Below, in pieces: positions 1 to 64,000 of a stretch of 64,000 nt of DNA (position 1 is its first letter; each line of letters starts with the position of its first letter). The DNA is taken from positions 62,001 through 126,000 of the forward strand of contig NZ_MSDO01000017.1 in NCBI RefSeq assembly GCF_001937195.1, in the 5' to 3' direction. The notes below the pieces were generated by a model, which did not search any database, was not told where the DNA came from, and was given only the letters and a program-made list of their open reading frames with translations. The stretch comes from Salinicola socius (GTDB lineage Bacteria > Pseudomonadota > Gammaproteobacteria > Pseudomonadales > Halomonadaceae). The position numbers and the translations under genes are program-made.

Positions 1-4656
<4,656 letters not shown>

Positions 4657-4742
4657 ACTGACGAGGGCAGCCTGGACGATGACCGCGCTGCCCGCCGACA
4701 TCATTGACGACCCTCGGTTTTCGCCAATCAGGAGCGAACCCC

Positions 4743-5186
4743 ATGTCCGATCCGATGCACCTCGTATGCCCCCACTGCCATGCCGTCAACCGGGTCGCCA
4801 GCGCGCGCCTGAACGAAAACCCCAACTGCGGACGCTGCCATAACGCTCTGTTCAGCGGGGCGCCGCTGGCGCTGGATTCGGCCAATTTCGATCGATTCGT
4901 GTCACGCAGCGGTCTGCCGATCCTGGTCGACTTCTGGGCCGACTGGTGTGGCCCCTGCAAGGCAATGGCGCCCGGATTCGCTCAGGCCGCCAAAACGCTG
5001 GAGCCGAACATCATCCTGGCCAAACTGGACACCGAAGCCGCCACGGACATCGCCTCGCGCTTCGGCATCCGCAGCATTCCGACGCTGATCCTGTTTCGGG
5101 ATGGGCGAGAGATAGCGCGCCAGGCCGGCGCCATGGGCCAATCGGATATCGTCGACTGGACCCGGCGACAACTCGTCACACCCTGA
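4743..5186 (+). CDS. trxC: thioredoxin 2 (zinc-binding)
   Basis: Cytoplasmic disulfide reductase of 147 residues. The N-terminus has the TrxC zinc finger, cysteines C9 and C12 (CPHC) and C29 and C32 (CGRC), which separates TrxC from thioredoxin 1. The active site is WCGPC (C69, C72) followed by KAMAP, and the cis-proline segment is SIPTLILF. The start at 4743 is preceded by AGGAGCG about 7 bases upstream; an in-frame upstream ATG at 4704 has no such site and would add residues before the zinc finger. The gene stands alone, 86 bases after the YdiJ-type dehydrogenase. In E. coli trxC belongs to the OxyR regulon; no OxyR site was recognised here. Confidence 0.95.
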   Translation: MSDPMHLVCPHCHAVNRVASARLNENPNCGRCHNALFSGAPLALDSANFDRFVSRSGLPILVDFWADWCGPCKAMAPGFAQAAKTLEPNIILAKLDTEAATDIASRFGIRSIPTLILFRDGREIARQAGAMGQSDIVDWTRRQLVTP

Positions 5187-5275
5187 AATCCCGGCCGCTT
5201 CCCGGATTCGACATTGCATCGCCGCGTTGCCGCGGCTAGTCTGCGCGGCTTTTGTCACGCTCCGGAGAGACCGCC

Positions 5276-7075
5276 ATGGAAAATGCCGCCCTTGCCCTCA
5301 GTGGCATCGGCCTGCTGGCGCTGGCCTGCCAATGGCTCGCCTGGCAGCTCCGGGTGCCGGCCATTCTGCCACTGCTGATCGCCGGCATTGCCGCCGGCCC
5401 GGTCACCGGCATCCTCGACCCCGATGCCGTGCTCGGTGAACTGCTGTTTCCGCTGGTGTCTCTGGCCGTGGCGGTGATCCTGTTCGAAGGCGCATTGACG
5501 CTCGATTTCCGTGAACTCCGCGGCCACGGCCGCACGGTCAGCCGTCTTGTGACCTGGGGCGCGCTGATCACCGCACTGATCGGTATCGCCGCTGCGCATC
5601 GGGTGCTGGGGCTCTCCTGGGAGATGGCCAGCGTGCTGGGGGCGCTACTGGTGGTGACCGGCCCCACGGTGGTGCTGCCGCTGCTGCAGACGCTGCGTGC
5701 CCGCGAGCACGTCAGCCAGATACTGCGCTGGGAAGGCATCCTGATCGATCCGATCGGCGCCATCGGCGCGGTGCTGGTCTACGAGTTCGTCGCGCTCGGG
5801 CTCTCCAACGGTGCGGCAGCGCACACCCTGCTGAGTTTCGCCCAGACCGCGGTGATCGGCTTCGGCCTGGGCACGGCCGGTGGCTATCTATGGGGCAGCG
5901 TGCTGCGTCACTACTGGCTACCCCAGCGACTGCACAGCTTCGGCACCCTGATGATCATGCTGACGCTGTTCACCGTTTCGAACCTGCTGTTCCATGAGTC
6001 CGGCCTGCTGACCGTCACCGTCATGGGGGTGTGGATGGCCAACATGCGCGGCGTGCCGACACAGCCGATCCTGGAGTTCAAGGAGACGCTGTCGATCCTG
6101 CTCATCTCGGGGCTGTTCATTCTGCTGGCCGCCAGGCTGAGCCTCGCCCAGTTGAGTCTGCTGTCCTGGGAGGCGTGGGCGTTTCTGGCCATTCTGGTAT
6201 GGGTGGCGCGACCGCTGGCGGTTTGGCTGTGTACCTGGGGAAGCTCGCTCAGCTGGCGGGAAAAGGCACTGCTGGCGTGGCTCTCTCCGCGTGGCATCGT
6301 CGCCGCGGCGGTGGCCTCGCTGTTCGCGATTCGCCTGGAAGCGCTGGAAGTGCCCGGCGCCGAGCTGCTGGTACCGATCACGTTCCTGGTGATCATCAGC
6401 ACGGTCGTCGTCCAGAGCCTGTTTTCGCGACCGCTGGCCCGGTTTCTGAAAGTCAATGCGCCGACGGCGTCAGGCTTTCTGATCATCGGCGCCAACCCGG
6501 TCGCCCGGGCCTTCGGCGCCGCCCTGCAGGAAGCCGGCTTCGCGGTGAGGCTCTGCGATCACAACTGGGACGCGATTCAGGAAGCGCGCATGGCGAGCCT
6601 TCCGACCTACTACGGCAACCCGCTGTCGGAGCACGCCGCTCAGCATCTGGGTCTGGCCGGTATCGGCCATCTGCTGCCGCTGTCGCCCTATCGCGAACTC
6701 AACAACCTCGCCGCACTGCATTTCGAGCACATCCTGGGTCACGGCAAGGTCTTCCGGCTGGCGGTAGAGTCTTCCCGCAACGCTCGCCGCCATCATCAGC
6801 AGGCGCTGGCGCATCTGCCGCTGCTGTTCGACGGTCATACGACCTTCACTCGGCTCTCCAGTCTGATCGGCCAGGGCGCCGTGGTTCGCCATGCCAACAT
6901 CAGTGACAATTTCGATATCGATGACTATCGACGCATCCATCACGACCGTCTGTTGACGCTGTTCACGCTCTCGACCAGCGGCCGGATTCGCATCGCCACG
7001 GCCGGCAAGCCGCTCAACCCGAAAGCCGGCGACACCTTGATCAGCCTCATCTTTCCGGATTCGCCGGAGTTCTGA
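5276..7075 (+). CDS. CPA1-type Na+(K+)/H+ antiporter with C-terminal nucleotide-binding domain
   Basis: A 599-residue inner-membrane antiporter. Residues 1 to about 395 hold roughly 12 hydrophobic segments typical of the Na/H exchanger family, with helices containing VTGPTVVLPLL and EGILIDPIGAIGAV in the usual ion-site region. From about residue 397 there is a TrkA-N-like Rossmann domain (FLIIGANPVARAF, then RLCDHNWD) that may sense NAD(H) or nucleotides, followed by a TrkA-C-like tail. The ATG at 5276 sits behind CGGAGAG; the upstream TTG at 5252 is not preferred. Expected role: pH, Na+ or K+ homeostasis, fitting a halophile. The transported ion cannot be decided. It runs convergently towards trpC. 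Confidence 0.9.
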   Translation: MENAALALSGIGLLALACQWLAWQLRVPAILPLLIAGIAAGPVTGILDPDAVLGELLFPLVSLAVAVILFEGALTLDFRELRGHGRTVSRLVTWGALITALIGIAAAHRVLGLSWEMASVLGALLVVTGPTVVLPLLQTLRAREHVSQILRWEGILIDPIGAIGAVLVYEFVALGLSNGAAAHTLLSFAQTAVIGFGLGTAGGYLWGSVLRHYWLPQRLHSFGTLMIMLTLFTVSNLLFHESGLLTVTVMGVWMANMRGVPTQPILEFKETLSILLISGLFILLAARLSLAQLSLLSWEAWAFLAILVWVARPLAVWLCTWGSSLSWREKALLAWLSPRGIVAAAVASLFAIRLEALEVPGAELLVPITFLVIISTVVVQSLFSRPLARFLKVNAPTASGFLIIGANPVARAFGAALQEAGFAVRLCDHNWDAIQEARMASLPTYYGNPLSEHAAQHLGLAGIGHLLPLSPYRELNNLAALHFEHILGHGKVFRLAVESSRNARRHHQQALAHLPLLFDGHTTFTRLSSLIGQGAVVRHANISDNFDIDDYRRIHHDRLLTLFTLSTSGRIRIATAGKPLNPKAGDTLISLIFPDSPEF

Positions 7076-7145
7076 CCGGGCCTTGCCGTCACCTGCGGGT
7101 GCGACGCAGCCCGACTGTCTGTGCGCATATCCGCTCGTGCAATGA

Positions 7146-7186
7146 CAGACGCCGCGCCTCGAGACGATCTCGGGGCGCGGCGTCTG
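7146..7186. terminator. hairpin between convergent antiporter and trpC
   Basis: Arms 7146-7158 and 7174-7186 form a perfect 13-bp GC-rich stem (CAGACGCCGCGCC with its complement). A further CGAGA/TCTCG pairing lies inside the loop. It lies between two converging genes and has no T-run, so it is probably a bidirectional transcription or RNA-end stabilising hairpin. Confidence 0.55.
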
Positions 7187-7242
7187 GCTGAATGCCGTGA
7201 ACCCGTTCACGGCGACTCTGGCGGGATTATCGAAATCCGGCG

Positions 7243-8055
7243 CTAGAAGAACATTCGGCGTAGCGCACTGCCGGGCTCTTCCTCGCGCATGAATGCCTCG
7301 CCGACCAGGAAGGCGTTGACGTCGAACTCGCGCATGCGCTCGACGTCGTCACGGTTGTGAATCCCGGACTCGGTGACGACCGTCACTCCCCGAGGGATAC
7401 GCTTGAGCAGCTCGAAGGTCGTGTCCAGCGAGGTCTCGAAGGTTCGCAGATCACGATTGTTGATGCCTACCAGCGGCAGATCCAGCGTCAATGCGCGTTC
7501 GAGCTCGAAGATGTCATGCACCTCGACCAGCACGTCCATGCCCAGGGCCGTGGCCTGTTGATGGAGATCCTTGAGCTGCTCGTCGCTGAGTGCTGCCACG
7601 ATCAGCAGGATACAGTCCGCGCCGATCCCTCTGGCTTCGGCGACCTGATAGCCGTCGATGATGAAATCCTTGCGGATCACCGGCAGCTCGCACGCTTCCC
7701 GCACGGCGATCAGGTAGTCCTCGTGGCCTTGAAAATAGTCGGCGTCCGTCAATACCGAGAGACAGCTGGCGCCTGCCGCCGCGTAGTCGACCGCGATCTC
7801 GGCGGGCCGAAAGTCCTCGCGAATGACGCCCCTGGAGGGTGACGCCTTCTTGATCTCGGCAATCACCGCGGGATCGCCACCCTCGATACAGGCATTGATT
7901 GCCGCGACGAAATCGCGCGGTGCGCTCTGCGCTTTCGCCCGCTCGAGCCAGGCCTGTTCGCTGACGGCCGGGCGCCGTTCGGCGATCTCCTCACGCTTGC
8001 GCGTCAGAATCTTGGCCAGAATGGTCGGCAGTGCACTATCGGCGGCATCGGTCAT
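7243..8055 (-). CDS. trpC: indole-3-glycerol phosphate synthase
   Basis: Fourth step of tryptophan biosynthesis: ring closure of carboxyphenylaminodeoxyribulose phosphate with loss of CO2. The 270-residue protein is monofunctional; no fused TrpF domain is present. The hallmark [11 protein letters not shown] (catalytic lysine near residue 68) and the phosphate-binding ends of the beta/alpha barrel ([15 protein letters not shown] near the C-terminus) are all present. Third gene of a trpG-trpD-trpC operon, 38 bases after trpD. A monofunctional TrpC in a trpGDC operon is the Pseudomonas/Halomonas arrangement rather than the enteric one. Expression should follow the attenuator upstream of trpG. 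Confidence 0.97.
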
Positions 8056-8093
8056 CGTAGAGAATCCTGTTGGGCTTGTTCAGCGAGGAGAAC

Positions 8094-9113
8094 TTATGGG
8101 GCAAAGACACGAGTAAAGTCGGAAAGCTCCTTGAGCTTCTCCAGCGGCAGCTTGGAAGCCTGCGCGTCCTGAGCCATCAGCACGCCCTCCTTGAGGGAAT
8201 CGGCGATACCGGCCGCGAACAGTGCCGCACCGGCGTTGAGCGCGACGATATCTCCCGCGACACCCTTGCCGACCAGGGACTCCTTGACCAGCTTCAGACT
8301 GTCTTCGGCAGTCACGACCTTTAGCGGCTCGAGCGACTGTCGCTCGACGCCCAGCGACTCGGGCGTGATGGTGTACTCCCGAATCTCGCCATCGCGAAGC
8401 TCGGCAACCCGCGTCGGCGCCGCCACCGAGATTTCGTCCAGACCATCCTCGGCATGAACCACCAGCACATGCTCGCTGCCCAGTTTGCGCAGCGACTCCG
8501 CCACCAGCGGTACCAGATGCGGTGCGTAGACACCCAGCAGCTGATTGGGGGCGCCGGCCGGATTGGTCAGCGGGCCGAGGATATTGAACACCGTGCGAAC
8601 CCCCATGTCCCGCCGCGGGCCGATGGCATGGCGCATCGCCTGGTGGTGCCGCGGGGCGAACATGAACCCGACGCCGACCTGTTCGATGCAGCGTGCGATG
8701 GTTGCCGCGTCGAGATCGAGATAGATGCCGGCCACGTCGAACAGATCCGCACTGCCGGCAGAGGACGAGACGCCCCGATTGCCGTGCTTGGCGACATGGC
8801 CGCCGGCGGCCGCGACGACGAAACTCGACGCCGTGGAGACATTGAAAAGGTTGGCGCCATCGCCGCCGGTGCCGACGATATCGACGATGTTGTCGCAATC
8901 GATCGACACCGGATGCATCAGTTCACGCATCACCTGCGCCGCCGCCGTGATCTCGTCCGCGGTCTCCCCTTTCATCGCCAGCCCGATCAAAAAGCCGCCG
9001 ATCTGGGCCTCGGTCGCCTCACCCGTCATGATCGCCTGCATCACGGCGTGAGTCTCGTCGAAACTGAGATCCTGCCGGCGCATGACCGCACCAATGGCAT
9101 CCCGCATTTGCAT
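8094..9113 (-). CDS. trpD: anthranilate phosphoribosyltransferase
   Basis: Transfers phosphoribosyl from PRPP to anthranilate. The protein has 339 residues, the usual length for a stand-alone TrpD; it is not fused to the glutaminase as in E. coli. The PRPP-binding glycine motif GTGGDGANLFNVST and the signature KHGNRGVSSSAGSADL are intact. The ATG at 9113 has GGAG five bases upstream. It lies 21 bases after trpG in the same operon and is regulated with it. Confidence 0.97.
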   Translation of the reverse strand: MQMRDAIGAVMRRQDLSFDETHAVMQAIMTGEATEAQIGGFLIGLAMKGETADEITAAAQVMRELMHPVSIDCDNIVDIVGTGGDGANLFNVSTASSFVVAAAGGHVAKHGNRGVSSSAGSADLFDVAGIYLDLDAATIARCIEQVGVGFMFAPRHHQAMRHAIGPRRDMGVRTVFNILGPLTNPAGAPNQLLGVYAPHLVPLVAESLRKLGSEHVLVVHAEDGLDEISVAAPTRVAELRDGEIREYTITPESLGVERQSLEPLKVVTAEDSLKLVKESLVGKGVAGDIVALNAGAALFAAGIADSLKEGVLMAQDAQASKLPLEKLKELSDFTRVFAP

Positions 9114-9134
9114 GTTGACTCCTCACCTGTTCAG

Positions 9135-9722
9135 TTAGCCGCGCCGCTTCAGGAAATTCGCCAGCAGCTCGTGCCCCTGGCGGGACAGGATCGATTCGGG
9201 GTGAAACTGGACCCCTTCGATATCCAGCGTCTTGTGCTTCAAGCCCATGATCAAGCCCGGCGTCGGGTCGTTGTCGTCGACCCAGGCGGTGACATCGAGA
9301 CAGTCCGGCAGACTGTCGGCGTCGACCACCAGCGAGTGGTAGCGCGTGACCTCGAGCGGATCCTCGAGGCCTTCGAAAACCCCTTCCCCGCGATGGCGAA
9401 TGGGCGACGTCTTGCCATGCATCACCTGCGGCGCGCGGATCACCTCGCCGCCATAGACCTGGCCGATGGCCTGGTGCCCGAGACAGACCCCGAGTATCGG
9501 GATCCGGCCGGCAAAATGGCGGATCGCGTCCATCGATATGCCCGCTTCGTTGGGCGTACACGGCCCGGGCGAGACCACCAGGTGGGTCGGCTTGTAACGC
9601 TCGAGAGCGGCCAGATCCACCTCATCGTTGCGCACGGTGACGACCTCCGCCCCAAGCTCGCCCAGATACTGGACGATATTGAAGGTAAAGCTGTCGTAAT
9701 TATCGATCATGAGCACTGGCAT
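9135..9722 (-). CDS. trpG: anthranilate synthase component II (glutamine amidotransferase)
   Basis: Supplies ammonia from glutamine to TrpE for anthranilate formation; in many bacteria it also serves p-aminobenzoate synthase (PabA). The 195-residue class I amidotransferase has the oxyanion segment [11 protein letters not shown], nucleophile C80 in GVCLGHQ and the partner pair H174/E176 in FHPES. The start at 9722 ([15 protein letters not shown]) matches the family and has an AGGG site; the TTG at 9731 is not needed. trpE is not adjacent and must be elsewhere. First structural gene behind the trp attenuator. Confidence 0.97.
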
Positions 9723-9860
9723 AGATATCAATCCCTGTCTCTGTTCAATTTTTCTCGTCGAATCCGACTTCGCTGTCCCGGATGTTGCTCAGGTCACGGG
9801 ATCGTCCAAGTCGGTGTCCCTATCCATGCCGGCCTCACGGAGCGAAACGACCACACAAAA

Positions 9861-9884
9861 AATGCCGCCCCGAGGGGCGGCATT
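9861..9884 (-). terminator. trp attenuator terminator (3:4 hairpin)
   Basis: On the minus strand AATGCCGCCCC (9884-9874) pairs with GGGGCGGCATT (9871-9861), followed directly by a T-run (six T from 9862 to 9857). This is a strong intrinsic terminator lying 138 bases upstream of the trpG start and downstream of the leader peptide. It is the terminating form of a transcription attenuator. Confidence 0.9.
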
Positions 9885-9915
9885 GTTTTCGAACGTCAGT
9901 CCACAGACGTCGGCG

Positions 9916-9936
9916 TGCCGCCCTTGATCAAAGGCG
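9916..9936 (-). promoter_or_regulatory. trp attenuator antiterminator segment and 1:2 hairpin
   Basis: Segment 2, GGGCGGCA (9923-9916), is an exact complement of TGCCGCCC in segment 3 of the terminator, so a 2:3 antiterminator can form. The same region can instead form a 1:2 hairpin with the end of the leader peptide reading frame (9936-9919, CGCCTTT with its partner around a GATC loop). Stalling at the Trp codons would free segment 2 and favour 2:3. Confidence 0.82.
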
Positions 9937-9978
9937 CCACCACCACTGGTGCTGTGAGTGTGATCGGTTCGTCATCAT
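9928..9978 (-). CDS. trpL: trp leader peptide (attenuation)
   Basis: A 16-codon frame reading MMTNRSHSQHQWWWRL and ending with TGA at 9928. Three consecutive Trp codons (9945-9937) lie just before the stop, the diagnostic feature of a trp leader. Translation senses charged tRNA-Trp: stalling at WWW uncovers the antiterminator, while smooth reading allows the terminator at 9861-9884 to form. An in-frame TTG at 10014 preceded by GAAGG would give a longer 28-residue version, so the start is uncertain. Attenuation of trpGDC is known in Pseudomonas putida, supporting the assignment. Confidence 0.85.
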   Translation of the reverse strand: MMTNRSHSQHQWWWRL

Positions 9979-9984
9979 GGCGAT

Positions 9985-10014
9985 ATAGTGCCGCGACGCA
10001 ACGCGGCGTGTCAA
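9985..10014 (-). promoter_or_regulatory. candidate trpLGDC promoter
   Basis: TTGACA at 10014-10009 is followed 18 bases later by CACTAT (9990-9985), a weak -10; TATATC slightly further on is an alternative. Transcription would begin almost at the leader ATG, implying a very short or absent 5' leader. The same TTGACA overlaps the alternative TTG start of trpL, so the assignment is tentative. Confidence 0.4.
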
Positions 10015-10086
10015 CGCGTGCCTTCGGCCGCCCGGCGAGAGTGCGCCCCGTGAATGTCGATCGCCACCAGCGCGTTAACCACCCGC

Positions 10087-10845
10087 TCAGGCCGATACGC
10101 TGTTGATGAGATGAAGATAAAGCGGATCGAAATCGCCCTCTTCCCTCAATCGTCTTTCATCGAGAATGGCCACCTTTCCCCTCGATGCCTCGATCAGCTC
10201 GTCGGCACGCAAGGCCTGGAAGACGCGATTCATGTGTACCGGGGTAATGCCTATCGCGTCTGCCAATTCGGCCTGGGTGATTGGCAGGTGAAAAGAGTCA
10301 TCCTCAGCGAACCCCACGGCTTTCAGGCGTATCAACAGTTCGCATAGCAGATGCGCCACTCGCGGGTAGGCACTGCGCTGGCCGATGTTGAGGATCCAGT
10401 CTCGATAGATCGAGGCATCTACCAGCGTTTCGCGCCATAGCGCTGCGGTAAGACGAGGATACTGCTCGCAGGCTTCACGCAGGTCGTCATGCTGGATGAA
10501 TCCGACCACACTGGGGCCGATCGACGCGATGCTGATATCCATGACCTTGAGGTGCAGACTCTGCAGGTCCGGCATATCGCCGGGCACGTGAACCGCCATG
10601 ATCTGCCGTTTGCCTTCGGAGGTCAGCTTGTAGACGCAGGTAAAGCCTTCCAGAAGGAGACAGCTTCGAGACGCCCGTTCGCCAATTCGGATGATGTCCT
10701 GCTCGGCCCTGAGCGATTCGACCTGCACCGGCAAATCCTGAAGCACACGTTTCTCGCCATCGGTCAGCTTGAAGATGCTTTCCAGCTTGCGAATCATCAA
10801 TGTATTCGGGGAGTGACGATTGAGAGAACGAACACCCGGCATCAT
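10087..10845 (-). CDS. Crp/Fnr family transcriptional regulator
   Basis: A 252-residue regulator with an N-terminal cyclic-nucleotide-binding-type beta-barrel (about residues 40-150) and a C-terminal winged helix. The recognition helix region is TQAELADAIGITPVHMNRVF near 200-220. It lacks the N-terminal cysteine cluster of FNR, so oxygen sensing through Fe-S is unlikely; the ligand is unknown. The start is uncertain: 10845 has no strong ribosome site and the internal ATG at 10797 (MIRKLESIF) is also plausible. Its stop is only about 70 bases before the trp leader, so it may run into the trp promoter region; no dedicated terminator was seen. Confidence 0.85.
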   Translation of the reverse strand: MMPGVRSLNRHSPNTLMIRKLESIFKLTDGEKRVLQDLPVQVESLRAEQDIIRIGERASRSCLLLEGFTCVYKLTSEGKRQIMAVHVPGDMPDLQSLHLKVMDISIASIGPSVVGFIQHDDLREACEQYPRLTAALWRETLVDASIYRDWILNIGQRSAYPRVAHLLCELLIRLKAVGFAEDDSFHLPITQAELADAIGITPVHMNRVFQALRADELIEASRGKVAILDERRLREEGDFDPLYLHLINSVSA

Positions 10846-10962
10846 GTTTTCTCGCCTTGCTGTAACAGAAATGAAGATGCTGGCCCCAAGGCCGCTGCGC
10901 GTTTGGTTGAACTCTTCTTGCTTATCTCGCGCAAAAATTATGGCTCACGCATCAAGCAATGA

Positions 10963-11424
10963 CTACTCCTCGACGACGTCGCCATCGAGATGCATCAAAA
11001 GCTCGTCGATATCTGGAAAGAATGGCTCGATGACGGACTGACCGGATCTCAGTGGCCCGAGACGAACCCACAGGAACTGCCAGAAAACCAGACCATAACG
11101 CCCCATATAGTGACCGACTCTCGACTGCCGTGGAACACTTTCGCCATTCGCGAGCTGTCGAGCCAGGAACGGGACAATGAGTTCCTGGAGTCGCTCGAAG
11201 ACCTCCATATCGCTCGGGGCCTCTACCCTCAACCCCGGCAAAGCCGGCACCAACGCTTCCCAGTGCTTTCGAGACGATCCCGCCGGTCTGATTACCACAT
11301 CGAAAAAGAACTCTTGCATACGGGTTCGCAACGCCTCCGGGTGGTCGGGACTCACCGCAGATTGATGGCGGCGCCCCATCGCATTTTGCGAGACGCTCGA
11401 CCTAGCGATTGGAAGAAGATCCAT
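10963..11424 (-). CDS. hypothetical protein, unrecognised
   Basis: A minus-strand frame of about 153 residues from the ATG at 11424 (an open frame extends to 11475). The C-terminal part has plausible protein character: a hydrophobic/aromatic stretch MGRYGLVFWQFLWVRLG followed by an acidic tail FFPDIDELLMHLDGDVVEE. I recognise no family. No clear ribosome site precedes any ATG. It sits between the Crp-type regulator and the tRNA-Ala terminator on the same strand. The opposing 146-codon plus-strand frame (10990-11430) has a less protein-like composition. Real but lowly conserved, or spurious, are both possible. Confidence 0.45.
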   Translation of the reverse strand: MDLLPIARSSVSQNAMGRRHQSAVSPDHPEALRTRMQEFFFDVVIRPAGSSRKHWEALVPALPGLRVEAPSDMEVFERLQELIVPFLARQLANGESVPRQSRVGHYMGRYGLVFWQFLWVRLGPLRSGQSVIEPFFPDIDELLMHLDGDVVEE

Positions 11425-11554
11425 CGATAGACAGGCTAATTCGTTTCCACAACCGCAATGCCTCGACCTGCACATGACCCAGGCGCCAGAATTCCGGCCA
11501 TTCCAATGATCCGATTTGATCGAATGACGAAAAAGCAGTCAGTGCGCGGATACG

Positions 11555-11591
11555 AAAAAGCCGCTGGGTGCATTGCGCACCAGCGGCTTTT
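11555..11591 (-). terminator. intrinsic terminator after tRNA-Ala
   Basis: AAAAGCCGCTGG and its complement CCAGCGGCTTTT form a 12-bp stem around a GC-rich loop. Read on the minus strand it ends in TTTTT. It lies 13 bases beyond the tRNA 3' end. Confidence 0.85.
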
Positions 11592-11604
11592 CGAAAAGTA
11601 TTCT

Positions 11605-11680
11605 TGGTGGAGCCTAGCGGGATCGAACCGCTGACCTCAACACTGCCAGTGTTGCGCTCTCCCAGCTGAGCTAAGGCCCC
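11605..11680 (-). tRNA. tRNA-Ala(GGC)
   Basis: The 76-base cloverleaf on the minus strand starts GGGGCCT and ends AGGCTCC-A-CCA, with the CCA encoded. The anticodon stem CAACA/TGTTG encloses loop CTGGCAG, anticodon GGC. The T-arm GGTTCGATCC is canonical. It has its own promoter and terminator. Confidence 0.96.
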
Positions 11681-11710
11681 ATACCACTGCTGCCCCGAAG
11701 GACGCGAGGC

Positions 11711-11739
11711 ACTATAAGGGCCATCCAGGTCGAGGTCAA
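11711..11739 (-). promoter_or_regulatory. sigma-70 promoter of tRNA-Ala
   Basis: TTGACC (11739-11734), a 17-base spacer, then TATAGT (11716-11711), placed about 30 bases upstream of the tRNA 5' end. The downstream discriminator is GC-rich, as in stringently controlled stable-RNA promoters. Confidence 0.8.
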
Positions 11740-12113
11740 CCCCGGATCGCCGCTTCACCAAACCCGCCGCAATCCCTCGACTCGCGCAGTTGCCACGTGC
11801 AAATTTGGCCTTCGAACAGGGAGTATTTGGCCGGGGAACATGGCACACTTCATGATGGCTAGTAGTTGCACTAGCAGACTCGAGCCAGATCATCATTGAT
11901 ATAGATATAAGATGTCGTTATCGATGTAGGCTATTGGTATGGACGCAAGGACGTTGATGTGGATATCGGTGAGTTGAGCCACTGAACAGGCGCGCAGCCC
12001 GACCCATGGCGTACGGCCGATACGTAGAGCGGCCGGAGCGTTATATCGCACCCTTTTACCGGTCCATCGGTTGTCGTCGAAGTTTCAAGGGCAGCAGGAA
12101 TCCAGGAGTTATC
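11740..12113. other. non-coding gap between tRNA-Ala and uvrY
   Basis: About 370 bases with no supported gene. Frames reaching into it have no ribosome sites or family features. The 3' part carries AT-richer, repetitive GATATAGATATAAGATGTC-like sequence near 11895-11915 and presumably holds the uvrY promoter, which I could not place convincingly. Confidence 0.5.
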
Positions 12114-12761
12114 TTGATCAGGGTATTAGTAGCCGACGATCACCATCTGGTGCGCACGAGCATTGCTCGCGTATTGGCCAATGAGCCTGATATCGAGGTC
12201 GTTGCCGAAGCCGAGAGCGGAGAAATGGCGCTTCAGGGCTGCCGCGATCACGTGCCGGACATCGCGATGATCGATATCCGCATGCCGGGTATCGGGGGCC
12301 TCGAGACGATTTTCAAGCTGCTCAAGAACCAACCTGCCGTCCGAATCATCGTGCTTACGGGGCAGGTCGAGGAAGGCACCGCACAACGGCTGATCGATTC
12401 CGGCGTGACCGGGTTCATCAGCAAGGGGACCGAGCTGGATCTGATGATAGACGCGGTGCGACAGGTAGCAAGTGGCAAGCGGTTCATCAGCCCCGATATC
12501 GCGCAACGCGTCGTTCTGGCACGCAGCGAAGGCCGATGCAGTCCATTCGATCAGCTCTCGCACCGCGAGCTGCAGATCGCGACGATGATCATTCACTGCC
12601 ACAAGGTGAGTCACATATCGGAACAACTCAACCTCAGCCCCAAGACAGTAAATACCTATCGTTACCGGATATTCGACAAACTGCAGGTGCAGTCCGACGT
12701 GGAGCTGACGCACCTCGGTCTGCGGCATGGTCTGCTGGACGGCTTTGAACCTCAGACATAG
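12114..12761 (+). CDS. uvrY: GacA/UvrY response regulator
   Basis: A 215-residue NarL/FixJ-type regulator, partner of the BarA/GacS kinase, which activates the RsmY/Z-type sRNAs that titrate CsrA/RsmA. The receiver domain has the acidic pair D8/D9, phospho-acceptor D54 in AMIDIRMPG and the lysine in ISKGTE near 104. The C-terminal LuxR-type HTH is LSHRELQIATMII to SPKTVNTYRYRIFDKL. The start is a TTG (MIRVLVADDHH) with AGGAG five bases upstream, matching the usual N-terminus; longer upstream frames are not supported. Followed by uvrC and pgsA in the order known from E. coli. Confidence 0.95.
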   Translation: MIRVLVADDHHLVRTSIARVLANEPDIEVVAEAESGEMALQGCRDHVPDIAMIDIRMPGIGGLETIFKLLKNQPAVRIIVLTGQVEEGTAQRLIDSGVTGFISKGTELDLMIDAVRQVASGKRFISPDIAQRVVLARSEGRCSPFDQLSHRELQIATMIIHCHKVSHISEQLNLSPKTVNTYRYRIFDKLQVQSDVELTHLGLRHGLLDGFEPQT

Positions 12762-12829
12762 CCAGGACCGGCGCAAACGAAAGGGAGAATCCCCGCGGTG
12801 CCCGGGCGGGATTTTGATATACTGCGGGG

Positions 12830-14671
12830 ATGAGCGAACCCTCGATCGATACCCCACTACGTTTCGACGCCAAGCACTTCCTGAAGTCGGTCTCGGAGTC
12901 GCCGGGCGTGTACCGCATGCTCGATCAGCACGCCAACGTTCTCTACGTCGGCAAGGCGAAACGCCTCAAGCCGCGACTGGCCAGCTACTTTCGTGGCGCG
13001 CTGAACACCAAGACCCAGGCACTGGTTGCCCGCATTCAGGATATCCAGGTCACGATCACGCGCAGCGAAACCGAGGCCCTGCTTCTCGAGCAGACCTTGA
13101 TCAAGGAGCTGCGACCGCCTTACAACATCCTGCTGCGCGACGACAAATCCTATCCCTATGTCTTCGTCACCGATCGCCATTCGTATCCGGCGCTCGAGTT
13201 CAAGCGCGTTCGACAGAAGCGGCGAGATGGTCGATATCTTGGCCCCTACCCGAGCTCTACCGCGGTTCGCGAAAGCCTCTCGTTGATGCAGAAGATCTTT
13301 CGCATCCGCAACTGCGAAGACAGCGTGTTCGCGCATCGCCATCGTCCATGCCTGCAGTACCAGATCAAGCGCTGCAGCGCGCCCTGCGTCGACTACATCA
13401 GCGAAGCCGATTACCGGCAGGATATCGAGCACGCCGTGATGTGTCTGGAGGGCCGCAGCGAGCAGGTCACGCAGCAGCTCACGGCCAGCATGGAGCAGGC
13501 AAGCGATGCGCTCGACTTCGAGGAAGCCGCCCGACTGCGCGACCAGGTCCAGCAGTTGCGGCGCTTGCAGGAGAGGCAGTACGTCGACAATGCCGATGGC
13601 GATGCCGATATCTTCGCACTGGCAGAGCAGCCGGGCGGGCTCTGCATCAGCGTGCTGGCCATTCGCCAGGGTCGCATGCTGGGCGCACGGCACCATCAGC
13701 CTGACAACGGCCTGGATCTTGCCGCCGAAGAACTGCTCGGCGAGTTCGTCAGCCAGTTCTACCTCGGCCAGTCCCAGGAGATCCCGCTCGAGATCATCGC
13801 CTCGCATTCGCTGACCGACAGAGAATTGCTGCAGGAGGCGTTGAGCGAACATGCCGGCCGCCGGATCCGGGTGGCCTCTCAGGTGCGGGGGCATCGCGCT
13901 CAATGGCGCCGTCTGGCCATCACCAATGCCGAGCAGCATCTGGCCACCCAGCTCGCCAATCGCAGTCAGCTGGGCAAGCGTTTCGAATCGCTGCGAGACG
14001 CTCTGGACATGTCGGCTCCCCCTGCCCGGCTCGAGTGTTTCGACATCAGCCACAGCCACGGCGAAGCCACGGTGGCCTCCTGTGTCGTGTTCGACCACAA
14101 TGGCCCGGCCAAATCCGACTATCGGCGTTTCAATATCGAGGGCGTCGCGGCGGGCGATGACTACGCGGCGATGCGCCAAGCCTTGACACGACGTTTCAAG
14201 CGACTTCAGAAGGGTGAAGGCAAACTACCTGACATTCTGATCGTCGATGGCGGCAAGGGTCAGTTGAACATGGCCCGGGAAGTCCTCGTCGAACTGGAGG
14301 TCGTCGGTGTCGCGCTTATCGGCGTCGCCAAAGGCACTACGCGCAAGGCCGGCCTGGAAACGCTGTTCATCGAGACCGTGGATCGCACCCTCAATCTCGA
14401 TACCGGTTCGCCGGCGCTGCATCTGATCCAGCACATCCGCGACGAAGCCCACCGCTTCGCGATCACCGGCCACCGTCAACGGCGGGACAAACAACGTCGC
14501 ACCTCCACGCTCCAGGATATTCCTGGCGTCGGACCGAAACGTCGGCGAGAACTGTTACGCTTCTTCGGTGGTCTCCAGGGCGTGCGCAAGGCAACCAGAG
14601 ACGATCTATCACGCGTTCCCGGGATCAATGAACAGATGGCAGCTACCATTCATCAGGCGCTCCATGGATGA
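12830..14671 (+). CDS. uvrC: UvrABC excinuclease subunit C
   Basis: Makes the 3' and 5' incisions in nucleotide excision repair with UvrB. The 613-residue protein has a GIY-YIG nuclease domain (PGVYRMLDQHANVLYVGKAK near residues 25-45), a UvrB-interacting UVR segment (DFEEAARLRDQVQQL near 225), the RNase H-like endonuclease domain and a tandem helix-hairpin-helix tail (IPGVGPKRRRELLRFFGG, then VPGINEQMAATI). Full family length. Lies 68 bases after uvrY; the cluster is ancient and conserved in gammaproteobacteria. Confidence 0.98.
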   Translation: MSEPSIDTPLRFDAKHFLKSVSESPGVYRMLDQHANVLYVGKAKRLKPRLASYFRGALNTKTQALVARIQDIQVTITRSETEALLLEQTLIKELRPPYNILLRDDKSYPYVFVTDRHSYPALEFKRVRQKRRDGRYLGPYPSSTAVRESLSLMQKIFRIRNCEDSVFAHRHRPCLQYQIKRCSAPCVDYISEADYRQDIEHAVMCLEGRSEQVTQQLTASMEQASDALDFEEAARLRDQVQQLRRLQERQYVDNADGDADIFALAEQPGGLCISVLAIRQGRMLGARHHQPDNGLDLAAEELLGEFVSQFYLGQSQEIPLEIIASHSLTDRELLQEALSEHAGRRIRVASQVRGHRAQWRRLAITNAEQHLATQLANRSQLGKRFESLRDALDMSAPPARLECFDISHSHGEATVASCVVFDHNGPAKSDYRRFNIEGVAAGDDYAAMRQALTRRFKRLQKGEGKLPDILIVDGGKGQLNMAREVLVELEVVGVALIGVAKGTTRKAGLETLFIETVDRTLNLDTGSPALHLIQHIRDEAHRFAITGHRQRRDKQRRTSTLQDIPGVGPKRRRELLRFFGGLQGVRKATRDDLSRVPGINEQMAATIHQALHG

Positions 14672-14732
14672 GCGCACGCGGCAGGCGTAAAATGCCCGAC
14701 TTTCACTCCCCAGTAAGGACGCTAGCGGCACG

Positions 14733-15281
14733 ATGAACATCCCCAATATGCTCACCATGGCAAGAATCGTGTTCATCCCACTCATGGTGGTGCTGTTCTA
14801 CCTACCCTATTCCTGGAGCCTGCTGGTGACGGCAGCCCTGTTCGGGCTGGCCGCCATTACCGATTGGCTGGACGGCTACCTGGCCAGGCGCTGGAATCAA
14901 AGCACGCCGTTCGGCGCCTTTCTCGATCCGGTCGCGGACAAGGTCATGGTCGCCGTCGCGTTGGCACTACTGATCGAACGCTACGAGGCCTGGTGGCTGA
15001 CGCTGCCCGCGCTGGTCATCATCGGTCGAGAGATCGTGATTTCCGCGCTACGAGAGTGGATGGCCGAGATCGGCCAACGCAAGCGGGTGGCGGTTTCCTG
15101 GATCGGCAAGTCCAAGACCACGCTACAGATGATTTCCCTGCTGCTGCTGCTGGGCTTTCCCCCCGACACTCTCATCGCCAATCTCGGTATCGTTCTTCTC
15201 TATGCGGCGGCCGGCTTGACGCTGTGGTCGATGATTCAGTATCTGAAGGCCGCCTGGCCGGAACTGACCCGTTCGTTGTGA
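14733..15281 (+). CDS. pgsA: CDP-diacylglycerol-glycerol-3-phosphate 3-phosphatidyltransferase
   Basis: Makes phosphatidylglycerophosphate, the committed step to phosphatidylglycerol and cardiolipin, in the inner membrane. The 182-residue protein has four or five hydrophobic segments and the CDP-alcohol phosphotransferase signature [10 protein letters not shown] followed by [10 protein letters not shown]. Standard length. Lies 61 bases after uvrC, as in E. coli. Confidence 0.97.
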
Positions 15282-15301
15282 CCGAAAAGTGGCATAAGCG
15301 T

Positions 15302-15329
15302 TTGACACTTACCAACTTATCCTTATAAT
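15302..15329 (+). promoter_or_regulatory. consensus sigma-70 promoter of the tRNA cluster
   Basis: TTGACA (15302-15307), a 16-base spacer and TATAAT (15324-15329), both perfect consensus hexamers, followed by a GC-rich discriminator GCGACGGCG. It lies 15 bases before the tRNA-Gly gene, so transcription starts just ahead of it. Confidence 0.92.
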
Positions 15330-15344
15330 GCGACGGCGTGTTCA

Positions 15345-15419
15345 GCGGGAATAGCTCAGTGGTAGAGCATCGCCTTGCCAAGGCGAGGGTCGGGAGTTCG
15401 AATCTCCTTTCCCGCTCCA
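15345..15419 (+). tRNA. tRNA-Gly(GCC)
   Basis: Acceptor stem GCGGGAA/TTCCCGC with discriminator T and encoded CCA. Anticodon loop TTGCCAA gives GCC. First of three tRNAs in the order Gly-Cys-Leu, the same as glyW-cysT-leuZ downstream of pgsA in E. coli. Confidence 0.97.
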
Positions 15420-15579
15420 GACACACAGTGTAATGAATTGGTCACGAGGGTCGTGAGCTGGAACGCCAGCCCGGTCGATCTTCTTTCCTGCTCAGGAACA
15501 CAAATTTCGATTTTACTGAATTGACGCAGATGGCACTGGCAAAACCAGGTCCAGCGGCAGTTTTGGCCAATCGATGAAA

Positions 15580-15653
15580 GGCTGGATGGCAGAGTGGTTA
15601 TGCAGCGGACTGCAACTCCGTGTACGCCGGTTCGATTCCGACTCCAGCCTCCA
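15580..15653 (+). tRNA. tRNA-Cys(GCA)
   Basis: Acceptor stem GGCTGGA/TCCAGCC with discriminator T and encoded CCA. Anticodon loop CTGCAAC gives GCA. The 74-base gene lies 160 bases after tRNA-Gly. Confidence 0.97.
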
Positions 15654-15756
15654 CTTCTTCTTTGCATCGAATCCCCGTGATTCGGTCGCTTCTTTCAGGT
15701 CAACCGGCGCCTTGTTGATCAAAAAGGTTATCGGATAGATTGACCGGATACTGTCG

Positions 15757-15843
15757 GCCCGGATGGCGAAATCGGTAGACGCAAGGGATTTAAAATCCCT
15801 CGACCTTTAGGTCGTGTCGGTTCAAGTCCGACTCCGGGCACCA
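15757..15843 (+). tRNA. tRNA-Leu(UAA)
   Basis: An 87-base class II tRNA with acceptor GCCCGGA/TCCGGGC, discriminator A and CCA. Anticodon loop TTTAAAA gives UAA. The long variable arm is CGACCTTTAGGTCG. Last gene of the tRNA cluster. Confidence 0.97.
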
Positions 15844-16333
15844 TTTCGGTCTTCAGTCGACGCAGTCATGCCTACCTTGCGACACTCCAGTGAATATCCA
15901 ATCCCGCCCGGTGGTCACCGTTGACGAAGGCCTGAATCCGAGATGCAGGCTCTGAAGCATTCGGTTTGAATAGAGTTGAGAATCATCGAGAAAAAGCGAC
16001 CCGATCGCACACAGTGAAAGCCGCCATGTACAACGGGTCGAAGCCGTCGCGGGGAAGCGACACGAAGCGATAGAGATCCGGCTCATCGATGCCGGATACC
16101 GGCCCGGTTACTGTTGCTTGACCCGCACCGCAGACCATCTGGTGATTGCTTTATCGGCACGCTCCCGAGCGACTTGAGTTCGGGAGCGTGCCATGCAGAA
16201 CCTGCAAAAATATGCGACACTCCCGCGCCCCGTAATGCGCCGACGTTACTGACGTCTCCATCGCGATATTCAGCAGTGACTATCCCGATATTCAGAATCC
16301 GGCGGCCAAGCTATCCAACATGACCTCGATGCC
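15844..16333. other. 490-base gap between tRNA-Leu and dusA
   Basis: No supported coding frame. Its main structure is a perfect 13-bp inverted repeat (16156-16168 with 16180-16192, GGCACGCTCCCGA and complement, 11-base loop) without a T-run. No clear terminator was seen directly after tRNA-Leu. A small RNA in this gap is possible but unsupported. Confidence 0.5.
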
Positions 16334-17359
16334 ATGACTGACCTTCTATCCAGCGCTGCCGCGCCAAAGCTTGATCGCACCTTCTCCGTTGCCCCCATGA
16401 TGGAATGGACGACGAGGGACTATCGCGCGCTGGCGAGATGTCTCACGCGGCGAGCGCTGCTGTATACCGAGATGGTCACGACCGGCGCGATACTGCACGG
16501 CGCACCGCGAGAGCGCTTCCTGGGCTACAGCGGGGTCGAGCATCCACTGGCGCTGCAACTGGGCGGTAGCGACCCGGTGGAACTGGCCGAGTGCGCGGCC
16601 ATCGCCGAAGCGTGGGGCTACGACGAGGTCAACCTGAACGTCGGTTGCCCCAGTGATCGGGTGCAGAACAACATGATCGGCGCCTGTCTGATGGGATATC
16701 CCGACAAGGTCGCCAAGGCCGTGACAGCGATGCGCCGCGCGGTCTCGATCCCGGTCACGGTGAAATGCCGTATCGGCATCGATGACCAGGACGAGGACGC
16801 CGATCTCGAACGCTTCGTCGAACAGGTGGCGGCGGCCGGCTGCGAGACCTTCATCGTGCATGCGCGCAAGGCCTGGCTGCAGGGGCTCTCCCCCAAGCAG
16901 AATCGCGACGTGCCGCCGCTCAACTACGAACGGGTCTACCGGCTCAAGGCCAGCCATCCGACACTGCATATCGGCATCAACGGTGGCGTAAAGACGCTGG
17001 AAGCGTGCCAGACGCATCTGGTCAAGGGAGTCGATAGCGTGATGGTCGGCCGCGAAGCCTATCAGAACCCTTGGCTACTGGCCGGTGTCGACAGCGCACT
17101 CTATGGCGAGAATTCGCCGGCCCTGACACGGCATGACGTGGCTCGCGCCTATCGACCCTACGTGATCGAACGTCTCGCCGAGGGCGCCAAGCTCAACCAT
17201 GTGACGCGGCATCTGCTGGGGCTGTTTCAGGGGTGCAAGGGAGGTCGCCGTTTCCGGCGTCATCTGTCGGAGCACGCTCACCGGGACGGCGCCGGGATCA
17301 GAATCTACGATGACGCCGTGGGCCTGGTGGAAGAGCGCGAATCGATGGAAGCGATCTAG
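16334..17359 (+). CDS. dusA: tRNA-dihydrouridine(20/20a) synthase
   Basis: FMN-dependent reduction of uridine 20/20a in the D-loop of tRNAs. The 341-residue protein has the N-terminal FMN barrel motif VAPMMEWTTRDYRAL, the catalytic cysteine C105 in NVGCPSDRVQ, and HARKAWLQGLSPKQNR, the DusA-type signature (DusB and DusC differ here). The C-terminal helical tRNA-binding domain includes TRHLLGLFQG. Stands alone on the plus strand and converges on an M14 deacylase. Confidence 0.96.
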   Translation: MTDLLSSAAAPKLDRTFSVAPMMEWTTRDYRALARCLTRRALLYTEMVTTGAILHGAPRERFLGYSGVEHPLALQLGGSDPVELAECAAIAEAWGYDEVNLNVGCPSDRVQNNMIGACLMGYPDKVAKAVTAMRRAVSIPVTVKCRIGIDDQDEDADLERFVEQVAAAGCETFIVHARKAWLQGLSPKQNRDVPPLNYERVYRLKASHPTLHIGINGGVKTLEACQTHLVKGVDSVMVGREAYQNPWLLAGVDSALYGENSPALTRHDVARAYRPYVIERLAEGAKLNHVTRHLLGLFQGCKGGRRFRRHLSEHAHRDGAGIRIYDDAVGLVEERESMEAI

Positions 17360-17383
17360 AAGTCGCATCCCGGATACTGCATT

Positions 17384-17439
17384 CTGGAAGCCATGTACTG
17401 GAAACCATGTACTGGAAACCATGTGCTAGAAACCAGTAG
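17384..17439. repeat. 14-bp tandem repeat, four units
   Basis: Four head-to-tail copies of about CTGGAAACCATGTA, the first and last degenerate. It sits between dusA and the converging deacylase gene; the last unit covers the stop codon and final codons of the deacylase. Confidence 0.85.
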
Positions 17440-18448
17440 TCTCGTAGCGGGACTGAAAGCTCTCCACGGCATTCTCGACATCGTCGATCTCCTGATAGCG
17501 AGCGACATGAAATAGCGCCTCGCCCTCGTTGACCAGCGGCAGATTGCTCATGCCGATGACGATACCGTCGGCACTCGCGACCACCGGCGCCTCGGCGTTG
17601 CCGAACGGATCGGCGACCACGCCCAGCGACTGATGCTTGGCGACCCGCGCGCCCAGTCTGACGCGTGGTCTCAGAATGCCGTCGATCGGTGCCCGCGCCC
17701 AGCTGGAACCGTTGGCGATTTCCGCCGGCGGCGGGGACCGTCTTCGGCTGTCGGCCGGCAGCATGCCGATCAGGCGCATCACACGCCGAATTCCTCTCAC
17801 CCCCGGCGCGATCGCCCATTCGTCGAACCTCAGCGCCTCGCCTGCCTCGTAGGTCAGCACCGGCACGCCGCGATTCTGGGCGTATTCGCGCAGGCTGCCT
17901 TCACGCAACTCGGCATTCAGAATTACCGGCACCCCGAACGCTTCCGCCATGGCCTGGGTTTCGAGATTCTGGCGCAGTTGAGAGCGGATCTGCGGCAGAT
18001 TGGTACGATGAATCGCCCCCGTGTGCAGATCGATGATGTGCGTGGCCCGATCGACCATCTCCTCGCGCATCAGCGCGGCGATTCGCGAGCCGAGCGACCC
18101 GCCCTCGCTGCCCGGAAAGCAGCGGTTGAGATCACGCCGGTCAGGCAGGTAGCGGGACTGCTGCACGAAACCGAAGACATTGACGACAGGAACGGCGATG
18201 AGCGTTCCCCGAAGCCGCGAGAGGTTGGGCAACCTCAGCAGTCGACGGACGATCTCGACCCCGTTGAGCTCGTCCCCGTGGATCGCGCCGCAGACCAGCA
18301 GCACCGGGCCAGGCTGGCGCCCATGAACCACCTCGACCGGTATGTGCATTGGCGCGTGGGTGTAGAGTTTGGCGACCGGAACATCGACCTGGCGACGAGT
18401 GCCGGGCTCGATTCGCTCGCCGACGAGCGTGAAAGCGTCCTGCGCCAT
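17426..18448 (-). CDS. M14 family succinylglutamate desuccinylase/aspartoacylase-like protein
   Basis: Zinc-dependent deacylase fold of 340 residues. Zinc ligands are visible as H57 and E60 in GAIHGDE and H142 in IDLHTGA; the general base is E201 in TYEAGE. The C-terminal 85 residues form the beta-rich domain typical of the AstE/ASPA superfamily. Being far from any ast operon, it is not the arginine-pathway AstE. Homologues of this length are annotated only as succinylglutamate desuccinylase/aspartoacylase family; the substrate is unknown. The C-terminus (SRYETTGF) runs into the 14-bp tandem repeat, so its last residues may have been altered by repeat expansion. Confidence 0.85.
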   Translation of the reverse strand: MAQDAFTLVGERIEPGTRRQVDVPVAKLYTHAPMHIPVEVVHGRQPGPVLLVCGAIHGDELNGVEIVRRLLRLPNLSRLRGTLIAVPVVNVFGFVQQSRYLPDRRDLNRCFPGSEGGSLGSRIAALMREEMVDRATHIIDLHTGAIHRTNLPQIRSQLRQNLETQAMAEAFGVPVILNAELREGSLREYAQNRGVPVLTYEAGEALRFDEWAIAPGVRGIRRVMRLIGMLPADSRRRSPPPAEIANGSSWARAPIDGILRPRVRLGARVAKHQSLGVVADPFGNAEAPVVASADGIVIGMSNLPLVNEGEALFHVARYQEIDDVENAVESFQSRYETTGF

Positions 18449-18511
18449 GAGTGCCCTTGATAATGAATGGATCGGTAAAGAAGATCCTGAGATCGTAAAG
18501 CCATCACGCCA

Positions 18512-19123
18512 TCAAGGCGAGCCATCTTGCTCCAAGGCTTCCAGTTCGAAGATCAGGGTGACGTGATCGCCGACCATGCCGTTGCCGACGCCGTAATCCA
18601 TTCCCCAGTCGCTGCGGTCGAGTGCCCCACGCACCGACAGACCCAAGGTGGGGCGTCCATGCCCGAACGGATAGACCTCGTCCTTGTTCAGCGTGACATC
18701 CAGCGTTACCGGCTCGGTGCGCCCCAGCATGGTGAGTTCCCCGTTCAGCGTACCGGTAGTCGAGGAGGACGGTTCGAAGTCGGTTGCCACGAAATGCAGC
18801 CGTGGATGATCCTCGGCATCCAGAAAATCGCCACCGCGAACGTGGTGATCACGGGCATCGAGGTTGGTGAAGACGCTAGCGGCCTGAATCGTGACATCGG
18901 CCTCGCTCAGCGTCTGCGTCTCGCGGTCGTAAACGAAACTGCCCTCGCCTTTCAGAAACTGCCCCAGCAGATTTTCGTAACCCATATGATCCACCATGAA
19001 AGCGATGGTGAAATGGTCGGGATCGATCTCGAAGCGTTTCGGTTCGGCTTGTGCCGTCGATATCGCCCCCGACACGATCAGTGCCAGAGTGGCGGCGAAT
19101 ACAGGCAAGCGTACTGGTCTCAT
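18512..19123 (-). CDS. YceI family periplasmic lipid-binding-like protein
   Basis: A 203-residue secreted protein. It has a Sec signal peptide (MRPVRLPVFAATLALIVSGA, cleavage after AQA near residue 26) and a lipocalin-like beta-barrel of the YceI family (FEIDPDHFTIAFMVDHMGY, later LTMLGRTEPVTLDV). The family binds polyisoprenoid-type lipids. The ATG at 19123 is chosen for the perfect AAGGAGG just upstream. It lies 72 bases downstream of a CDP-alcohol phosphatidyltransferase on the same strand; the pair is probably an operon and may belong with the pterin/flavin-like cluster. Confidence 0.9.
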   Translation of the reverse strand: MRPVRLPVFAATLALIVSGAISTAQAEPKRFEIDPDHFTIAFMVDHMGYENLLGQFLKGEGSFVYDRETQTLSEADVTIQAASVFTNLDARDHHVRGGDFLDAEDHPRLHFVATDFEPSSSTTGTLNGELTMLGRTEPVTLDVTLNKDEVYPFGHGRPTLGLSVRGALDRSDWGMDYGVGNGMVGDHVTLIFELEALEQDGSP

Positions 19124-19195
19124 GAAGACCTCCTTGTGTTGGGCGCCAATTCGAGAACGGATCGCGGGTGGCAGAGATGTCAAAGCCGAGAAGGG

Positions 19196-19957
19196 TCAGA
19201 ACCCGGTGTCGTCGACCGGGCGACGACGCCAGAGCCAGACGATGTCCCGCCCGAAGGAGAGCAGCAACAGCGCCGCCGCGAGCAACGCAAAACCGGTCGC
19301 CCAAGCCGATGAGACGAAGGGCAGCAGGCAGACCATCAACGTCGCGACCTGCCAGACGCACACCGTCTTGCGGAAGTAGCTCTCGGGCAGGGTTCGATTG
19401 AGCCAGGGCGAGTACATCCCTGCGATCACGAACGCATAGCGAACCAGCCCGAGAGCCAGTATCCAGGCGCCAACCTTGTCCAGGGCGATCAGCGCGGTGC
19501 ACAGCACGACGATAAAAAACGCATCCAGCTCCATGTCGAAGCGCGCCCCGAAAGCGCTCGCGGAGCCGGTCCGACGTGCCACCCATCCGTCGATTCCGTC
19601 CAGCGACAGCGCCAACAGCGATAGCGCAGCGATGCCCTCGGCGTGACGCTGAATGAAATCCGGATAGACCGCCACGCCGGCGACGATCGCAATCAGCGTG
19701 GCGCGCAGCAGCGTGATGCGATTGGCCCAGCCCAGGCCCTGGCGCGACGCGGGCCACGCCCAGAGCACGGCCGTGGCGATCGCCACATAGACCCCGCCAG
19801 CCGTGAAACGCAGACCCGAAGGTGCGGAAAACGCCCACTGTACCCACTCGGCCAGCAGAGCCACCAGCGCCAGCCCCGCTGCCAGTTCTGCCCAGCCGCG
19901 AATGGATCGGGATCGCCGGGAAGGCGCGGCCGGCATACGCGCCGATGAATGTCGCAT
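19196..19957 (-). CDS. CDP-alcohol phosphatidyltransferase family membrane protein
   Basis: A 253-residue membrane protein with about six hydrophobic segments and the signature DGIDGWVARR followed by GARFDMELD, which coordinates metal and CDP-alcohol. The acidic positions D-x2-D-G-x2-A-R and D-x3-D are intact, so transferase activity is expected. The acceptor alcohol is unknown: it is clearly not PgsA (present at 14.7 kb), and the extended N-terminal membrane region differs from PgsA and PssA. The start at 19957 has GGGAGG 8 bases upstream. Divergent from the dehydrogenase at 20397, sharing its 439-base promoter region. Confidence 0.87.
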   Translation of the reverse strand: MRHSSARMPAAPSRRSRSIRGWAELAAGLALVALLAEWVQWAFSAPSGLRFTAGGVYVAIATAVLWAWPASRQGLGWANRITLLRATLIAIVAGVAVYPDFIQRHAEGIAALSLLALSLDGIDGWVARRTGSASAFGARFDMELDAFFIVVLCTALIALDKVGAWILALGLVRYAFVIAGMYSPWLNRTLPESYFRKTVCVWQVATLMVCLLPFVSSAWATGFALLAAALLLLSFGRDIVWLWRRRPVDDTGF

Positions 19958-20396
19958 CGTCGAATCCTCCCACCATGGTCGTCGTCCCATCCGCCGTCCG
20001 CCTGTCGCTCGGGCTGCGATGGTCAAAGTCCATTACGCATCTCGTACAAGTCTGGATGCACGCTGGCCAGTTTGCGAGAACCGTTCACTCGTCAGCGCTC
20101 AACGTTCAGTGCCACCGATGACGACCCCCGTCACGTGGCTGGCGAGCTTCGGTCCTCTGACGTTGGACCTCGGCCAAGACCTTCGGCCTTCCCGAAGTCG
20201 TCACCGGTCCGCGGCACGTCTCGAGCTGACTGATTCCTGTTTTTCGATCTTGACCTGTACATGATCTGTACAATGCTAGATCATCATACTCTGCCATACT
20301 TCCTCTCACGGCAGCACTTCGATTCGGCGCAACCTCTCCATTCGCCGCAACAGCGAGCCGGCCATCCAGATCTGCAATCGAGGAGCGGATATCTCA
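19958..20396. other. 439-base divergent intergenic region
   Basis: Separates the minus-strand phosphatidyltransferase/yceI pair from the plus-strand dehydrogenase operon. Frames within it lack supporting features. It contains a candidate promoter with an internal dyad (20250-20279), leaving a leader of about 110 bases before 20397. Confidence 0.5.
20250..20279 (+). promoter_or_regulatory. candidate promoter with TGTACA-N5-TGTACA dyad between -35 and -10
   Basis: TTGACC (20250-20255) and a weak TGCTAG (20274-20279) flank a spacer of 18. The spacer is filled by two TGTACA palindromes (20256-20261 and 20267-20272) separated by TGATC. A dyad lying between -35 and -10 is the geometry used by MerR-family regulators. 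The regulator is not identified. Confidence 0.45.
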
Positions 20397-21368
20397 ATGA
20401 CGACGCCTTACGCCCACGCTTTCTGGTCTCTCGGCGACGGCACCGGCGAAATTCGCCAGGCCGAGTTGAGTGTCAGCGGCGATCTCAGGGTGCGAACCTG
20501 CTATTCCGCCATCAGTCGTGGCAGCGAAACTCTGGTCTTCAATGGTCAGGTACCGATCAGCGAATATCAGCGAATGCGCGCGCCGTTTCAGAGCGGCGAC
20601 TTCCCGGGCCCGGTCAAGTACGGCTACTCCAACGTGGGCGTCGTCGAACAGGGCGCACATGACTGGCACGGCCGATACGTCTACTGCCTTCATCCGCATC
20701 AGACCCATTATCGCGTGACCGTCGACGACGTCGTTCCACTCCCGCCGGATGTACCACCGCAGCGCGCCGTTCTCGGGGCCAACATGGAAACGGCGCTCAA
20801 CGCGCTTTGGGACGCCGCCCCCGGCATCGGCGACCGTATCAGCGTGGTCGGGGCCGGCGTGGTCGGGGCCCTGGTCGCATGGCTCTGTGCCCGGCTACCC
20901 GGCGCCCACGTTCAGCTGATCGATATCGACGAGCGCAAGCGCTTCCTCGGCGACGCGCTGGGCGTCGACTTCCATACCCCGCAGACCGCCGCAGACGAGC
21001 AGGATCTGGTCATCCACGCCAGCGCCTCGAATGATGGCCTGCAGACCGCCCTCTCGCTGGCGGGATTCGAAGCGACCGTTCTCGAGATGAGCTGGTACGG
21101 CAGTCGCGAGGTCAATCTGCCGCTCGGTGAAGCATTTCACGCGCGTCGCCTGACGTTGCGGTCGAGCCAGGTCGGCAGCGTCTCTCCCGGTCATCGCCCC
21201 CGCTGGGATCACAAGCGGCGTCTTTCTCTGGCGCTATCGCTGCTCAATCACGACTGCCTGGACGTGCTGATCAGCGGTGAAAGCCATTTCAGAGACTTGC
21301 CCGAAACGCTGAAGCGACTGAGTCAGCGCGAAGACGATACCCTGTGCCAACGCATCCACTATGGCTGA
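20397..21368 (+). CDS. short MDR-type (zinc-binding dehydrogenase-like) oxidoreductase
   Basis: A 323-residue medium-chain dehydrogenase/reductase fold. The N-terminal GroES-like domain includes CYSAISRGSET near residue 35 and GYSNVGVVEQG near 77. The Rossmann domain has VVGAGVVGALVAWLCA near 140 and an acidic end of the second strand (LIDIDE), suggesting NAD+. The structural four-cysteine zinc lobe of classical alcohol dehydrogenases is missing, so it resembles BchC-type or quinone-reductase-like members. The substrate is unknown. It is the first gene of a plus-strand run: dehydrogenase, PTPS-like, glycosyltransferase, methyltransferase, flippase-like, of which the last four overlap at their stops and starts. 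Confidence 0.85.
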   Translation: MTTPYAHAFWSLGDGTGEIRQAELSVSGDLRVRTCYSAISRGSETLVFNGQVPISEYQRMRAPFQSGDFPGPVKYGYSNVGVVEQGAHDWHGRYVYCLHPHQTHYRVTVDDVVPLPPDVPPQRAVLGANMETALNALWDAAPGIGDRISVVGAGVVGALVAWLCARLPGAHVQLIDIDERKRFLGDALGVDFHTPQTAADEQDLVIHASASNDGLQTALSLAGFEATVLEMSWYGSREVNLPLGEAFHARRLTLRSSQVGSVSPGHRPRWDHKRRLSLALSLLNHDCLDVLISGESHFRDLPETLKRLSQREDDTLCQRIHYG

Positions 21369-21472
21369 TACCGCGTAAAGCCATTGAACTCGTCGCCGTA
21401 GTGCATCAGCGATTCAGTGGCTGGATCGAACGAATCATGCAACGAGGACGCACTCGTCAAGGAGCGACAACA

Positions 21473-21871
21473 ATGTTCAGTTTGACCGTCCGCGATCACA
21501 TGATGATCGCCCACAGTTTCAACAGCGAAACCTTCGGCCCGGCGCAGAAACTGCACGGTGCCACCTACGTCGTCGACGTCACTTTCAAGCGTCCCGAGCT
21601 GGACCCCGACGATCTGGTGGTCGATATCGGTCTGGCGAGCGAGGTTCTGAAACGCATTCTCGGCGAGTTCACCTTGAACAATCTCGACGAGATCGACGAG
21701 TTCAAGGGTCGCAACACCACGACCGAATTCATGGCCAGGGTCGTGTTCGACCGTCTGTCCCATGCCATCCGCGATGGCGAGCTGGGCGATGGCGCTCGCC
21801 ATCTCACCGCGCTGGCCGTCACGTTGCATGAGTCGCACGTCGCCTGGGCAAGCTATGAAGGGGGCCTATGA
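21473..21871 (+). CDS. 6-pyruvoyl-tetrahydropterin synthase/QueD-like protein with degenerate active site
   Basis: A 132-residue T-fold protein related to PTPS and QueD. The fold landmarks align: MIAHSF (H14), KLHGATYVVDV (H28), LVVDIG and LHESH (E120). Against E. coli QueD, the catalytic cysteine position is A24, the third zinc ligand of the HGH motif is A30 (HGA), and the LDHHYLND segment reads LGEFTLNN, losing the catalytic histidine. Only two of three zinc ligands remain, so ordinary QueD/PTPS chemistry is unlikely. The ATG at 21473 has AAGGAG 8 bases upstream; an open frame further upstream is not needed. The stop overlaps the glycosyltransferase start by ATGA. Confidence 0.85.
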   Translation: MFSLTVRDHMMIAHSFNSETFGPAQKLHGATYVVDVTFKRPELDPDDLVVDIGLASEVLKRILGEFTLNNLDEIDEFKGRNTTTEFMARVVFDRLSHAIRDGELGDGARHLTALAVTLHESHVAWASYEGGL

Positions 21872-22932
21872 GCGATTTCACCCTGATCGTCGCCGGCGAT
21901 CCTGGTCAGCTGACCGGCGGCTACGTCTACGACGCCCGTATCGTCGAGACGCTGCGCAACGGCGGCTGGAAGATCGATGTCGTCGGAGTCGACGGCCGCT
22001 TCCCCGAGCCGGATGCCGTCGCATCGCACGCCCTGGATAGCGCCCTGACCGCGCTGCCGGATGGCAGTCAGGCGGTGATCGACGGGCTCGCGATGGGCGG
22101 ACTGCCGGCGATCGTCGAGCGTCACGCCTCGCGACTGTCGATCACGGCGCTGATACATCATCCGCTCGCCGACGAAACCGGCCTGGGTGCGCCCGAGCAG
22201 CAGCGCTTTCGGATCAGCGAAACCCGCGCTCTGGCTGCCGCCGGCAACGTCATCGTCACCAGTGTCTACACCGCCCGCCGACTGGCCGATTTCGATGTGC
22301 CGGCGGAAAAGATAGCCGTCATCGAACCGGGGGTGGAAACCGGAGAGCTGGCGAGCGGCGACGGCAGCGGAACTCCACGGCTTCTGTGTATCGCCACGGT
22401 CACGCCGCGCAAGGGCCAGGATCTGCTGGTCGAAGCGCTGGCCGGCCTGACTGCGCTGTCATGGCAGTGCGATCTGATCGGCGCGCTCGATCGTGCCGAG
22501 GCTTATGTCGACAAGGTGCGAGAGGCGATCGACGGGCATCAGTTGGGCGAGCGCATCCATCTGCTCGGCGCCCAAACCCGTGAAAGCCTGGCCGCCCATT
22601 ATCGACAGGCCGATCTGTTCGTGCTGCCCTCGCATTACGAGGGTTACGGCATGGTGATTACCGAAGCCCTCGCCCACGGTCTCCCTGTCGTGACCACGTC
22701 CGGCGGCGCCCTGGCTCACACCTTGCCGGATGCTGCCGGTATCAAGGTGCCCCCGGGGGATGTGACGGCGCTTCGCGACGCCCTGAAGCGGATGCTGGAG
22801 GAACCGGAAACCCGCCAACGCTATTGCCAGGGTGCCCGAGAGATTCGCGATAGGCTCGGCAACTGGCAAACCGCCGCCGAGGCGTTCGGCGAGGCAATGA
22901 AACGTGCCAGGTCGACGGGAGCGATGCGCTGA
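21868..22932 (+). CDS. GT4 family glycosyltransferase
   Basis: A 354-residue GT-B glycosyltransferase. The C-terminal nucleotide-sugar domain carries the GT4 motif EGYGMVITEALAHG (the EX7E pair near residues 258 and 266) after LPSHY, and TVTPRKGQDLLVEAL near 180 matches the domain start. The N-terminal acceptor domain (GDPGQLTGGYVYDARIVETL) has the usual glycine-rich loop. Retaining transfer of a sugar is expected; donor and acceptor are unknown. Start and stop overlap the PTPS-like gene and the methyltransferase gene (TGATG), implying translational coupling. Confidence 0.9.
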   Translation: MSDFTLIVAGDPGQLTGGYVYDARIVETLRNGGWKIDVVGVDGRFPEPDAVASHALDSALTALPDGSQAVIDGLAMGGLPAIVERHASRLSITALIHHPLADETGLGAPEQQRFRISETRALAAAGNVIVTSVYTARRLADFDVPAEKIAVIEPGVETGELASGDGSGTPRLLCIATVTPRKGQDLLVEALAGLTALSWQCDLIGALDRAEAYVDKVREAIDGHQLGERIHLLGAQTRESLAAHYRQADLFVLPSHYEGYGMVITEALAHGLPVVTTSGGALAHTLPDAAGIKVPPGDVTALRDALKRMLEEPETRQRYCQGAREIRDRLGNWQTAAEAFGEAMKRARSTGAMR

Positions 22933-23837
22933 TGTCGATGCCGCCGTCCGCCGACGCCCTGTTCAGCGATCAATGGCTGACCTTGCGCGAGCCCGCCGAC
23001 CATCGGGCCAGGGATGCCCAGCTCACCCATGCCGCCGATCGCTGGCTCTCGCGACGTGCCACGCCGGTCCGCGCGCTGGAGATCCAGCGCACGCTGGTGG
23101 ACCTGGGATGCGGCAGCGGCTCGAATCTGCGCTATCTGGCGCCGCGGCTCCACGGCGCCCAGCATTGGCGCCTGATCGATCACGACGCTGAACTGCTGGC
23201 TCACGCGAGGCTGCGCTGCGAGCCGCTCGTCAGCGCCGACGGTCAGCCGATCCACCTCGAGACCCGGGAACTGAGTCTGGTGGATGCCTGGAAACACGGT
23301 CTTCAGGGCGCCGATCTGGTCACGGCCTCGGCACTGTTCGATCTGCTGACGACCGCGGACGCCGACGCGTTGGCCGAGACTTGCCATATCAACAATTGCG
23401 CGGTGCTGTTCGCGCTCAGCGTCGATGGCCATATTCGCTTTCATGACGCCAGCGGTGCCCCGTTGTTCAGTGATGACGACCAGTTCATGCTGGCCGCGCT
23501 GGAAGCGCATCAACGCCGCGACAAGGGCAGTGGCTCGGCCATGGGCACGCAAGCGCCACGCCATCTTCGCGAGAGTCTTCACCGCCGCGGCTATCACGTC
23601 CGTGAAGCCACTTCGCCCTGGCGTCTCGGGCCTGAATCCCTGCCGCTGGCTGAAGCCCTGCTGGCCGGCTGGCGCAGCGCGCTGGACGAACAGTTGCCGC
23701 AGCAGAGCCGTCGCATCGAGCGCTGGCATACCCAGCGTCTCGAGGGGCTGATGCGCGAACAGCTGACATTGACCGTCGGACACCGCGACCTGTTCGCCAC
23801 ACCGCCGGAAAGCGACGGCGTGGGAGCGCCAGCGTGA
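22932..23837 (+). CDS. class I SAM-dependent methyltransferase
   Basis: A 301-residue Rossmann-fold methyltransferase. Motif I is LVDLGCGSGSNLRYL near residue 55, with the acidic end of strand 2 in WRLIDHDAELL. The substrate is unknown; no nucleic-acid-type NPPY motif is visible. The start overlaps the glycosyltransferase stop and its own stop overlaps the next gene, so it is part of the coupled run. The C-terminal region (residues 210-300) is helical and poorly recognisable. Confidence 0.85.
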   Translation: MSMPPSADALFSDQWLTLREPADHRARDAQLTHAADRWLSRRATPVRALEIQRTLVDLGCGSGSNLRYLAPRLHGAQHWRLIDHDAELLAHARLRCEPLVSADGQPIHLETRELSLVDAWKHGLQGADLVTASALFDLLTTADADALAETCHINNCAVLFALSVDGHIRFHDASGAPLFSDDDQFMLAALEAHQRRDKGSGSAMGTQAPRHLRESLHRRGYHVREATSPWRLGPESLPLAEALLAGWRSALDEQLPQQSRRIERWHTQRLEGLMREQLTLTVGHRDLFATPPESDGVGAPA

Positions 23838-24847
23838 ACCGCTGGCTCTTGCCCGCCCTGCGCCTGGCGTTCACGCTGGCGCTATTGGGCGTACTCGCCT
23901 GGCAGCTGGATACTCGACAGCTGCTGGATCGGCTCGGCGACCTGTCGCCGGGCTGGGTCGTCGTGGCCGTACTGATCGGCGTTCCCCAGGTCGTACTCTC
24001 GGCCTGGCGCTGGCGGATGACGGCGCATCAGGTCGGCATCGGGTTGCCGTGGCCCACCGCCATCCGCGAATACTACCTGGCGACATTCCTGAATCAGATC
24101 CTGCCGGGTGGCGTCGTGGGCGATGCCGCCCGGGCCTGGCGCCACGGCAACACGCAAACGCCGTCCGAAACCGCGACCTCATCGACGTCCGGCCCGGCGA
24201 TCCGTGCCGTCATCATCGAACGCGCCTCCGGCCAGATCGCGCTGCTGCTGGTTGCAGCTGTCGCCGTCGTTCTCTCGCCGGCGCTACGCAGGGCCATCAT
24301 CGACTCGTGGCAGGCGCATGGCACGACCGGGCCATGGATCCTGCTGGCGGCGCTGCTGCTGGGCGGCGGCATCCTGACAGGGCTGAAACGGCGGCCCTGG
24401 CCGGCCCTGGCCACGTTCGGCCATGACGTCAAGCGCGCCCTGCTGGCGGTTTCGGTGTGGCCGGCACAGTTGTTCAGCTCGCTGCTGGTCATCGCCACCT
24501 ATGTCGCGGTCTTTCTCTGCGCCGCCCAGGCGCTGGGACTGCAACGACCGCTCCCGGAGTTGCTGCCACTGATTCCGCCGCTGCTGATGGCGATGGCGGT
24601 TCCACTGACGATCGCCGGCTGGGGACTGCGCGAAGGCGCCGCCGCCCTGATCTGGCCGCTGGCCGGCCTTCCCGCGCAAGAGGGCGTGGCGCTGTCCGTG
24701 ACTTATGGCCTGCTGATCCTTGCCGCCAGCCTTCCGGGATTGGCGGTGCTTCTGCGGGAGACCCGGATCCGTCGAGGAGCGCCCGGGTCAGCGACAATGC
24801 CGACCCCGGCTCGAGAAAAAGCCGCCACGGGAGGGCATTGCGGATGA
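23834..24847 (+). CDS. lysylphosphatidylglycerol synthase TM-region/flippase-like membrane protein (UPF0104)
   Basis: A 337-residue integral membrane protein with about eight hydrophobic segments. The signature region is YYLATFLNQILPGGVVGDAAR near residues 80-100, typical of the MprF membrane domain and UPF0104 proteins. There is no aminoacyl-transferase domain, so it would act as a lipid or glycolipid translocase rather than a lysyl-PG synthase. Last gene of the coupled plus-strand run. It converges on the RibD-like gene, with only two bases between the stops. Confidence 0.87.
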   Translation: MNRWLLPALRLAFTLALLGVLAWQLDTRQLLDRLGDLSPGWVVVAVLIGVPQVVLSAWRWRMTAHQVGIGLPWPTAIREYYLATFLNQILPGGVVGDAARAWRHGNTQTPSETATSSTSGPAIRAVIIERASGQIALLLVAAVAVVLSPALRRAIIDSWQAHGTTGPWILLAALLLGGGILTGLKRRPWPALATFGHDVKRALLAVSVWPAQLFSSLLVIATYVAVFLCAAQALGLQRPLPELLPLIPPLLMAMAVPLTIAGWGLREGAAALIWPLAGLPAQEGVALSVTYGLLILAASLPGLAVLLRETRIRRGAPGSATMPTPAREKAATGGHCG

Positions 24848-24849
24848 AA

Positions 24850-25749
24850 TCACGCCTCCGTCGTGTCGCGATCGAGCAGATCCAGATCGAACAGCATGTC
24901 GTCGCCCAGTCGGAAATAGCGACAGGCCGGTCGCAGCGCGCCATCCAGCGTGTCGATCTCCGGCAGCGTCAGCGACGGCCGACCGGAACCGATCAGCATC
25001 GGCGCGACAACGCTGTGCAGGCGGTCGAGACAGCCCGCCTGCAGAAAGCGCGAAATCGTGAGCCCGCCGCCCTCGATCAGAATCCGGCGATGCCCTTGTT
25101 CGGCCAGCAGCGAGATGACCTGCACGGGATCGAACCCCTCCGGCCGCGGCCTCAGCGAATGGACGCTGACGTGATCCGCACTGCCGTGACCGGCAACGCC
25201 CTCGTTGACGAGATGCCAGGTCGGTGCCGCCGGCTGGCGGAAGACACCACGTTCTACCGGCACCCGGCCTCGGGGATCGAGCACCACCCGCAGCGGGTTG
25301 TCGCCCTCGACATGACGCACGGTCAACTGCGGGTCGTCGGCAACGACCGTGCCGACGCCCACCACTACCGCATCGACCAGCGCCCGCAGCCGGTGAAGAT
25401 GAACCAGGCTCTGTGCTCCTGTGACGTAATGGGAAGCACCGCTGGCCGTCGCGATCCGGCCATCCAGACTCTGGCCGATCTGCGCGATGACGCGCGCGCC
25501 CTGGGTGACGTCCGCAATGCACCATGGCAGCCAGATCGACAGCAGTTGCGCAGCCTCCTCGTCGACCTCATGACTGCAGCGCCAGGCACCTCGGGCATCG
25601 ACATCGAGCCGAAATCCTGCGTCGATGAGGGTGCCGTCAAAAACCCCATGGCGGGTCATGCCGGCGACGCGGCGAATCCAGTTCCAGACCTGCGGAGTCT
25701 TTACGGGAGGCGGACGAGCAGAGGAAGTGCGAGTAGAAGTCATGGTCAT
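24850..25749 (-). CDS. RibD reductase-domain protein (stand-alone)
   Basis: A 299-residue protein containing only the DHFR-like reductase domain of RibD (about residues 85-295): AQIGQSLDGRIATASG, LRALVDAVVVGVGTVVADDP and ILIEGGGLTISRFL. The zinc deaminase domain of RibD is absent. The first 85 residues (WNWIRRVAGMTRHGVFDG and on) are not part of the usual domain and I do not recognise them. The family reduces the ribosyl side chain of a pyrimidine intermediate with NADPH; an analogous reaction is plausible here. It is divergent from the GTP cyclohydrolase II-like gene 155 bases away, so the two probably share a control region. Confidence 0.87.
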   Translation of the reverse strand: MTMTSTRTSSARPPPVKTPQVWNWIRRVAGMTRHGVFDGTLIDAGFRLDVDARGAWRCSHEVDEEAAQLLSIWLPWCIADVTQGARVIAQIGQSLDGRIATASGASHYVTGAQSLVHLHRLRALVDAVVVGVGTVVADDPQLTVRHVEGDNPLRVVLDPRGRVPVERGVFRQPAAPTWHLVNEGVAGHGSADHVSVHSLRPRPEGFDPVQVISLLAEQGHRRILIEGGGLTISRFLQAGCLDRLHSVVAPMLIGSGRPSLTLPEIDTLDGALRPACRYFRLGDDMLFDLDLLDRDTTEA

Positions 25750-25904
25750 TCCTTGGCCAGACGGCAGCCTAGCGTAGCAAAAATCGGCCCTTGGGCGGAG
25801 GCAGTTCGACGATCAGCGAAGCCACCGCCGGCGACACCCAATCAAGGTTATGGATGGGCATCTCGGATGAGATCGATCATGGATGACAGGATAAGGAGAA
25901 GAGC

Positions 25905-27044
25905 ATGCGACAGGTAGAACGCGCGATTTTCGATCTGCGACGCGGCCTCCCGGTTCTCGTACGCGCTGCCAGCGGCGACGTGATGGTTCACCCGCTGGAG
26001 GGTTGCGACGACGAGGCTCTGGCGGCGCTGCACGCTATCAGTGGCAACCCGCCTACCCTTGCGTTGACCCGCCATCGTCTTTCACGGCTCGACATCGAGT
26101 TCGAGCCGAGGGTCGGGCTGGTGCCGATCACGCCTGCCGACCGGGCGCAACAGGTCGTCGCCTGGGCCAGCGCCGAGCAGCAACGCTTGCCGCGGGAAAG
26201 CCGGCCGCTCGCCGCCACCAGCGGCAGCGAGGCGGCGCTGGATCTGATGCGCATCGGCCTGCTCATTCCGGCCGCGATCGTCGCCGAGGTCAGCGAGATC
26301 CAGCGCGCCAGGGTAGAGGCATTGATCGCCGACGGCACCGTGCTGGCGGTTGCCGCCGGGCAGATCGATGCCTACTCGGAAACCCGCTCGCGTTTTCTCA
26401 AACGCACCAGCGATGCGGAAATCCCGCTGTCTCACGCCGAACGCGCCAAGTTCGTGATGTTCCGGGAGGCGGACGGCATGCGCGAACACATCGCCATCGT
26501 CATCGGCGAGCCCGGCGAGTGGAACGATGCCGTCCCGGTGCGCCTGCATTCGGCCTGTCTGACCGGTGACCTCTTCGGCAGTCTGCGCTGCGACTGCGGT
26601 GAACAGCTGCGCGAGAGCGTGCGTACCATCGATGAACGCGGCGGTGGCGTACTGCTCTATCTCGCCCAGGAAGGCCGCGGTATCGGCCTGGCCAACAAGC
26701 TGCGCGCCTACACCTTGCAGGATGGCGGGCTGGACACGGTGGATGCCGATCAGGTACTCGGCTTCGGCGAGGACGAGCGCACCTACGAAGTGGCGTTGGA
26801 GATGCTCGAGCAGCTCAAGGTTACCCGCATCGAACTGCTGACCAACAACCCAGAGAAGATCGCCGCCATGGACCAGGGCGGCGTCGAAGTTGTCAACCGT
26901 CGCGGCGTCTACGGCAAGCTGACCAAGCAGAACCGGCGCTATCTGGATGCCAAGGCCAAGCGCGCCGGCCACTGGCTGGAAGAGGTGCTGAATGACGGCG
27001 AAAGCGGCCCGGCAACCTCGCTCAGGAGACCCGTGGCACGCTGA
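25905..27044 (+). CDS. GTP cyclohydrolase II-like protein with unusual N-terminal domain
   Basis: A 379-residue protein. Residues about 175-365 form a GTP cyclohydrolase II domain with zinc ligands C218, C229 and C231 (CLTGDLFGSLRCDCGEQL), catalytic Y269 and the D290/R292 pair (GEDER). One usually conserved arginine in the YLRQEGRG motif is alanine (A254, YLAQEGRG). The first 170 residues faintly resemble DHBP synthase (RibB) layout (AIFDLRRGLPVLV) but lack its DDEDRENEGD-type catalytic loop. It is therefore neither E. coli RibA (about 196 residues) nor a normal RibBA. The product would be a diaminopyrimidinone. Adjacent to a RibD-type reductase and a creatininase. Confidence 0.9.
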   Translation: MRQVERAIFDLRRGLPVLVRAASGDVMVHPLEGCDDEALAALHAISGNPPTLALTRHRLSRLDIEFEPRVGLVPITPADRAQQVVAWASAEQQRLPRESRPLAATSGSEAALDLMRIGLLIPAAIVAEVSEIQRARVEALIADGTVLAVAAGQIDAYSETRSRFLKRTSDAEIPLSHAERAKFVMFREADGMREHIAIVIGEPGEWNDAVPVRLHSACLTGDLFGSLRCDCGEQLRESVRTIDERGGGVLLYLAQEGRGIGLANKLRAYTLQDGGLDTVDADQVLGFGEDERTYEVALEMLEQLKVTRIELLTNNPEKIAAMDQGGVEVVNRRGVYGKLTKQNRRYLDAKAKRAGHWLEEVLNDGESGPATSLRRPVAR

Positions 27045-27086
27045 CGGACGCTAACCGGTCACCTGCTATCTCGTCGCGACAGACCC

Positions 27087-27106
27087 CCGGCGTCCGAAGA
27101 CGCCGG
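27087..27106. terminator. hairpin between convergent RibA-like and creatininase genes
   Basis: CCGGCGTC (27087-27094) and GACGCCGG (27099-27106) form an 8-bp perfect stem with a CGAA tetraloop, a very stable combination. Only a short TT follows, so it may act as a bidirectional terminator or RNA-end protector. Confidence 0.6.
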
Positions 27107-27110
27107 TTCG

Positions 27111-27920
27111 TCAGATCCCGTCCGGGGTCGGGCCGCGCAACGTGGCCAGATCGAAGCGCCCCGCCTCTTCAATCACCGTCGCCAGCCGCGCGCTGAAATG
27201 CTCGACCAAACGACGTCCGATATCGGCGTTGGCCAGCGCGGCATTGCCGGTGACGCCGCTGGGATGCAGGTCCTGTGCCATCCAGGCATAGCCGGCGTCG
27301 CCTTCAGGGCCCAGCGTCGCACCCGACTGTTCGCGAAGGCTTCCCTCGGAGACGGCATCGGCCAGCTGTTCGATCCGGACTTTGGCCGGCGCAAGATGCA
27401 GCATCATCGAGGTTTCCAGGGCACCGCCGTGCAAGCCGTGCCGCAACTCCTTGGCGGGCAGCGCCTGCGGCGGCGGCGCGAAGCGAAAGTAGTTGGCCTT
27501 GACCACCAGCATGGCGTGGGCCGCACGCAGCTTGAGTGCTACCAGATCGATGACCGCCTTGTTGCCCCCGTGACTGTTGAACAGCACCAGACGCCGAATG
27601 CCGGCACGATTGACGGCCTCGCCCAGCGCTTCGATCACGCGCATTGCCGTCTCCGGCATCAAGCTCAGCGTACCCGGGAAGTCGGTGTGCTCGAGACTCG
27701 AACCCAGCGCCAGCGGCGGCAGCACGATCACGTCCTGCGTCGACCCGAGCTGCGCCATGGCCGCCTCGAGCAGCCCCAGCCCGATATCCAGATCGGTTGA
27801 CAGTGGCAGATGAGACCCATGCTGCTCGATCGCCGCCAGCGGCAACACCGCCACCGTCGCGCCGCCGGCCAGTCGGGCAATCTCCGTGCTGGTCAGATCC
27901 TGCCATTGGTGGACGCTCAT
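27111..27920 (-). CDS. creatininase family amidohydrolase
   Basis: A 269-residue metal-dependent amidohydrolase. Creatininase-fold metal ligands are visible: E32, H34 and D43 (AIEQHGSHLPLSTD), H117 (NSHGGN) and E169 (HGLHGGALETS). Family members include creatinine amidohydrolase, the archaeal FAPy deformylase ArfB of riboflavin/F420 synthesis and the mycofactocin peptidase MftE. Beside the GTP cyclohydrolase II-like and RibD-like genes, a formamide or amide hydrolase acting on a GTP-derived pyrimidine is a reasonable idea but only inference. The ATG at 27920 has GGGAG 6 bases upstream and overlaps the recD stop as ATGA, so it is translated with recCBD. Confidence 0.88.
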   Translation of the reverse strand: MSVHQWQDLTSTEIARLAGGATVAVLPLAAIEQHGSHLPLSTDLDIGLGLLEAAMAQLGSTQDVIVLPPLALGSSLEHTDFPGTLSLMPETAMRVIEALGEAVNRAGIRRLVLFNSHGGNKAVIDLVALKLRAAHAMLVVKANYFRFAPPPQALPAKELRHGLHGGALETSMMLHLAPAKVRIEQLADAVSEGSLREQSGATLGPEGDAGYAWMAQDLHPSGVTGNAALANADIGRRLVEHFSARLATVIEEAGRFDLATLRGPTPDGI

Positions 27921-30010
27921 ACTTCGCTCCCAGACGAATCGGTTCGGTTTAATGCCCTGGAATCCTTCAGCAACCGCGCCGCGATCGCACTGTCTCGAAC
28001 CACCTGCCGCGCCACGGCGTCGCGCAGCATCCGCTCGTCGCCGCCTTGCGCCAGCGCCAGCGTCAGCCGCAAGCGGGCTCGGGTGATGCCAGTGTAGATC
28101 AGCTCCCGCGTGACGATGGGATTGCTCCGCGCCGGCAGCGCGAACAGTACGTGCTCGAACTCCGACCCCTGGGACTTGTGCACGGTCATGGCGAAGGCGG
28201 TCACTGCGGCATCCAGTCGCGATGGCAGCACCTGGCGCACGCCATCGCCGTGAGGGAAGCAGACGCGCAGCCGCCCGGCCTCGTCGGCCAGCGTCAGCCC
28301 CAGGTCGCCGTTGTAGAGGCCCAGTTGCGGATCGTTGTGCGTCACCATCACCGGGCGCCCGGCGAACCAGCCTTCGGTACGCGCAATCCAGCCTTGGTGC
28401 CATAACGCCTGCGCGATCCGCTCGTTCAATCCCTCGACGCCCCAGGGGCCCCGACGTAGCGCGCACAGCACCTGAAAACGGCTCTGCAGCGCCAGTATCG
28501 ATGACGAATCGTCGCCGGCCCGCACCGCCTCGAACAGATCCCGATAGCCCGCTACGACGGCTCGCTCGAAAGCGGCAGCATCGATATCCAGCGTCGCCAG
28601 GTCCTTGAAGCCCTCTTTCAGCACCTGGACAAAGCCGCGTCCGTCACCGCCGTTGGCCGCCCTGGCGAGGGCGCCGATACCGCTGTCCTCGTGAAATCGA
28701 AAGCTCTTGCGCAGCATGGCGACATGATCTGCCAGCGGGTTGGTCTCGGCGGCAACGGGCAGATTCTCACCGGCCATCGACTGAAGGTAGCGTCGAGTCG
28801 GCTCGGAATAGCCCGCACCGTCGGCAACATTGGCCCCGGTGCACAGATCTCCCAGCACCGAGCCCGCCTCGACCGAAGCCAGCTGATCCTTGTCACCGAG
28901 CAGAATCAGACGGGCATCCGTCGGCATCGCCTCGAGCAGCGCGGCCATCATCTCCAGATCGACCATCGAGGCTTCGTCCACCACCAGCAGATCGAGACTC
29001 AGCGGCGCGTCGGCATGGTGACGGAAATGGCGCGTGTCCGGTCGCGCCCCCAGTAACCGGTGGAGCGTCTGCGCCTGCTGCGGAATCGCGTCGCGCACGA
29101 CCTCCGTGACATCGAGCCGGCCGACGGCGCTGGCGATCGACTCGGAGAGTCGGGCGGCCGCCTTGCCGGTAGGTGCCGCCAACCGGATACGCAGCGCCTC
29201 GCCATCACGCGTCAGCGATTGCTGCTGCAATAGCGCCAGCAGTCGCGTCACGGTGGTGGTCTTGCCGGTACCGGGACCACCGGAGATGATCGTCAGCCGC
29301 TGGCGAAGCGCCAGCGCGCACGCCACACGCTGCCAGTCGGGCTCGTCGCCCTGGCGCGCGTTGCCAGCGAATAGCGCCTGCAACCGTTCGGCCAGGGCGT
29401 CGGCCACGGCCAGCGGTTGGCCCAGACGCCGACGCAGGTGTCCCGCGACCGCGCTCTCGGCCTGCCAGTAGCGGCGCAGGTAGAGACGTTCGCCGTCGAG
29501 CACCAGCGGTGTCGCGGACCCCGAGGCCTCCCGCGCCATGGCGACAGTGAAAGAGGCAGTCAGAGCGGCGGTCCAGCCCGCCAGCGTGATGCCGTCGAGC
29601 AGCGACTCCGGCAGCACGACCGCTTGTGCCGGCTCGCCGCCACCCTCCAGCGGCGGCAGCGACAGCGCCGAGCGCGGCGTAGCCAGCACGCGTGACAGCG
29701 ACAGGCAGACATGGCCTCGGCCCAGCTGATGGCTGGCCAGAGCTGCGGCCAGCCACACCAGCGGATCGGCCTGGGGGTCGCGGTCGGCCAGAAAGATCGC
29801 GAAATGGCGATCGAGCTGGCGCAACCAGCCGAGTTCCACCCACAACGCCAACGTCTCGAACAGCGTTGCGCGGGTGAGGGCTGTCCTCGCTACGCCCTCC
29901 CGCGTCAGCGCGGGTTCGTCGGCATCGAGCGCCAACGAGAACTGATCCGCCTCCCCGGCGCTCGAATCTGGCTTCCGATCGGGCTGGTGCGACGTTGGCC
30001 GGCGGCTCAT
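27917..30010 (-). CDS. recD: exodeoxyribonuclease V subunit alpha
   Basis: The 5'-3' helicase subunit of RecBCD, used in double-strand break repair and degradation of linear DNA. The 697-residue protein has the SF1B Walker A SGGPGTGKTTTVTRLL near residue 245, motif II VVDEASMVDLEMM and a UvrD-like C-terminal part with TVHKSQGSEFEHVLF. Length is close to the family norm (608 in E. coli). The start overlaps the recB stop by ATGA, and the stop overlaps the creatininase start. Confidence 0.97.
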   Translation of the reverse strand: MSRRPTSHQPDRKPDSSAGEADQFSLALDADEPALTREGVARTALTRATLFETLALWVELGWLRQLDRHFAIFLADRDPQADPLVWLAAALASHQLGRGHVCLSLSRVLATPRSALSLPPLEGGGEPAQAVVLPESLLDGITLAGWTAALTASFTVAMAREASGSATPLVLDGERLYLRRYWQAESAVAGHLRRRLGQPLAVADALAERLQALFAGNARQGDEPDWQRVACALALRQRLTIISGGPGTGKTTTVTRLLALLQQQSLTRDGEALRIRLAAPTGKAAARLSESIASAVGRLDVTEVVRDAIPQQAQTLHRLLGARPDTRHFRHHADAPLSLDLLVVDEASMVDLEMMAALLEAMPTDARLILLGDKDQLASVEAGSVLGDLCTGANVADGAGYSEPTRRYLQSMAGENLPVAAETNPLADHVAMLRKSFRFHEDSGIGALARAANGGDGRGFVQVLKEGFKDLATLDIDAAAFERAVVAGYRDLFEAVRAGDDSSSILALQSRFQVLCALRRGPWGVEGLNERIAQALWHQGWIARTEGWFAGRPVMVTHNDPQLGLYNGDLGLTLADEAGRLRVCFPHGDGVRQVLPSRLDAAVTAFAMTVHKSQGSEFEHVLFALPARSNPIVTRELIYTGITRARLRLTLALAQGGDERMLRDAVARQVVRDSAIAARLLKDSRALNRTDSSGSEV

Positions 30011-33000
30011 CGATCAATCTCCTTTGGCTGGCGCAACAAGGCTCTCGCCGGCTCGGGGTTACCTTCCAGCCACGCATCCAGCGCCTCGATCAGCGCACGA
30101 TCCGGGCGACGATGAAACACGCCGTTCGCGGCAAAGACTTCGGGCGCCATGGAAACCCTCGGCGCAGCTTCGGGCGCCGTAAAGAGCGCCGGCTCGGAAA
30201 GCCCCCGCAGAAAGACATAGCAAGCGCCGCCCATATGCCGCTCATAGTCGTAGTCTTCGAGGCGGGACTTGAGCAGACGGTGCAGTGCCAGCACGTAAAG
30301 CACGTACTGCAGGTCGTAACGGTGATCCACCATCGCCGCCGCCAACCGCTCGCCCTGATAATCCGCCGGATCGTCGCCCAGATGATTGGACTTCCAGTCG
30401 AGCACGTACCAGCGTCCGTTGGCTTCGAAGACCAGATCGATATAGCCCTTGAGCATGCCATTGAGCTTGCGCGGCGCCAATCGAGGTCGCTGTCCCGGCA
30501 ACGGCTCGAGCCGGGTGACGAGCCGATCCAGCGGTTCGCTCCAGGCGGCCGTCGCCGGCAGCCAGAACTCGAGCTCCGTGCGCCACGCCTCGAGCCGGTC
30601 GAGACGAACGGTGTGACCATCGACGCTCACCAGCGGCAGTCGCAGCCGCTCCAGCAGCCACGCCTGCAGCAGCGGCGCCCAATCCGCGTCGAAACCGCTC
30701 ATCGCCAGGCGTCGCTCGATGTCGCGGCGCACCGTTGCCGCATAATCGGGATCCCCCAGCCGATCGAAATCGAGCATCTCGAGCAGTCCGTGCAGAAAGG
30801 TACCCGGTCGCGGGCCTCGCGGAAAATCCAGCAACGTGCGAATACTGGGGCGCGGTATCGGGTCTCGCTCGCGACTGACCTCGATGTCCAGCGTCGCCGG
30901 CAGATCCTCACCGGCGGCAGCGGCGTCCTCATCGCCCCGGTCCGCATCGCCCGTGGCGCGGCGGGCATCGGCGATCAGCGAGGTATAGGAGGCAATCCAC
31001 CAGTCATCGTCGATCTGGCCGTCGAAGATTCGCGCCGGTTTGGTTGGCGGGGCGATCGCCGCCATCCGCAGCCGGTGATCCGGCATTTCGGGCAGCGGCT
31101 CGATCGCCAGCCAGCCCGCGCGCTGGCCTTCCCGCAGCCGTTCCAGCAGCGCCGCGCCGTCGTCCGCCTTGTCGCTGCCGAGCAGTCGCCCCAGCGCCGT
31201 CTCGTGCAGACAGCCGCTCTTGCCTCGTCCCCGGCCGACCTGGGCGACACCCAGTCGGCAGGCGAATGCGGCGCGAGTCAGCGCGACATAGAGCAGACGC
31301 ACGTCCTCGTCGAGACGGGCCAGATCGGCTTCGCGTTTCTGGGCATCGTCAGGCGAGGCCACCAGAACACTGCCCTCGCCTTTCGGTGGCCTCAGCGCCA
31401 GCAACCCGGTCTGTCGGTCGGGCTCCGCCGGGCGGTGCGAGCAGATGAACGGCAGCAGCACGATGGGATATTCGAGCCCCTTGGACTTGTGCACCGTGAT
31501 CACCCGAACCAGATCCTCGTCGCTTTCCAGGCGTTGACTGAGCGCCTGACTGTCCAGCGTCTCGACGCCCTCCTGCAGCGCCCGATGCCACCAGCGCAGC
31601 AGCGCCTGTTCGCCGTCGAGTCGCTGCTGGGCATTCTGCGCCAGCTCGCCGAGATGGAGCAGATCGGTCAGGGCCCGCTCGCCATCGACACGCAGGGCAA
31701 GACGCTCGGCGATACGAAAGTCCCGCATCACCGTGCGCAGCATGGGCAGCACGCCGCGCCGCTGCCACTGGCGATGGTAGTCGCTGAAGCGCTCGACCTC
31801 GCGCTCCCACGCCAGCTCGTCGGCCAGCAGCGGTTCCAGTGCCTGTGGCGACTCGTTGAGCAGCTTGGTTGCCAGCGCGGCCTTGAGCCTGGCGTCCTGA
31901 CGCGGCTGGGCCACGGCCTCGAACAGCTGCAGCAGCTCGAACGCCTGCGGCGTGTCGAACACGCTCGAGCGTTCGCTCAGGTAGACGCTGCGAATCCCGC
32001 CCTCGGCGAGGGCGCTGCGAACCTTGAGTGCCTCGCCCCCGTGCCGAACCAGAATGGCGATATCGGCGGGCTGTACCGGCCGCTCGCCGTGCGCGCCTTC
32101 GAATCGCCATTGCCCTTCCAGCAACCGCTGCACTTCGGCCCGCGTCGTCGACGCCATCACGTTCTGGTAGTCGTTGCGGGTATGACGCTCGGTATCCGGC
32201 CACCACACGCCCAGCGCCTCGACCGGCCGCCCGTCGCGATCGACCAGCTGCGTCGACTTGGGATTCGATTCGACGGCGACGAACCGGATCTCGTCGCTGC
32301 CGAAAGGTCGCGGATGGCGTTGAAACAGCGCGTTGGTGGCCTCGACCATGGCCTGGGTCGAGCGAAAGTTGCGCATCAGCGTGAAGCGGCTCGGGGTCGC
32401 ACGGCGCGCCCGAAGATAGGTATGGATATCGGCACCGCGAAAGGCATAGATCGCCTGCTTGGGATCCCCGATCATCAAAAACGCCGTCGTTGCAGGATCG
32501 CTCTCGGGCGCGCGGTAGAGGTTCGAGAAGATCCGATACTGGACCGGATCGGTGTCCTGGAACTCGTCGATCAGCGCAACCGGCAGCTCATGGCGGATGC
32601 GCGCCGCCAGCCGCAGCGGCGCACTGTCGTCTCTCTTCGCGGCCTCCCCGCCGCCCGGCGGCTGCACCAATGCCGCCGGCCGTGCCAGCGCCGCATCGAG
32701 ATCGTTGAGCAGATCCGAGAACTCCCACAGCCCCTGACGCCGCTTGTCGGCGGCGAAGCTCACCGCGATCCGATCACGCGCATGCACCAGTACCTGCCTG
32801 GCGATCGCATCGAACGGCCGGCCGTGGGCCTCGAGACGGTCGAGATAGCCAAAGAAGGGATGCGCCGGCGCGGCATGCCCTTTCTGAGCGGCGGTTTTGA
32901 CCACCGCGCCTTCGAGCTTCTCCTGACTCAGCCAGAAGCGACCGCTGCTGTCGGTAATCTCCTCGGCGGCATCGAACTCGCCCTGGGCCAACCAGTTCTC

Positions 33001-33900
33001 GAATCCGGCCAGCCGCTCCTCCAGCTCTTCCGCCTTGAACCGACTCTTGTTGAGGACGCCGTTGCGAAACGCCTCGGCCATCAGCGAGGCGACGACGTCG
33101 CGATCCCAGGTTTCGACCAGCGCCGCCTCGATGGACTCCCGTTGGTCCAATCCGCTTTCCAGCTCGGCGAACAGCGCGGTCAGCGACGGCGGCGACTCCA
33201 CCGCCTCACCGGCGACCCAAAGGGGCTGCGGTTCGCCGTCCTTCAACAGCGGTCGAAGCGCGGACGCCAGCGCTTCAGGCCCGCTCCACTGCGCGCGGAT
33301 CTGGCGCTGCCAGCGCTCGTCGAGCGGATAGAACTCGCACCGCCAGTAATCCTCGACCGCTTGGGTCAGCAGGGTCTGGCCGTCCTGCAGCAGCTCGGCG
33401 GAGAACCGCGCGCCGGCATCGAAAGCGTGGCGGGTCAACATGCGCTGGCAGAAACCGTGGATGGTGAAAATCGCCGCCTCGTCCATCAGCCGGGCCGCCT
33501 GATCCAGGCGGCGGGCACCGCTGCGACAGGCGGTCTCCCCAGCCGTGGCCAGCGGCGCCAGCAGGTCGGCCAGCACCGGATCGTGGCGATCCGCGACGCC
33601 TGACAGCAGCCAGTCACGGGCCTGCTTGAGGCGCGCCCGGATGCGCCCGCGCAGCTCGGCGGTGGCGGCTTCGGTGAAGGTCACCACCAGAATCTCCGGC
33701 GGCGTCAGCGGACGGGGGAAGTCCACCGCTTCGCGCCCCGGCAGCGGGCCCAGCACCAGTCGGACGTACAGGGCGGCCAGGGTGAATGTCTTGCCGGTGC
33801 CGGCACTGGCTTCGATCAGGTGAGGTCCAGTCAGCGGCAGGCCGACGAGTTCGAGCGGAACGGTTTCTTCAGCCGTGTTTCCATCGGTGGCATCGTTCAT
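30007..33900 (-). CDS. recB: exodeoxyribonuclease V subunit beta
   Basis: The 3'-5' helicase and nuclease subunit of RecBCD. The 1297-residue protein starts at 33900 (MNDATDGN), overlapping the recC stop by ATGA; the open frame upstream is recC DNA in another phase. Walker A is IEASAGTGKTFTLAAL near residue 30, and motif II is ALIDEFQDTDPVQY. The C-terminal RecB nuclease domain has the catalytic DWK (VLDWKSNHLG near 1165) preceded by KGYIDLVFE. All hallmarks are intact, so the enzyme should be functional. Confidence 0.97.
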   Translation of the reverse strand: MNDATDGNTAEETVPLELVGLPLTGPHLIEASAGTGKTFTLAALYVRLVLGPLPGREAVDFPRPLTPPEILVVTFTEAATAELRGRIRARLKQARDWLLSGVADRHDPVLADLLAPLATAGETACRSGARRLDQAARLMDEAAIFTIHGFCQRMLTRHAFDAGARFSAELLQDGQTLLTQAVEDYWRCEFYPLDERWQRQIRAQWSGPEALASALRPLLKDGEPQPLWVAGEAVESPPSLTALFAELESGLDQRESIEAALVETWDRDVVASLMAEAFRNGVLNKSRFKAEELEERLAGFENWLAQGEFDAAEEITDSSGRFWLSQEKLEGAVVKTAAQKGHAAPAHPFFGYLDRLEAHGRPFDAIARQVLVHARDRIAVSFAADKRRQGLWEFSDLLNDLDAALARPAALVQPPGGGEAAKRDDSAPLRLAARIRHELPVALIDEFQDTDPVQYRIFSNLYRAPESDPATTAFLMIGDPKQAIYAFRGADIHTYLRARRATPSRFTLMRNFRSTQAMVEATNALFQRHPRPFGSDEIRFVAVESNPKSTQLVDRDGRPVEALGVWWPDTERHTRNDYQNVMASTTRAEVQRLLEGQWRFEGAHGERPVQPADIAILVRHGGEALKVRSALAEGGIRSVYLSERSSVFDTPQAFELLQLFEAVAQPRQDARLKAALATKLLNESPQALEPLLADELAWEREVERFSDYHRQWQRRGVLPMLRTVMRDFRIAERLALRVDGERALTDLLHLGELAQNAQQRLDGEQALLRWWHRALQEGVETLDSQALSQRLESDEDLVRVITVHKSKGLEYPIVLLPFICSHRPAEPDRQTGLLALRPPKGEGSVLVASPDDAQKREADLARLDEDVRLLYVALTRAAFACRLGVAQVGRGRGKSGCLHETALGRLLGSDKADDGAALLERLREGQRAGWLAIEPLPEMPDHRLRMAAIAPPTKPARIFDGQIDDDWWIASYTSLIADARRATGDADRGDEDAAAAGEDLPATLDIEVSRERDPIPRPSIRTLLDFPRGPRPGTFLHGLLEMLDFDRLGDPDYAATVRRDIERRLAMSGFDADWAPLLQAWLLERLRLPLVSVDGHTVRLDRLEAWRTELEFWLPATAAWSEPLDRLVTRLEPLPGQRPRLAPRKLNGMLKGYIDLVFEANGRWYVLDWKSNHLGDDPADYQGERLAAAMVDHRYDLQYVLYVLALHRLLKSRLEDYDYERHMGGACYVFLRGLSEPALFTAPEAAPRVSMAPEVFAANGVFHRRPDRALIEALDAWLEGNPEPARALLRQPKEIDR

Positions 33901-36900
33901 CCTGCTGCCCCCCCCCGAGATCGAGTCGATGTCGATGTCGATGTCGATGTTGATGGAACTGCCACCGCGCGGGAGTGAATCTGCTGGGACGCGCGCAACA
34001 AGGTCTCCAGTATCGGTTGATAGTGCGCCACGCTCTCGCCGACGCCACCTGCCGCCTCGAACGTCTCGAAATCCGGCCACAGCTGGCCGAGGCTACCCTC
34101 CCGCTGAACCAGCGATGGCGTCCCGAAGCCGCCCTCGTCGTACTCCTGCGCGAGCCGATCGCGCCAACCGGAGTCGAGCGTTTCACCCGCTGTCAGCCCT
34201 GCCAGCGCCGAGCTGTCGGCCAGGCTCCATAGCGTCCTGGCCAGCGCGCCGCTGGCCGGCAGCGGCGCGCACCAGGCCCGCCACCAGGTGCGAAGCCAGT
34301 GACCTAGACTCGCCTGCGCTTCCGCCCTCTCCAGCGCCGGAAACTCCAACCAGCGGTCTTCGAAAATCGCCGTCCAGCGGCACGGCGCGTCGGCGCTCGC
34401 GTTGGCCAGCAGCCAGCGGGCATAACCGGCAAAAAGCCGGTGCGGTTTACCCAGTTTTTTCCACGGGCCTTCGCCCGAGTTCTGACCTTCCGGCTTGAAG
34501 TGGCCGAAATGGCTGGTTTCCAGCGTTACCAGACTCAGGCTGTCGTCCGCCTCCCGGTAGAGGCCGTCGACACGCGCCTCCAGCGCCAACGCCGGGCAGT
34601 CGGGCGTTTCCTCTATCGCCAATCGGAGCATCGGCGGCGTCAGCGGTTCAGCGCTATCGATCCGACGATGCCAGCTTTCCAGCTGGGTCTGGAGGCGCTT
34701 GAGCGGCGGCTCGATCATCGCCAGACCGAACCCCGCCGCGGGCAAGCGACCGGCCAGCCTTAGCCGATCGGCAACCTGCACCAACGGCTCGTGACGGCGG
34801 CCGGCGTCAAGCAGCTCGCGCTTGAGCGTATGGTCTTCCAGCGCGTCGAGGATGAACGGCTCGCTGTCCTCGTCGGGCACCGCCGGATCCTGAAAGCGGA
34901 CGCCCAGCCGACCGAGATAGACGCTCCACGGTCGACGCAGCAACCGCTGCAGATCGACAAGGCCGAGCGCTTCTGCCGGCAGCGGCGCGGTCTCCGACGT
35001 GGTGCGCGGCAGGACCTCGGCGCCGGTCTTTCCGCCATCGACCGCGGTATCCGCTGGCGATGTCGGCGCTGGCAGATGCAGCGGCTGCCAGCTGGTATCG
35101 AAGGTGTAACGCGAATCGTCGGCCTGGAAGTAGCGCCGCGAGAACGGCTGCAAGGGATGTGCCTCGACCAGCCTCGCCACCAGCGCGGCTTCGTCGCCAA
35201 GCTCGCCCGACGTCGCGGCGGGCCGCCAGCCCTGCTCGAGCGTGTCGAGCAGCTCACCGACCAGCACCGATGGCGGTCGCGGCGTGTTGTCGCGCTGGTC
35301 GAAGCCGACCCAGGAGAGCGTCAACCGTTCGCGGGCGGAAAGCAGCGCCTCGAGCAGCAGATAGCGGTCGTCGTCGCGGCGCGAACGATCCCCGGGGCGC
35401 GGACGCTGCGCCATCAGGTCGAAATCCTGAGGCTGGCGCGTTCGCGGGTAGGCACCGTCGTTCATCCCCAGCAGGTAGACCTGCCGAAACGGAATGGCGC
35501 GCATCGGCATCAGCGTGGCGAAGTTGACCTTGCCGGCGAGGAAACGCTGGGCCAGACCGCCCTCATCGAGTTCTGCCTTGAGCGCATCGCGCACCACCGC
35601 AAGGCCGATCGGCTGGCTGAACGAGGCCAGCTCGCAGCTCTGCTGCCAGCGATTCAGCGACTCATCCACCCGCGCCAGCACGTCGTGCTCGTCCAGCGCA
35701 GTGGGCGCGAACAGCGTATCCAGCAGCATCCGCAAGCGGGTCAGCCAAGCCGCCGGCGTGCCGGCGTCGCTCAACGCCTCGCACTGGGCGGCCAGCACCT
35801 GCATCAGCTCGGCCAGTCGTCCGGCGAGATCCGCTTCCAGCCCGCCCACCTCGTCATAGGGCACGATATCGTCGAACTGCCAGGCCGCGTCACCGGTTGA
35901 CGGGGCGGAGGGTCTATCCGATGCCTGCGGGCCTGTAGACCCTCCTCCCGGCGGCAGCGGGCCGGTAGAGTACCCCAGCAGCATGCGCTCGAGCCCGAAC
36001 GCCCAGCTGTTTTCATGCAGCGCCGGAAAGCCGAGAGATTGGCGATGTGCGCCGGAAAGCCCCCAGCGCACGCCGCTTTCCGCCAGCCATTGGCGCAGGC
36101 GCGGCAATTCCGACTCCTCGATGGCGAAGCGCGCCCGGAACGCCGGCACATCCAGCGCGTCGAGCAGCTCGCTCACGCCCAGCCGACGCTCGGGAAGTTC
36201 CAGCAACGCCAGGATCAGCACCATCATCGGATGCGCCTCACTGGCGACCTGATCGGCGATGGTAAACGGAATATGGCGGGGATCGTTCGGCGCCAGCTGA
36301 CCGAAGACCGCCTCGATGTAGGGGGCGTAAACGTCGATCTCCGGCACCATGATCAGGATGTCTCGCGGGCGCAGCGGCGTGCCCTGATGGCTGGCCTCCT
36401 CGAACGCTGCCAGCAGCCGATCGTGAAGCACCTCCACCTCGCGCAGCGGCGAGTGCACGCTGTAGAGCGACAGCGAGACGTCGTCGGGGTCGATCAGCCG
36501 CTTGCCGGCCTCGCGGGTTCGCTCCCCGGGATGTCGCAGATCCAGAATGTCCTGCTGCAACTGGTTGAGCAGCGGCGCACGCTCAGGATCCGCGTCATCG
36601 GCTGGCGCCGGATCGCGAAACAGGTCGGTCTCGACGTCGAAGCCGCCGTCCTGGCTCTCGAATTCGTAGAGCCCGACGATGAAGTCCCGGCCCTGGGCAC
36701 CCCACGCGGCCAGCAGCGGATTGGCCTGAAGATGCAGCGCTTCCTCGTCCAGCGTCTCGAGCCAGGGTGCCTCTGGATGGCGGGACTGCTGGCGTGCCAC
36801 CGCTTCGGCGGAAAGCCGACCGGCACGCTTGATCGCCTCACGATCGGAGACGATGTCGCCCCAGTAATGCCGACAGGGGTTGGTGATCATCAAAAAGACA

Positions 36901-37691
36901 TCGATGACGCCCGAGAGTGCGTGCAGCGCTTCCAGCGTCTGGGTAGGCAGCGCCGAAATGCCGAACACGAACAGTCGCGGCGGCAACGCCTTGGGGCAGC
37001 TCTCCAGTCGTCGGGCAGCACGGAGGAAGCGCCCGTGCAGGTTGGCGCGGTGAAACGACCGTTCGGCCGGGGCGGCATCGGCGATCAGGGCCCGCCATAG
37101 CGCCGGCTGCCAACGCTGATCGGCGGGCAGATCGTCCGGGGCGTCCTCCCCCGCTTCCCACGCCGACAGCCAGTCCGGGCGGTAGTTGAGATACTGGTCG
37201 AACAGATCCGCCAGACGCACCGCCAGTTGCCAGCGCTTGCGCTCGGCCTGATCGGCGGTACGGCGCCGCGCCACTTCCGGCGATCGCTCGTCCGTTGCGG
37301 CCTCGAGCCCGGCGCTCAGATAGTGGGCCAGCGGCGCGAAGGTGACAGGGTCACGGGTGATCTCGTCATCCAGTAGCCGCAGGATACGCCACGCCAACGG
37401 CCGTTTGTCGAATGGCGAGTGCAGCGGAATCGACTGCCGCTCGCCTGCCTCCCCAACCTGCTCGAGCACCGCACGATAAGCCCGCCAGACGAAACTCGAG
37501 GGCAGCGGGAAGTCCACCGACGCCGCAATCCCGTCCGCTTCGGCCAGCGACAGACGCAGCCACTGGGCCATGCCGTTGGACTGCACCAGGAACGTTTCCG
37601 GTGTCAGCGGCGGCAATCGATGGCGTTTGATCAACGCCAATGCCAGATCGTGCAGGTCTTCGAGGTGATTGGCATGCAGGACGCTGAACAT
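33897..37691 (-). CDS. recC: exodeoxyribonuclease V subunit gamma
   Basis: Chi-recognition subunit and scaffold of RecBCD. The 1264-residue protein from the ATG at 37691 (MFSVLHANHLEDL) has GGGAG just upstream and matches the E. coli start MLRVYHSNRL; an ATG at 37709 would add six residues. The N-terminal helicase-like region has LVQSNGMAQWLRLSLAE and DFPLPSSFVWRAYR. The C-terminus ends in a low-complexity STSTSTSTST-RSRGGAAG tail encoded by a hexanucleotide repeat and a run of nine G, which is not part of the conserved protein. First gene of the recC-recB-recD-creatininase unit. Confidence 0.96.
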   Translation of the reverse strand: MFSVLHANHLEDLHDLALALIKRHRLPPLTPETFLVQSNGMAQWLRLSLAEADGIAASVDFPLPSSFVWRAYRAVLEQVGEAGERQSIPLHSPFDKRPLAWRILRLLDDEITRDPVTFAPLAHYLSAGLEAATDERSPEVARRRTADQAERKRWQLAVRLADLFDQYLNYRPDWLSAWEAGEDAPDDLPADQRWQPALWRALIADAAPAERSFHRANLHGRFLRAARRLESCPKALPPRLFVFGISALPTQTLEALHALSGVIDVFLMITNPCRHYWGDIVSDREAIKRAGRLSAEAVARQQSRHPEAPWLETLDEEALHLQANPLLAAWGAQGRDFIVGLYEFESQDGGFDVETDLFRDPAPADDADPERAPLLNQLQQDILDLRHPGERTREAGKRLIDPDDVSLSLYSVHSPLREVEVLHDRLLAAFEEASHQGTPLRPRDILIMVPEIDVYAPYIEAVFGQLAPNDPRHIPFTIADQVASEAHPMMVLILALLELPERRLGVSELLDALDVPAFRARFAIEESELPRLRQWLAESGVRWGLSGAHRQSLGFPALHENSWAFGLERMLLGYSTGPLPPGGGSTGPQASDRPSAPSTGDAAWQFDDIVPYDEVGGLEADLAGRLAELMQVLAAQCEALSDAGTPAAWLTRLRMLLDTLFAPTALDEHDVLARVDESLNRWQQSCELASFSQPIGLAVVRDALKAELDEGGLAQRFLAGKVNFATLMPMRAIPFRQVYLLGMNDGAYPRTRQPQDFDLMAQRPRPGDRSRRDDDRYLLLEALLSARERLTLSWVGFDQRDNTPRPPSVLVGELLDTLEQGWRPAATSGELGDEAALVARLVEAHPLQPFSRRYFQADDSRYTFDTSWQPLHLPAPTSPADTAVDGGKTGAEVLPRTTSETAPLPAEALGLVDLQRLLRRPWSVYLGRLGVRFQDPAVPDEDSEPFILDALEDHTLKRELLDAGRRHEPLVQVADRLRLAGRLPAAGFGLAMIEPPLKRLQTQLESWHRRIDSAEPLTPPMLRLAIEETPDCPALALEARVDGLYREADDSLSLVTLETSHFGHFKPEGQNSGEGPWKKLGKPHRLFAGYARWLLANASADAPCRWTAIFEDRWLEFPALERAEAQASLGHWLRTWWRAWCAPLPASGALARTLWSLADSSALAGLTAGETLDSGWRDRLAQEYDEGGFGTPSLVQREGSLGQLWPDFETFEAAGGVGESVAHYQPILETLLRASQQIHSRAVAVPSTSTSTSTSTRSRGGAAG
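33908..33954. repeat. C9/G9 homopolymer and GTCGAT hexamer repeat at the recC 3' end
   Basis: Nine consecutive C (33908-33916; G on the coding strand) are followed by four perfect GTCGAT units and one GTTGAT (33925-33954). Both lie inside the last 20 codons of recC, immediately before the overlapping recB start. Length changes in the G9 tract would shift the recC stop. Confidence 0.9.
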
Positions 37692-37863
37692 CCGCTCTCC
37701 CGGATTCATGGATCGACGACGATCGACGACACGTCGATCACGATGGTGCCATCCTACCGTGGCACGGTGCGACGATCACTTGCCGCCTGTGGCAAGATGT
37801 GACGATGTCATGACAGCCACATCGTTTCCGCCATGACAACATCCGTTGCCACAAGGATTCCCG

Positions 37864-38706
37864 TTGACCACGCCCGTCTTTCTCGCCGTCCTGGCCGGTG
37901 CCCTGATGCATGCCAGTTGGAATGCCCTGGTCAAGGTGGGGCTGGATCGGCTCCTCGGCATCTCGTTGATCCAGGCAGCCTGCGCGCTCATTGCTCTCGC
38001 TGGCGTGGCCTTCGTACCGCTGCCGCAACCGGCCGCCTGGCCGTGGCTGGGGGTGTCGGCGCTGCTGCACATCGGCTACAACGTGTTTCTGGCCCGCGCC
38101 TACCGGGTCGGCGATCTCGGTCAGATCTACCCGATCGCCCGGGGCTGCGCGCCGTTGCTGGTCACGTTGATCAGCGTGTTCGCGCTCAGCGAGCATCCCT
38201 CCTGGATCGGCTATCTGGGCATCGCGGTGCTGGTGCTCGGCATTCTCTGCATGGCCTTTCGCAGCGGCCGGGGGCCGCGCCTGGAGCGCGCCTCCCTGAT
38301 CAATGCACTGACGACGTCTGCCTTCATCGCCGGCTACACCCTGGCCGATGGCAGCGGGGCCCGCGCCAATGGCGATGCGATCAGCTACGTGATCTGGCTG
38401 TTTCTGCTCGATGGTGTCGGAATGCTGCTGGTATTGATCGCCATGCGCGGGGTACGAGCCCTACCCGAACTGACCCGCTACTGGCGGATCGGTCTGATCG
38501 GCGGTGCGCTCTCCATCGGCGCTTACGGCATCACGATCTGGGCCATGACCCAGGCACCGATCGCGCTGGTGGCGGCGCTGCGGGAAACCAGCGTGCTGTT
38601 CGCCATTGCCATCGGCGTGATCTGGTTGAAGGAGCCGCTGCGTCGCGAACGCGTGCTGGCAGGCGGGCTGATTCTTGGCGGTGTCATCCTGACGCACTGG
38701 GGATGA
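37864..38706 (+). CDS. EamA/DMT family permease
   Basis: A 280-residue inner-membrane transporter with ten hydrophobic segments arranged as two EamA repeats (first about 1-135, second about 145-280, the second with LVAALRETSVLFAIAIGVIWLKEPL). The family exports small metabolites such as amino acids; the substrate is unknown. A TTG at 37864 is chosen because AAGGA lies 7 bases upstream; another TTG at 37846 precedes that site. Divergent from recC. Confidence 0.87.
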   Translation: MTTPVFLAVLAGALMHASWNALVKVGLDRLLGISLIQAACALIALAGVAFVPLPQPAAWPWLGVSALLHIGYNVFLARAYRVGDLGQIYPIARGCAPLLVTLISVFALSEHPSWIGYLGIAVLVLGILCMAFRSGRGPRLERASLINALTTSAFIAGYTLADGSGARANGDAISYVIWLFLLDGVGMLLVLIAMRGVRALPELTRYWRIGLIGGALSIGAYGITIWAMTQAPIALVAALRETSVLFAIAIGVIWLKEPLRRERVLAGGLILGGVILTHWG

Positions 38707-38801
38707 CTGTCATCCCGCGCAAGGACTGCTAGGATTAGGACACTGAATCATCGCTCTGCCAACGCCGTTCCATTGTCTTTTGGCCCCTGTCTCATGGCCT
38801 A

Positions 38802-38956
38802 AGCTCTGTCTGAAAAATCGGCGAGCGATGGCAAGACCGGGGCGCGTAGCTAAGGCAAAAATTGACGAAAAAGCGGAGTTTACGAGGTGTAAATGAGCAT
38901 TTTGAGTCAATTTTTAACGCCGTATGGGCGAGCGCAGGCATTTTTCAGACAGAGCG
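38802..38956. mobile_element. MITE-like repeat element, copy 1
   Basis: A 155-bp element with perfect 16-bp terminal inverted repeats GCTCTGTCTGAAAAAT (38803-38818 and 38940-38955), flanked by TA on both sides (38800-38801, 38957-38958). An inner inverted pair AAAATTGAC/GTCAATTTT lies within. No coding capacity. Copy 2 at 59.6 kb is the reverse complement, nearly identical apart from a 16-bp insertion. TA target duplication and such termini suggest mobilisation by an IS630/Tc1-mariner-type transposase elsewhere. Confidence 0.85.
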
Positions 38957-39047
38957 TAAGTCTGCCGGCATGCATTCGACGCTTATCCAGACCCAAGCCA
39001 TCAAGGCGACAGCCATTCCGGCGTCAGCTATCGGCAAGGAGCCCATT

Positions 39048-40052
39048 GTGTCACTCATCGCTCCACCGCACGCCACCAATGCCGACGGCCAGCCGCGCCG
39101 GGTCGGCGTCGAGCTCGAGTTCGCCGGCATCGGGCCCATTCAGGCTGCGCGTCTGGTCGAGATGACCTTCGGTGGCCACGTCGAAAAACATAGTGCGCAT
39201 CGACTGCAGGTTACCGGGACCCCTTGGGGCGTCTTTCACATCGAGCTGGACAGCAAGTACGTCCATCCGGACGAGCAGCTGCTCGATCGCGCTCGTACCA
39301 CTGATGGACAGCCGCCGGGATTCGGCGAGCACCTGCGCGCCAGCGTGCACAGCCGCACCCGCGAATGGCTGGGCGACATGGTCGCGGGCCTGGTGCCGAC
39401 GGAGATCGTCTGCCCGCCGCTCCCCTGGGACGAGCTGGCGCGCCTGGACGAACTGTTCACGGCACTGCGCAGCCACGGCGCGGAAGGCACCGATGCCAGC
39501 CTGCTCTACGGCTTCGGCCTGCATCTCAACCCGGAGATTCCGTCTGCCGAGGTTGAGAGCGTACTGGCCTATCTGCGGGCGTATCTGATTCTGGCCGACT
39601 GGCTACGGGACGAGATCGTGGTCGATGTGACCCGGGACATGCTGCCCCACACGCGCCCGTTTCACAGCGACTACACCTGCCGGGTATTGGCGGCGGACTA
39701 TCGCCCCACGCTCCAGTCGCTGATCGACGACTATCTGCTCGCCAATCCCACCCGCAACCGGGAGCTGGATCTGCTGCCGCTGTTCGCGTGGGTGATGCCG
39801 GACCATCCCAACGCGCTGCTGCGAGAGACGCTGGTCAAGCCCCGGCCGACCTACCATTACCGCCTGCCCAACGCCGCACTGTCCGACCCGGAGTGGGGCG
39901 TGAGCGTGGAATGGAATCGCTGGGCCGAGGTAGAGCGTCTCGCCGCCGACCCGGATCGTCTGGCAGAACGCAGCGCCGCCTACCGCAATCATCTCGCCCA
40001 GCCGACCCTGAGTCGCTGGCTCGACTCGCTGCGTCACTGGATGCGTCACTGA
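39048..40052 (+). CDS. amidoligase family protein
   Basis: A 334-residue protein of the glutamine synthetase-fold amidoligase_2 family. Landmarks are RVGVELEFAGIG at the N-terminus, FHIELDSKYVHP near 65, LLYGFGLHLNPEIP near 150 and the basic segment KPRPTYHYRLPN near 265. Such enzymes form amide or peptide bonds with ATP. It overlaps the following class I glutaminase gene (TGATG), a pairing predicted to make peptide- or gamma-glutamyl-type linkages. The GTG at 39048 is preferred because AAGGAG lies 7 bases upstream; the open frame otherwise extends back into the MITE, and an ATG at 38970 is less likely. Confidence 0.85.
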   Translation: MSLIAPPHATNADGQPRRVGVELEFAGIGPIQAARLVEMTFGGHVEKHSAHRLQVTGTPWGVFHIELDSKYVHPDEQLLDRARTTDGQPPGFGEHLRASVHSRTREWLGDMVAGLVPTEIVCPPLPWDELARLDELFTALRSHGAEGTDASLLYGFGLHLNPEIPSAEVESVLAYLRAYLILADWLRDEIVVDVTRDMLPHTRPFHSDYTCRVLAADYRPTLQSLIDDYLLANPTRNRELDLLPLFAWVMPDHPNALLRETLVKPRPTYHYRLPNAALSDPEWGVSVEWNRWAEVERLAADPDRLAERSAAYRNHLAQPTLSRWLDSLRHWMRH

Positions 40053-40810
40053 TGAAGGCGTCGAGCACAAGGACAGAGACGAACACGAAAACCGGCCCGA
40101 ATCCGAACCCGGCGCGCCCGCGAATCGGAATCACCACCTCGGATCACAAGAGTCTGCTGGCCTGGTGGTGCGATTGGCTCTCGGTCTGGCGCGCGGGCGG
40201 GCGGCCGGTGCGAATCTCGCCCGCCCGTCCGCTGGAGCAGGCGGTGGAAGGTCTGATCATCGGCGGCGGCGACGATATCGGCGCCCAGCGCTACGGTGGC
40301 GAAGTGCAGCTGGACGTTCGCATCGACCCGGCCCGCGACGAACTCGAGCTCGCCTTGCTGGCCGAATACCTGCCGGCGCGCGTACCGATTCTGGGCATCT
40401 GCCGTGGCGCCCAGATGATCAACATTCATTGCGGCGGTAGTCTGATCGAAGACATCCAGACGACCTACCGTCACATCAAGAATCGGCGCATGGTCCTGCC
40501 GCGCAAGCGAATCGAGATCGCCCCGTTCAGCCAGCTGGCCGACATTCTCAACCGCCGTTACTGCAACGTGAACAGCCTGCATCATCAGGCCGTAGACCGC
40601 CCGGGGGATGGGCTCAAGGTGGTCGCGCACGATCGCGACGATCTGGTGCAGGCGATCGAGAGCGAACGCCACCCGTTTCTCATCGGCGTGCAGTGGCACC
40701 CGGAATTTCTGCTCTTCAGCCGCTCCCAGCAGCGGCTGATTCGCGCGTTGGTGGATGCCGCCCGGCGACAGCGCCCACCGCAAGATGAAGAGCGAGAGCG
40801 TCGCGGCTGA
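40052..40810 (+). CDS. class I glutamine amidotransferase, gamma-glutamyl-GABA hydrolase (PuuD)-like
   Basis: A 252-residue amidotransferase or hydrolase. The nucleophile C117 is in GICRGAQMINIHCGG, and the H216/E218 pair is in QWHPEF. The N-terminal IGITTSDHKS and LIIGGGDDIGAQRY place it in the PuuD/peptidase C26 group, which hydrolyses gamma-glutamyl amides. There is no puu gene nearby. Coupling with the amidoligase suggests the pair acts on one substrate: ligase forming, hydrolase trimming or supplying ammonia. The first 20 residues are a low-complexity T/N/P-rich leader. It converges on the MHS transporter gene. Confidence 0.87.
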   Translation: MKASSTRTETNTKTGPNPNPARPRIGITTSDHKSLLAWWCDWLSVWRAGGRPVRISPARPLEQAVEGLIIGGGDDIGAQRYGGEVQLDVRIDPARDELELALLAEYLPARVPILGICRGAQMINIHCGGSLIEDIQTTYRHIKNRRMVLPRKRIEIAPFSQLADILNRRYCNVNSLHHQAVDRPGDGLKVVAHDRDDLVQAIESERHPFLIGVQWHPEFLLFSRSQQRLIRALVDAARRQRPPQDEERERRG

Positions 40811-40829
40811 GCCCCGCCAGGACCCAGCC

Positions 40830-42137
40830 TCAGGAAGGCATCGCCGCCAGCCGCCGACCCGCCGGCGAGCGTAGCAGGAACAACCCGATGGCGACACCCA
40901 TCACCGACAGCGCGGCGACGTAGATGGCCGGCGACATCGGGTACCAGCGCATCGTCGCGGTGACGATGATCGGCGTGAAGCCACCGAAGAGTGCATAGGC
41001 GACGTTGTAGGAGAACGAGAGTCCGCTGAACCGCACGGCTGGCGGAAAAGCCTTGACCGCAATGGCCGGGATCGCGCCGGTGATACCGACGGCAAAGCCT
41101 GCCAGCGCGTAGAGCGGCATCAACTGCTCGGGACGCTGCCCGACGACGCTCATCATCAACCAGTAGCTCGCCCCCAGCAGCACGCTCCAGCCGACCAGCG
41201 TTGCCCCGCTGCCGAATCGATCGGCACACCAGCCGGCGATCACGCAGCCTACGATCAGACACAGTATCGCCACCACGTTGGCCAGCGATGCGTCGAGCCC
41301 GGCGTACTGCGCCGCCAGCAGCGGCGGCGTCATCAGCATCACCACGACGATCGCCGCGGTCAGCATCCAGCTGACCGCCATGGCCAGCAGCACCCCGCCC
41401 AGGTGATCGCGCAGCACCGTCTTGACCGGAAGTTCGGCCGCCAGGGTCCGGCGCTCGCGCATCTCGGCGAAGACCGGCGTTTCGCTCAGCCAGCGGCGCA
41501 GATAGACCGCCACCAGCCCGAAGATACCGCCAAGCAGGAAAGGGATGCGCCACGCGCCGCCAGCCAGTTCCGCGGCAGAGAAGTGGGACTTCATCACGGC
41601 GGCGACCAGCGAACCGATCAGAATCCCGGCTGCCAGTCCGGCCGACAGCGTGCCGCAGGCGAGCCCGACATGGCGCCGCTGGACATGCTCGGTGACGAAC
41701 ACCCAGGCGCCCGGCACCTCGCCTCCGACGGCCGCCCCCTGCAGCATGCGCAGCAGCACCAGCGCCAGCGGCGCCAGGTAGCCGATGGCTTGGTAGGTCG
41801 GCAGACAGCCGATCGCCAATGTCGGCAGCGCCATCAGCAGGATCGACAGCGTGAACATGCGCTTGCGTCCCAGCAGATCGCCGAAGTGCGCCATCACGAT
41901 GCCACCCAGCGGACGCACCAGATAGCCGGCGGCGAAGATGCCGAACGTCTGGATCTGACGCAACCATTCCGGTATGTCAGGTGGAAAGAACAGCTGACCG
42001 ATGACCGTGGCAAAGTAGACGAAGATGATGAAGTCGTAGAATTCCAGCGCGCCGCCGAGAGCCGATAGCGACAGCGTCCTGACGTCGCCGCGGGAGAGCG
42101 GACGCGGCGACTCGGACAAGGTAGGGTCGTGGGACAT
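40830..42137 (-). CDS. MFS transporter, metabolite:H+ symporter (MHS) family, paralogue A
   Basis: A 435-residue inner-membrane symporter with 12 hydrophobic segments and the MHS signature LSALGGALEFYDFIIFVYF near the start. The loop 2-3 motif is GDLLGRKRMFT, and RMLQGAAVGGEVPGAWVFV is the second conserved stretch. Relatives carry proline, betaine, dicarboxylates or ketoglutarate; the substrate is unknown. It is the downstream member of a tandem pair with a same-length paralogue 107 bases upstream. The start at 42137 aligns exactly with the paralogue. Confidence 0.9.
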   Translation of the reverse strand: MSHDPTLSESPRPLSRGDVRTLSLSALGGALEFYDFIIFVYFATVIGQLFFPPDIPEWLRQIQTFGIFAAGYLVRPLGGIVMAHFGDLLGRKRMFTLSILLMALPTLAIGCLPTYQAIGYLAPLALVLLRMLQGAAVGGEVPGAWVFVTEHVQRRHVGLACGTLSAGLAAGILIGSLVAAVMKSHFSAAELAGGAWRIPFLLGGIFGLVAVYLRRWLSETPVFAEMRERRTLAAELPVKTVLRDHLGGVLLAMAVSWMLTAAIVVVMLMTPPLLAAQYAGLDASLANVVAILCLIVGCVIAGWCADRFGSGATLVGWSVLLGASYWLMMSVVGQRPEQLMPLYALAGFAVGITGAIPAIAVKAFPPAVRFSGLSFSYNVAYALFGGFTPIIVTATMRWYPMSPAIYVAALSVMGVAIGLFLLRSPAGRRLAAMPS

Positions 42138-42244
42138 GTCGATGTTCCAGGCGAACGGCGCCCGCGGGCGCCATCGATCATTCCGGAGCGGAGCGGCCGA
42201 GTTCCGAACCGGCCGGTCAGCGGGTTCGGGGCTCGGGACGCGGT

Positions 42245-43552
42245 TCAGTGCTGCATCAATGCCAGACGCTGGCCGTTCGGCGCGCGCAGCAGAAAGATGC
42301 CGATCACGACGCCGAGTCCACCCAGTGCGGCGATATAGTAGGCCGGCGCCGCGGGATGGCTGACCATCAGCGTCGAAACGACGACGGGCGTGAAGCCGCC
42401 GAAGATGGCATAGGCGACATTGTAGGAGAACGAAAGGCCTGAGAAGCGCACCGCCGCCGGGAACGATTTGACGGCGATGGTGGGCACGACGCCAACGATG
42501 CCCACGCCGAATCCGGCCAGGCAGTAGAGCAACATCAGCTGATCCGGGTGAGATGGCACGGTGTGCATCATGATCCAGTAGGTGATCCCCAGCAGCAGAC
42601 TCCACAGGATGATCGTGATTCCGCTGCCGATACGGTCACAGCACCATCCCGACACCACGCAGCCGATGATCACGCAGACGATCGCCCACACGTTGGCCAG
42701 CGACGCATCGATACCGTACAGCGTCTGCAGCAGGCTCGGCGTCATCAGGACGACCACCACCACCGCCCCGGTAAGAATCCAGGTCACCGCCATCGACAGC
42801 ACGACGCTGTCCATGTGTCGGCTGAGCACACGCTTGACCGGCAGCCCTTCGGAAAGCGCTTTCTTGGCGCGCATCTCGGCGAATACCGGGGTCTCTTCCA
42901 GGTAACGACGCAGATAGACCGCCAGGAATCCGAAGACGCCGCCGATCAGGAACGGTACGCGCCAACCGTAGGCGCTCATCTCTTCAGGGGTGTAGTAGGA
43001 CTTCAGAAACGCCGAGATGATCGAGCCGATCAGGATGCCGGCGACCAGTCCCGAAGCCAGCGTGCCACAGGCCAGACCGACGTCCTTGCGTGAAACGTGC
43101 TCGGTGACGAAGACCCAGGCACCCGGGACTTCGCCGCCGACCGCCGCGCCCTGCAGGATGCGCATCAACACCAGCAGCAGCGGCGCTAGATAACCGATGG
43201 TCTCATAGGTCGGCAGACAGCCGATCAGTAGCGTCGGTACCGACATCAGGAAGATCGACAGCGTGAACATGCGCTTGCGGCCCAGCAGATCACCGAAATG
43301 CGCCATGATGATGCCGCCCAGCGGACGCGCCAGATACCCTGCCGCAAAAATGCCGTAAGTCTGTACCATCCGCAGCCATTCAGGCATGTCCGGCGGGAAG
43401 AACAGATGCCCGATCACCGTGGCGAAATAGACGAAGATGATGAAATCGTAGAACTCGAGCGCACCGCCCAGGGCGGATAGCGACAGGATCTTGATGTCAC
43501 CGCGTGACAGCGGACGCGACGGAGCCGCATCGTATTGGGGTGCGTTAGCCAT
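42245..43552 (-). CDS. MFS transporter, metabolite:H+ symporter (MHS) family, paralogue B
   Basis: A 435-residue symporter, collinear with paralogue A along its whole length: same LSALGGALEFYDF start region, GDLLGRKRMFTLSI, GAAVGGEVPGAWVFVTEHV and VRFSGLSFSYNVAYA. The pair clearly arose by tandem duplication and has since diverged, mostly in loops and transmembrane segments 8 to 10. The ATG at 43552 fits the paralogue alignment. Its upstream region (43553-43753) faces the OsmC terminator. Confidence 0.9.
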   Translation of the reverse strand: MANAPQYDAAPSRPLSRGDIKILSLSALGGALEFYDFIIFVYFATVIGHLFFPPDMPEWLRMVQTYGIFAAGYLARPLGGIIMAHFGDLLGRKRMFTLSIFLMSVPTLLIGCLPTYETIGYLAPLLLVLMRILQGAAVGGEVPGAWVFVTEHVSRKDVGLACGTLASGLVAGILIGSIISAFLKSYYTPEEMSAYGWRVPFLIGGVFGFLAVYLRRYLEETPVFAEMRAKKALSEGLPVKRVLSRHMDSVVLSMAVTWILTGAVVVVVLMTPSLLQTLYGIDASLANVWAIVCVIIGCVVSGWCCDRIGSGITIILWSLLLGITYWIMMHTVPSHPDQLMLLYCLAGFGVGIVGVVPTIAVKSFPAAVRFSGLSFSYNVAYAIFGGFTPVVVSTLMVSHPAAPAYYIAALGGLGVVIGIFLLRAPNGQRLALMQH

Positions 43553-43753
43553 GGCCGTGTTCTTTTTCTGAGGCGTTGAAACGTGCGTGTGTCGATAGCC
43601 CACGCGCGTCGCGGGTGCCCGACAGAGGATGCCGATCGCCGCACGAGGGGCCATGACATTACCAGACTTTGAAAGTTCCGTCAGTGCAGCGCCGTCAAGA
43701 GGCGAGGCCTGCCGGGTCCGGTGTCAAGAAGACGATGCTTTTCGCGATCTGCA

Positions 43754-43780
43754 TAAAAAAACCGGCCGCGTAGGCCGGTT
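43754..43780 (-). terminator. intrinsic terminator after the OsmC-family gene
   Basis: AACCGGCC and GGCCGGTT arms with a short TACGC loop, followed on the minus strand by seven T. It lies 21 bases after the OsmC-family stop. Confidence 0.88.
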
Positions 43781-43800
43781 CCATGATCGCCACCGCACGC

Positions 43801-44232
43801 TCAGCTTTCCAGCTTGGCATCCAGCGAAATCTTGGCGTTGAGCAGCTTGGAGATCGGGCAGCCCTCCTTGGCCTTCTGGGCGGCGCTGTCGAACGTCGCC
43901 TGATCGGCACCGGGGATCTTGGCCACGGTCTTGAGCTGCACTTCGGTGATGGTGAAGCCGCTATCGTCCTTTTCCATGATGACGGTAGCGTCGGTCTTGA
44001 TGCTATCCGGCTCGATACCCTCTTCACCCAGCATCATGGACAGTGCCATCGAGAAGCAGCTGGCGTGAGCGGAAGCAATCAGCTCTTCCGGGTTGGTACC
44101 GGGCTCACCCTCGAAGCGGGTATTGAAGCCGTAGGGATTGTCCTTGAGCGCGCCGCTCTCGGTGGATACCACCCCCTTGCCTTTCTTCAGGCTGCCTTTC
44201 CATTCGGCGGATCCGGATTTCTTGATCGTCAT
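43801..44232 (-). CDS. OsmC family peroxiredoxin
   Basis: A 143-residue thiol peroxidase that reduces organic hydroperoxides. The reactive cysteines are C59 (SAHASCFSMAL) and C125 (EGCPISKLL), the conserved OsmC/Ohr pair. The sequence is closer to OsmC than Ohr (start MTIKKSGSAEWKG, FEGEPGTNPEEL). An AAGGAG site precedes two consecutive ATG codons; the second (44232) has the better spacing. Next to tpx on the same strand, making a small peroxide-defence neighbourhood. Confidence 0.93.
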   Translation of the reverse strand: MTIKKSGSAEWKGSLKKGKGVVSTESGALKDNPYGFNTRFEGEPGTNPEELIASAHASCFSMALSMMLGEEGIEPDSIKTDATVIMEKDDSGFTITEVQLKTVAKIPGADQATFDSAAQKAKEGCPISKLLNAKISLDAKLES

Positions 44233-44386
44233 CATCAACTCCTTCTGATTGGCTGCGACGTGTCGACATCATCGACCCTCGCAGTGGATGGGACGGAATC
44301 AGTGTAGACCACATGGACGACACGTCATCCCGACCCGCCCCCTGAATGGCTTACCGCGCTCGATATCCCGCCCGCGCGGGACGCTG

Positions 44387-44890
44387 TCAGGATTTGAGCG
44401 CCTCGATCGCCGCCTCGTAATCCGGCTCGTTCTTGATCTCGCTGACCAGCTCGGCGTGCACGATCCTGTCCTGTTCGTCGATCACGATGACCGCGCGGGC
44501 ACAGAGCCCGGCCATGACGCCACTCTGCAAGGCGACCCCGTAGCTTTCACGAAATTCCGGATGGCGAAAGCACGACAGCGTGACGACCCGATCCAGCCCT
44601 TCGGCGCCGCAGAAGCGACTCTGGGCGAACGGCAGATCCGCGGACACGATCAGGACCGCGGTATTGTCGAGACCGCTGGCGTACTCGTTGAACTTGCGCG
44701 TGGACATCGCACAGGTCCTGGTATCGACGCTGGGAATGATGTTGAGCACCTTGCGCCGGCCGCTGAAGTCCGACAGCGACAGCTCCTTGAGCTCGCTATC
44801 GGTCAGGGTGAAGGCCGGCGCCGTATTGCCGGCCGTGGGGAACTCGCCACCGACTTCGACGGGCACGCCGCCTCGCGTCACGCTCTGCAT
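44387..44890 (-). CDS. tpx: thiol peroxidase (Tpx, atypical 2-Cys peroxiredoxin)
   Basis: A 167-residue peroxidase reducing H2O2 and lipid hydroperoxides with thioredoxin. The peroxidatic cysteine is C60 in SVDTRTCAMSTRKF and the resolving cysteine is C94 in FAQSRFCGAEGL, the Tpx arrangement. An extra C107 (TLSCFRH) replaces the usual threonine. The start at 44890 has GGAGA upstream. Lies 154 bases upstream of the OsmC-type gene and downstream of DUF1415. Confidence 0.96.
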   Translation of the reverse strand: MQSVTRGGVPVEVGGEFPTAGNTAPAFTLTDSELKELSLSDFSGRRKVLNIIPSVDTRTCAMSTRKFNEYASGLDNTAVLIVSADLPFAQSRFCGAEGLDRVVTLSCFRHPEFRESYGVALQSGVMAGLCARAVIVIDEQDRIVHAELVSEIKNEPDYEAAIEALKS

Positions 44891-44984
44891 GATTGTCTCT
44901 CCGAAAGGAACGATTGAAGGGCGAAACGATGGAAAAGCGCATCGCGGCGTACCAGAGGACAGGGACGCCACTGATGAGCATAGC

Positions 44985-45644
44985 CTATCCTTTCGCTTCG
45001 CCGGTCGATTGCGCCAATAGTCGCCGCGATGCAGCCAGCGCACGGGAGTCCGGCGCTCGCAACCTCGCCATGTTGCGTTCCGGTATGGCCTCCGGATCCG
45101 GGTAGCTCGCCAGCACTCTCTCGAGCTCGGCTTCCCGCAGAATGTGCAGCATCGGATAAGGCGAACGATTGGTCGCATTGGCCGGGTCGGTTCTCTCGAC
45201 GCCGTCGAACAGATAATCCGGGTGGAAGCTGGCCAGTTGATAGACGCCGACGTATTCCAGATCCTCCAGCAGTCGCTCCGCCAGCTCGAGCCAATCCAGA
45301 TAATCGCCGAAATCGTCCATGCCCGCCGACGCGATCAACAGCGTGGTGGCGATGTCGGGTTCCGCATCCAGGCGACGGCACTCTGCCACCAGTTCGTGGA
45401 GCAGTCCTTCCAGATCGCGGGATTCGGCCAGCGCATAACGGATGGCGCCTCGCTGCACTTCACGTCCGGCAAAGGGGCAGATGTCATGCGCCACGACGAA
45501 GGACTCGAGCCAGGCTCGAGTGAGAGTGATGGAAGACGGTTCGATGACGGAGCTCCTGAACGGTTTGCCTGACCCGGTGGACGTAGCCAGCGTATTTTCA
45601 CCCAAATCGAGAAAGGTTTCACACAAAGTGAACGGAAGAGTCAC
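44985..45644 (-). CDS. DUF1415 family protein
   Basis: A cytoplasmic protein of up to 219 residues. The core starts at LTRAWLESFVVAHDICPFAGREVQRGAIRYAL and includes LFDGVERTDPANATNRSPYPMLHILRE, the two conserved DUF1415 blocks. No function is known for the family. The GTG at 45644 is the only convenient start, with a poor ribosome site, and the first 40 residues are not conserved in character, so the true start may be further in. Divergent from the aldo/keto reductase. Confidence 0.8.
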   Translation of the reverse strand: MTLPFTLCETFLDLGENTLATSTGSGKPFRSSVIEPSSITLTRAWLESFVVAHDICPFAGREVQRGAIRYALAESRDLEGLLHELVAECRRLDAEPDIATTLLIASAGMDDFGDYLDWLELAERLLEDLEYVGVYQLASFHPDYLFDGVERTDPANATNRSPYPMLHILREAELERVLASYPDPEAIPERNMARLRAPDSRALAASRRLLAQSTGEAKG

Positions 45645-45745
45645 ATACGTCGAGCGACGTTACACGGTTGCCAAGAAAGTCATTTGCGAAACCCGCGAGC
45701 GACGACCAGCATGACAGTAACGCCTCAACGGACAGGGAGTCTTGC

Positions 45746-46645
45746 ATGCCACGGACCTTACCGCGGATCGTGCTACCCGAGAGCCGGGAAGCACCCTCGA
45801 TCACTCTCCCCGCCATTGGCCAGGGCACCTGGTACATGGGTGAGAACCTGGTGCCCCGCCAGCAGGAAGTTGCAGCGCTTCGGCACGGCCTGGATCTCGG
45901 TCTCCGGCTCATCGACACTGCCGAGATGTATGGCGACGGCGGTGCCGAGGAAGTCGTCGGCGAGGCGCTACGCGGACGCCGCGACGACGCCTTCGTCGTC
46001 TCCAAGGTCTACCCCTGGAACGCCGGCCGGGACAGCGCCATCGCCGCCTGCGAACGCAGCCTCGAGCGCCTGGGGATCGATTGCCTGGATCTCTACCTGT
46101 TGCACTGGCCGGGCAATATTCCCCTCGAGGAGACGCTCGAGGCGTTCGAGCGGTTACGCGATCAGGGCAAGATCCGGCGCTTCGGCGTCTCCAATTTCGA
46201 TGCCGACAATCTCAGAGCCCTGGACGCCATTCCCGCCGCCGCCGAATGCGCGACCGATCAGGTGCTCTACCATCTCGGCTCCCGCGGTATCGAAGTCGAC
46301 ATCATCCCGTGGATGCAGGATCACCACATCCCGGTGATGGCCTACTGCCCGCTGGCACAGGGCGGCCGGCTGCGATCCAAGCTGCTCTCGTCGAGCGTGG
46401 TCAACGAGATCGCCGCCAAGCACGCTGCCAGCGCCGCGCAGATCCTGCTGGCCTGGGTCATTCGCCCCACCGGCGTCAGTCAGGACGGGGCGCGTGGGGT
46501 CATCGCGATTCCCAAGGCGTCGAGTCCCGCCCATGTCGAGGCCAATGCGAAGGCGCTCGAGATCGAACTCGACAGCGATGATCTCACTCAGCTCGATGAC
46601 GCGTTTCCGGCGCCCAGGGAGCCGGTATCGCTGGATATCGTCTGA
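45746..46645 (+). CDS. aldo/keto reductase
   Basis: A 299-residue NADPH-dependent reductase with a (beta/alpha)8 barrel. The catalytic tetrad is D57 and Y62 (DTAEMYGDGG), K87 (SKVYPWNAG) and H120 (YLLHWPG). The C-terminal cofactor region is GVIAIPKASSPAHVEANAKAL, matching YeaE/AKR-type enzymes. The ATG at 45746 follows GGGAG by 7 bases; longer frames upstream are not supported. The physiological carbonyl substrate is unknown. Confidence 0.93.
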   Translation: MPRTLPRIVLPESREAPSITLPAIGQGTWYMGENLVPRQQEVAALRHGLDLGLRLIDTAEMYGDGGAEEVVGEALRGRRDDAFVVSKVYPWNAGRDSAIAACERSLERLGIDCLDLYLLHWPGNIPLEETLEAFERLRDQGKIRRFGVSNFDADNLRALDAIPAAAECATDQVLYHLGSRGIEVDIIPWMQDHHIPVMAYCPLAQGGRLRSKLLSSSVVNEIAAKHAASAAQILLAWVIRPTGVSQDGARGVIAIPKASSPAHVEANAKALEIELDSDDLTQLDDAFPAPREPVSLDIV

Positions 46646-46694
46646 ACTATCGGCGACGCCGTCGTCTAAACCCGTGTCAACGCACTTTCTGAAC

Positions 46695-46739
46695 CAGCAC
46701 TTTCCCAATCAGCACTTTCCCAATCAGCACATTCCCACT
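46695..46739. repeat. 15-bp tandem repeat, three units
   Basis: CAGCACTTTCCCAAT occurs twice perfectly and once with two changes. A further degenerate unit lies just before at about 46680-46694. It occupies the space between the aldo/keto reductase stop and the ribosome site of the alpha/beta hydrolase. Confidence 0.9.
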
Positions 46740-46760
46740 CAGCCCCAGCAGGAGCGATGC

Positions 46761-47849
46761 ATGCAAGCGATGTCAGCGACCCCGGCCTCTCCCTACCGCC
46801 ATTGGCTACCGGCCTTGAGCCTCGCCCTTGGCACCACGCTGGCTGGCGTATCGGTGAGCGCCGAGGCCCAGGAAGCCGACGCCGCCGAGCCAGATCGCAA
46901 GACAACGCCACGCTACGGCGCCGAACTGGAAGGCTTCGACTATCCATACCCGGTAGAGCGCTTTCGCTTCACCTCCCAGCGTCAGGAGATGCAGATGGCA
47001 TACCTGGACGTCCCTGCCGACGATCCCAACGGCCACACCATCGTGCTGCTCCACGGCAAGAACTTCTGTGCCGCCACCTGGGAGGATTCCATCAAGCGCC
47101 TCAACGATGCGGGCTACCGCGTGATCGCACCGGATCAGATCGGTTTCTGCAAGTCGAGCAAGCCTGAAGCGTACCAGTTCAGCTTTCACCAGCTGGCGAC
47201 CAACACGCATGCCCTGCTCGAAAGCCTCGATCTCGACGGCGTCACGATCATGGGCCATTCCATGGGCGGCATGCTGGCGAGCCGCTATGCGCTGATGTAC
47301 CCCGAGCAGACCGAGAAGCTGGTGCTGGTCAACCCGATCGGGCTCGAAGACTGGAAGGCCATGGGCGTGCCCTATCAGCCGATCGACGAGGCCTATGCCA
47401 GCGAGCAGAAGAAAGACGCCGAGGGGATACGCCGCTATCAGCAGTCGACCTACTACGTCGGCGAGTGGGAGCCGCGCTACGACCGCTGGGTCGATATGCT
47501 GGCCGGCATGTACGCGGGGCCGGGTGGCGATCTCGTCGCCTGGGATCAGACCCTCACCTCCGACATGGTCTTCACCCAGCCGGTCATCCATGAGTTCGAC
47601 GAGATTCAGGTACCGACGCTGCTGCTGATCGGGGAGAAGGACAATACCGCGATCGGCAAGGGGCTCGCCTCCGACGAGGTCAAGAAAACCCTGGGCCACT
47701 ACGACGTGCTGGGCGAACGCGCCGCCGAACGTATCCCTGACGCCGAGCTGGTCGAATTCCCCGAGCTGGGTCACTCGCCGCATATCCAGCAGCCCGAGCG
47801 ATTTCACGAGGCGCTGTTCGACGGCCTGAAGCGCCTCGACCACTCCTGA
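46761..47849 (+). CDS. secreted alpha/beta hydrolase
   Basis: A 362-residue hydrolase with a Sec signal peptide (hydrophobic stretch WLPALSLALGTTLAGVSVSA, cleavage near residue 36). The triad is S167 in GHSMGGM, D294 in IGEKDNT and H338 in ELGHSPH; the oxyanion segment is LLHGKNFCAATW. Resembles epoxide hydrolase and haloperoxidase-like esterases; the substrate is unknown. The ATG at 46761 follows AGGAGCG. An out-of-frame ATG at 46757 is ignored. Preceded by a 15-bp tandem repeat. Confidence 0.92.
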   Translation: MQAMSATPASPYRHWLPALSLALGTTLAGVSVSAEAQEADAAEPDRKTTPRYGAELEGFDYPYPVERFRFTSQRQEMQMAYLDVPADDPNGHTIVLLHGKNFCAATWEDSIKRLNDAGYRVIAPDQIGFCKSSKPEAYQFSFHQLATNTHALLESLDLDGVTIMGHSMGGMLASRYALMYPEQTEKLVLVNPIGLEDWKAMGVPYQPIDEAYASEQKKDAEGIRRYQQSTYYVGEWEPRYDRWVDMLAGMYAGPGGDLVAWDQTLTSDMVFTQPVIHEFDEIQVPTLLLIGEKDNTAIGKGLASDEVKKTLGHYDVLGERAAERIPDAELVEFPELGHSPHIQQPERFHEALFDGLKRLDHS

Positions 47850-47878
47850 GCTCGGCGGACGATCCTCCGAACCGAACG

Positions 47879-48610
47879 CTACAGCGACAGCTGCCCGCTG
47901 ATCGCCACTTCCCCCCTTCGCGATGCCAGCCGATCCGCCAGCCGGGTCGGCTCCGGCAACTTGGTCTTGCCCAGGCACTGGACGACCCAGGTAACGGCGC
48001 TATCGAGGGACATTCGATGCCCCGGTGACACAAACAACGGTTTGACGCTTTCTCTCGAGCGCAGCACGGCGCCAATGGTGACGCGGCCACGTTGGTCGAG
48101 TGCGATATCGTCAGGGTCCTCCTCGCGCTTGCGATCGGTCAGCGGCGTCCACTCCCCTTTGAGCGCCGGTACTTCGCCGAACTGACCGCATAGCCGGCTC
48201 TTGCCCACGCCAATGGTAGGCAGGTCGAGCCACAGCCCCAGATGCGAGGCGATCCCCAGGCGGCGCGGGTGCGCAATACCCTGGCCATCGACCATGATCA
48301 GATCCGGGCGCTGCGACAACTGCTCGAACGCCCCCAGCGCCGCCGGAATCTCGCGAAACGACAGTAGACCCGGCACATAGGGCATGCGCGTCGGCTCGCG
48401 GTGCACCACCTGCTCGACCAGCGTGAGCGACGGCCATTCGAGCAGCACCAGCGCCGCCCGCGTCGTCTCGCCGCCATTTTCGAAGCCGATATCCATCCCC
48501 GCGATCAGGCCAACTTGCCCCAGCGTATCCTCGCGCATGATGGTCGGCGCCAGCCGCTTCTGCAGCGCGATCGCCGCCTCGGGCGTCAGATTCCATTCGT
48601 GTAGCGCCAT
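47879..48610 (-). CDS. nfi: endonuclease V (deoxyinosine 3' endonuclease)
   Basis: Cuts DNA at the second phosphodiester bond 3' of deoxyinosine and other deaminated bases. The 243-residue protein has catalytic D40 (AGMDIGF), the wedge motif YVPGLLSFRE (Y78, E87), D108 in VDGQGIAHPRRLG, and GVGKS near 155. E. coli Nfi is 223 residues. The ATG at 48610 has GGGAGG 6 bases upstream. Divergent from sbcDC, giving a DNA-repair neighbourhood. Confidence 0.96.
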   Translation of the reverse strand: MALHEWNLTPEAAIALQKRLAPTIMREDTLGQVGLIAGMDIGFENGGETTRAALVLLEWPSLTLVEQVVHREPTRMPYVPGLLSFREIPAALGAFEQLSQRPDLIMVDGQGIAHPRRLGIASHLGLWLDLPTIGVGKSRLCGQFGEVPALKGEWTPLTDRKREEDPDDIALDQRGRVTIGAVLRSRESVKPLFVSPGHRMSLDSAVTWVVQCLGKTKLPEPTRLADRLASRRGEVAISGQLSL

Positions 48611-48733
48611 CCTGCGCCTCCCGTGGTCCAGGTTGAGGACTCCAGCCTAGCCGCGGAAAGCATCGACCTCCAATCGCGATTCGCCCCTTCAACGGGCGCG
48701 GCGTCGCGTTACACTTGGCGACGCTTTTGCCGA

Positions 48734-48765
48734 TTCACTCTCTTCTGTCTTCACTCTCTTCTGTC
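48734..48765. repeat. 16-bp perfect tandem duplication
   Basis: TTCACTCTCTTCTGTC is repeated head to tail without change, ending 15 bases before the sbcD start and so lying in its 5' untranslated or promoter region. Confidence 0.9.
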
Positions 48766-48780
48766 GCAACAGGGCGCGCC

Positions 48781-50028
48781 GTGAAACTACTCCACACCGC
48801 CGACTGGCATCTGGGCCAGTCCTTCCATGGTCAGGACCGCCATGTCGAACATCGCGCCTTTCTCGACTGGCTTCTGGCGACGCTGATCGAGCGTCAACCC
48901 GATGCCTTGTTGATCGCCGGTGATATCTTCGATGTGGTCAATCCGTCGCTGCGCGCTCAGGAGCTGCTCTACGACTTCATCGTTGCCGCCCATGCCGCCC
49001 TTCCGACGCTGGAAATCGTGATGATCGCCGGCAATCACGACAGCGGTTCGCGCATCGAGCTACCCGCGCCACTGATGAAAAGTCTCAAGACCCACGCCCT
49101 GGGACGCGTGCACTGGCTCGACGATGGCCGGCTCGACAGCGATCACCTGCTGGTCCCGCTGCACGACGCCGACGGCACGCTCAAGGCGTGGTGCCTGGCG
49201 CTCCCCTTCCTGCGCCCGGCCGAGGTCACCGGTGGCGATGTCGACGACTATCGCGAGGGAATTGCCCGGGTTCATGGCGAACTGGTCGAAGCCGCCGAGG
49301 CCCGGCGCGGGCCGGGCCAGGCGCTGGTGGCGATGAGTCATGCCCATCTCCAGGGTGCCGCCGTTTCCGAGGCGAGCGAGCGCCCCATCGTCATCGGCGG
49401 CGAGGAGTCCGTCCCGGCGACGCTATTTCCCGCATCGATCGCCTATGTCGCGCTCGGCCATCTGCACCGGCCGCAGCAGGTCGGCGAAGCCCGTATTCGC
49501 TACAGCGGCTCACCCCTGCCGCTCGATTTCAGCGAAAGTCACTATCCGCATCAGGTGCTCGAATTCACGCTCGATGGCGAAGCGCTCGGCGAGATCGAGA
49601 CGTTGCCGATTCCGCGTCATGTGGCATTGAAACGGCTGGGCCCGGGCAGCGTCGAGGAGATCGAGCAAGCACTGGGCGAACTCGAGCCAGACGCCGAGTT
49701 CGCCGATGTCGACGCCGATTTTCCCCGGGATCGCTGGCCGTGGCTGGAGATCCGGGTCGATCTCGACGCGCCACGCCCCGATCTGCGCGCCCGCATCGAA
49801 GCCGCGATGGCGGGTAAGCCACTGCGTTTGCTGCGCATCCACAGCCGCTACCCCAACGCCAGCTCGCTGGACGACGCGGGCGCCACCGTCGATCTCGATA
49901 GCCTGACACCGCAGGAGATTTTCTCCCGCACCTGGCAAAGCCGTTACGGCGAAGCACCACCGGACGAGGTCATGACGGATTTCGCCAGCCTGCTGCAGCA
50001 GGTTCAGGACAGCGAGGTCGACGCATGA
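48781..50028 (+). CDS. sbcD: exonuclease SbcCD subunit D (Mre11-like nuclease)
   Basis: Manganese nuclease subunit that cleaves DNA hairpins and protein-blocked ends with SbcC. The 415-residue protein has the phosphoesterase motifs LLHTADWHLGQSFHG, IAGDIFDVVNPS, IAGNHDSGSR and, further on, ALGHLHRPQQ. The start is a GTG at 48781; this matches the E. coli N-terminus. A weak AGGG precedes it, and an open frame upstream runs through the tandem duplication. The stop overlaps sbcC as ATGA. Confidence 0.95.
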   Translation: MKLLHTADWHLGQSFHGQDRHVEHRAFLDWLLATLIERQPDALLIAGDIFDVVNPSLRAQELLYDFIVAAHAALPTLEIVMIAGNHDSGSRIELPAPLMKSLKTHALGRVHWLDDGRLDSDHLLVPLHDADGTLKAWCLALPFLRPAEVTGGDVDDYREGIARVHGELVEAAEARRGPGQALVAMSHAHLQGAAVSEASERPIVIGGEESVPATLFPASIAYVALGHLHRPQQVGEARIRYSGSPLPLDFSESHYPHQVLEFTLDGEALGEIETLPIPRHVALKRLGPGSVEEIEQALGELEPDAEFADVDADFPRDRWPWLEIRVDLDAPRPDLRARIEAAMAGKPLRLLRIHSRYPNASSLDDAGATVDLDSLTPQEIFSRTWQSRYGEAPPDEVMTDFASLLQQVQDSEVDA

Positions 50029-53000
50029 AGATCCTTGCCATTCGACTGGAAAACCTCGCCTCGCTGGCCGGCCGTCACGAAATCGATTTCACCGCCTCAC
50101 CGCTGGCCGATCAGGGGCTGTTCGCCATCACCGGCCCCACCGGCGCCGGCAAGAGCACGCTGCTCGATGCGCTTTGTCTGGCGCTCTTTGGCAGCACGCC
50201 GCGTCTGCGCCAGGCACCCCGGCGGGATTCCCAGATCGCCGACGTCAACGACGACACGCTGACCACCGCAGACGCGCGCACGCTGCTGCGCCGCGGCTGT
50301 ATCGGCGGATTTGCCGAAGTCGATTTCGTCGGCCGCGATGGCCGTCGCTACCGCGCTCGCTGGTCGGTGCGCCGCGCTCGCAACAGGGTCGACGGCAGCC
50401 TGCAGAAAGCCGAACAGTCGTTGACCGACCTGGATGCCAATCAACTGCTCACCGCCCAGACCCGCGAGTTCGACAAGCTGCTGCCCGAGCGTCTGGGGCT
50501 GAAGTTCGACCAGTTCACCCGCGCCGTGCTGCTGGCCCAGAGCGAGTTTGCCGCCTTCCTCAAGGCCGATGACAACGAGCGCAGCGAACTGCTCGAGCGC
50601 CTGACCGATACCCAGCACTACTCCGCGATTTCCAAAGCCGCCTATCAGCGCGTTCGAGAGGCCAGGACCCTGCTGGAGGCCATCGAAACCCGGCTCGCCG
50701 ACGCGCTGCCGGTGGATGCCGATATCCGCGCGACCTATGAGCAGCAGGCCGAAGTCGAGGAACAGGCGCTGGCCGAGCTGCAGGCCGAACTGACCCGTCA
50801 TCACGCTCAAGGCACCGAACTCGAACGTGAGGCTCAACTTCTCCAGGCCTGGCAGCTGGCCGACGCCGGCTGGCGCCAGGCCGACCACCAATGGCAACAA
50901 AATCGGGCGCAACGCGAGCAACTCGCGCAGCTCGACGAGCTGGCGCCGTGGCGAGAACGCGCTCAGCGGCGTCAGGCGCTCGAACACACGCTTGCCGCCC
51001 AGCGCCAGGCCCTTGCGGAACAACGTCGCCAGTCGGAGGCCTGCGATCGCGAACGCGAAACCCTGGAACCGCAGCTGAGCGCCGCGCAGCAGGCCCAGGA
51101 ACAAGCCCGACACGACGAACAGGAAGCCCAGCCCCTGCTCGACGAGGCACGGCGGCTGGCGGCCGATCTCGAGCATCAACAGCAGCAGCTCGGCCGGCAG
51201 CAGCAGGAACATCGCCAGCTCGCCGAGACCGTCAAGGCCGACGATCAGCGCCGACAGCAACTGACGAGCGCGCGCCAACCCCTCGAGAGACGTCTGCGCG
51301 AACAGCGAACGACGCTCGAGCATCTGCTGCAAACCGGTGACGAAACGGATGAACGCCGCAGCGCCCACGAGCTGCGCGCGGAATTCAATCACCAACGCGA
51401 TCTGGCCCAACGCGATCTCCAGGCGCTGCAGAGCCTGCAGCAGGACTGGCGCGAGGGTGAACGCCTGCGCCGGGAGCAGATCGAGACGCGCCAGCAGCTC
51501 GAGGCCGAACGGCACCGGCTGCAGGATCTGGAAGCGCAGGGCAAACGAGCCGCACGGCAGCTCAAGGACGCGGAATCCGAAGAGGCGCTGATCCGCCAGC
51601 AGATCGAAGGTGCCAGGGCCGCCCGAAGCGACAGCGTTGCACAGCTGCGTCATCACCTCGGCGATAACGAACCCTGCCCGGTTTGCGGAGGGACGGACCA
51701 CCCCTACCGATACGCGCCGCCGGCCCATCCCGGTGCCGCCATGATAGAAGCGATCGAACAACAGGAACGGCAACAGCTCGAAAGCCAGCGACAGCAGGTC
51801 GAAAACGCCCACCTGACTTATCACCAGTGCAGCGCCGACTATCGCGCCTGTCGCCAGGGCCTGCTGGAACGGGAGCGCCAGCTCGAGACGCTGTCACGCC
51901 AGCTCGATCAGGCCAGGGCGACCCTCGATGCGCATGCGCTGACATCTGATCTGCGTCGCAGCAGCGAGGCCGACGTCTGGTTCGACACTCGACGGGAACA
52001 ATTGACGCAGCAGTGGCGGCAGGCCAGCGATCGCCTCTCCGCGCTCGACGAAGCGGAGCGCATTCTGCAACCGCTGGAAGCCGAATGGCAGCAGCTGTCG
52101 CTCGAACTGGGCAAGCTGGAGGAGCGCCAGTCCCTCAACCGGGAGCGCCTGCAAGCGCTCGAGACCGCGCTGCCTTCACTGCAGCGACAGCGGGACGACA
52201 CCGCCAAGCAACTGGCGGACCGACTCGGCGGCCATCAATCCGTCCCGGCCTGGCAGTCCGCGCTGGCACAGCGTCGCCAACAGGCGGAAACCACGCACGA
52301 GTCGCATCGGGCTCGTTGGCAGACACTGGCCCAGAGTCATGCCCAGTTGACGCAAAGACTCGCGGATCTCGAGCAGCGCCAGCAAGACGCCCAGGCGGAA
52401 TTCGATCAACTCGACGGCGCCTGGCAAGCGTGGCGTCGCGAACGACCCGACCTCGACAACCAGACGGTCGACGCCCTGCTGGCGATCGACGAGGCGGATC
52501 ATCGCCGACGGCGAGAGGCGCTGGCCCAGCAGGAGCGCGACCTTGCCGCCGCGACCGTCAAGCGCGACGAACGCCAGCAGGCGCTACGCGAGCAGCGCCG
52601 CACGCTGCTCCCGGCCGTGGACGAAGGCGACCTGCTCGACGAGTCGAGTACGCGCGAGCTGTCGGCGCGACTGACTCGCCAGCGCGAGACGCTGCAGGCG
52701 CTGGAACGTCAGCGCGACCATCGCCAGGAGAGCCGCGATGCCGCCCAGCATCAGCTGCGCGAAGACGACCGCCGCCGCCAGGCACAGCGCGAAGGTGCCC
52801 GGGAACGTGAAGCGGCACAGCTCGAGGTCAATCGCTGGGAGCGGCTCAACGGGCTGATCGGCAGCGCCGACGGCAAGCGTTTCCGCAGAATCGCCCAAGC
52901 CTATAACCTGGATCATCTGCTGACCCACGCCAATCAACATCTGCGGGCACTGACGCCACGCTACCGACTGACTCGCGGCGGCAGCGAACTCGGCATTCTG

Positions 53001-53333
53001 GTGATCGATGGCGACATGGCCGACGAACGCCGTTCGGTCCACTCGCTCTCCGGCGGCGAGACGTTTCTGGTTTCACTGGCGCTTGCGCTGGGTCTGGCCT
53101 CGATGGCCTCTCATCAACTGGCGATCGAATCGCTGTTTATCGACGAGGGATTCGGCAGTCTCGATCCCGAGTCGCTGGCGCTGGCCATGGACGCCCTCGA
53201 TGGCCTGCAGGCGCAGGGGCGTCGCGTCGGCGTGATCTCCCACGTCCAGGAGATGCACGAGCGGATTCCGCTACAGATACGCGTCGAACCCAGCGGCAAC
53301 GGTGCGAGCCAGCTCGTGGTTCAGCGCCGCTGA
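50025..53333 (+). CDS. sbcC: exonuclease SbcCD subunit C (Rad50-like ATPase)
   Basis: SMC-like ATPase partner of SbcD. The 1102-residue protein has Walker A GPTGAGKSTLLDAL near residue 37 and the early LAQSEFAAFLKA block, then a long Q/R/E-rich coiled coil. The zinc hook CPVCGGTDHPY has C551 and C554, exactly halfway. The second coiled coil is followed by signature LSGGETFLVSLALALG and Walker B SLFIDEGFGSLD. Complete and of normal length (1048 in E. coli). Confidence 0.97.
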   Translation: MKILAIRLENLASLAGRHEIDFTASPLADQGLFAITGPTGAGKSTLLDALCLALFGSTPRLRQAPRRDSQIADVNDDTLTTADARTLLRRGCIGGFAEVDFVGRDGRRYRARWSVRRARNRVDGSLQKAEQSLTDLDANQLLTAQTREFDKLLPERLGLKFDQFTRAVLLAQSEFAAFLKADDNERSELLERLTDTQHYSAISKAAYQRVREARTLLEAIETRLADALPVDADIRATYEQQAEVEEQALAELQAELTRHHAQGTELEREAQLLQAWQLADAGWRQADHQWQQNRAQREQLAQLDELAPWRERAQRRQALEHTLAAQRQALAEQRRQSEACDRERETLEPQLSAAQQAQEQARHDEQEAQPLLDEARRLAADLEHQQQQLGRQQQEHRQLAETVKADDQRRQQLTSARQPLERRLREQRTTLEHLLQTGDETDERRSAHELRAEFNHQRDLAQRDLQALQSLQQDWREGERLRREQIETRQQLEAERHRLQDLEAQGKRAARQLKDAESEEALIRQQIEGARAARSDSVAQLRHHLGDNEPCPVCGGTDHPYRYAPPAHPGAAMIEAIEQQERQQLESQRQQVENAHLTYHQCSADYRACRQGLLERERQLETLSRQLDQARATLDAHALTSDLRRSSEADVWFDTRREQLTQQWRQASDRLSALDEAERILQPLEAEWQQLSLELGKLEERQSLNRERLQALETALPSLQRQRDDTAKQLADRLGGHQSVPAWQSALAQRRQQAETTHESHRARWQTLAQSHAQLTQRLADLEQRQQDAQAEFDQLDGAWQAWRRERPDLDNQTVDALLAIDEADHRRRREALAQQERDLAAATVKRDERQQALREQRRTLLPAVDEGDLLDESSTRELSARLTRQRETLQALERQRDHRQESRDAAQHQLREDDRRRQAQREGAREREAAQLEVNRWERLNGLIGSADGKRFRRIAQAYNLDHLLTHANQHLRALTPRYRLTRGGSELGILVIDGDMADERRSVHSLSGGETFLVSLALALGLASMASHQLAIESLFIDEGFGSLDPESLALAMDALDGLQAQGRRVGVISHVQEMHERIPLQIRVEPSGNGASQLVVQRR

Positions 53334-53366
53334 TACCCGGCGTCAGCAACGCCGACGCTCGCCGGG

Positions 53367-54557
53367 TCACACCTCGATCGCGGCCCTGGCCATGACCTGG
53401 GCCGCGGCGCCTCTGGCGGCGGTGAACGTGCTGTCTTCGATGATCTTGATCGGAACGGATTGGGACTGTCGCAGCAGATCGTTCTGATGCGCCTGGAAGT
53501 AGGCCAGCGCAGGTTCGATCAAGCGTCCTTTCAACCGCATCAGCGACCCGCCCAGAATCAGCATCGACGGATTGAGCGTGTGGTGCAGATTGAGCATCAG
53601 CAGCCCCAGCGCTTCGCCAGCGCGCTGGATCAAGGCTTGGACATTCGCCTCGTCGGCCCGAGCCTGCACCGCCGCACTGAGACTGGCATCCGTCTCGACG
53701 TTCAGCGCTTCGCGCAGCGCCCACCCGCTCACCAGGGTTTCCGCGCAGCCGCGATTGCCGCAATGGCAAAGCGCCCCGCCCGGCTGAATCACGGTATGTC
53801 CGATCTCCCCGACCAGGCCCTGATGCCCTCGGGGCACGACCGGAAAATGTTCGCCACTGACCACACCACAACCGATACCGCTGCCGGCGCTGATGTAGGC
53901 GATCGACTCCGGCGGCACGCCCTCGAAGAAATAGAACTCGCCGAAGGCGGCGGCATTTGCCTCGTTGTCCAGTAGCCACAGCCCGTCCGGCAGATCGGGT
54001 TCGGCTCGCAGCAACGCCAGGAAATCGACGTCGACCCAACCCAGGTTGGGCGCCAGGCTGAGGATCGGCGCGCTGGGCGAAACGGGGCCGGGCACCGCGA
54101 CTCCTAGCCCGAGACAGTGACGCTCGACGATGGCTGGGGCCTGGCGCAACCGGTTCAGCAGCCCCGCCAGCCGGGCCGCTGTGGTTTGGGGATCGGTCGG
54201 TGGTTCTTCCCGATGGCAGCTTGCCAGAATCTCCCCGACGAGATTGCAGGCAACCAGCCGCAGCCCCTTGACCCCGACTTCGGCGCCCAGCATGTAATGG
54301 CGGTCACCATCCAGATAAAGCGCCCGGCCCGGTCGCCCGCCGCCGCGCGCATGCAACTCTCCTTCACGCAGCCAACCCCGCTCGACGAGCGCCTGCACCA
54401 CACTGCCTACCGTGGCCTTGGTCAGGCCCGTCTCGAGCGCGATATCCGCACGGGATAGACCCGGACTGCGCCGTACCGTGCTCAGAATCGTGCTGCGATT
54501 GAGACTTTTCAGATAGTTGAGATCGCCGGACGTCTGCGGCGTGAAGGCGTTGGGCAT
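53367..54557 (-). CDS. ROK family transcriptional regulator (XylR/NagC type)
   Basis: A 396-residue repressor. The N-terminal winged HTH is LSRADIALETGLTKATVGSVV (about residues 34-54), followed by an ROK sugar-kinase-like domain with the zinc motif CHCGNRGCAE and GHTVIQPGG. It faces a pentose dehydrogenase-like gene and a sugar symporter, so a XylR-type role responding to a pentose or related sugar is likely. The start at 54557 has no clear ribosome site. A TTAGT/ACTAA dyad in the shared intergenic region resembles the operator of Bacillus XylR. Confidence 0.9.
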   Translation of the reverse strand: MPNAFTPQTSGDLNYLKSLNRSTILSTVRRSPGLSRADIALETGLTKATVGSVVQALVERGWLREGELHARGGGRPGRALYLDGDRHYMLGAEVGVKGLRLVACNLVGEILASCHREEPPTDPQTTAARLAGLLNRLRQAPAIVERHCLGLGVAVPGPVSPSAPILSLAPNLGWVDVDFLALLRAEPDLPDGLWLLDNEANAAAFGEFYFFEGVPPESIAYISAGSGIGCGVVSGEHFPVVPRGHQGLVGEIGHTVIQPGGALCHCGNRGCAETLVSGWALREALNVETDASLSAAVQARADEANVQALIQRAGEALGLLMLNLHHTLNPSMLILGGSLMRLKGRLIEPALAYFQAHQNDLLRQSQSVPIKIIEDSTFTAARGAAAQVMARAAIEV

Positions 54558-54710
54558 AGCGGCGATGGCAACCTCGAGTGGCAGCGGGTGTCGCGACTAT
54601 ACCAAAGCCCGACGCCAGCGACCGGAAAGCACCAAGATCGCGCGACCTAAGTCTTAACACCAATGACCAATAGCGGCCTGCTCAACAACCGCGCATGCTT
54701 CGCCCATTAT

Positions 54711-54731
54711 TTAGTTAATACATTTTACTAA
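54711..54731. promoter_or_regulatory. candidate ROK/XylR operator
   Basis: TTAGT (54711-54715) and ACTAA (54727-54731) form a dyad with an 11-base AT-rich spacer, just upstream of the dehydrogenase ribosome site and between it and the divergent ROK gene. Bacillus XylR operators have the same outer half-sites TTAGT and ACTAA, with a longer spacer. Confidence 0.6.
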
Positions 54732-54746
54732 TTATCGGGAGTCGTC

Positions 54747-55481
54747 ATGCCACTAGCCATATACCCCAGTCTAGAGCGCAAGCGTGTCGTCGTTACCGGC
54801 GGCGGTTCCGGAATTGGCGAGGGTCTGGTTCGCGCTTTCGCCGAGCAGGGCGCGGAAGTGCATTTTCTCGACATCCTCGATGGCGCCACCGCCCTGGCCG
54901 AAGAGCTGGGAGACAACGTGCACTTTCATCACTGCGATCTCACCGACGCCGAGGCGTTGATCGCGACGCTTGGCGCGGTCGGCGACATCGATGTGCTGGT
55001 CAACAACGCCGCGAACGACGACCGCCACCGGCTCGAGGATGTCACCCCGGCGTACTGGGAGAACCGGATGGCCGTCAATCTGCGCCATCTGGTGCTGGCC
55101 GCTCGCGAGGCCGCCCCAGCCATGCGCCGTCGAGGCGAGGGCGTGATCATCAACCTCGGGTCGATCAGCTGGCATCTCGGCCAGCCCGGCATGGTCCTGT
55201 ACGAAACCGCCAAGGCGGGGATCGAGGGGCTGACCCGGGCGCTGGCGAGCGAGCTTGGCAGCGACGGGATCCGCGTCAATTGCGTGATCCCCGGGAACGT
55301 CAAGACGCCCCGCCAGTCGCGCTGGTACAGCGCCGGAGACGAGGCGCAGATCGTCGCCGAACAGAAGCTCAAGGTGCGCATTCATCCTCACCATGTGGCG
55401 GGCATGGTGCTTTTTCTTGCCTCGGACGCGGCAGCCGCCTGTACCGCTCATAACTACTGGGTCGATGCCGGCTGGCTGTGA
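54747..55481 (+). CDS. SDR dehydrogenase, probable D-xylose (pentose) 1-dehydrogenase
   Basis: A 244-residue short-chain dehydrogenase strongly resembling Caulobacter xylose dehydrogenase XylB along its length: AIYPSLERKRVVVTGGGSGIG, NNAANDDRHRLEDVT, NLGSISWHLG and IPGNVKTPRQ. Catalytic residues are S139, Y152 and K156 (YETAK). It would oxidise D-xylose to xylonolactone, the first step of Weimberg or Dahms routes; L-arabinose or other sugars are not excluded. No lactonase or dehydratase genes are nearby. GGGAG lies 6 bases before the ATG. Likely cotranscribed with the symporter and repressed by the divergent ROK protein. Confidence 0.9.
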   Translation: MPLAIYPSLERKRVVVTGGGSGIGEGLVRAFAEQGAEVHFLDILDGATALAEELGDNVHFHHCDLTDAEALIATLGAVGDIDVLVNNAANDDRHRLEDVTPAYWENRMAVNLRHLVLAAREAAPAMRRRGEGVIINLGSISWHLGQPGMVLYETAKAGIEGLTRALASELGSDGIRVNCVIPGNVKTPRQSRWYSAGDEAQIVAEQKLKVRIHPHHVAGMVLFLASDAAAACTAHNYWVDAGWL

Positions 55482-55523
55482 GCCGCCTCAGGACCCTCGT
55501 CGACACGCCATCGGAGTTCAACA

Positions 55524-56930
55524 ATGCCAATATCAAGTACTTCACAACATCCCTTCGTGGTTCTGCTCATCTGCTGCGTCGCCGCCATCGGCGGCTTTCT
55601 ATTCGGCTTCGATAGCGGTGTCATCAACGGCACCGTCGACGGCCTTCAGCAGGCCTTTCAGTCGGAAAGCGTCGGCACCGGTTTCAACGTCGCTTCGATG
55701 CTGTTGGGCTGCGCGGTAGGCGCCTTCTTCGCCGGCCGGCTGGCGGACAAATTCGGTCGACGCACGCTGTTGCTGGCCGCTGCGGTGTTCTTCATCATCA
55801 GCGCCTGGGGCTCCGGCATTGCCGGCAGTTCGCTCGAATTCGTGATCTATCGCGTGCTGGGCGGCCTGGCGGTGGGCGCGGCCAGTGTCATGTCCCCGGC
55901 CTATATCAGCGAGATCGCCCCCTCTCATCTGCGCGGTCGACTGGCGACCATCCAGCAGGTAGCGATCATCGGCGGGCTATTCTTCTCGTTCCTCAACAAC
56001 TACGCTCTGGCCAATGTTGCCGGTGGCTCGACGGCCCCGCTGTGGTTCGGTTTCGAAGCCTGGCGCTGCATGTTCTGGATGGAGCTGATTCCTGCCGGGA
56101 TCTTTCTCGTCGCACTGATGTTCATTCCGGAAAGCCCGCGCTTTCTGGTCAGTGCCGGCCAAGATGCCAAGGCCGAGCGGGTGCTGCGTCTGGTCTATGA
56201 CGAAGCCGGAACCCGCAAGCGTCTGGAGGACATTCACGCATCGCTCTCCAACCGCCACAAGCCGCGCCTCTCGGATCTGATCAACCCCGCCACCGGCAAG
56301 TTGCTGAAGCTGGTCTGGATCGGGATCGGCCTGGCCGTGTTCCAGCAGCTGGTCGGTATCAACGTGGTGTTCTACTACGGTGCCGTGCTGTGGCAGGCGA
56401 TCGGCTTCTCCGAGAACGATGCGCTGATGATCAACGTCATCAGTGGCGCGGTCAGCATCGCCGCCTGCCTGGTGACGATCGGCCTGATCGACCGCATCGG
56501 TCGCAAGCCTCTGCTGTGGGCCGGTTCGGTAGGCATGACGATTACCCTGGCGATGCTGGTCTACGCTTTCTCGACCGCTGACATCGTCGATGGCCGTCTG
56601 GCGCTTTCCTCCGCCAACGGGGTTCTCGCGCTGATCGCGGCCAACGTCTACGTCTTCTTCTTCAATGTCTCCTGGGGTCCGGTGATGTGGGTCATGCTCG
56701 GCGAAATGTTCCCCAATCAGGTCCGCGGTTCGGGGCTCGCCGTCGCCGGCCTGTTCCAGTGGGTCGCCAACTTCGCCATTACCATGACCTTCCCGATCAT
56801 GCTGGCCTCGATCGGTCTTACCGGCGCCTACGGTTTCTACGCCATCTGTGCGCTGATCTCGGTCTTCTTCGTTGCCCGCTTCGTACGGGAGACCAACGGT
56901 CAGGAGCTCGAGGAGATGGTTTACGAGTAA
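55524..56930 (+). CDS. MFS sugar/H+ symporter (sugar porter family)
   Basis: A 468-residue inner-membrane transporter with 12 predicted segments. Sugar porter signatures are present: GFLFGFDSGVINGTVDG, ADKFGRRTLLL, PESPRFLVSAG and the QQLVGINVVFYYGAVLW stretch that contacts sugar in XylE. Together with the SDR and ROK neighbours it is probably a D-xylose or pentose importer, 42 bases after the dehydrogenase. GGAG lies 8 bases before the ATG. Confidence 0.92.
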   Translation: MPISSTSQHPFVVLLICCVAAIGGFLFGFDSGVINGTVDGLQQAFQSESVGTGFNVASMLLGCAVGAFFAGRLADKFGRRTLLLAAAVFFIISAWGSGIAGSSLEFVIYRVLGGLAVGAASVMSPAYISEIAPSHLRGRLATIQQVAIIGGLFFSFLNNYALANVAGGSTAPLWFGFEAWRCMFWMELIPAGIFLVALMFIPESPRFLVSAGQDAKAERVLRLVYDEAGTRKRLEDIHASLSNRHKPRLSDLINPATGKLLKLVWIGIGLAVFQQLVGINVVFYYGAVLWQAIGFSENDALMINVISGAVSIAACLVTIGLIDRIGRKPLLWAGSVGMTITLAMLVYAFSTADIVDGRLALSSANGVLALIAANVYVFFFNVSWGPVMWVMLGEMFPNQVRGSGLAVAGLFQWVANFAITMTFPIMLASIGLTGAYGFYAICALISVFFVARFVRETNGQELEEMVYE

Positions 56931-56976
56931 GTGCTCAGCCAACAGGGGGCCGAACGCCACGCAGTACCGTGGTACG

Positions 56977-57020
56977 CAACGAACGAGGCCCGCGCCAGAT
57001 GGCGCGGGCCTCGTTCGTTG
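56977..57020. terminator. 21-bp perfect inverted repeat between convergent genes
   Basis: Arms 56977-56997 and 57000-57020 are perfectly complementary for 21 bp around a two-base GA centre. It lies between the sugar symporter and wrbA, which converge, and has no T-run. Probably a bidirectional terminator; it would form an extremely stable cruciform or RNA hairpin. Confidence 0.7.
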
Positions 57021-57080
57021 CCCTTACTGATCCTGGCCGATCCTGGCCGATGGGCATTGCGGCAAATCCGTTCGGTGAGA

Positions 57081-57686
57081 TCAGCCAGCCAGTTTCGCCG
57101 CCAGTTCGGCCACGTGCCTGCCCTGAAAACGCGCGATCGCCAGTTCGTTTCCGCTTGGCGTGCGGCTACCGTCGGCATTGGCAAGCGTCGTCGCCCCGTA
57201 GGGCGTACCGCCGGTGATCTCGTTCATGTTGGAGAGCTCCGGGCAGCTGTACGGCACACCGACGATCACCATGCCGTGATGCAGCAAAGTGGTGTGGATC
57301 GAGGTCAGCGTGGTTTCCTGACCGCCGTGCTGGGTCGCCGTCGAGGCAAACGCGCTGCCGATCTTGCCGATCAACTTGCCCTGCGCCCACGGGCCGCCGG
57401 TCATGTCCCAGAAGTTGCGCATCTGGGAGGCCATGTTGCCGAAACGGGTCGGTGTGCCGACGATGATGGCATCGTAGTTCTCCAGCGCCTCCGGCCCCTC
57501 GATCAGCGGCGCGACCTGGTCGGTCTTGTAACCGGATTTCACCGCCACCGATTCCGGCACCAGCTCCGGCACTCGGCGGATATCGACCTGCGTACCGTCG
57601 ACGCCCTCGGCGCCCTCCGCGACCGCCTTGGCCATGGTCTCGATGTGACCGTAGCTCGAGTAATACAACACCAGCACTTTGCTCAT
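57081..57686 (-). CDS. wrbA: NAD(P)H:quinone oxidoreductase, WrbA type
   Basis: A 201-residue FMN-dependent two-electron quinone reductase. The flavodoxin-like FMN loop is [20 protein letters not shown] at the N-terminus; the [19 protein letters not shown] stretch and [10 protein letters not shown] complete the WrbA signature. AAGGAG lies 8 bases before the ATG at 57686. Protects against quinone redox cycling, in keeping with the peroxidases elsewhere in the window. Confidence 0.96.
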
Positions 57687-57939
57687 GGAAATACTCCTTG
57701 GGGGAGACAGGTTTCAACACGAAACGCCTTTCAGGCTAGCCCGCCCGATGTTTCAACGCCATGGACACGACACTGCATTTTTTGAGCCGGAAGACGCGAA
57801 AGGATCGAATGCTTCCGTCCAAGCAGGCTGCAACATCCGGACACCAGCCAGGCCGGCAATTTGTTGCCACGAAGGCTTAGCCGCTATTCTGTCGGCTCAC
57901 TCACCGAACAGGATCCACGCTGATGGATCGGAGCCAGTG

Positions 57940-59100
57940 ATGACGACTTCCCGCGAGCTGCTGACCCGCCTGATCGGCTTCGACACCGTCTCCCGCCATT
58001 CCAATCTCGAGCTGATCGATTTCGTCGAGCGTTATCTGGCCTCGCACGGCGTCCCGGCCCAGCGCCTGACCAATGCCGATGGCGACAAGGCCAATCTGCT
58101 GGCTCGTATCGGCCCGGCCGTCGAAGGCGGCGTGGTGCTCTCCGGTCATACCGACGTGGTGCCGGTCGACGGCCAGCCATGGAGCAGCGATCCGTTCACC
58201 CTGACCGACAAGGGCGACGGCCGTCTGTACGGTCGTGGAAGCTGCGACATGAAGGGGTTTCTCGCCTGCGCCCTGGCGCGGGTTCCCGAGTGGCAGGCAC
58301 TGGACCTCGAGCGACCGATCTACCTCGCCTTTTCGTTCGATGAGGAGATCGGCTGTCTCGGCGCGCCGTTGATGATCGAGCGGCTGATGGCCGACGAGCC
58401 ACTACCCGGCGCCGTCTTTATCGGCGAACCCACCTCGATGCAGCCGGTGGTCGCGCAGAAAGGGATCACCACGATGCGCACCAAGGTGACCGGCAAGGAG
58501 TCGCACTCCAGCCAGATCCATCAAGGCGTCTCGGCGATTCACGTCGCGGCCAAACTGGTGACGCGAATCGAGGCGATCATGCAGGAGCTGGTCGACGAGG
58601 GCGCGTTGGAGCATGTCTTCAACGTGCAGCACTCGAGCCTGCACGTCGGTCTGATCGAAGGCGGTACCGCAATCAATATCATGGCGCGCCACTGCCAGTT
58701 CGACTGGGAGATTCGTCACCTGCCCAGTGACGGCTTCGATGCCGTGTTCGCGCGCTTCGAGCGCTACGCCAGGACACTCGAAGCCGAGCTGCAACGGCGG
58801 GCACCGGAGATGTGCATCGTCACCGAGCAGCTGATCGATACCGTGCCGGCGCTTGCCGATCGTGACAACGCGCCGGCTCTGGCTCTCTGTCGCGAACTGC
58901 TCGACGTCCCCGGTGTCGAGACCGGCGGTGTTGCCTACGCCACCGAGGGCGGCCAGTTCCAGCGCGTCGGCCTGCCGACCATCGTCTGCGGCCCGGGCAG
59001 CATCGAGCAGGCGCATCAGCCAGACGAGTACATCGAGATCGGCCAGCTCGAAGCCGGGGACCGCTTTATGCGACGACTGGGGGAGCGACTGGCCAGGTAA
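57940..59100 (+). CDS. argE: acetylornithine deacetylase
   Basis: Hydrolyses N-acetylornithine to ornithine in the linear arginine pathway. The 386-residue M20 metallopeptidase-fold enzyme has zinc ligands H70 (SGHTDVVPVDG, with D72), D103 (GRGSCDMKG) and the E135/E136 pair (FSFDEEIG). The dimerisation domain carries TGKESHSSQIHQGVSAIHVA, typical of ArgE. The start at 57940 follows GGAGCC by 6 bases; the open frame upstream overlaps wrbA promoter DNA. Other M20 deacylases remain possible, but length and motifs fit ArgE best. Confidence 0.92.
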   Translation: MTTSRELLTRLIGFDTVSRHSNLELIDFVERYLASHGVPAQRLTNADGDKANLLARIGPAVEGGVVLSGHTDVVPVDGQPWSSDPFTLTDKGDGRLYGRGSCDMKGFLACALARVPEWQALDLERPIYLAFSFDEEIGCLGAPLMIERLMADEPLPGAVFIGEPTSMQPVVAQKGITTMRTKVTGKESHSSQIHQGVSAIHVAAKLVTRIEAIMQELVDEGALEHVFNVQHSSLHVGLIEGGTAINIMARHCQFDWEIRHLPSDGFDAVFARFERYARTLEAELQRRAPEMCIVTEQLIDTVPALADRDNAPALALCRELLDVPGVETGGVAYATEGGQFQRVGLPTIVCGPGSIEQAHQPDEYIEIGQLEAGDRFMRRLGERLAR

Positions 59101-59134
59101 CCATCGACGTCAACGCTCTCACCATCAGTGCGCT

Positions 59135-59173
59135 CTCCGTCAACGCCACCTCCGTCAACGCCACCTCCGTCAC
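59135..59173. repeat. 15-bp tandem repeat upstream of the AIG2-like gene
   Basis: CTCCGTCAACGCCAC occurs twice perfectly (59135-59149, 59150-59164) with a third partial unit to 59173, and a degenerate unit before. It fills most of the 88-base gap between argE and the next gene. Confidence 0.9.
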
Positions 59174-59188
59174 CGGAAATCCTGAATC

Positions 59189-59581
59189 ATGCCCATACCG
59201 GCTCTCGCCATTCGCCGAACCCCGCTGGTCGCTGTCTACGGAACCTTGAAGCGTGGCCTTCGCAATCATCACTGGCTCGACGGCGCCGAATTCGTCGGCG
59301 AAGACATCCTCACCAGCGTCACGCTCTACGATCTTGGTCCCTATCCGGGAGCCCGGGCCGAAACCTCACGCGGTGTGGAAATCGAAGTGTTCCGCGTCGA
59401 CGCTGACTGCCTGGAAGGTCTGGACCGGCTGGAGGATTACCGCGTGGCGCAGCCGACCGCCGGTGACTACGATCGCGCGATCTATACGACCGCTCATGGC
59501 CTTGCCTGGCTCTATCTCTACAACCGGGACGTGGCGGGCTGCCCGGTGATTCGTGAGGGCGGCTGGCCGGCGGGGGCGTGA
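59189..59581 (+). CDS. gamma-glutamylcyclotransferase/AIG2-like protein
   Basis: A 130-residue protein of the gamma-glutamylcyclotransferase-like fold. The substrate loop VYGTLKRGLRNHHWL is the family signature, and the usual catalytic glutamate is probably in the PGARAETSRGVEIEVF region, followed by DRLEDY. Members cyclise gamma-glutamyl amines or are uncharacterised. The ribosome site is weak. A 15-bp tandem repeat lies directly upstream and the MITE copy directly downstream. Confidence 0.87.
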   Translation: MPIPALAIRRTPLVAVYGTLKRGLRNHHWLDGAEFVGEDILTSVTLYDLGPYPGARAETSRGVEIEVFRVDADCLEGLDRLEDYRVAQPTAGDYDRAIYTTAHGLAWLYLYNRDVAGCPVIREGGWPAGA

Positions 59582-59596
59582 CGGACGCTGGTGCTA

Positions 59597-59767
59597 CGCT
59601 CTGTCTGAAAAATGCCTGCGCTCGCCCATCCGGCGTTAAAAATTGACTGGTGCGCCAGCCCGATCAAAATGCTCATTTACACCTCGTAAACTCCGCTTTT
59701 TCGTCAATTTTTGCCGTAGCTACGCGCCCCGGTCTTGCCATCGCTCGCCGATTGTTCAGACAGAGCT
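59597..59767. mobile_element. MITE-like repeat element, copy 2
   Basis: A 171-bp element, reverse complement of the copy at 38.8 kb. Its termini are GCTCTGTCTGAAAAAT (59598-59613) and ATTGTTCAGACAGAGC (59751-59766), the latter with one mismatch. TA flanks both ends (59595-59596 and 59768-59769). It differs from copy 1 mainly by an extra 16 bp (GGTGCGCCAGCCCGAT, near 59652). The right end abuts the AraC-type gene, whose TAA stop shares the element boundary. Confidence 0.85.
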
Positions 59768-60828
59768 TACTGGTTGCGCTTCCGGCTTCGCCACTGTCGT
59801 GGGCTTGCACCATGCCAACGTCGGAACGCTCTCGAAAACGCGCTCGCCTCGGAAAAACCCAGCAGTAGCGCTATCTCCGAAATCGACAGGTGTGGCTGAC
59901 AAAGGTAGTGATCGGCCATTTCCCGGCGCACGGCGTCCAGCAATCCACTGAAGCTGACGCCCTCGCGGTTGAGACGCCGCTGCAGCGACCAGCTCGACAG
60001 GTCGAGACGGTGGGCCGTGCCTTCCAGCGTCGGTTCCCCTATCGAGAGCAACTGGCGAATCTGGTCCCGCACCCGATCGACCAGCCCCTGCGGCGTTCTC
60101 TGTCCATCGAGGCGACGAATTGCGTCGACGATCACGCCCAGCAGCAACGGATCGCTATCGGGCATCGACCGAGTCAGGTCGCGCTTGGGGATCAGCATCG
60201 AATTGAGCGGTTGATCGAAATAGACCTGGGCATCGAATGACTTGCAGTGGTCGTGCCACTGCTCCGGGCGCGGGTGTTCGAACATGACCGCCCGCGGGGC
60301 CCAGTTCGCCCCGGCAGCGTAACGGATCAGATTGAGCGCCATGCCCATGGTCAGTTCGGCATCCTGGCGCCGACACAGGATTCGACCATGGCGCACCTGG
60401 TAGTCGAGCCGCCAGCAGTCGTCGACATCCACCAAGCGGATCAAGGTGTCATGCTGATGGTAGGGAAAGGCGCTCACCCAGTTGTGCAGGGCGGATTCGA
60501 GCGTCGAGGAGCAGAGCCCGATATAGCCGATCAGTCCCAGCGCCTGCGGCTTGAACTGCTGACCGTAGTAGAGGCCGAAGTTGTCGCACCGGGAGTCCCG
60601 CGCGGCGGTCTCCATCACCCGACAGTAGTTGTCGAGGCTCAGGCTGAGCGTCGGCTGGACCAGCAACTCGGGGTCGACGCCACTGATACCGAGAATCCGG
60701 TCGGCGTCGCCACCGTGACGAGCGATGAAATCGCAGAGCCCGCTGGCCGCCGCCGACAGCACGCCACGGTTGCCGGCTCCCGCACCCACGATGGCCCCGG
60801 GCTCAAGCGAGAATCGCGATAGATCCAT
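59767..60828 (-). CDS. AraC family transcriptional regulator
   Basis: A 353-residue regulator. The N-terminal 240 residues match the arabinose-binding-like domain of the OruR/ArgR-type AraC group (LSLDNYCRVMETAARDS, LIGYIGLCSSTLESAL). The C-terminal double HTH has LDLSSWSLQRRLNREGVSF and SISEIALLLGFSEASAFSRA. It lies next to a kinase, PLP enzyme and permease for an amino-alcohol-like compound and probably activates them. The stop codon TAA at 59769-59767 lies on the edge of the MITE, so the final base of the gene is supplied by the element. Confidence 0.9.
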   Translation of the reverse strand: MDLSRFSLEPGAIVGAGAGNRGVLSAAASGLCDFIARHGGDADRILGISGVDPELLVQPTLSLSLDNYCRVMETAARDSRCDNFGLYYGQQFKPQALGLIGYIGLCSSTLESALHNWVSAFPYHQHDTLIRLVDVDDCWRLDYQVRHGRILCRRQDAELTMGMALNLIRYAAGANWAPRAVMFEHPRPEQWHDHCKSFDAQVYFDQPLNSMLIPKRDLTRSMPDSDPLLLGVIVDAIRRLDGQRTPQGLVDRVRDQIRQLLSIGEPTLEGTAHRLDLSSWSLQRRLNREGVSFSGLLDAVRREMADHYLCQPHLSISEIALLLGFSEASAFSRAFRRWHGASPRQWRSRKRNQ

Positions 60829-61014
60829 GAACCTTTACCTGCTGGAGCGATTGTCGTTGTTGATCAGCAAGTTTCATACCAACTGCCGGGCAGGGCCCGG
60901 CGCGCCCTGCCAACGTCGCCTTCAAGGACGGCAACGTGACGGGTTCGCTTCGGAAAGGCCGTGCCCGGTCGCTCGCCCATGGGGCAGGCTGCATGCCGGC
61001 TGCACCCGTTCGGA

Positions 61015-62058
61015 TCATTCGGCACCGACCGGCAGATTGCCCTCCAGATAGCGCCTCACCAATCGAACCGAGTGGTCTGCCCAGTCTGGACCGAGATCCG
61101 CGGCCTGCCGGGTCTGAGCATGGGACCCCGACCAAGCGAGCAGCTGGATGCGTCGCTGGGCGATCATCGTCGGCACGATAGCGAGGTCGGCCTGCTCGAG
61201 CGGTTCGACCTCGCGATATCCCGCGAGCCACTCCTCGACCCACCGGCCCGCACGCGGATGATGCTCCTCGAAACTCAGCGCCGCCGCGAGATCGTGCAGA
61301 TACCAGCCGAAACCGCAGTCGTCGAAATCGATGATACGGGTGGCGTTGCCCTCGATGAGCAGGTTGGTCAGGCGCAGATCGGCATGAATCAGTCCATAGC
61401 GCCGGGGCGATCGGCCGTAGGCTTCCAGTTCGGCGCCGATACGCTCGATCGCCGCCGCGATCACCGGGTGATCGCCAGCCTTCAGGTTGGGCGCATCCTG
61501 CCAGCGTCCCCAGTGGCCGCGCTCGCCGACCATGGTCTGGTGATTCCAGACGATGCGCTGGAATCCCGGCGGCCGCTTCCAGTGGCGGCTGTGGCGATGC
61601 AGGTGGGCCGTGATCCCGCCGAGGCGGCGAAACGCCTGAGGATCGACGGCATTGGTGGGCATGTCTCCGGCGATCCAGCCGAACAGCACCGCATGGCGCT
61701 GGCCCTCTTCGTCACCGCTCTCCTCCTCCAGAGACAGCGTCAGCACCGTCTCGCCATCGCGGGTCGCGACCGGCTCCGGCACTTGGTAGCCGGCGTCACG
61801 CAGCGCGGCCAGCCAGGCCAGCTCGCTGACGATATCCTCGCGCCGATGGTAACCGCCCCGGTGCAGGCGCATCGCATAACGCCGCCCCGCCGGCCCCTGC
61901 ATCACGAAGGTGGCGTTCTCGGAGCGGCACAGCAGCCGCACCTCGCCGCGCACGTCGTCGGGATAGCGCTGGCTGGCCGCCACGGCCAGGCGCATCAGGG
62001 TGTCGTCGTCGAGGGAATCGGCCTGGGGCACGGTCGAGAGCGAAACCAAGTCAGCCAT
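61015..62058 (-). CDS. APH-fold small-molecule kinase (phosphotransferase family)
   Basis: A 347-residue kinase of the aminoglycoside phosphotransferase/choline kinase superfamily. The catalytic loop is HADLRLTNLLIEG (H225, D227) and the metal-binding motif is RIIDFDDCGFGW. It is not expected to be a drug-resistance enzyme: it stands beside a class III PLP enzyme and an ethanolamine-type permease. Relatives phosphorylate hydroxylysine, ethanolamine or other amino alcohols. The start at 62058 follows AGGAG by 7 bases. Divergent from the PLP gene across 259 bases. Confidence 0.88.
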   Translation of the reverse strand: MADLVSLSTVPQADSLDDDTLMRLAVAASQRYPDDVRGEVRLLCRSENATFVMQGPAGRRYAMRLHRGGYHRREDIVSELAWLAALRDAGYQVPEPVATRDGETVLTLSLEEESGDEEGQRHAVLFGWIAGDMPTNAVDPQAFRRLGGITAHLHRHSRHWKRPPGFQRIVWNHQTMVGERGHWGRWQDAPNLKAGDHPVIAAAIERIGAELEAYGRSPRRYGLIHADLRLTNLLIEGNATRIIDFDDCGFGWYLHDLAAALSFEEHHPRAGRWVEEWLAGYREVEPLEQADLAIVPTMIAQRRIQLLAWSGSHAQTRQAADLGPDWADHSVRLVRRYLEGNLPVGAE

Positions 62059-62317
62059 GGGAGATCTCCTGTCAGTCATCCGCCTGCGAGCGAGGCGTTG
62101 TCGATGCCCACAGCATGAGAGGCTCGGACGGATACGGCTTGACCCTGGATGGCGAACCTTTGACCCAGGAGAACAGTTAGCCACCAGACGGGCCCGGCTT
62201 GACCGTAAGACGCGGCCAGCGATGCTCCGCGGTCAAGTCCTGATCGAGCCAGCCGAGGCATCATGCGAGTCATCGAGCCAGTGCGACGCTCAAGACATCA
62301 CTGCCCAGGAGAGACCG

Positions 62318-63628
62318 ATGCTCAAGACCAACGCCTTCGACGCCAGCGCCGGCGATATCGTCGCCGCGGAGAAACTGGAGATGATCGAGCGCCGCCGGCG
62401 CCTGCTCGGCCCGGCCTACCAGCTGTTCTACAAGGACCCGCTGCATCTGGTCCGCGGCGAAGGGGTGTGGGTTTTCGACGCCGACGGTCGGCGCTATCTC
62501 GACGTCTACAACAACGTGCCCTCGGTGGGACACTGCCATCCGCACGTGCTGGCGGCACTGACCCACCAGGCGGGGCTGCTCAACACCCACACTCGCTACC
62601 TGCACGACAATGTGCTGGATTTCGCCGAGAAGCTGGTCGGTACCATGCCGGACGAACTCAGCCAGGTGATGTTCACCTGTACCGGCAGCGAGGCCAACGA
62701 TCTGGCCCTGCGTATCGCCGAGGACTATACCGGCGGCACCGGCGTGATCGTCACCGAGTACAGCTATCACGGCATGACCAAGTCGATCGCCGCCCTCTCG
62801 GCGTCGATGGGCCCTTACGTCAAGCTCGATCGCGACGCCCGCGCCATCCCGGCGCCGATCCACGATCCCGCCCACCCGGCAGCGGTCGGCAAGCGCTTCG
62901 CCGCCGATGTCAGGGCGGCGATCGCCGACATGCAGCGCCACGGCATCAAGCCCGCTGCCCTGCTCATCGATACTTTCTTCACCAGCGATGGCGGCTTCTT
63001 CGACCCGCCGGGCTTCCTGCAGGAGGCGGTCGAGGCGATCCGCGATGCCGACGGACTCTACATCGCCGACGAGGTACAGCCCGGCTACGGCCGCAGCGGC
63101 GAGCACATGTGGGGCTTCCAGCGCCACGGCCTGGTGCCGGATCTGGTGACACTGGGCAAACCGATGGGCAACGGCCACCCAATGGCCGCGACCGTGGTCA
63201 AGCCGCAGATCCTCGAGCGCTTCGGCGGCGAATCGAGCTACTTCAACACCTTTGGCGGCAACACCGTCTCCGCCGCGGTTGGCCTGGCGGTTCTGGAAGT
63301 GATCGAGCAAGAGAACCTGCTGCCGTCGATCCGACAGGCCGGCAAGGCCATCGTCGACGGGATCGCCGCGCTCGCGATGCGCTATCCCGTTCTTGCCAAC
63401 GTGCGTGGCGTGGGCCTCTACGCGAGCGTCGAGATCGTCGATGCCGAGGGCCAGCCGGATGCCGCGATGGCGCTCTCGATCGTCAACGGCCTGCGTGACG
63501 AGGGCGTGCTGATCGGCGCCATCGGGCCGCACTCGAACATCCTGAAGATTCGCCCGCCGCTAGTATTCAAGACAGAACACAGCCGGATGCTGGTGACAGG
63601 ACTGGAGACGGTACTCTCGCGCCTGTGA
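62318..63628 (+). CDS. class III PLP-dependent enzyme, aminotransferase or phospho-lyase
   Basis: A 436-residue fold type I class III enzyme. The internal aldimine lysine is K281 (TLGKPMGNGHP), with DEVQPGYGRSG near 255 and TGSEANDLALRIA near 130. The sequence has the character of the AGXT2L/ETNPPL group (LYIADEVQPGYGR, MGNGHPMAATV), whose members eliminate phosphate and ammonia from phosphoethanolamine or phosphohydroxylysine rather than transaminate. AGGAGAG precedes the ATG at 62318. Probably partners the divergent kinase and the permease immediately downstream. Confidence 0.88.
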   Translation: MLKTNAFDASAGDIVAAEKLEMIERRRRLLGPAYQLFYKDPLHLVRGEGVWVFDADGRRYLDVYNNVPSVGHCHPHVLAALTHQAGLLNTHTRYLHDNVLDFAEKLVGTMPDELSQVMFTCTGSEANDLALRIAEDYTGGTGVIVTEYSYHGMTKSIAALSASMGPYVKLDRDARAIPAPIHDPAHPAAVGKRFAADVRAAIADMQRHGIKPAALLIDTFFTSDGGFFDPPGFLQEAVEAIRDADGLYIADEVQPGYGRSGEHMWGFQRHGLVPDLVTLGKPMGNGHPMAATVVKPQILERFGGESSYFNTFGGNTVSAAVGLAVLEVIEQENLLPSIRQAGKAIVDGIAALAMRYPVLANVRGVGLYASVEIVDAEGQPDAAMALSIVNGLRDEGVLIGAIGPHSNILKIRPPLVFKTEHSRMLVTGLETVLSRL

Positions 63629-63683
63629 AAGGGCCGGCTCCCCATCAAAAGTGCTTTATCAGCCACTCATGACGGAGAACGAC

Positions 63684-64000
63684 ATGTCATTGCCGACAAC
63701 AACAAATATGCTGAAGCCGACACTGGGCCCGATACAACTATGGGGGATCGCCGTCGGGCTGGTGATTTCAGGCGAGTACTTCGGCTGGAGCTATGGCTGG
63801 GGCGTCGCCGGCACCCTGGGCTTTTTGGTGACAACGCTCATGATCGCCACCATGTATAGCTGCTTCATCTTCAGCTACACCGAGCTGACCACCGCCATTC
63901 CCCACGCCGGCGGCCCCTTTGCGTTCAGCCGCCGCGCCTTCGGGGAGTTCGGCGGCATGATCGCCGGGATGGCCACGCTGATCGAATTCGTGTTCGCCCC
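63684..64000 (+). CDS. ethanolamine-type APC permease, partial (C-terminus beyond right edge)
   Basis: The first 105 codons of an amino acid/polyamine/organocation permease. The segment ISGEYFGWSYGWGVAGTLGF is characteristic of the ethanolamine permease group (TC 2.A.3.5), followed by TELTTAIPHAGGPFAFSRRAFG. Two to three hydrophobic segments are visible. GGAGAACGAC precedes the ATG. Lies 55 bases after the PLP enzyme on the same strand, so probably one transcript. The frame is open at the window end. Confidence 0.88.
   Translation, partial: MSLPTTTNMLKPTLGPIQLWGIAVGLVISGEYFGWSYGWGVAGTLGFLVTTLMIATMYSCFIFSYTELTTAIPHAGGPFAFSRRAFGEFGGMIAGMATLIEFVFA

Follow-up and report, generated by a model that had tools for sequence, protein, structure and literature searches.

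Comparison with described systems

According to the report on BrbF, a bacterial creatininase-family FAPy formamidase (PMC9478397), the early steps leading to riboflavin in archaea comprise opening of the GTP ring, deformylation of FAPy by an enzyme annotated as a creatininase, and further conversion of the 2,5-diamino-pyrimidinone ribotide. The ten-gene block from Salinicola socius described here resembles this system but has no lumazine or riboflavin synthase gene, and instead carries genes for an MDR-fold dehydrogenase, a variant PTPS, a GT4 glycosyltransferase, and a methyltransferase (MT). A second likeness is to the pseudoiodinine and toxoflavin clusters, for which another report (PMC9911603) describes GTP cyclohydrolase II-like, RibD-like, and methyltransferase genes in one secondary-metabolite operon; the seven psd genes given there, however, include no PTPS, GT4, MDR, or CDP-alcohol transferase gene. 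Pterin glycosides (e.g., cyanopterin) offer a third likeness in that a pteridine carries a sugar. Cyanopterin-type glycosides are made via GTP cyclohydrolase I, with no known part for RibA or RibD_C, and we know of no PTPS, GT4, MDR, or CDP-alcohol transferase gene in the toxoflavin cluster.

The PTPS of the block belongs to the same family as SCO6650 of Streptomyces coelicolor (PDB 3D7J), which bears the PDB name "uncharacterized protein." Some of the related loci also recall the OpgG/OpgH/OpgB glucan genes, with OpgG-like, OpgH-like, and sulfatase-fold genes beside the core; to our knowledge, the described pathway for osmoregulated periplasmic glucans has no GTP-derived module. A literature search (titles and opening parts of abstracts, mostly of papers outside subscription) found no account of the cluster. 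The block looks like an uncharacterized pathway that would start from GTP, as vitamin B2 synthesis does, and then add a sugar and a methyl group.

Gene content and organization

All ten genes named in a preliminary description of the 64,000-nucleotide stretch of DNA analyzed here (the window) are present, at positions 18512..27920. The fractions give the number of related loci that carry each gene.

18512..19183, minus strand: YceI-family protein (Pfam YceI, 2.3e-38); accessory; 29/80 loci
19196..20026, minus strand: CDP-alcohol phosphatidyltransferase family membrane enzyme (Pfam CDP-OH_P_transf, 1.7e-15); envelope module; 73/80 loci
20397..21368, plus strand: BchC-like dehydrogenase of the MDR fold that lacks the usual GHE zinc motif (predicted fold and synteny); core
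21473..21871, plus strand: variant PTPS, SCO6650/3D7J family (Pfam PTPS, 1.2e-23); core
21868..22932, plus strand: GT4 glycosyltransferase (Pfam, 1.2e-31); core; 80/80 loci
22932..23837, plus strand: class I SAM-dependent methyltransferase (Pfam, 4.8e-7); core; 76/80 loci
23834..24847, plus strand: flippase-like LPG_synthase_TM (LPG_TM) membrane protein (Pfam, 3.3e-37); envelope module; 65/80 loci
24850..25749, minus strand: stand-alone RibD_C reductase (Pfam, 1.3e-38); core or precursor step; 67/80 loci
25905..27044, plus strand: GTP cyclohydrolase II-like (RibA-like) protein with an extra N-terminal domain (Pfam GTP_cyclohydro2, 6.7e-57); precursor step; 52/80 loci
27111..27920, minus strand: creatininase-family amidohydrolase, proposed FAPy formamidase (Pfam, 2.2e-64); precursor step; 47/80 loci

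Pfam supported every named family except the MDR, for which the predicted fold provided the support. The stop-to-start overlap reported earlier for four plus-strand genes is real and falls at three junctions, i.e., PTPS/GT4 (21868-21871), GT4/MT (22932), and MT/LPG_TM (23834-23837). The creatininase gene (ATG at 27920) shares 4 bases with the 3' end of recD. The likeliest start of the PTPS is 21473 rather than 21344, because the alignments of its relatives begin at that Met. Promoter and terminator scans gave no signal above shuffled sequences, and an Rfam search over 12000-34500 returned three tRNAs and nothing else. An AstE-like gene at 17426-18448 was not counted in the block.

Conservation and co-occurrence

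Gene content, synteny, fusions, co-occurrence, and the retention or loss of catalytic residues were read directly from the sequences. In a one-genome-per-species collection, at least 579 places encode a relative of the PTPS. The main neighborhood counts come from 80 loci kept from these confirmed relatives, with a bias toward Halomonadaceae and their kin. A distant set consisted of 16 of 27 matches picked for distance (the other 11 belonged to the same taxonomic order as the window), and an actinomycete set consisted of 9 of 11 actinomycete-phylum matches (one omitted match was locus L105's own genome, and the other lay on a contig beyond those retrieved). Several loci end early at contig ends, and all counts are drawn from related, hence nonindependent, sequences.

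In 105 of 105 loci, the MDR gene immediately precedes the PTPS gene and shares its strand, and GT4 is present in 104 of them. GT4 and MT are fused in 26 of the 80 loci; deep-branching RibD_C-MDR-PTPS-GT4 strings occur in two genomes, with a GT4-MT fusion confirmed in one. The block is syntenic in four phyla, two of which, Gemmatimonadota and Acidobacteria, are represented by MAGs only. The genes that flank it (dus in 14, recD in 13, AstE in 12, uvrC in 8, and pgsA in 7 of the 80 loci) occur in Halomonadaceae-type loci only, apart from one uvrC in a Marinobacter locus. Since the flanking genes are thus confined to few loci while the block spans four phyla, chance grouping was rejected.

The PTPS was found in 30 of 58 related genomes. 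A strong MDR match (E ≤ 3e-100) occurred in exactly those 30, the next best match in any of the 58 being 2e-7. A strong match to the RibD_C of the cluster (E ≤ 2.5e-68) was present in 29 of the 30 and in none of the other 28 (best, 6.5e-27); in the lone exception, the contig stops about 2.5 kb beyond the PTPS. Among distant pairs, divergence correlated with that of the MDR at 0.53 for GT4, 0.52 for PTPS, 0.50 for RibA, and 0.45 for MT. The co-occurrence in other genomes on which the preliminary description let its idea depend was thus observed, with the set syntenic across phyla, and the idea survived. That description had proposed one GTP-derived pathway to a lipid-linked or glycosylated product: synteny and co-occurrence support a single, separate pathway, whereas the lipid linkage and the membrane transfer stay conjectural. 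We regard a single pathway distinct from those of riboflavin and queuosine as well supported.

Genes for the proposed precursor steps

The RibA-like protein retains the three zinc Cys and the equivalents of Tyr105, Asp126, and Arg128 (E. coli numbering), all residues with roles in GTP cyclohydrolase II. Its gene is linked to that of the creatininase: among the 75 of 96 loci of at least 18 kb, both genes were found in 40, neither in 23, RibA only in 10, and the creatininase only in 2 (Fisher, 1.5e-9). The intact residues and this linkage support GTP as the probable start of the pathway. Of the 80 loci, however, only 52 include RibA; among 12 genomes searched from the 28 RibA-less loci, 10 had no cluster-type RibA anywhere, so RibA is dispensable.

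Like ArfB/BrbF-like FAPy formamidases, the creatininase belongs to the creatininase family and has the motifs EQHG.HLP (44 of 48 aligned sequences) and HGG..ET (45 of 48), which we take to be metal-site motifs. In actinomycete loci, it accompanies the RibA forms without Tyr105 in 8 of 8 cases and the Tyr forms in 0 of 6, counted at the locus level (creatininase-family genes occur elsewhere in one of the latter genomes and nowhere in another). A contig-cut locus of 12.8 kb with no RibA visible, one of the nine actinomycete loci among the 80, lies outside both groups. The split between the Tyr-less and Tyr forms fits the predicted FAPy formamidase. SCO6655 of S. coelicolor is a GTP cyclohydrolase II that yields FAPy and carries Met instead of Tyr. 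Most RibA forms, however, retain Tyr105, and the creatininase also accompanies 42 of 55 such Tyr forms (49 scored and 6 read by eye); as most Tyr105 forms carry it, Tyr105 itself would not demand a formamidase there.

The RibD_C reductase matched PDB entries 6p8c (6e-25) and 2azn (3e-23), the latter presumably an archaeal reductase, and then RibD (3.8e-19). In NCBIfam, the scores were 139.9 and 117.8 bits for two models of bacterial RibD and 100.9 for the lower-scoring archaeal model, all below cutoff. The gene is missing from 7 of the 8 Tyr-less actinomycete loci, and the RibD_C of Micromonospora-type loci is more remote, scoring 81 to 98 bits versus about 230 to 380. The RibD_C step is therefore optional or supplied elsewhere.

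Variant PTPS and MDR dehydrogenase

In the PDB, the PTPS matched 3D7J (1.1e-59) far better than a PTPS (1.4e-5). Catalytic PTPS and QueD enzymes have a catalytic Cys, an Asp-His pair, and three zinc His. Compared with 2g64, the window protein has Ala for the Cys, a replaced Asp-His pair, and HGA for HGH. An alignment of 96 sequences showed FGPAQ and HGA in 95 each and ESH, whose Glu we take to be the pterin anchor, in 92. With this Glu and the family fold retained and the catalytic Cys, the Asp-His pair, and one zinc His absent, the PTPS fold has probably been repurposed.

Sequence searches gave the window MDR only weak matches (NAD_binding_8, under its cutoff; BchC, 33.8 bits versus a cutoff of 291). 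Its structural model (mean pLDDT, 88) has the MDR fold, with L-idonate 5-dehydrogenase as the best match and polyol dehydrogenases nearest. GHE, the zinc motif of zinc-dependent MDR alcohol dehydrogenases, was found in only 1 of 96 aligned sequences and KYGY in 85, which sets the family apart from those enzymes. Of two members searched with Pfam, a distant one has an ADH domain and the window one has none.

Glycosyltransferase, methyltransferase, and envelope genes

Family membership and the GT4-MT fusion suggest that the product is glycosylated and methylated. The MT model (mean pLDDT, 91) matched only varied methyltransferases, with low TM-scores. A full motif, which we take to be the CDP-alcohol motif, is present in 75 of 75 aligned CDP-alcohol transferases.

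The core might yield a soluble, glycosylated, methylated pterin similar to cyanopterin, with the membrane genes as mere neighbors. Only 2 of the 16 distant loci have the genes for the CDP-alcohol transferase and the flippase-like protein, the core persisting without them in the other 14, and a deep form (RibD_C-MDR-PTPS-GT4/MT) also lacks these two. Against this reading, which we consider rather unlikely, the two genes are common in the 80 nearer loci (73 and 65, respectively) across several phyla and occur together in 6 of 9 actinomycete regions. Moreover, the CDP-alcohol transferase is fused to YceI, a secreted, polyisoprenoid-binding family, next to the core in two loci, and MdoH (0.60) and FkbM (0.61) codiverge with the MDR. 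YceI itself (0.03) showed no such codivergence among distant pairs. Given their frequency in the nearer loci and rarity in the distant ones, these two membrane-protein genes, for the CDP-alcohol transferase and the flippase-like protein, form a lineage-specific module outside the core.

The genes beside the core in the 80 loci also include OpgG-like (27), FkbM (25), OpgH-like (24), and sulfatase-fold (14) genes, all four of which accompany the core in a Gemmatimonadales MAG. They raise the possibility of a periplasmic or cell wall glycan decoration, in which the CDP-alcohol transferase would make a special phospholipid and the sulfatase-fold membrane protein would transfer a phospho-linked group of this lipid to a glucan of the OpgGH type. 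The sulfatase-fold protein keeps ESYG (14 of 16 sequences), G.SW (16), and GDH (14), presumably metal and nucleophile sites; neither it nor the OpgH-like protein had a PDB sequence match. We find this reading doubtful: the two OpgG genes of Salinicola are unlinked to the block, with no FkbM or sulfatase-fold match within the 18 kb fetched around each; in the actinomycete loci examined, the sulfatase-fold gene was the sole member of the set to be found, in three of them; and this gene does not codiverge with the MDR (−0.45, distant pairs).

The RibA, RibD_C, and PTPS families all belong to the riboflavin, folate, or queuosine pathways, but that the block serves as a backup source of precursors for these is very improbable and was rejected: the scanned block genes include no RibB, RibH, RibE, deaminase, or Que gene; other contigs of the genome carry further genes of the RibA, RibD, and PTPS families; the PTPS catalytic residues are lost; and we know of no role for GT4 and MT in such a supply.

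Proposed pathway

We favor, with a probability of roughly 0.5, a single dedicated pathway that converts GTP into a pyrimidine or pterin bearing a sugar and a methyl group, accompanied by an envelope module that differs between lineages. The reactions of the MDR, PTPS, GT4, and MT, their order, and the attachment to a lipid or glycan are our proposal. The RibA-like enzyme would open the imidazole ring of GTP, and the creatininase would remove the formyl group where RibA halts at FAPy. RibD_C would turn the ribosyl into a ribityl side chain by reduction, with no deamination, as in the archaeal step order, and the MDR may oxidize a side-chain hydroxyl. The variant PTPS, with the Glu for the 2-amino-4-oxo-pyrimidine but no Cys/Asp/His triad, could bind this intermediate and steer the closure or cleavage of a ring, giving a pterin-like compound. 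Glycosylation would fall to GT4 and methylation to the MT. Lipid linkage and membrane handling of the product may depend, in this lineage, on the CDP-alcohol transferase, the flippase-like protein, and YceI; in others, an OpgH-like GT2, OpgG, FkbM, and a sulfatase-fold protein are found beside the core.

Implications

With at least 579 places encoding a PTPS relative, a common metabolite may so far have escaped notice. If the proposed pathway is real, SCO6650, an uncharacterized protein of solved structure, would gain a role, as perhaps would the Streptomyces GTP cyclohydrolase II that stops at FAPy, and the pathway would show what the PTPS fold does once its known catalytic residues are gone. 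More tentatively, and at odds we regard as low, the block may give rise, across phyla, to envelope glycolipids or glycan substituents of a novel class, with a GTP-derived, glycosylated, methylated pyrimidine or pterin head group and the PTPS fold acting as an enzyme of a novel type. Lipids or glycans that carry a GTP-derived group would represent envelope chemistry of a kind not seen before.

Gene content and borders of the block

The region at window positions 18512 to 27920 comprises ten genes. The first five encode a YceI protein, a CDP-alcohol phosphatidyltransferase, an MDR-fold dehydrogenase (MDR), a variant PTPS, and a GT4 glycosyltransferase; the other five encode a class I methyltransferase, a flippase-like protein, a stand-alone RibD_C reductase, a GTP cyclohydrolase II-like enzyme (RibA-like), and a creatininase. 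Three stop-to-start overlap junctions join the PTPS, GT4, methyltransferase, and flippase-like genes. The window genome is that of a Salinicola-like halomonad, and the nearest named PTPS relative among the matches listed is from Salinicola halophyticus (98%).

We compared this block with 80 loci (named records, among at least 579 PTPS relatives). The flanking AstE-like gene (12 of 80 loci) and recD on the other flank (13 of 80) were excluded from the block because they are confined to Halomonadaceae-type loci. At window positions 15345 to 15840 are three tRNA genes, with a pgsA-like gene on one side and a dus-like gene on the other.

Co-occurrence and synteny

PTPS was present in 30 of 58 related genomes. 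A strong MDR match (E ≤ 3e-100; next best match, 2e-7) was found in the same 30 genomes, and the cluster RibD_C was strongly matched in 29 of these 30 and in none of the remaining 28. The 80 loci all contained MDR, GT4, and PTPS (the last being the search query), and 76 contained the methyltransferase. The other genes were less constant (CDP-alcohol transferase, 73; RibD_C, 67; flippase-like, 65; RibA, 52; creatininase, 47; YceI, 29). As filed, these loci are from gamma-, beta-, and alphaproteobacteria, actinomycetes, and, as MAGs, Gemmatimonadota and Acidobacteria. Sixteen more distant regions contained MDR (16), GT4 (15), methyltransferase (14), RibD_C (13), and RibA (7), with CDP-alcohol transferase and flippase-like genes in 2 each; nine actinomycete-phylum regions all contained MDR and GT4, and six contained CDP-alcohol transferase and flippase-like genes.

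PTPS lies immediately downstream of MDR on the same strand in all 105 loci. All but one of these loci have GT4 (104), and in 101 it begins no more than 600 bases past the end of PTPS (exceptions: upstream in L127 and L130, 729 bases on in L150, and none in L133). The PTPS distribution is widespread but patchy, since the phylum samples had it in 27 of 398 genomes (the window's phylum) and 11 of 296 (the actinomycete phylum).

Three records showed irregularities. L067, a 5.2-kb contig deposited as a MAG of a Natrialbaceae archaeon, bears a Halomonas-like block copy, and its archaeal label is probably a binning error. For L095 (Salinicola tamaricis), the MDR, PTPS, and RibD_C matches in the related genome G013 are split or stop-bearing, from either decay or sequencing indels. 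The RibA and creatininase frames of L085 (Halomonas sulfidaeris) are shortened too.

Fusions and co-divergence

In 26 of 80 loci, GT4 and methyltransferase are encoded by a single open reading frame; CDP-alcohol transferase and YceI are fused in two. Two actinomycete-phylum genomes carry a deep-branching string in the order RibD_C, MDR, PTPS, GT4; in L151, the one of the two that was scanned with Pfam, it ends in a 641-residue GT4-methyltransferase fusion. In L150, a distant actinomycete-phylum locus, an AlkZ-like DNA glycosylase gene (11370 to 12590) and a PAP2 gene (13184 to 14014) come after the MDR-PTPS-GT4 string.

Pairwise divergence of the core genes tracked that of MDR even in distant pairs, which are non-independent (Spearman, 0.45 to 0.53 for methyltransferase, RibA, PTPS, and GT4). 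The CDP-alcohol transferase, RibD_C, creatininase, and flippase-like genes gave lower values (0.31 to 0.36), and MdoH (0.60) and FkbM (0.61) gave higher ones; YceI (0.03) and the sulfatase-fold gene (−0.45) did not track MDR.

Enzyme features

The PTPS groups with SCO6650 (PDB 3D7J; 1.1e-59). Its motif FGPAQ..HGAT stands where catalytic PTPS has Cys and HGH, the Asp-His pair is replaced, and a Glu that is a candidate pterin anchor is retained. We take Cys, HGH, and Asp-His to be catalytic or zinc sites and this Glu to be the anchor. The PTPS copies of the two deep-branching strings retain HGH, with Cys already gone. The PDB sequences closest to RibD_C (6p8c and 2azn) are named pyrimidinone- or uracil-phosphate reductases, and bacterial RibD models in NCBIfam outscore the archaeal model. 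Polyol dehydrogenases are among the best matches to the MDR structure model, and GHE is missing from 95 of 96 MDR sequences. The high-confidence methyltransferase model matched varied methyltransferases with low TM-scores; in L127, a Methyltransf_11 methyltransferase adjoining GT4 replaces the cluster type. The CDP-alcohol motif is complete in all 75 CDP-alcohol transferases.

RibA and creatininase

E. coli RibA has zinc cysteines and presumably functional Tyr, Asp, and Arg residues, all of which are conserved in the window RibA-like protein. In the latter, the GTP cyclohydrolase II domain is preceded by a stretch of about 160 residues (window positions 25905 to 26400), which is missing from most actinomycete forms (217 to 264 residues). 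Among the 75 of 96 loci that were at least 18 kb, 40 had both RibA and creatininase, 23 had neither, 10 had RibA alone, and 2 had creatininase alone (Fisher, 1.5e-9, relatedness ignored).

Creatininase in the loci of actinomycete RibA forms, by residue at Tyr105 (E. coli RibA numbering)
Met or Gln: L061, L105, L113, L144, L145, L146, L148, L149; creatininase in 8 of 8
Tyr: L097, L098, L106, L107, L111, L147; creatininase in 0 of 6

Some creatininases are encoded outside the locus in the L097 genome, and a genome-wide search for creatininase in the L106 genome found none. In the work of Spoonamore in 2006, SCO6655, which has Met at that position, reportedly stops at FAPy. Bacterial FAPy formamidases annotated as creatininases are known, with BrbF as the example (PMC9478397). 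However, creatininase also accompanies 42 of 55 Tyr-form RibA proteins, and of the 8 actinomycete loci whose RibA is without Tyr105, 7 lack RibD_C; both observations count against a simple account.

RibA was absent from 28 loci, and 12 of the genomes were searched for it elsewhere. Two (Thioalkalivibrio) had a cluster-type RibA. Because the match in the other 10 was confined to the shorter GTP cyclohydrolase II part, the results suggest that a housekeeping RibA can supply the precursor.

Proposed pathway and envelope association

We take the block to be one pathway from GTP to a glycosylated, methylated product, with a lineage-specific envelope module added. GTP would be converted to a diamino-pyrimidinone ribotide, the sugar of which would then be reduced; MDR and the variant PTPS may perform oxidation and ring chemistry, followed by glycosylation and methylation. 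In one fitting route, a ribityl C2 ketone would close onto the 5-amino group to give a dihydropterin. GTP cyclohydrolase I reaches the same kind of intermediate by another path. The enzyme families of the block are already known, as are GTP cyclohydrolase II-based metabolites (e.g., toxoflavin and pseudoiodinine; PMC9911603). A literature search found no description of the cluster.

The 80 loci also include OpgG-like (27), FkbM (25), OpgH-like GT2 (24), and sulfatase-fold membrane protein (14) genes, all four of which lie beside the core in L093 (a Gemmatimonadales MAG). In two distant regions (L136, 12228 to 12779; L138, 11915 to 12535; both in reversed orientation), a putative cytochrome b561 gene, identified by eye, lies inside the block between the methyltransferase and RibD_C genes. 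The two Salinicola OpgG genes are away from the block (G000:C3:56619-58076 and G000:C147:79508-80983), and an OpgH-like match adjoins the former only. These neighbors suggest an envelope destination for the product but do not demonstrate it. If true, this envelope role would be categorically new.
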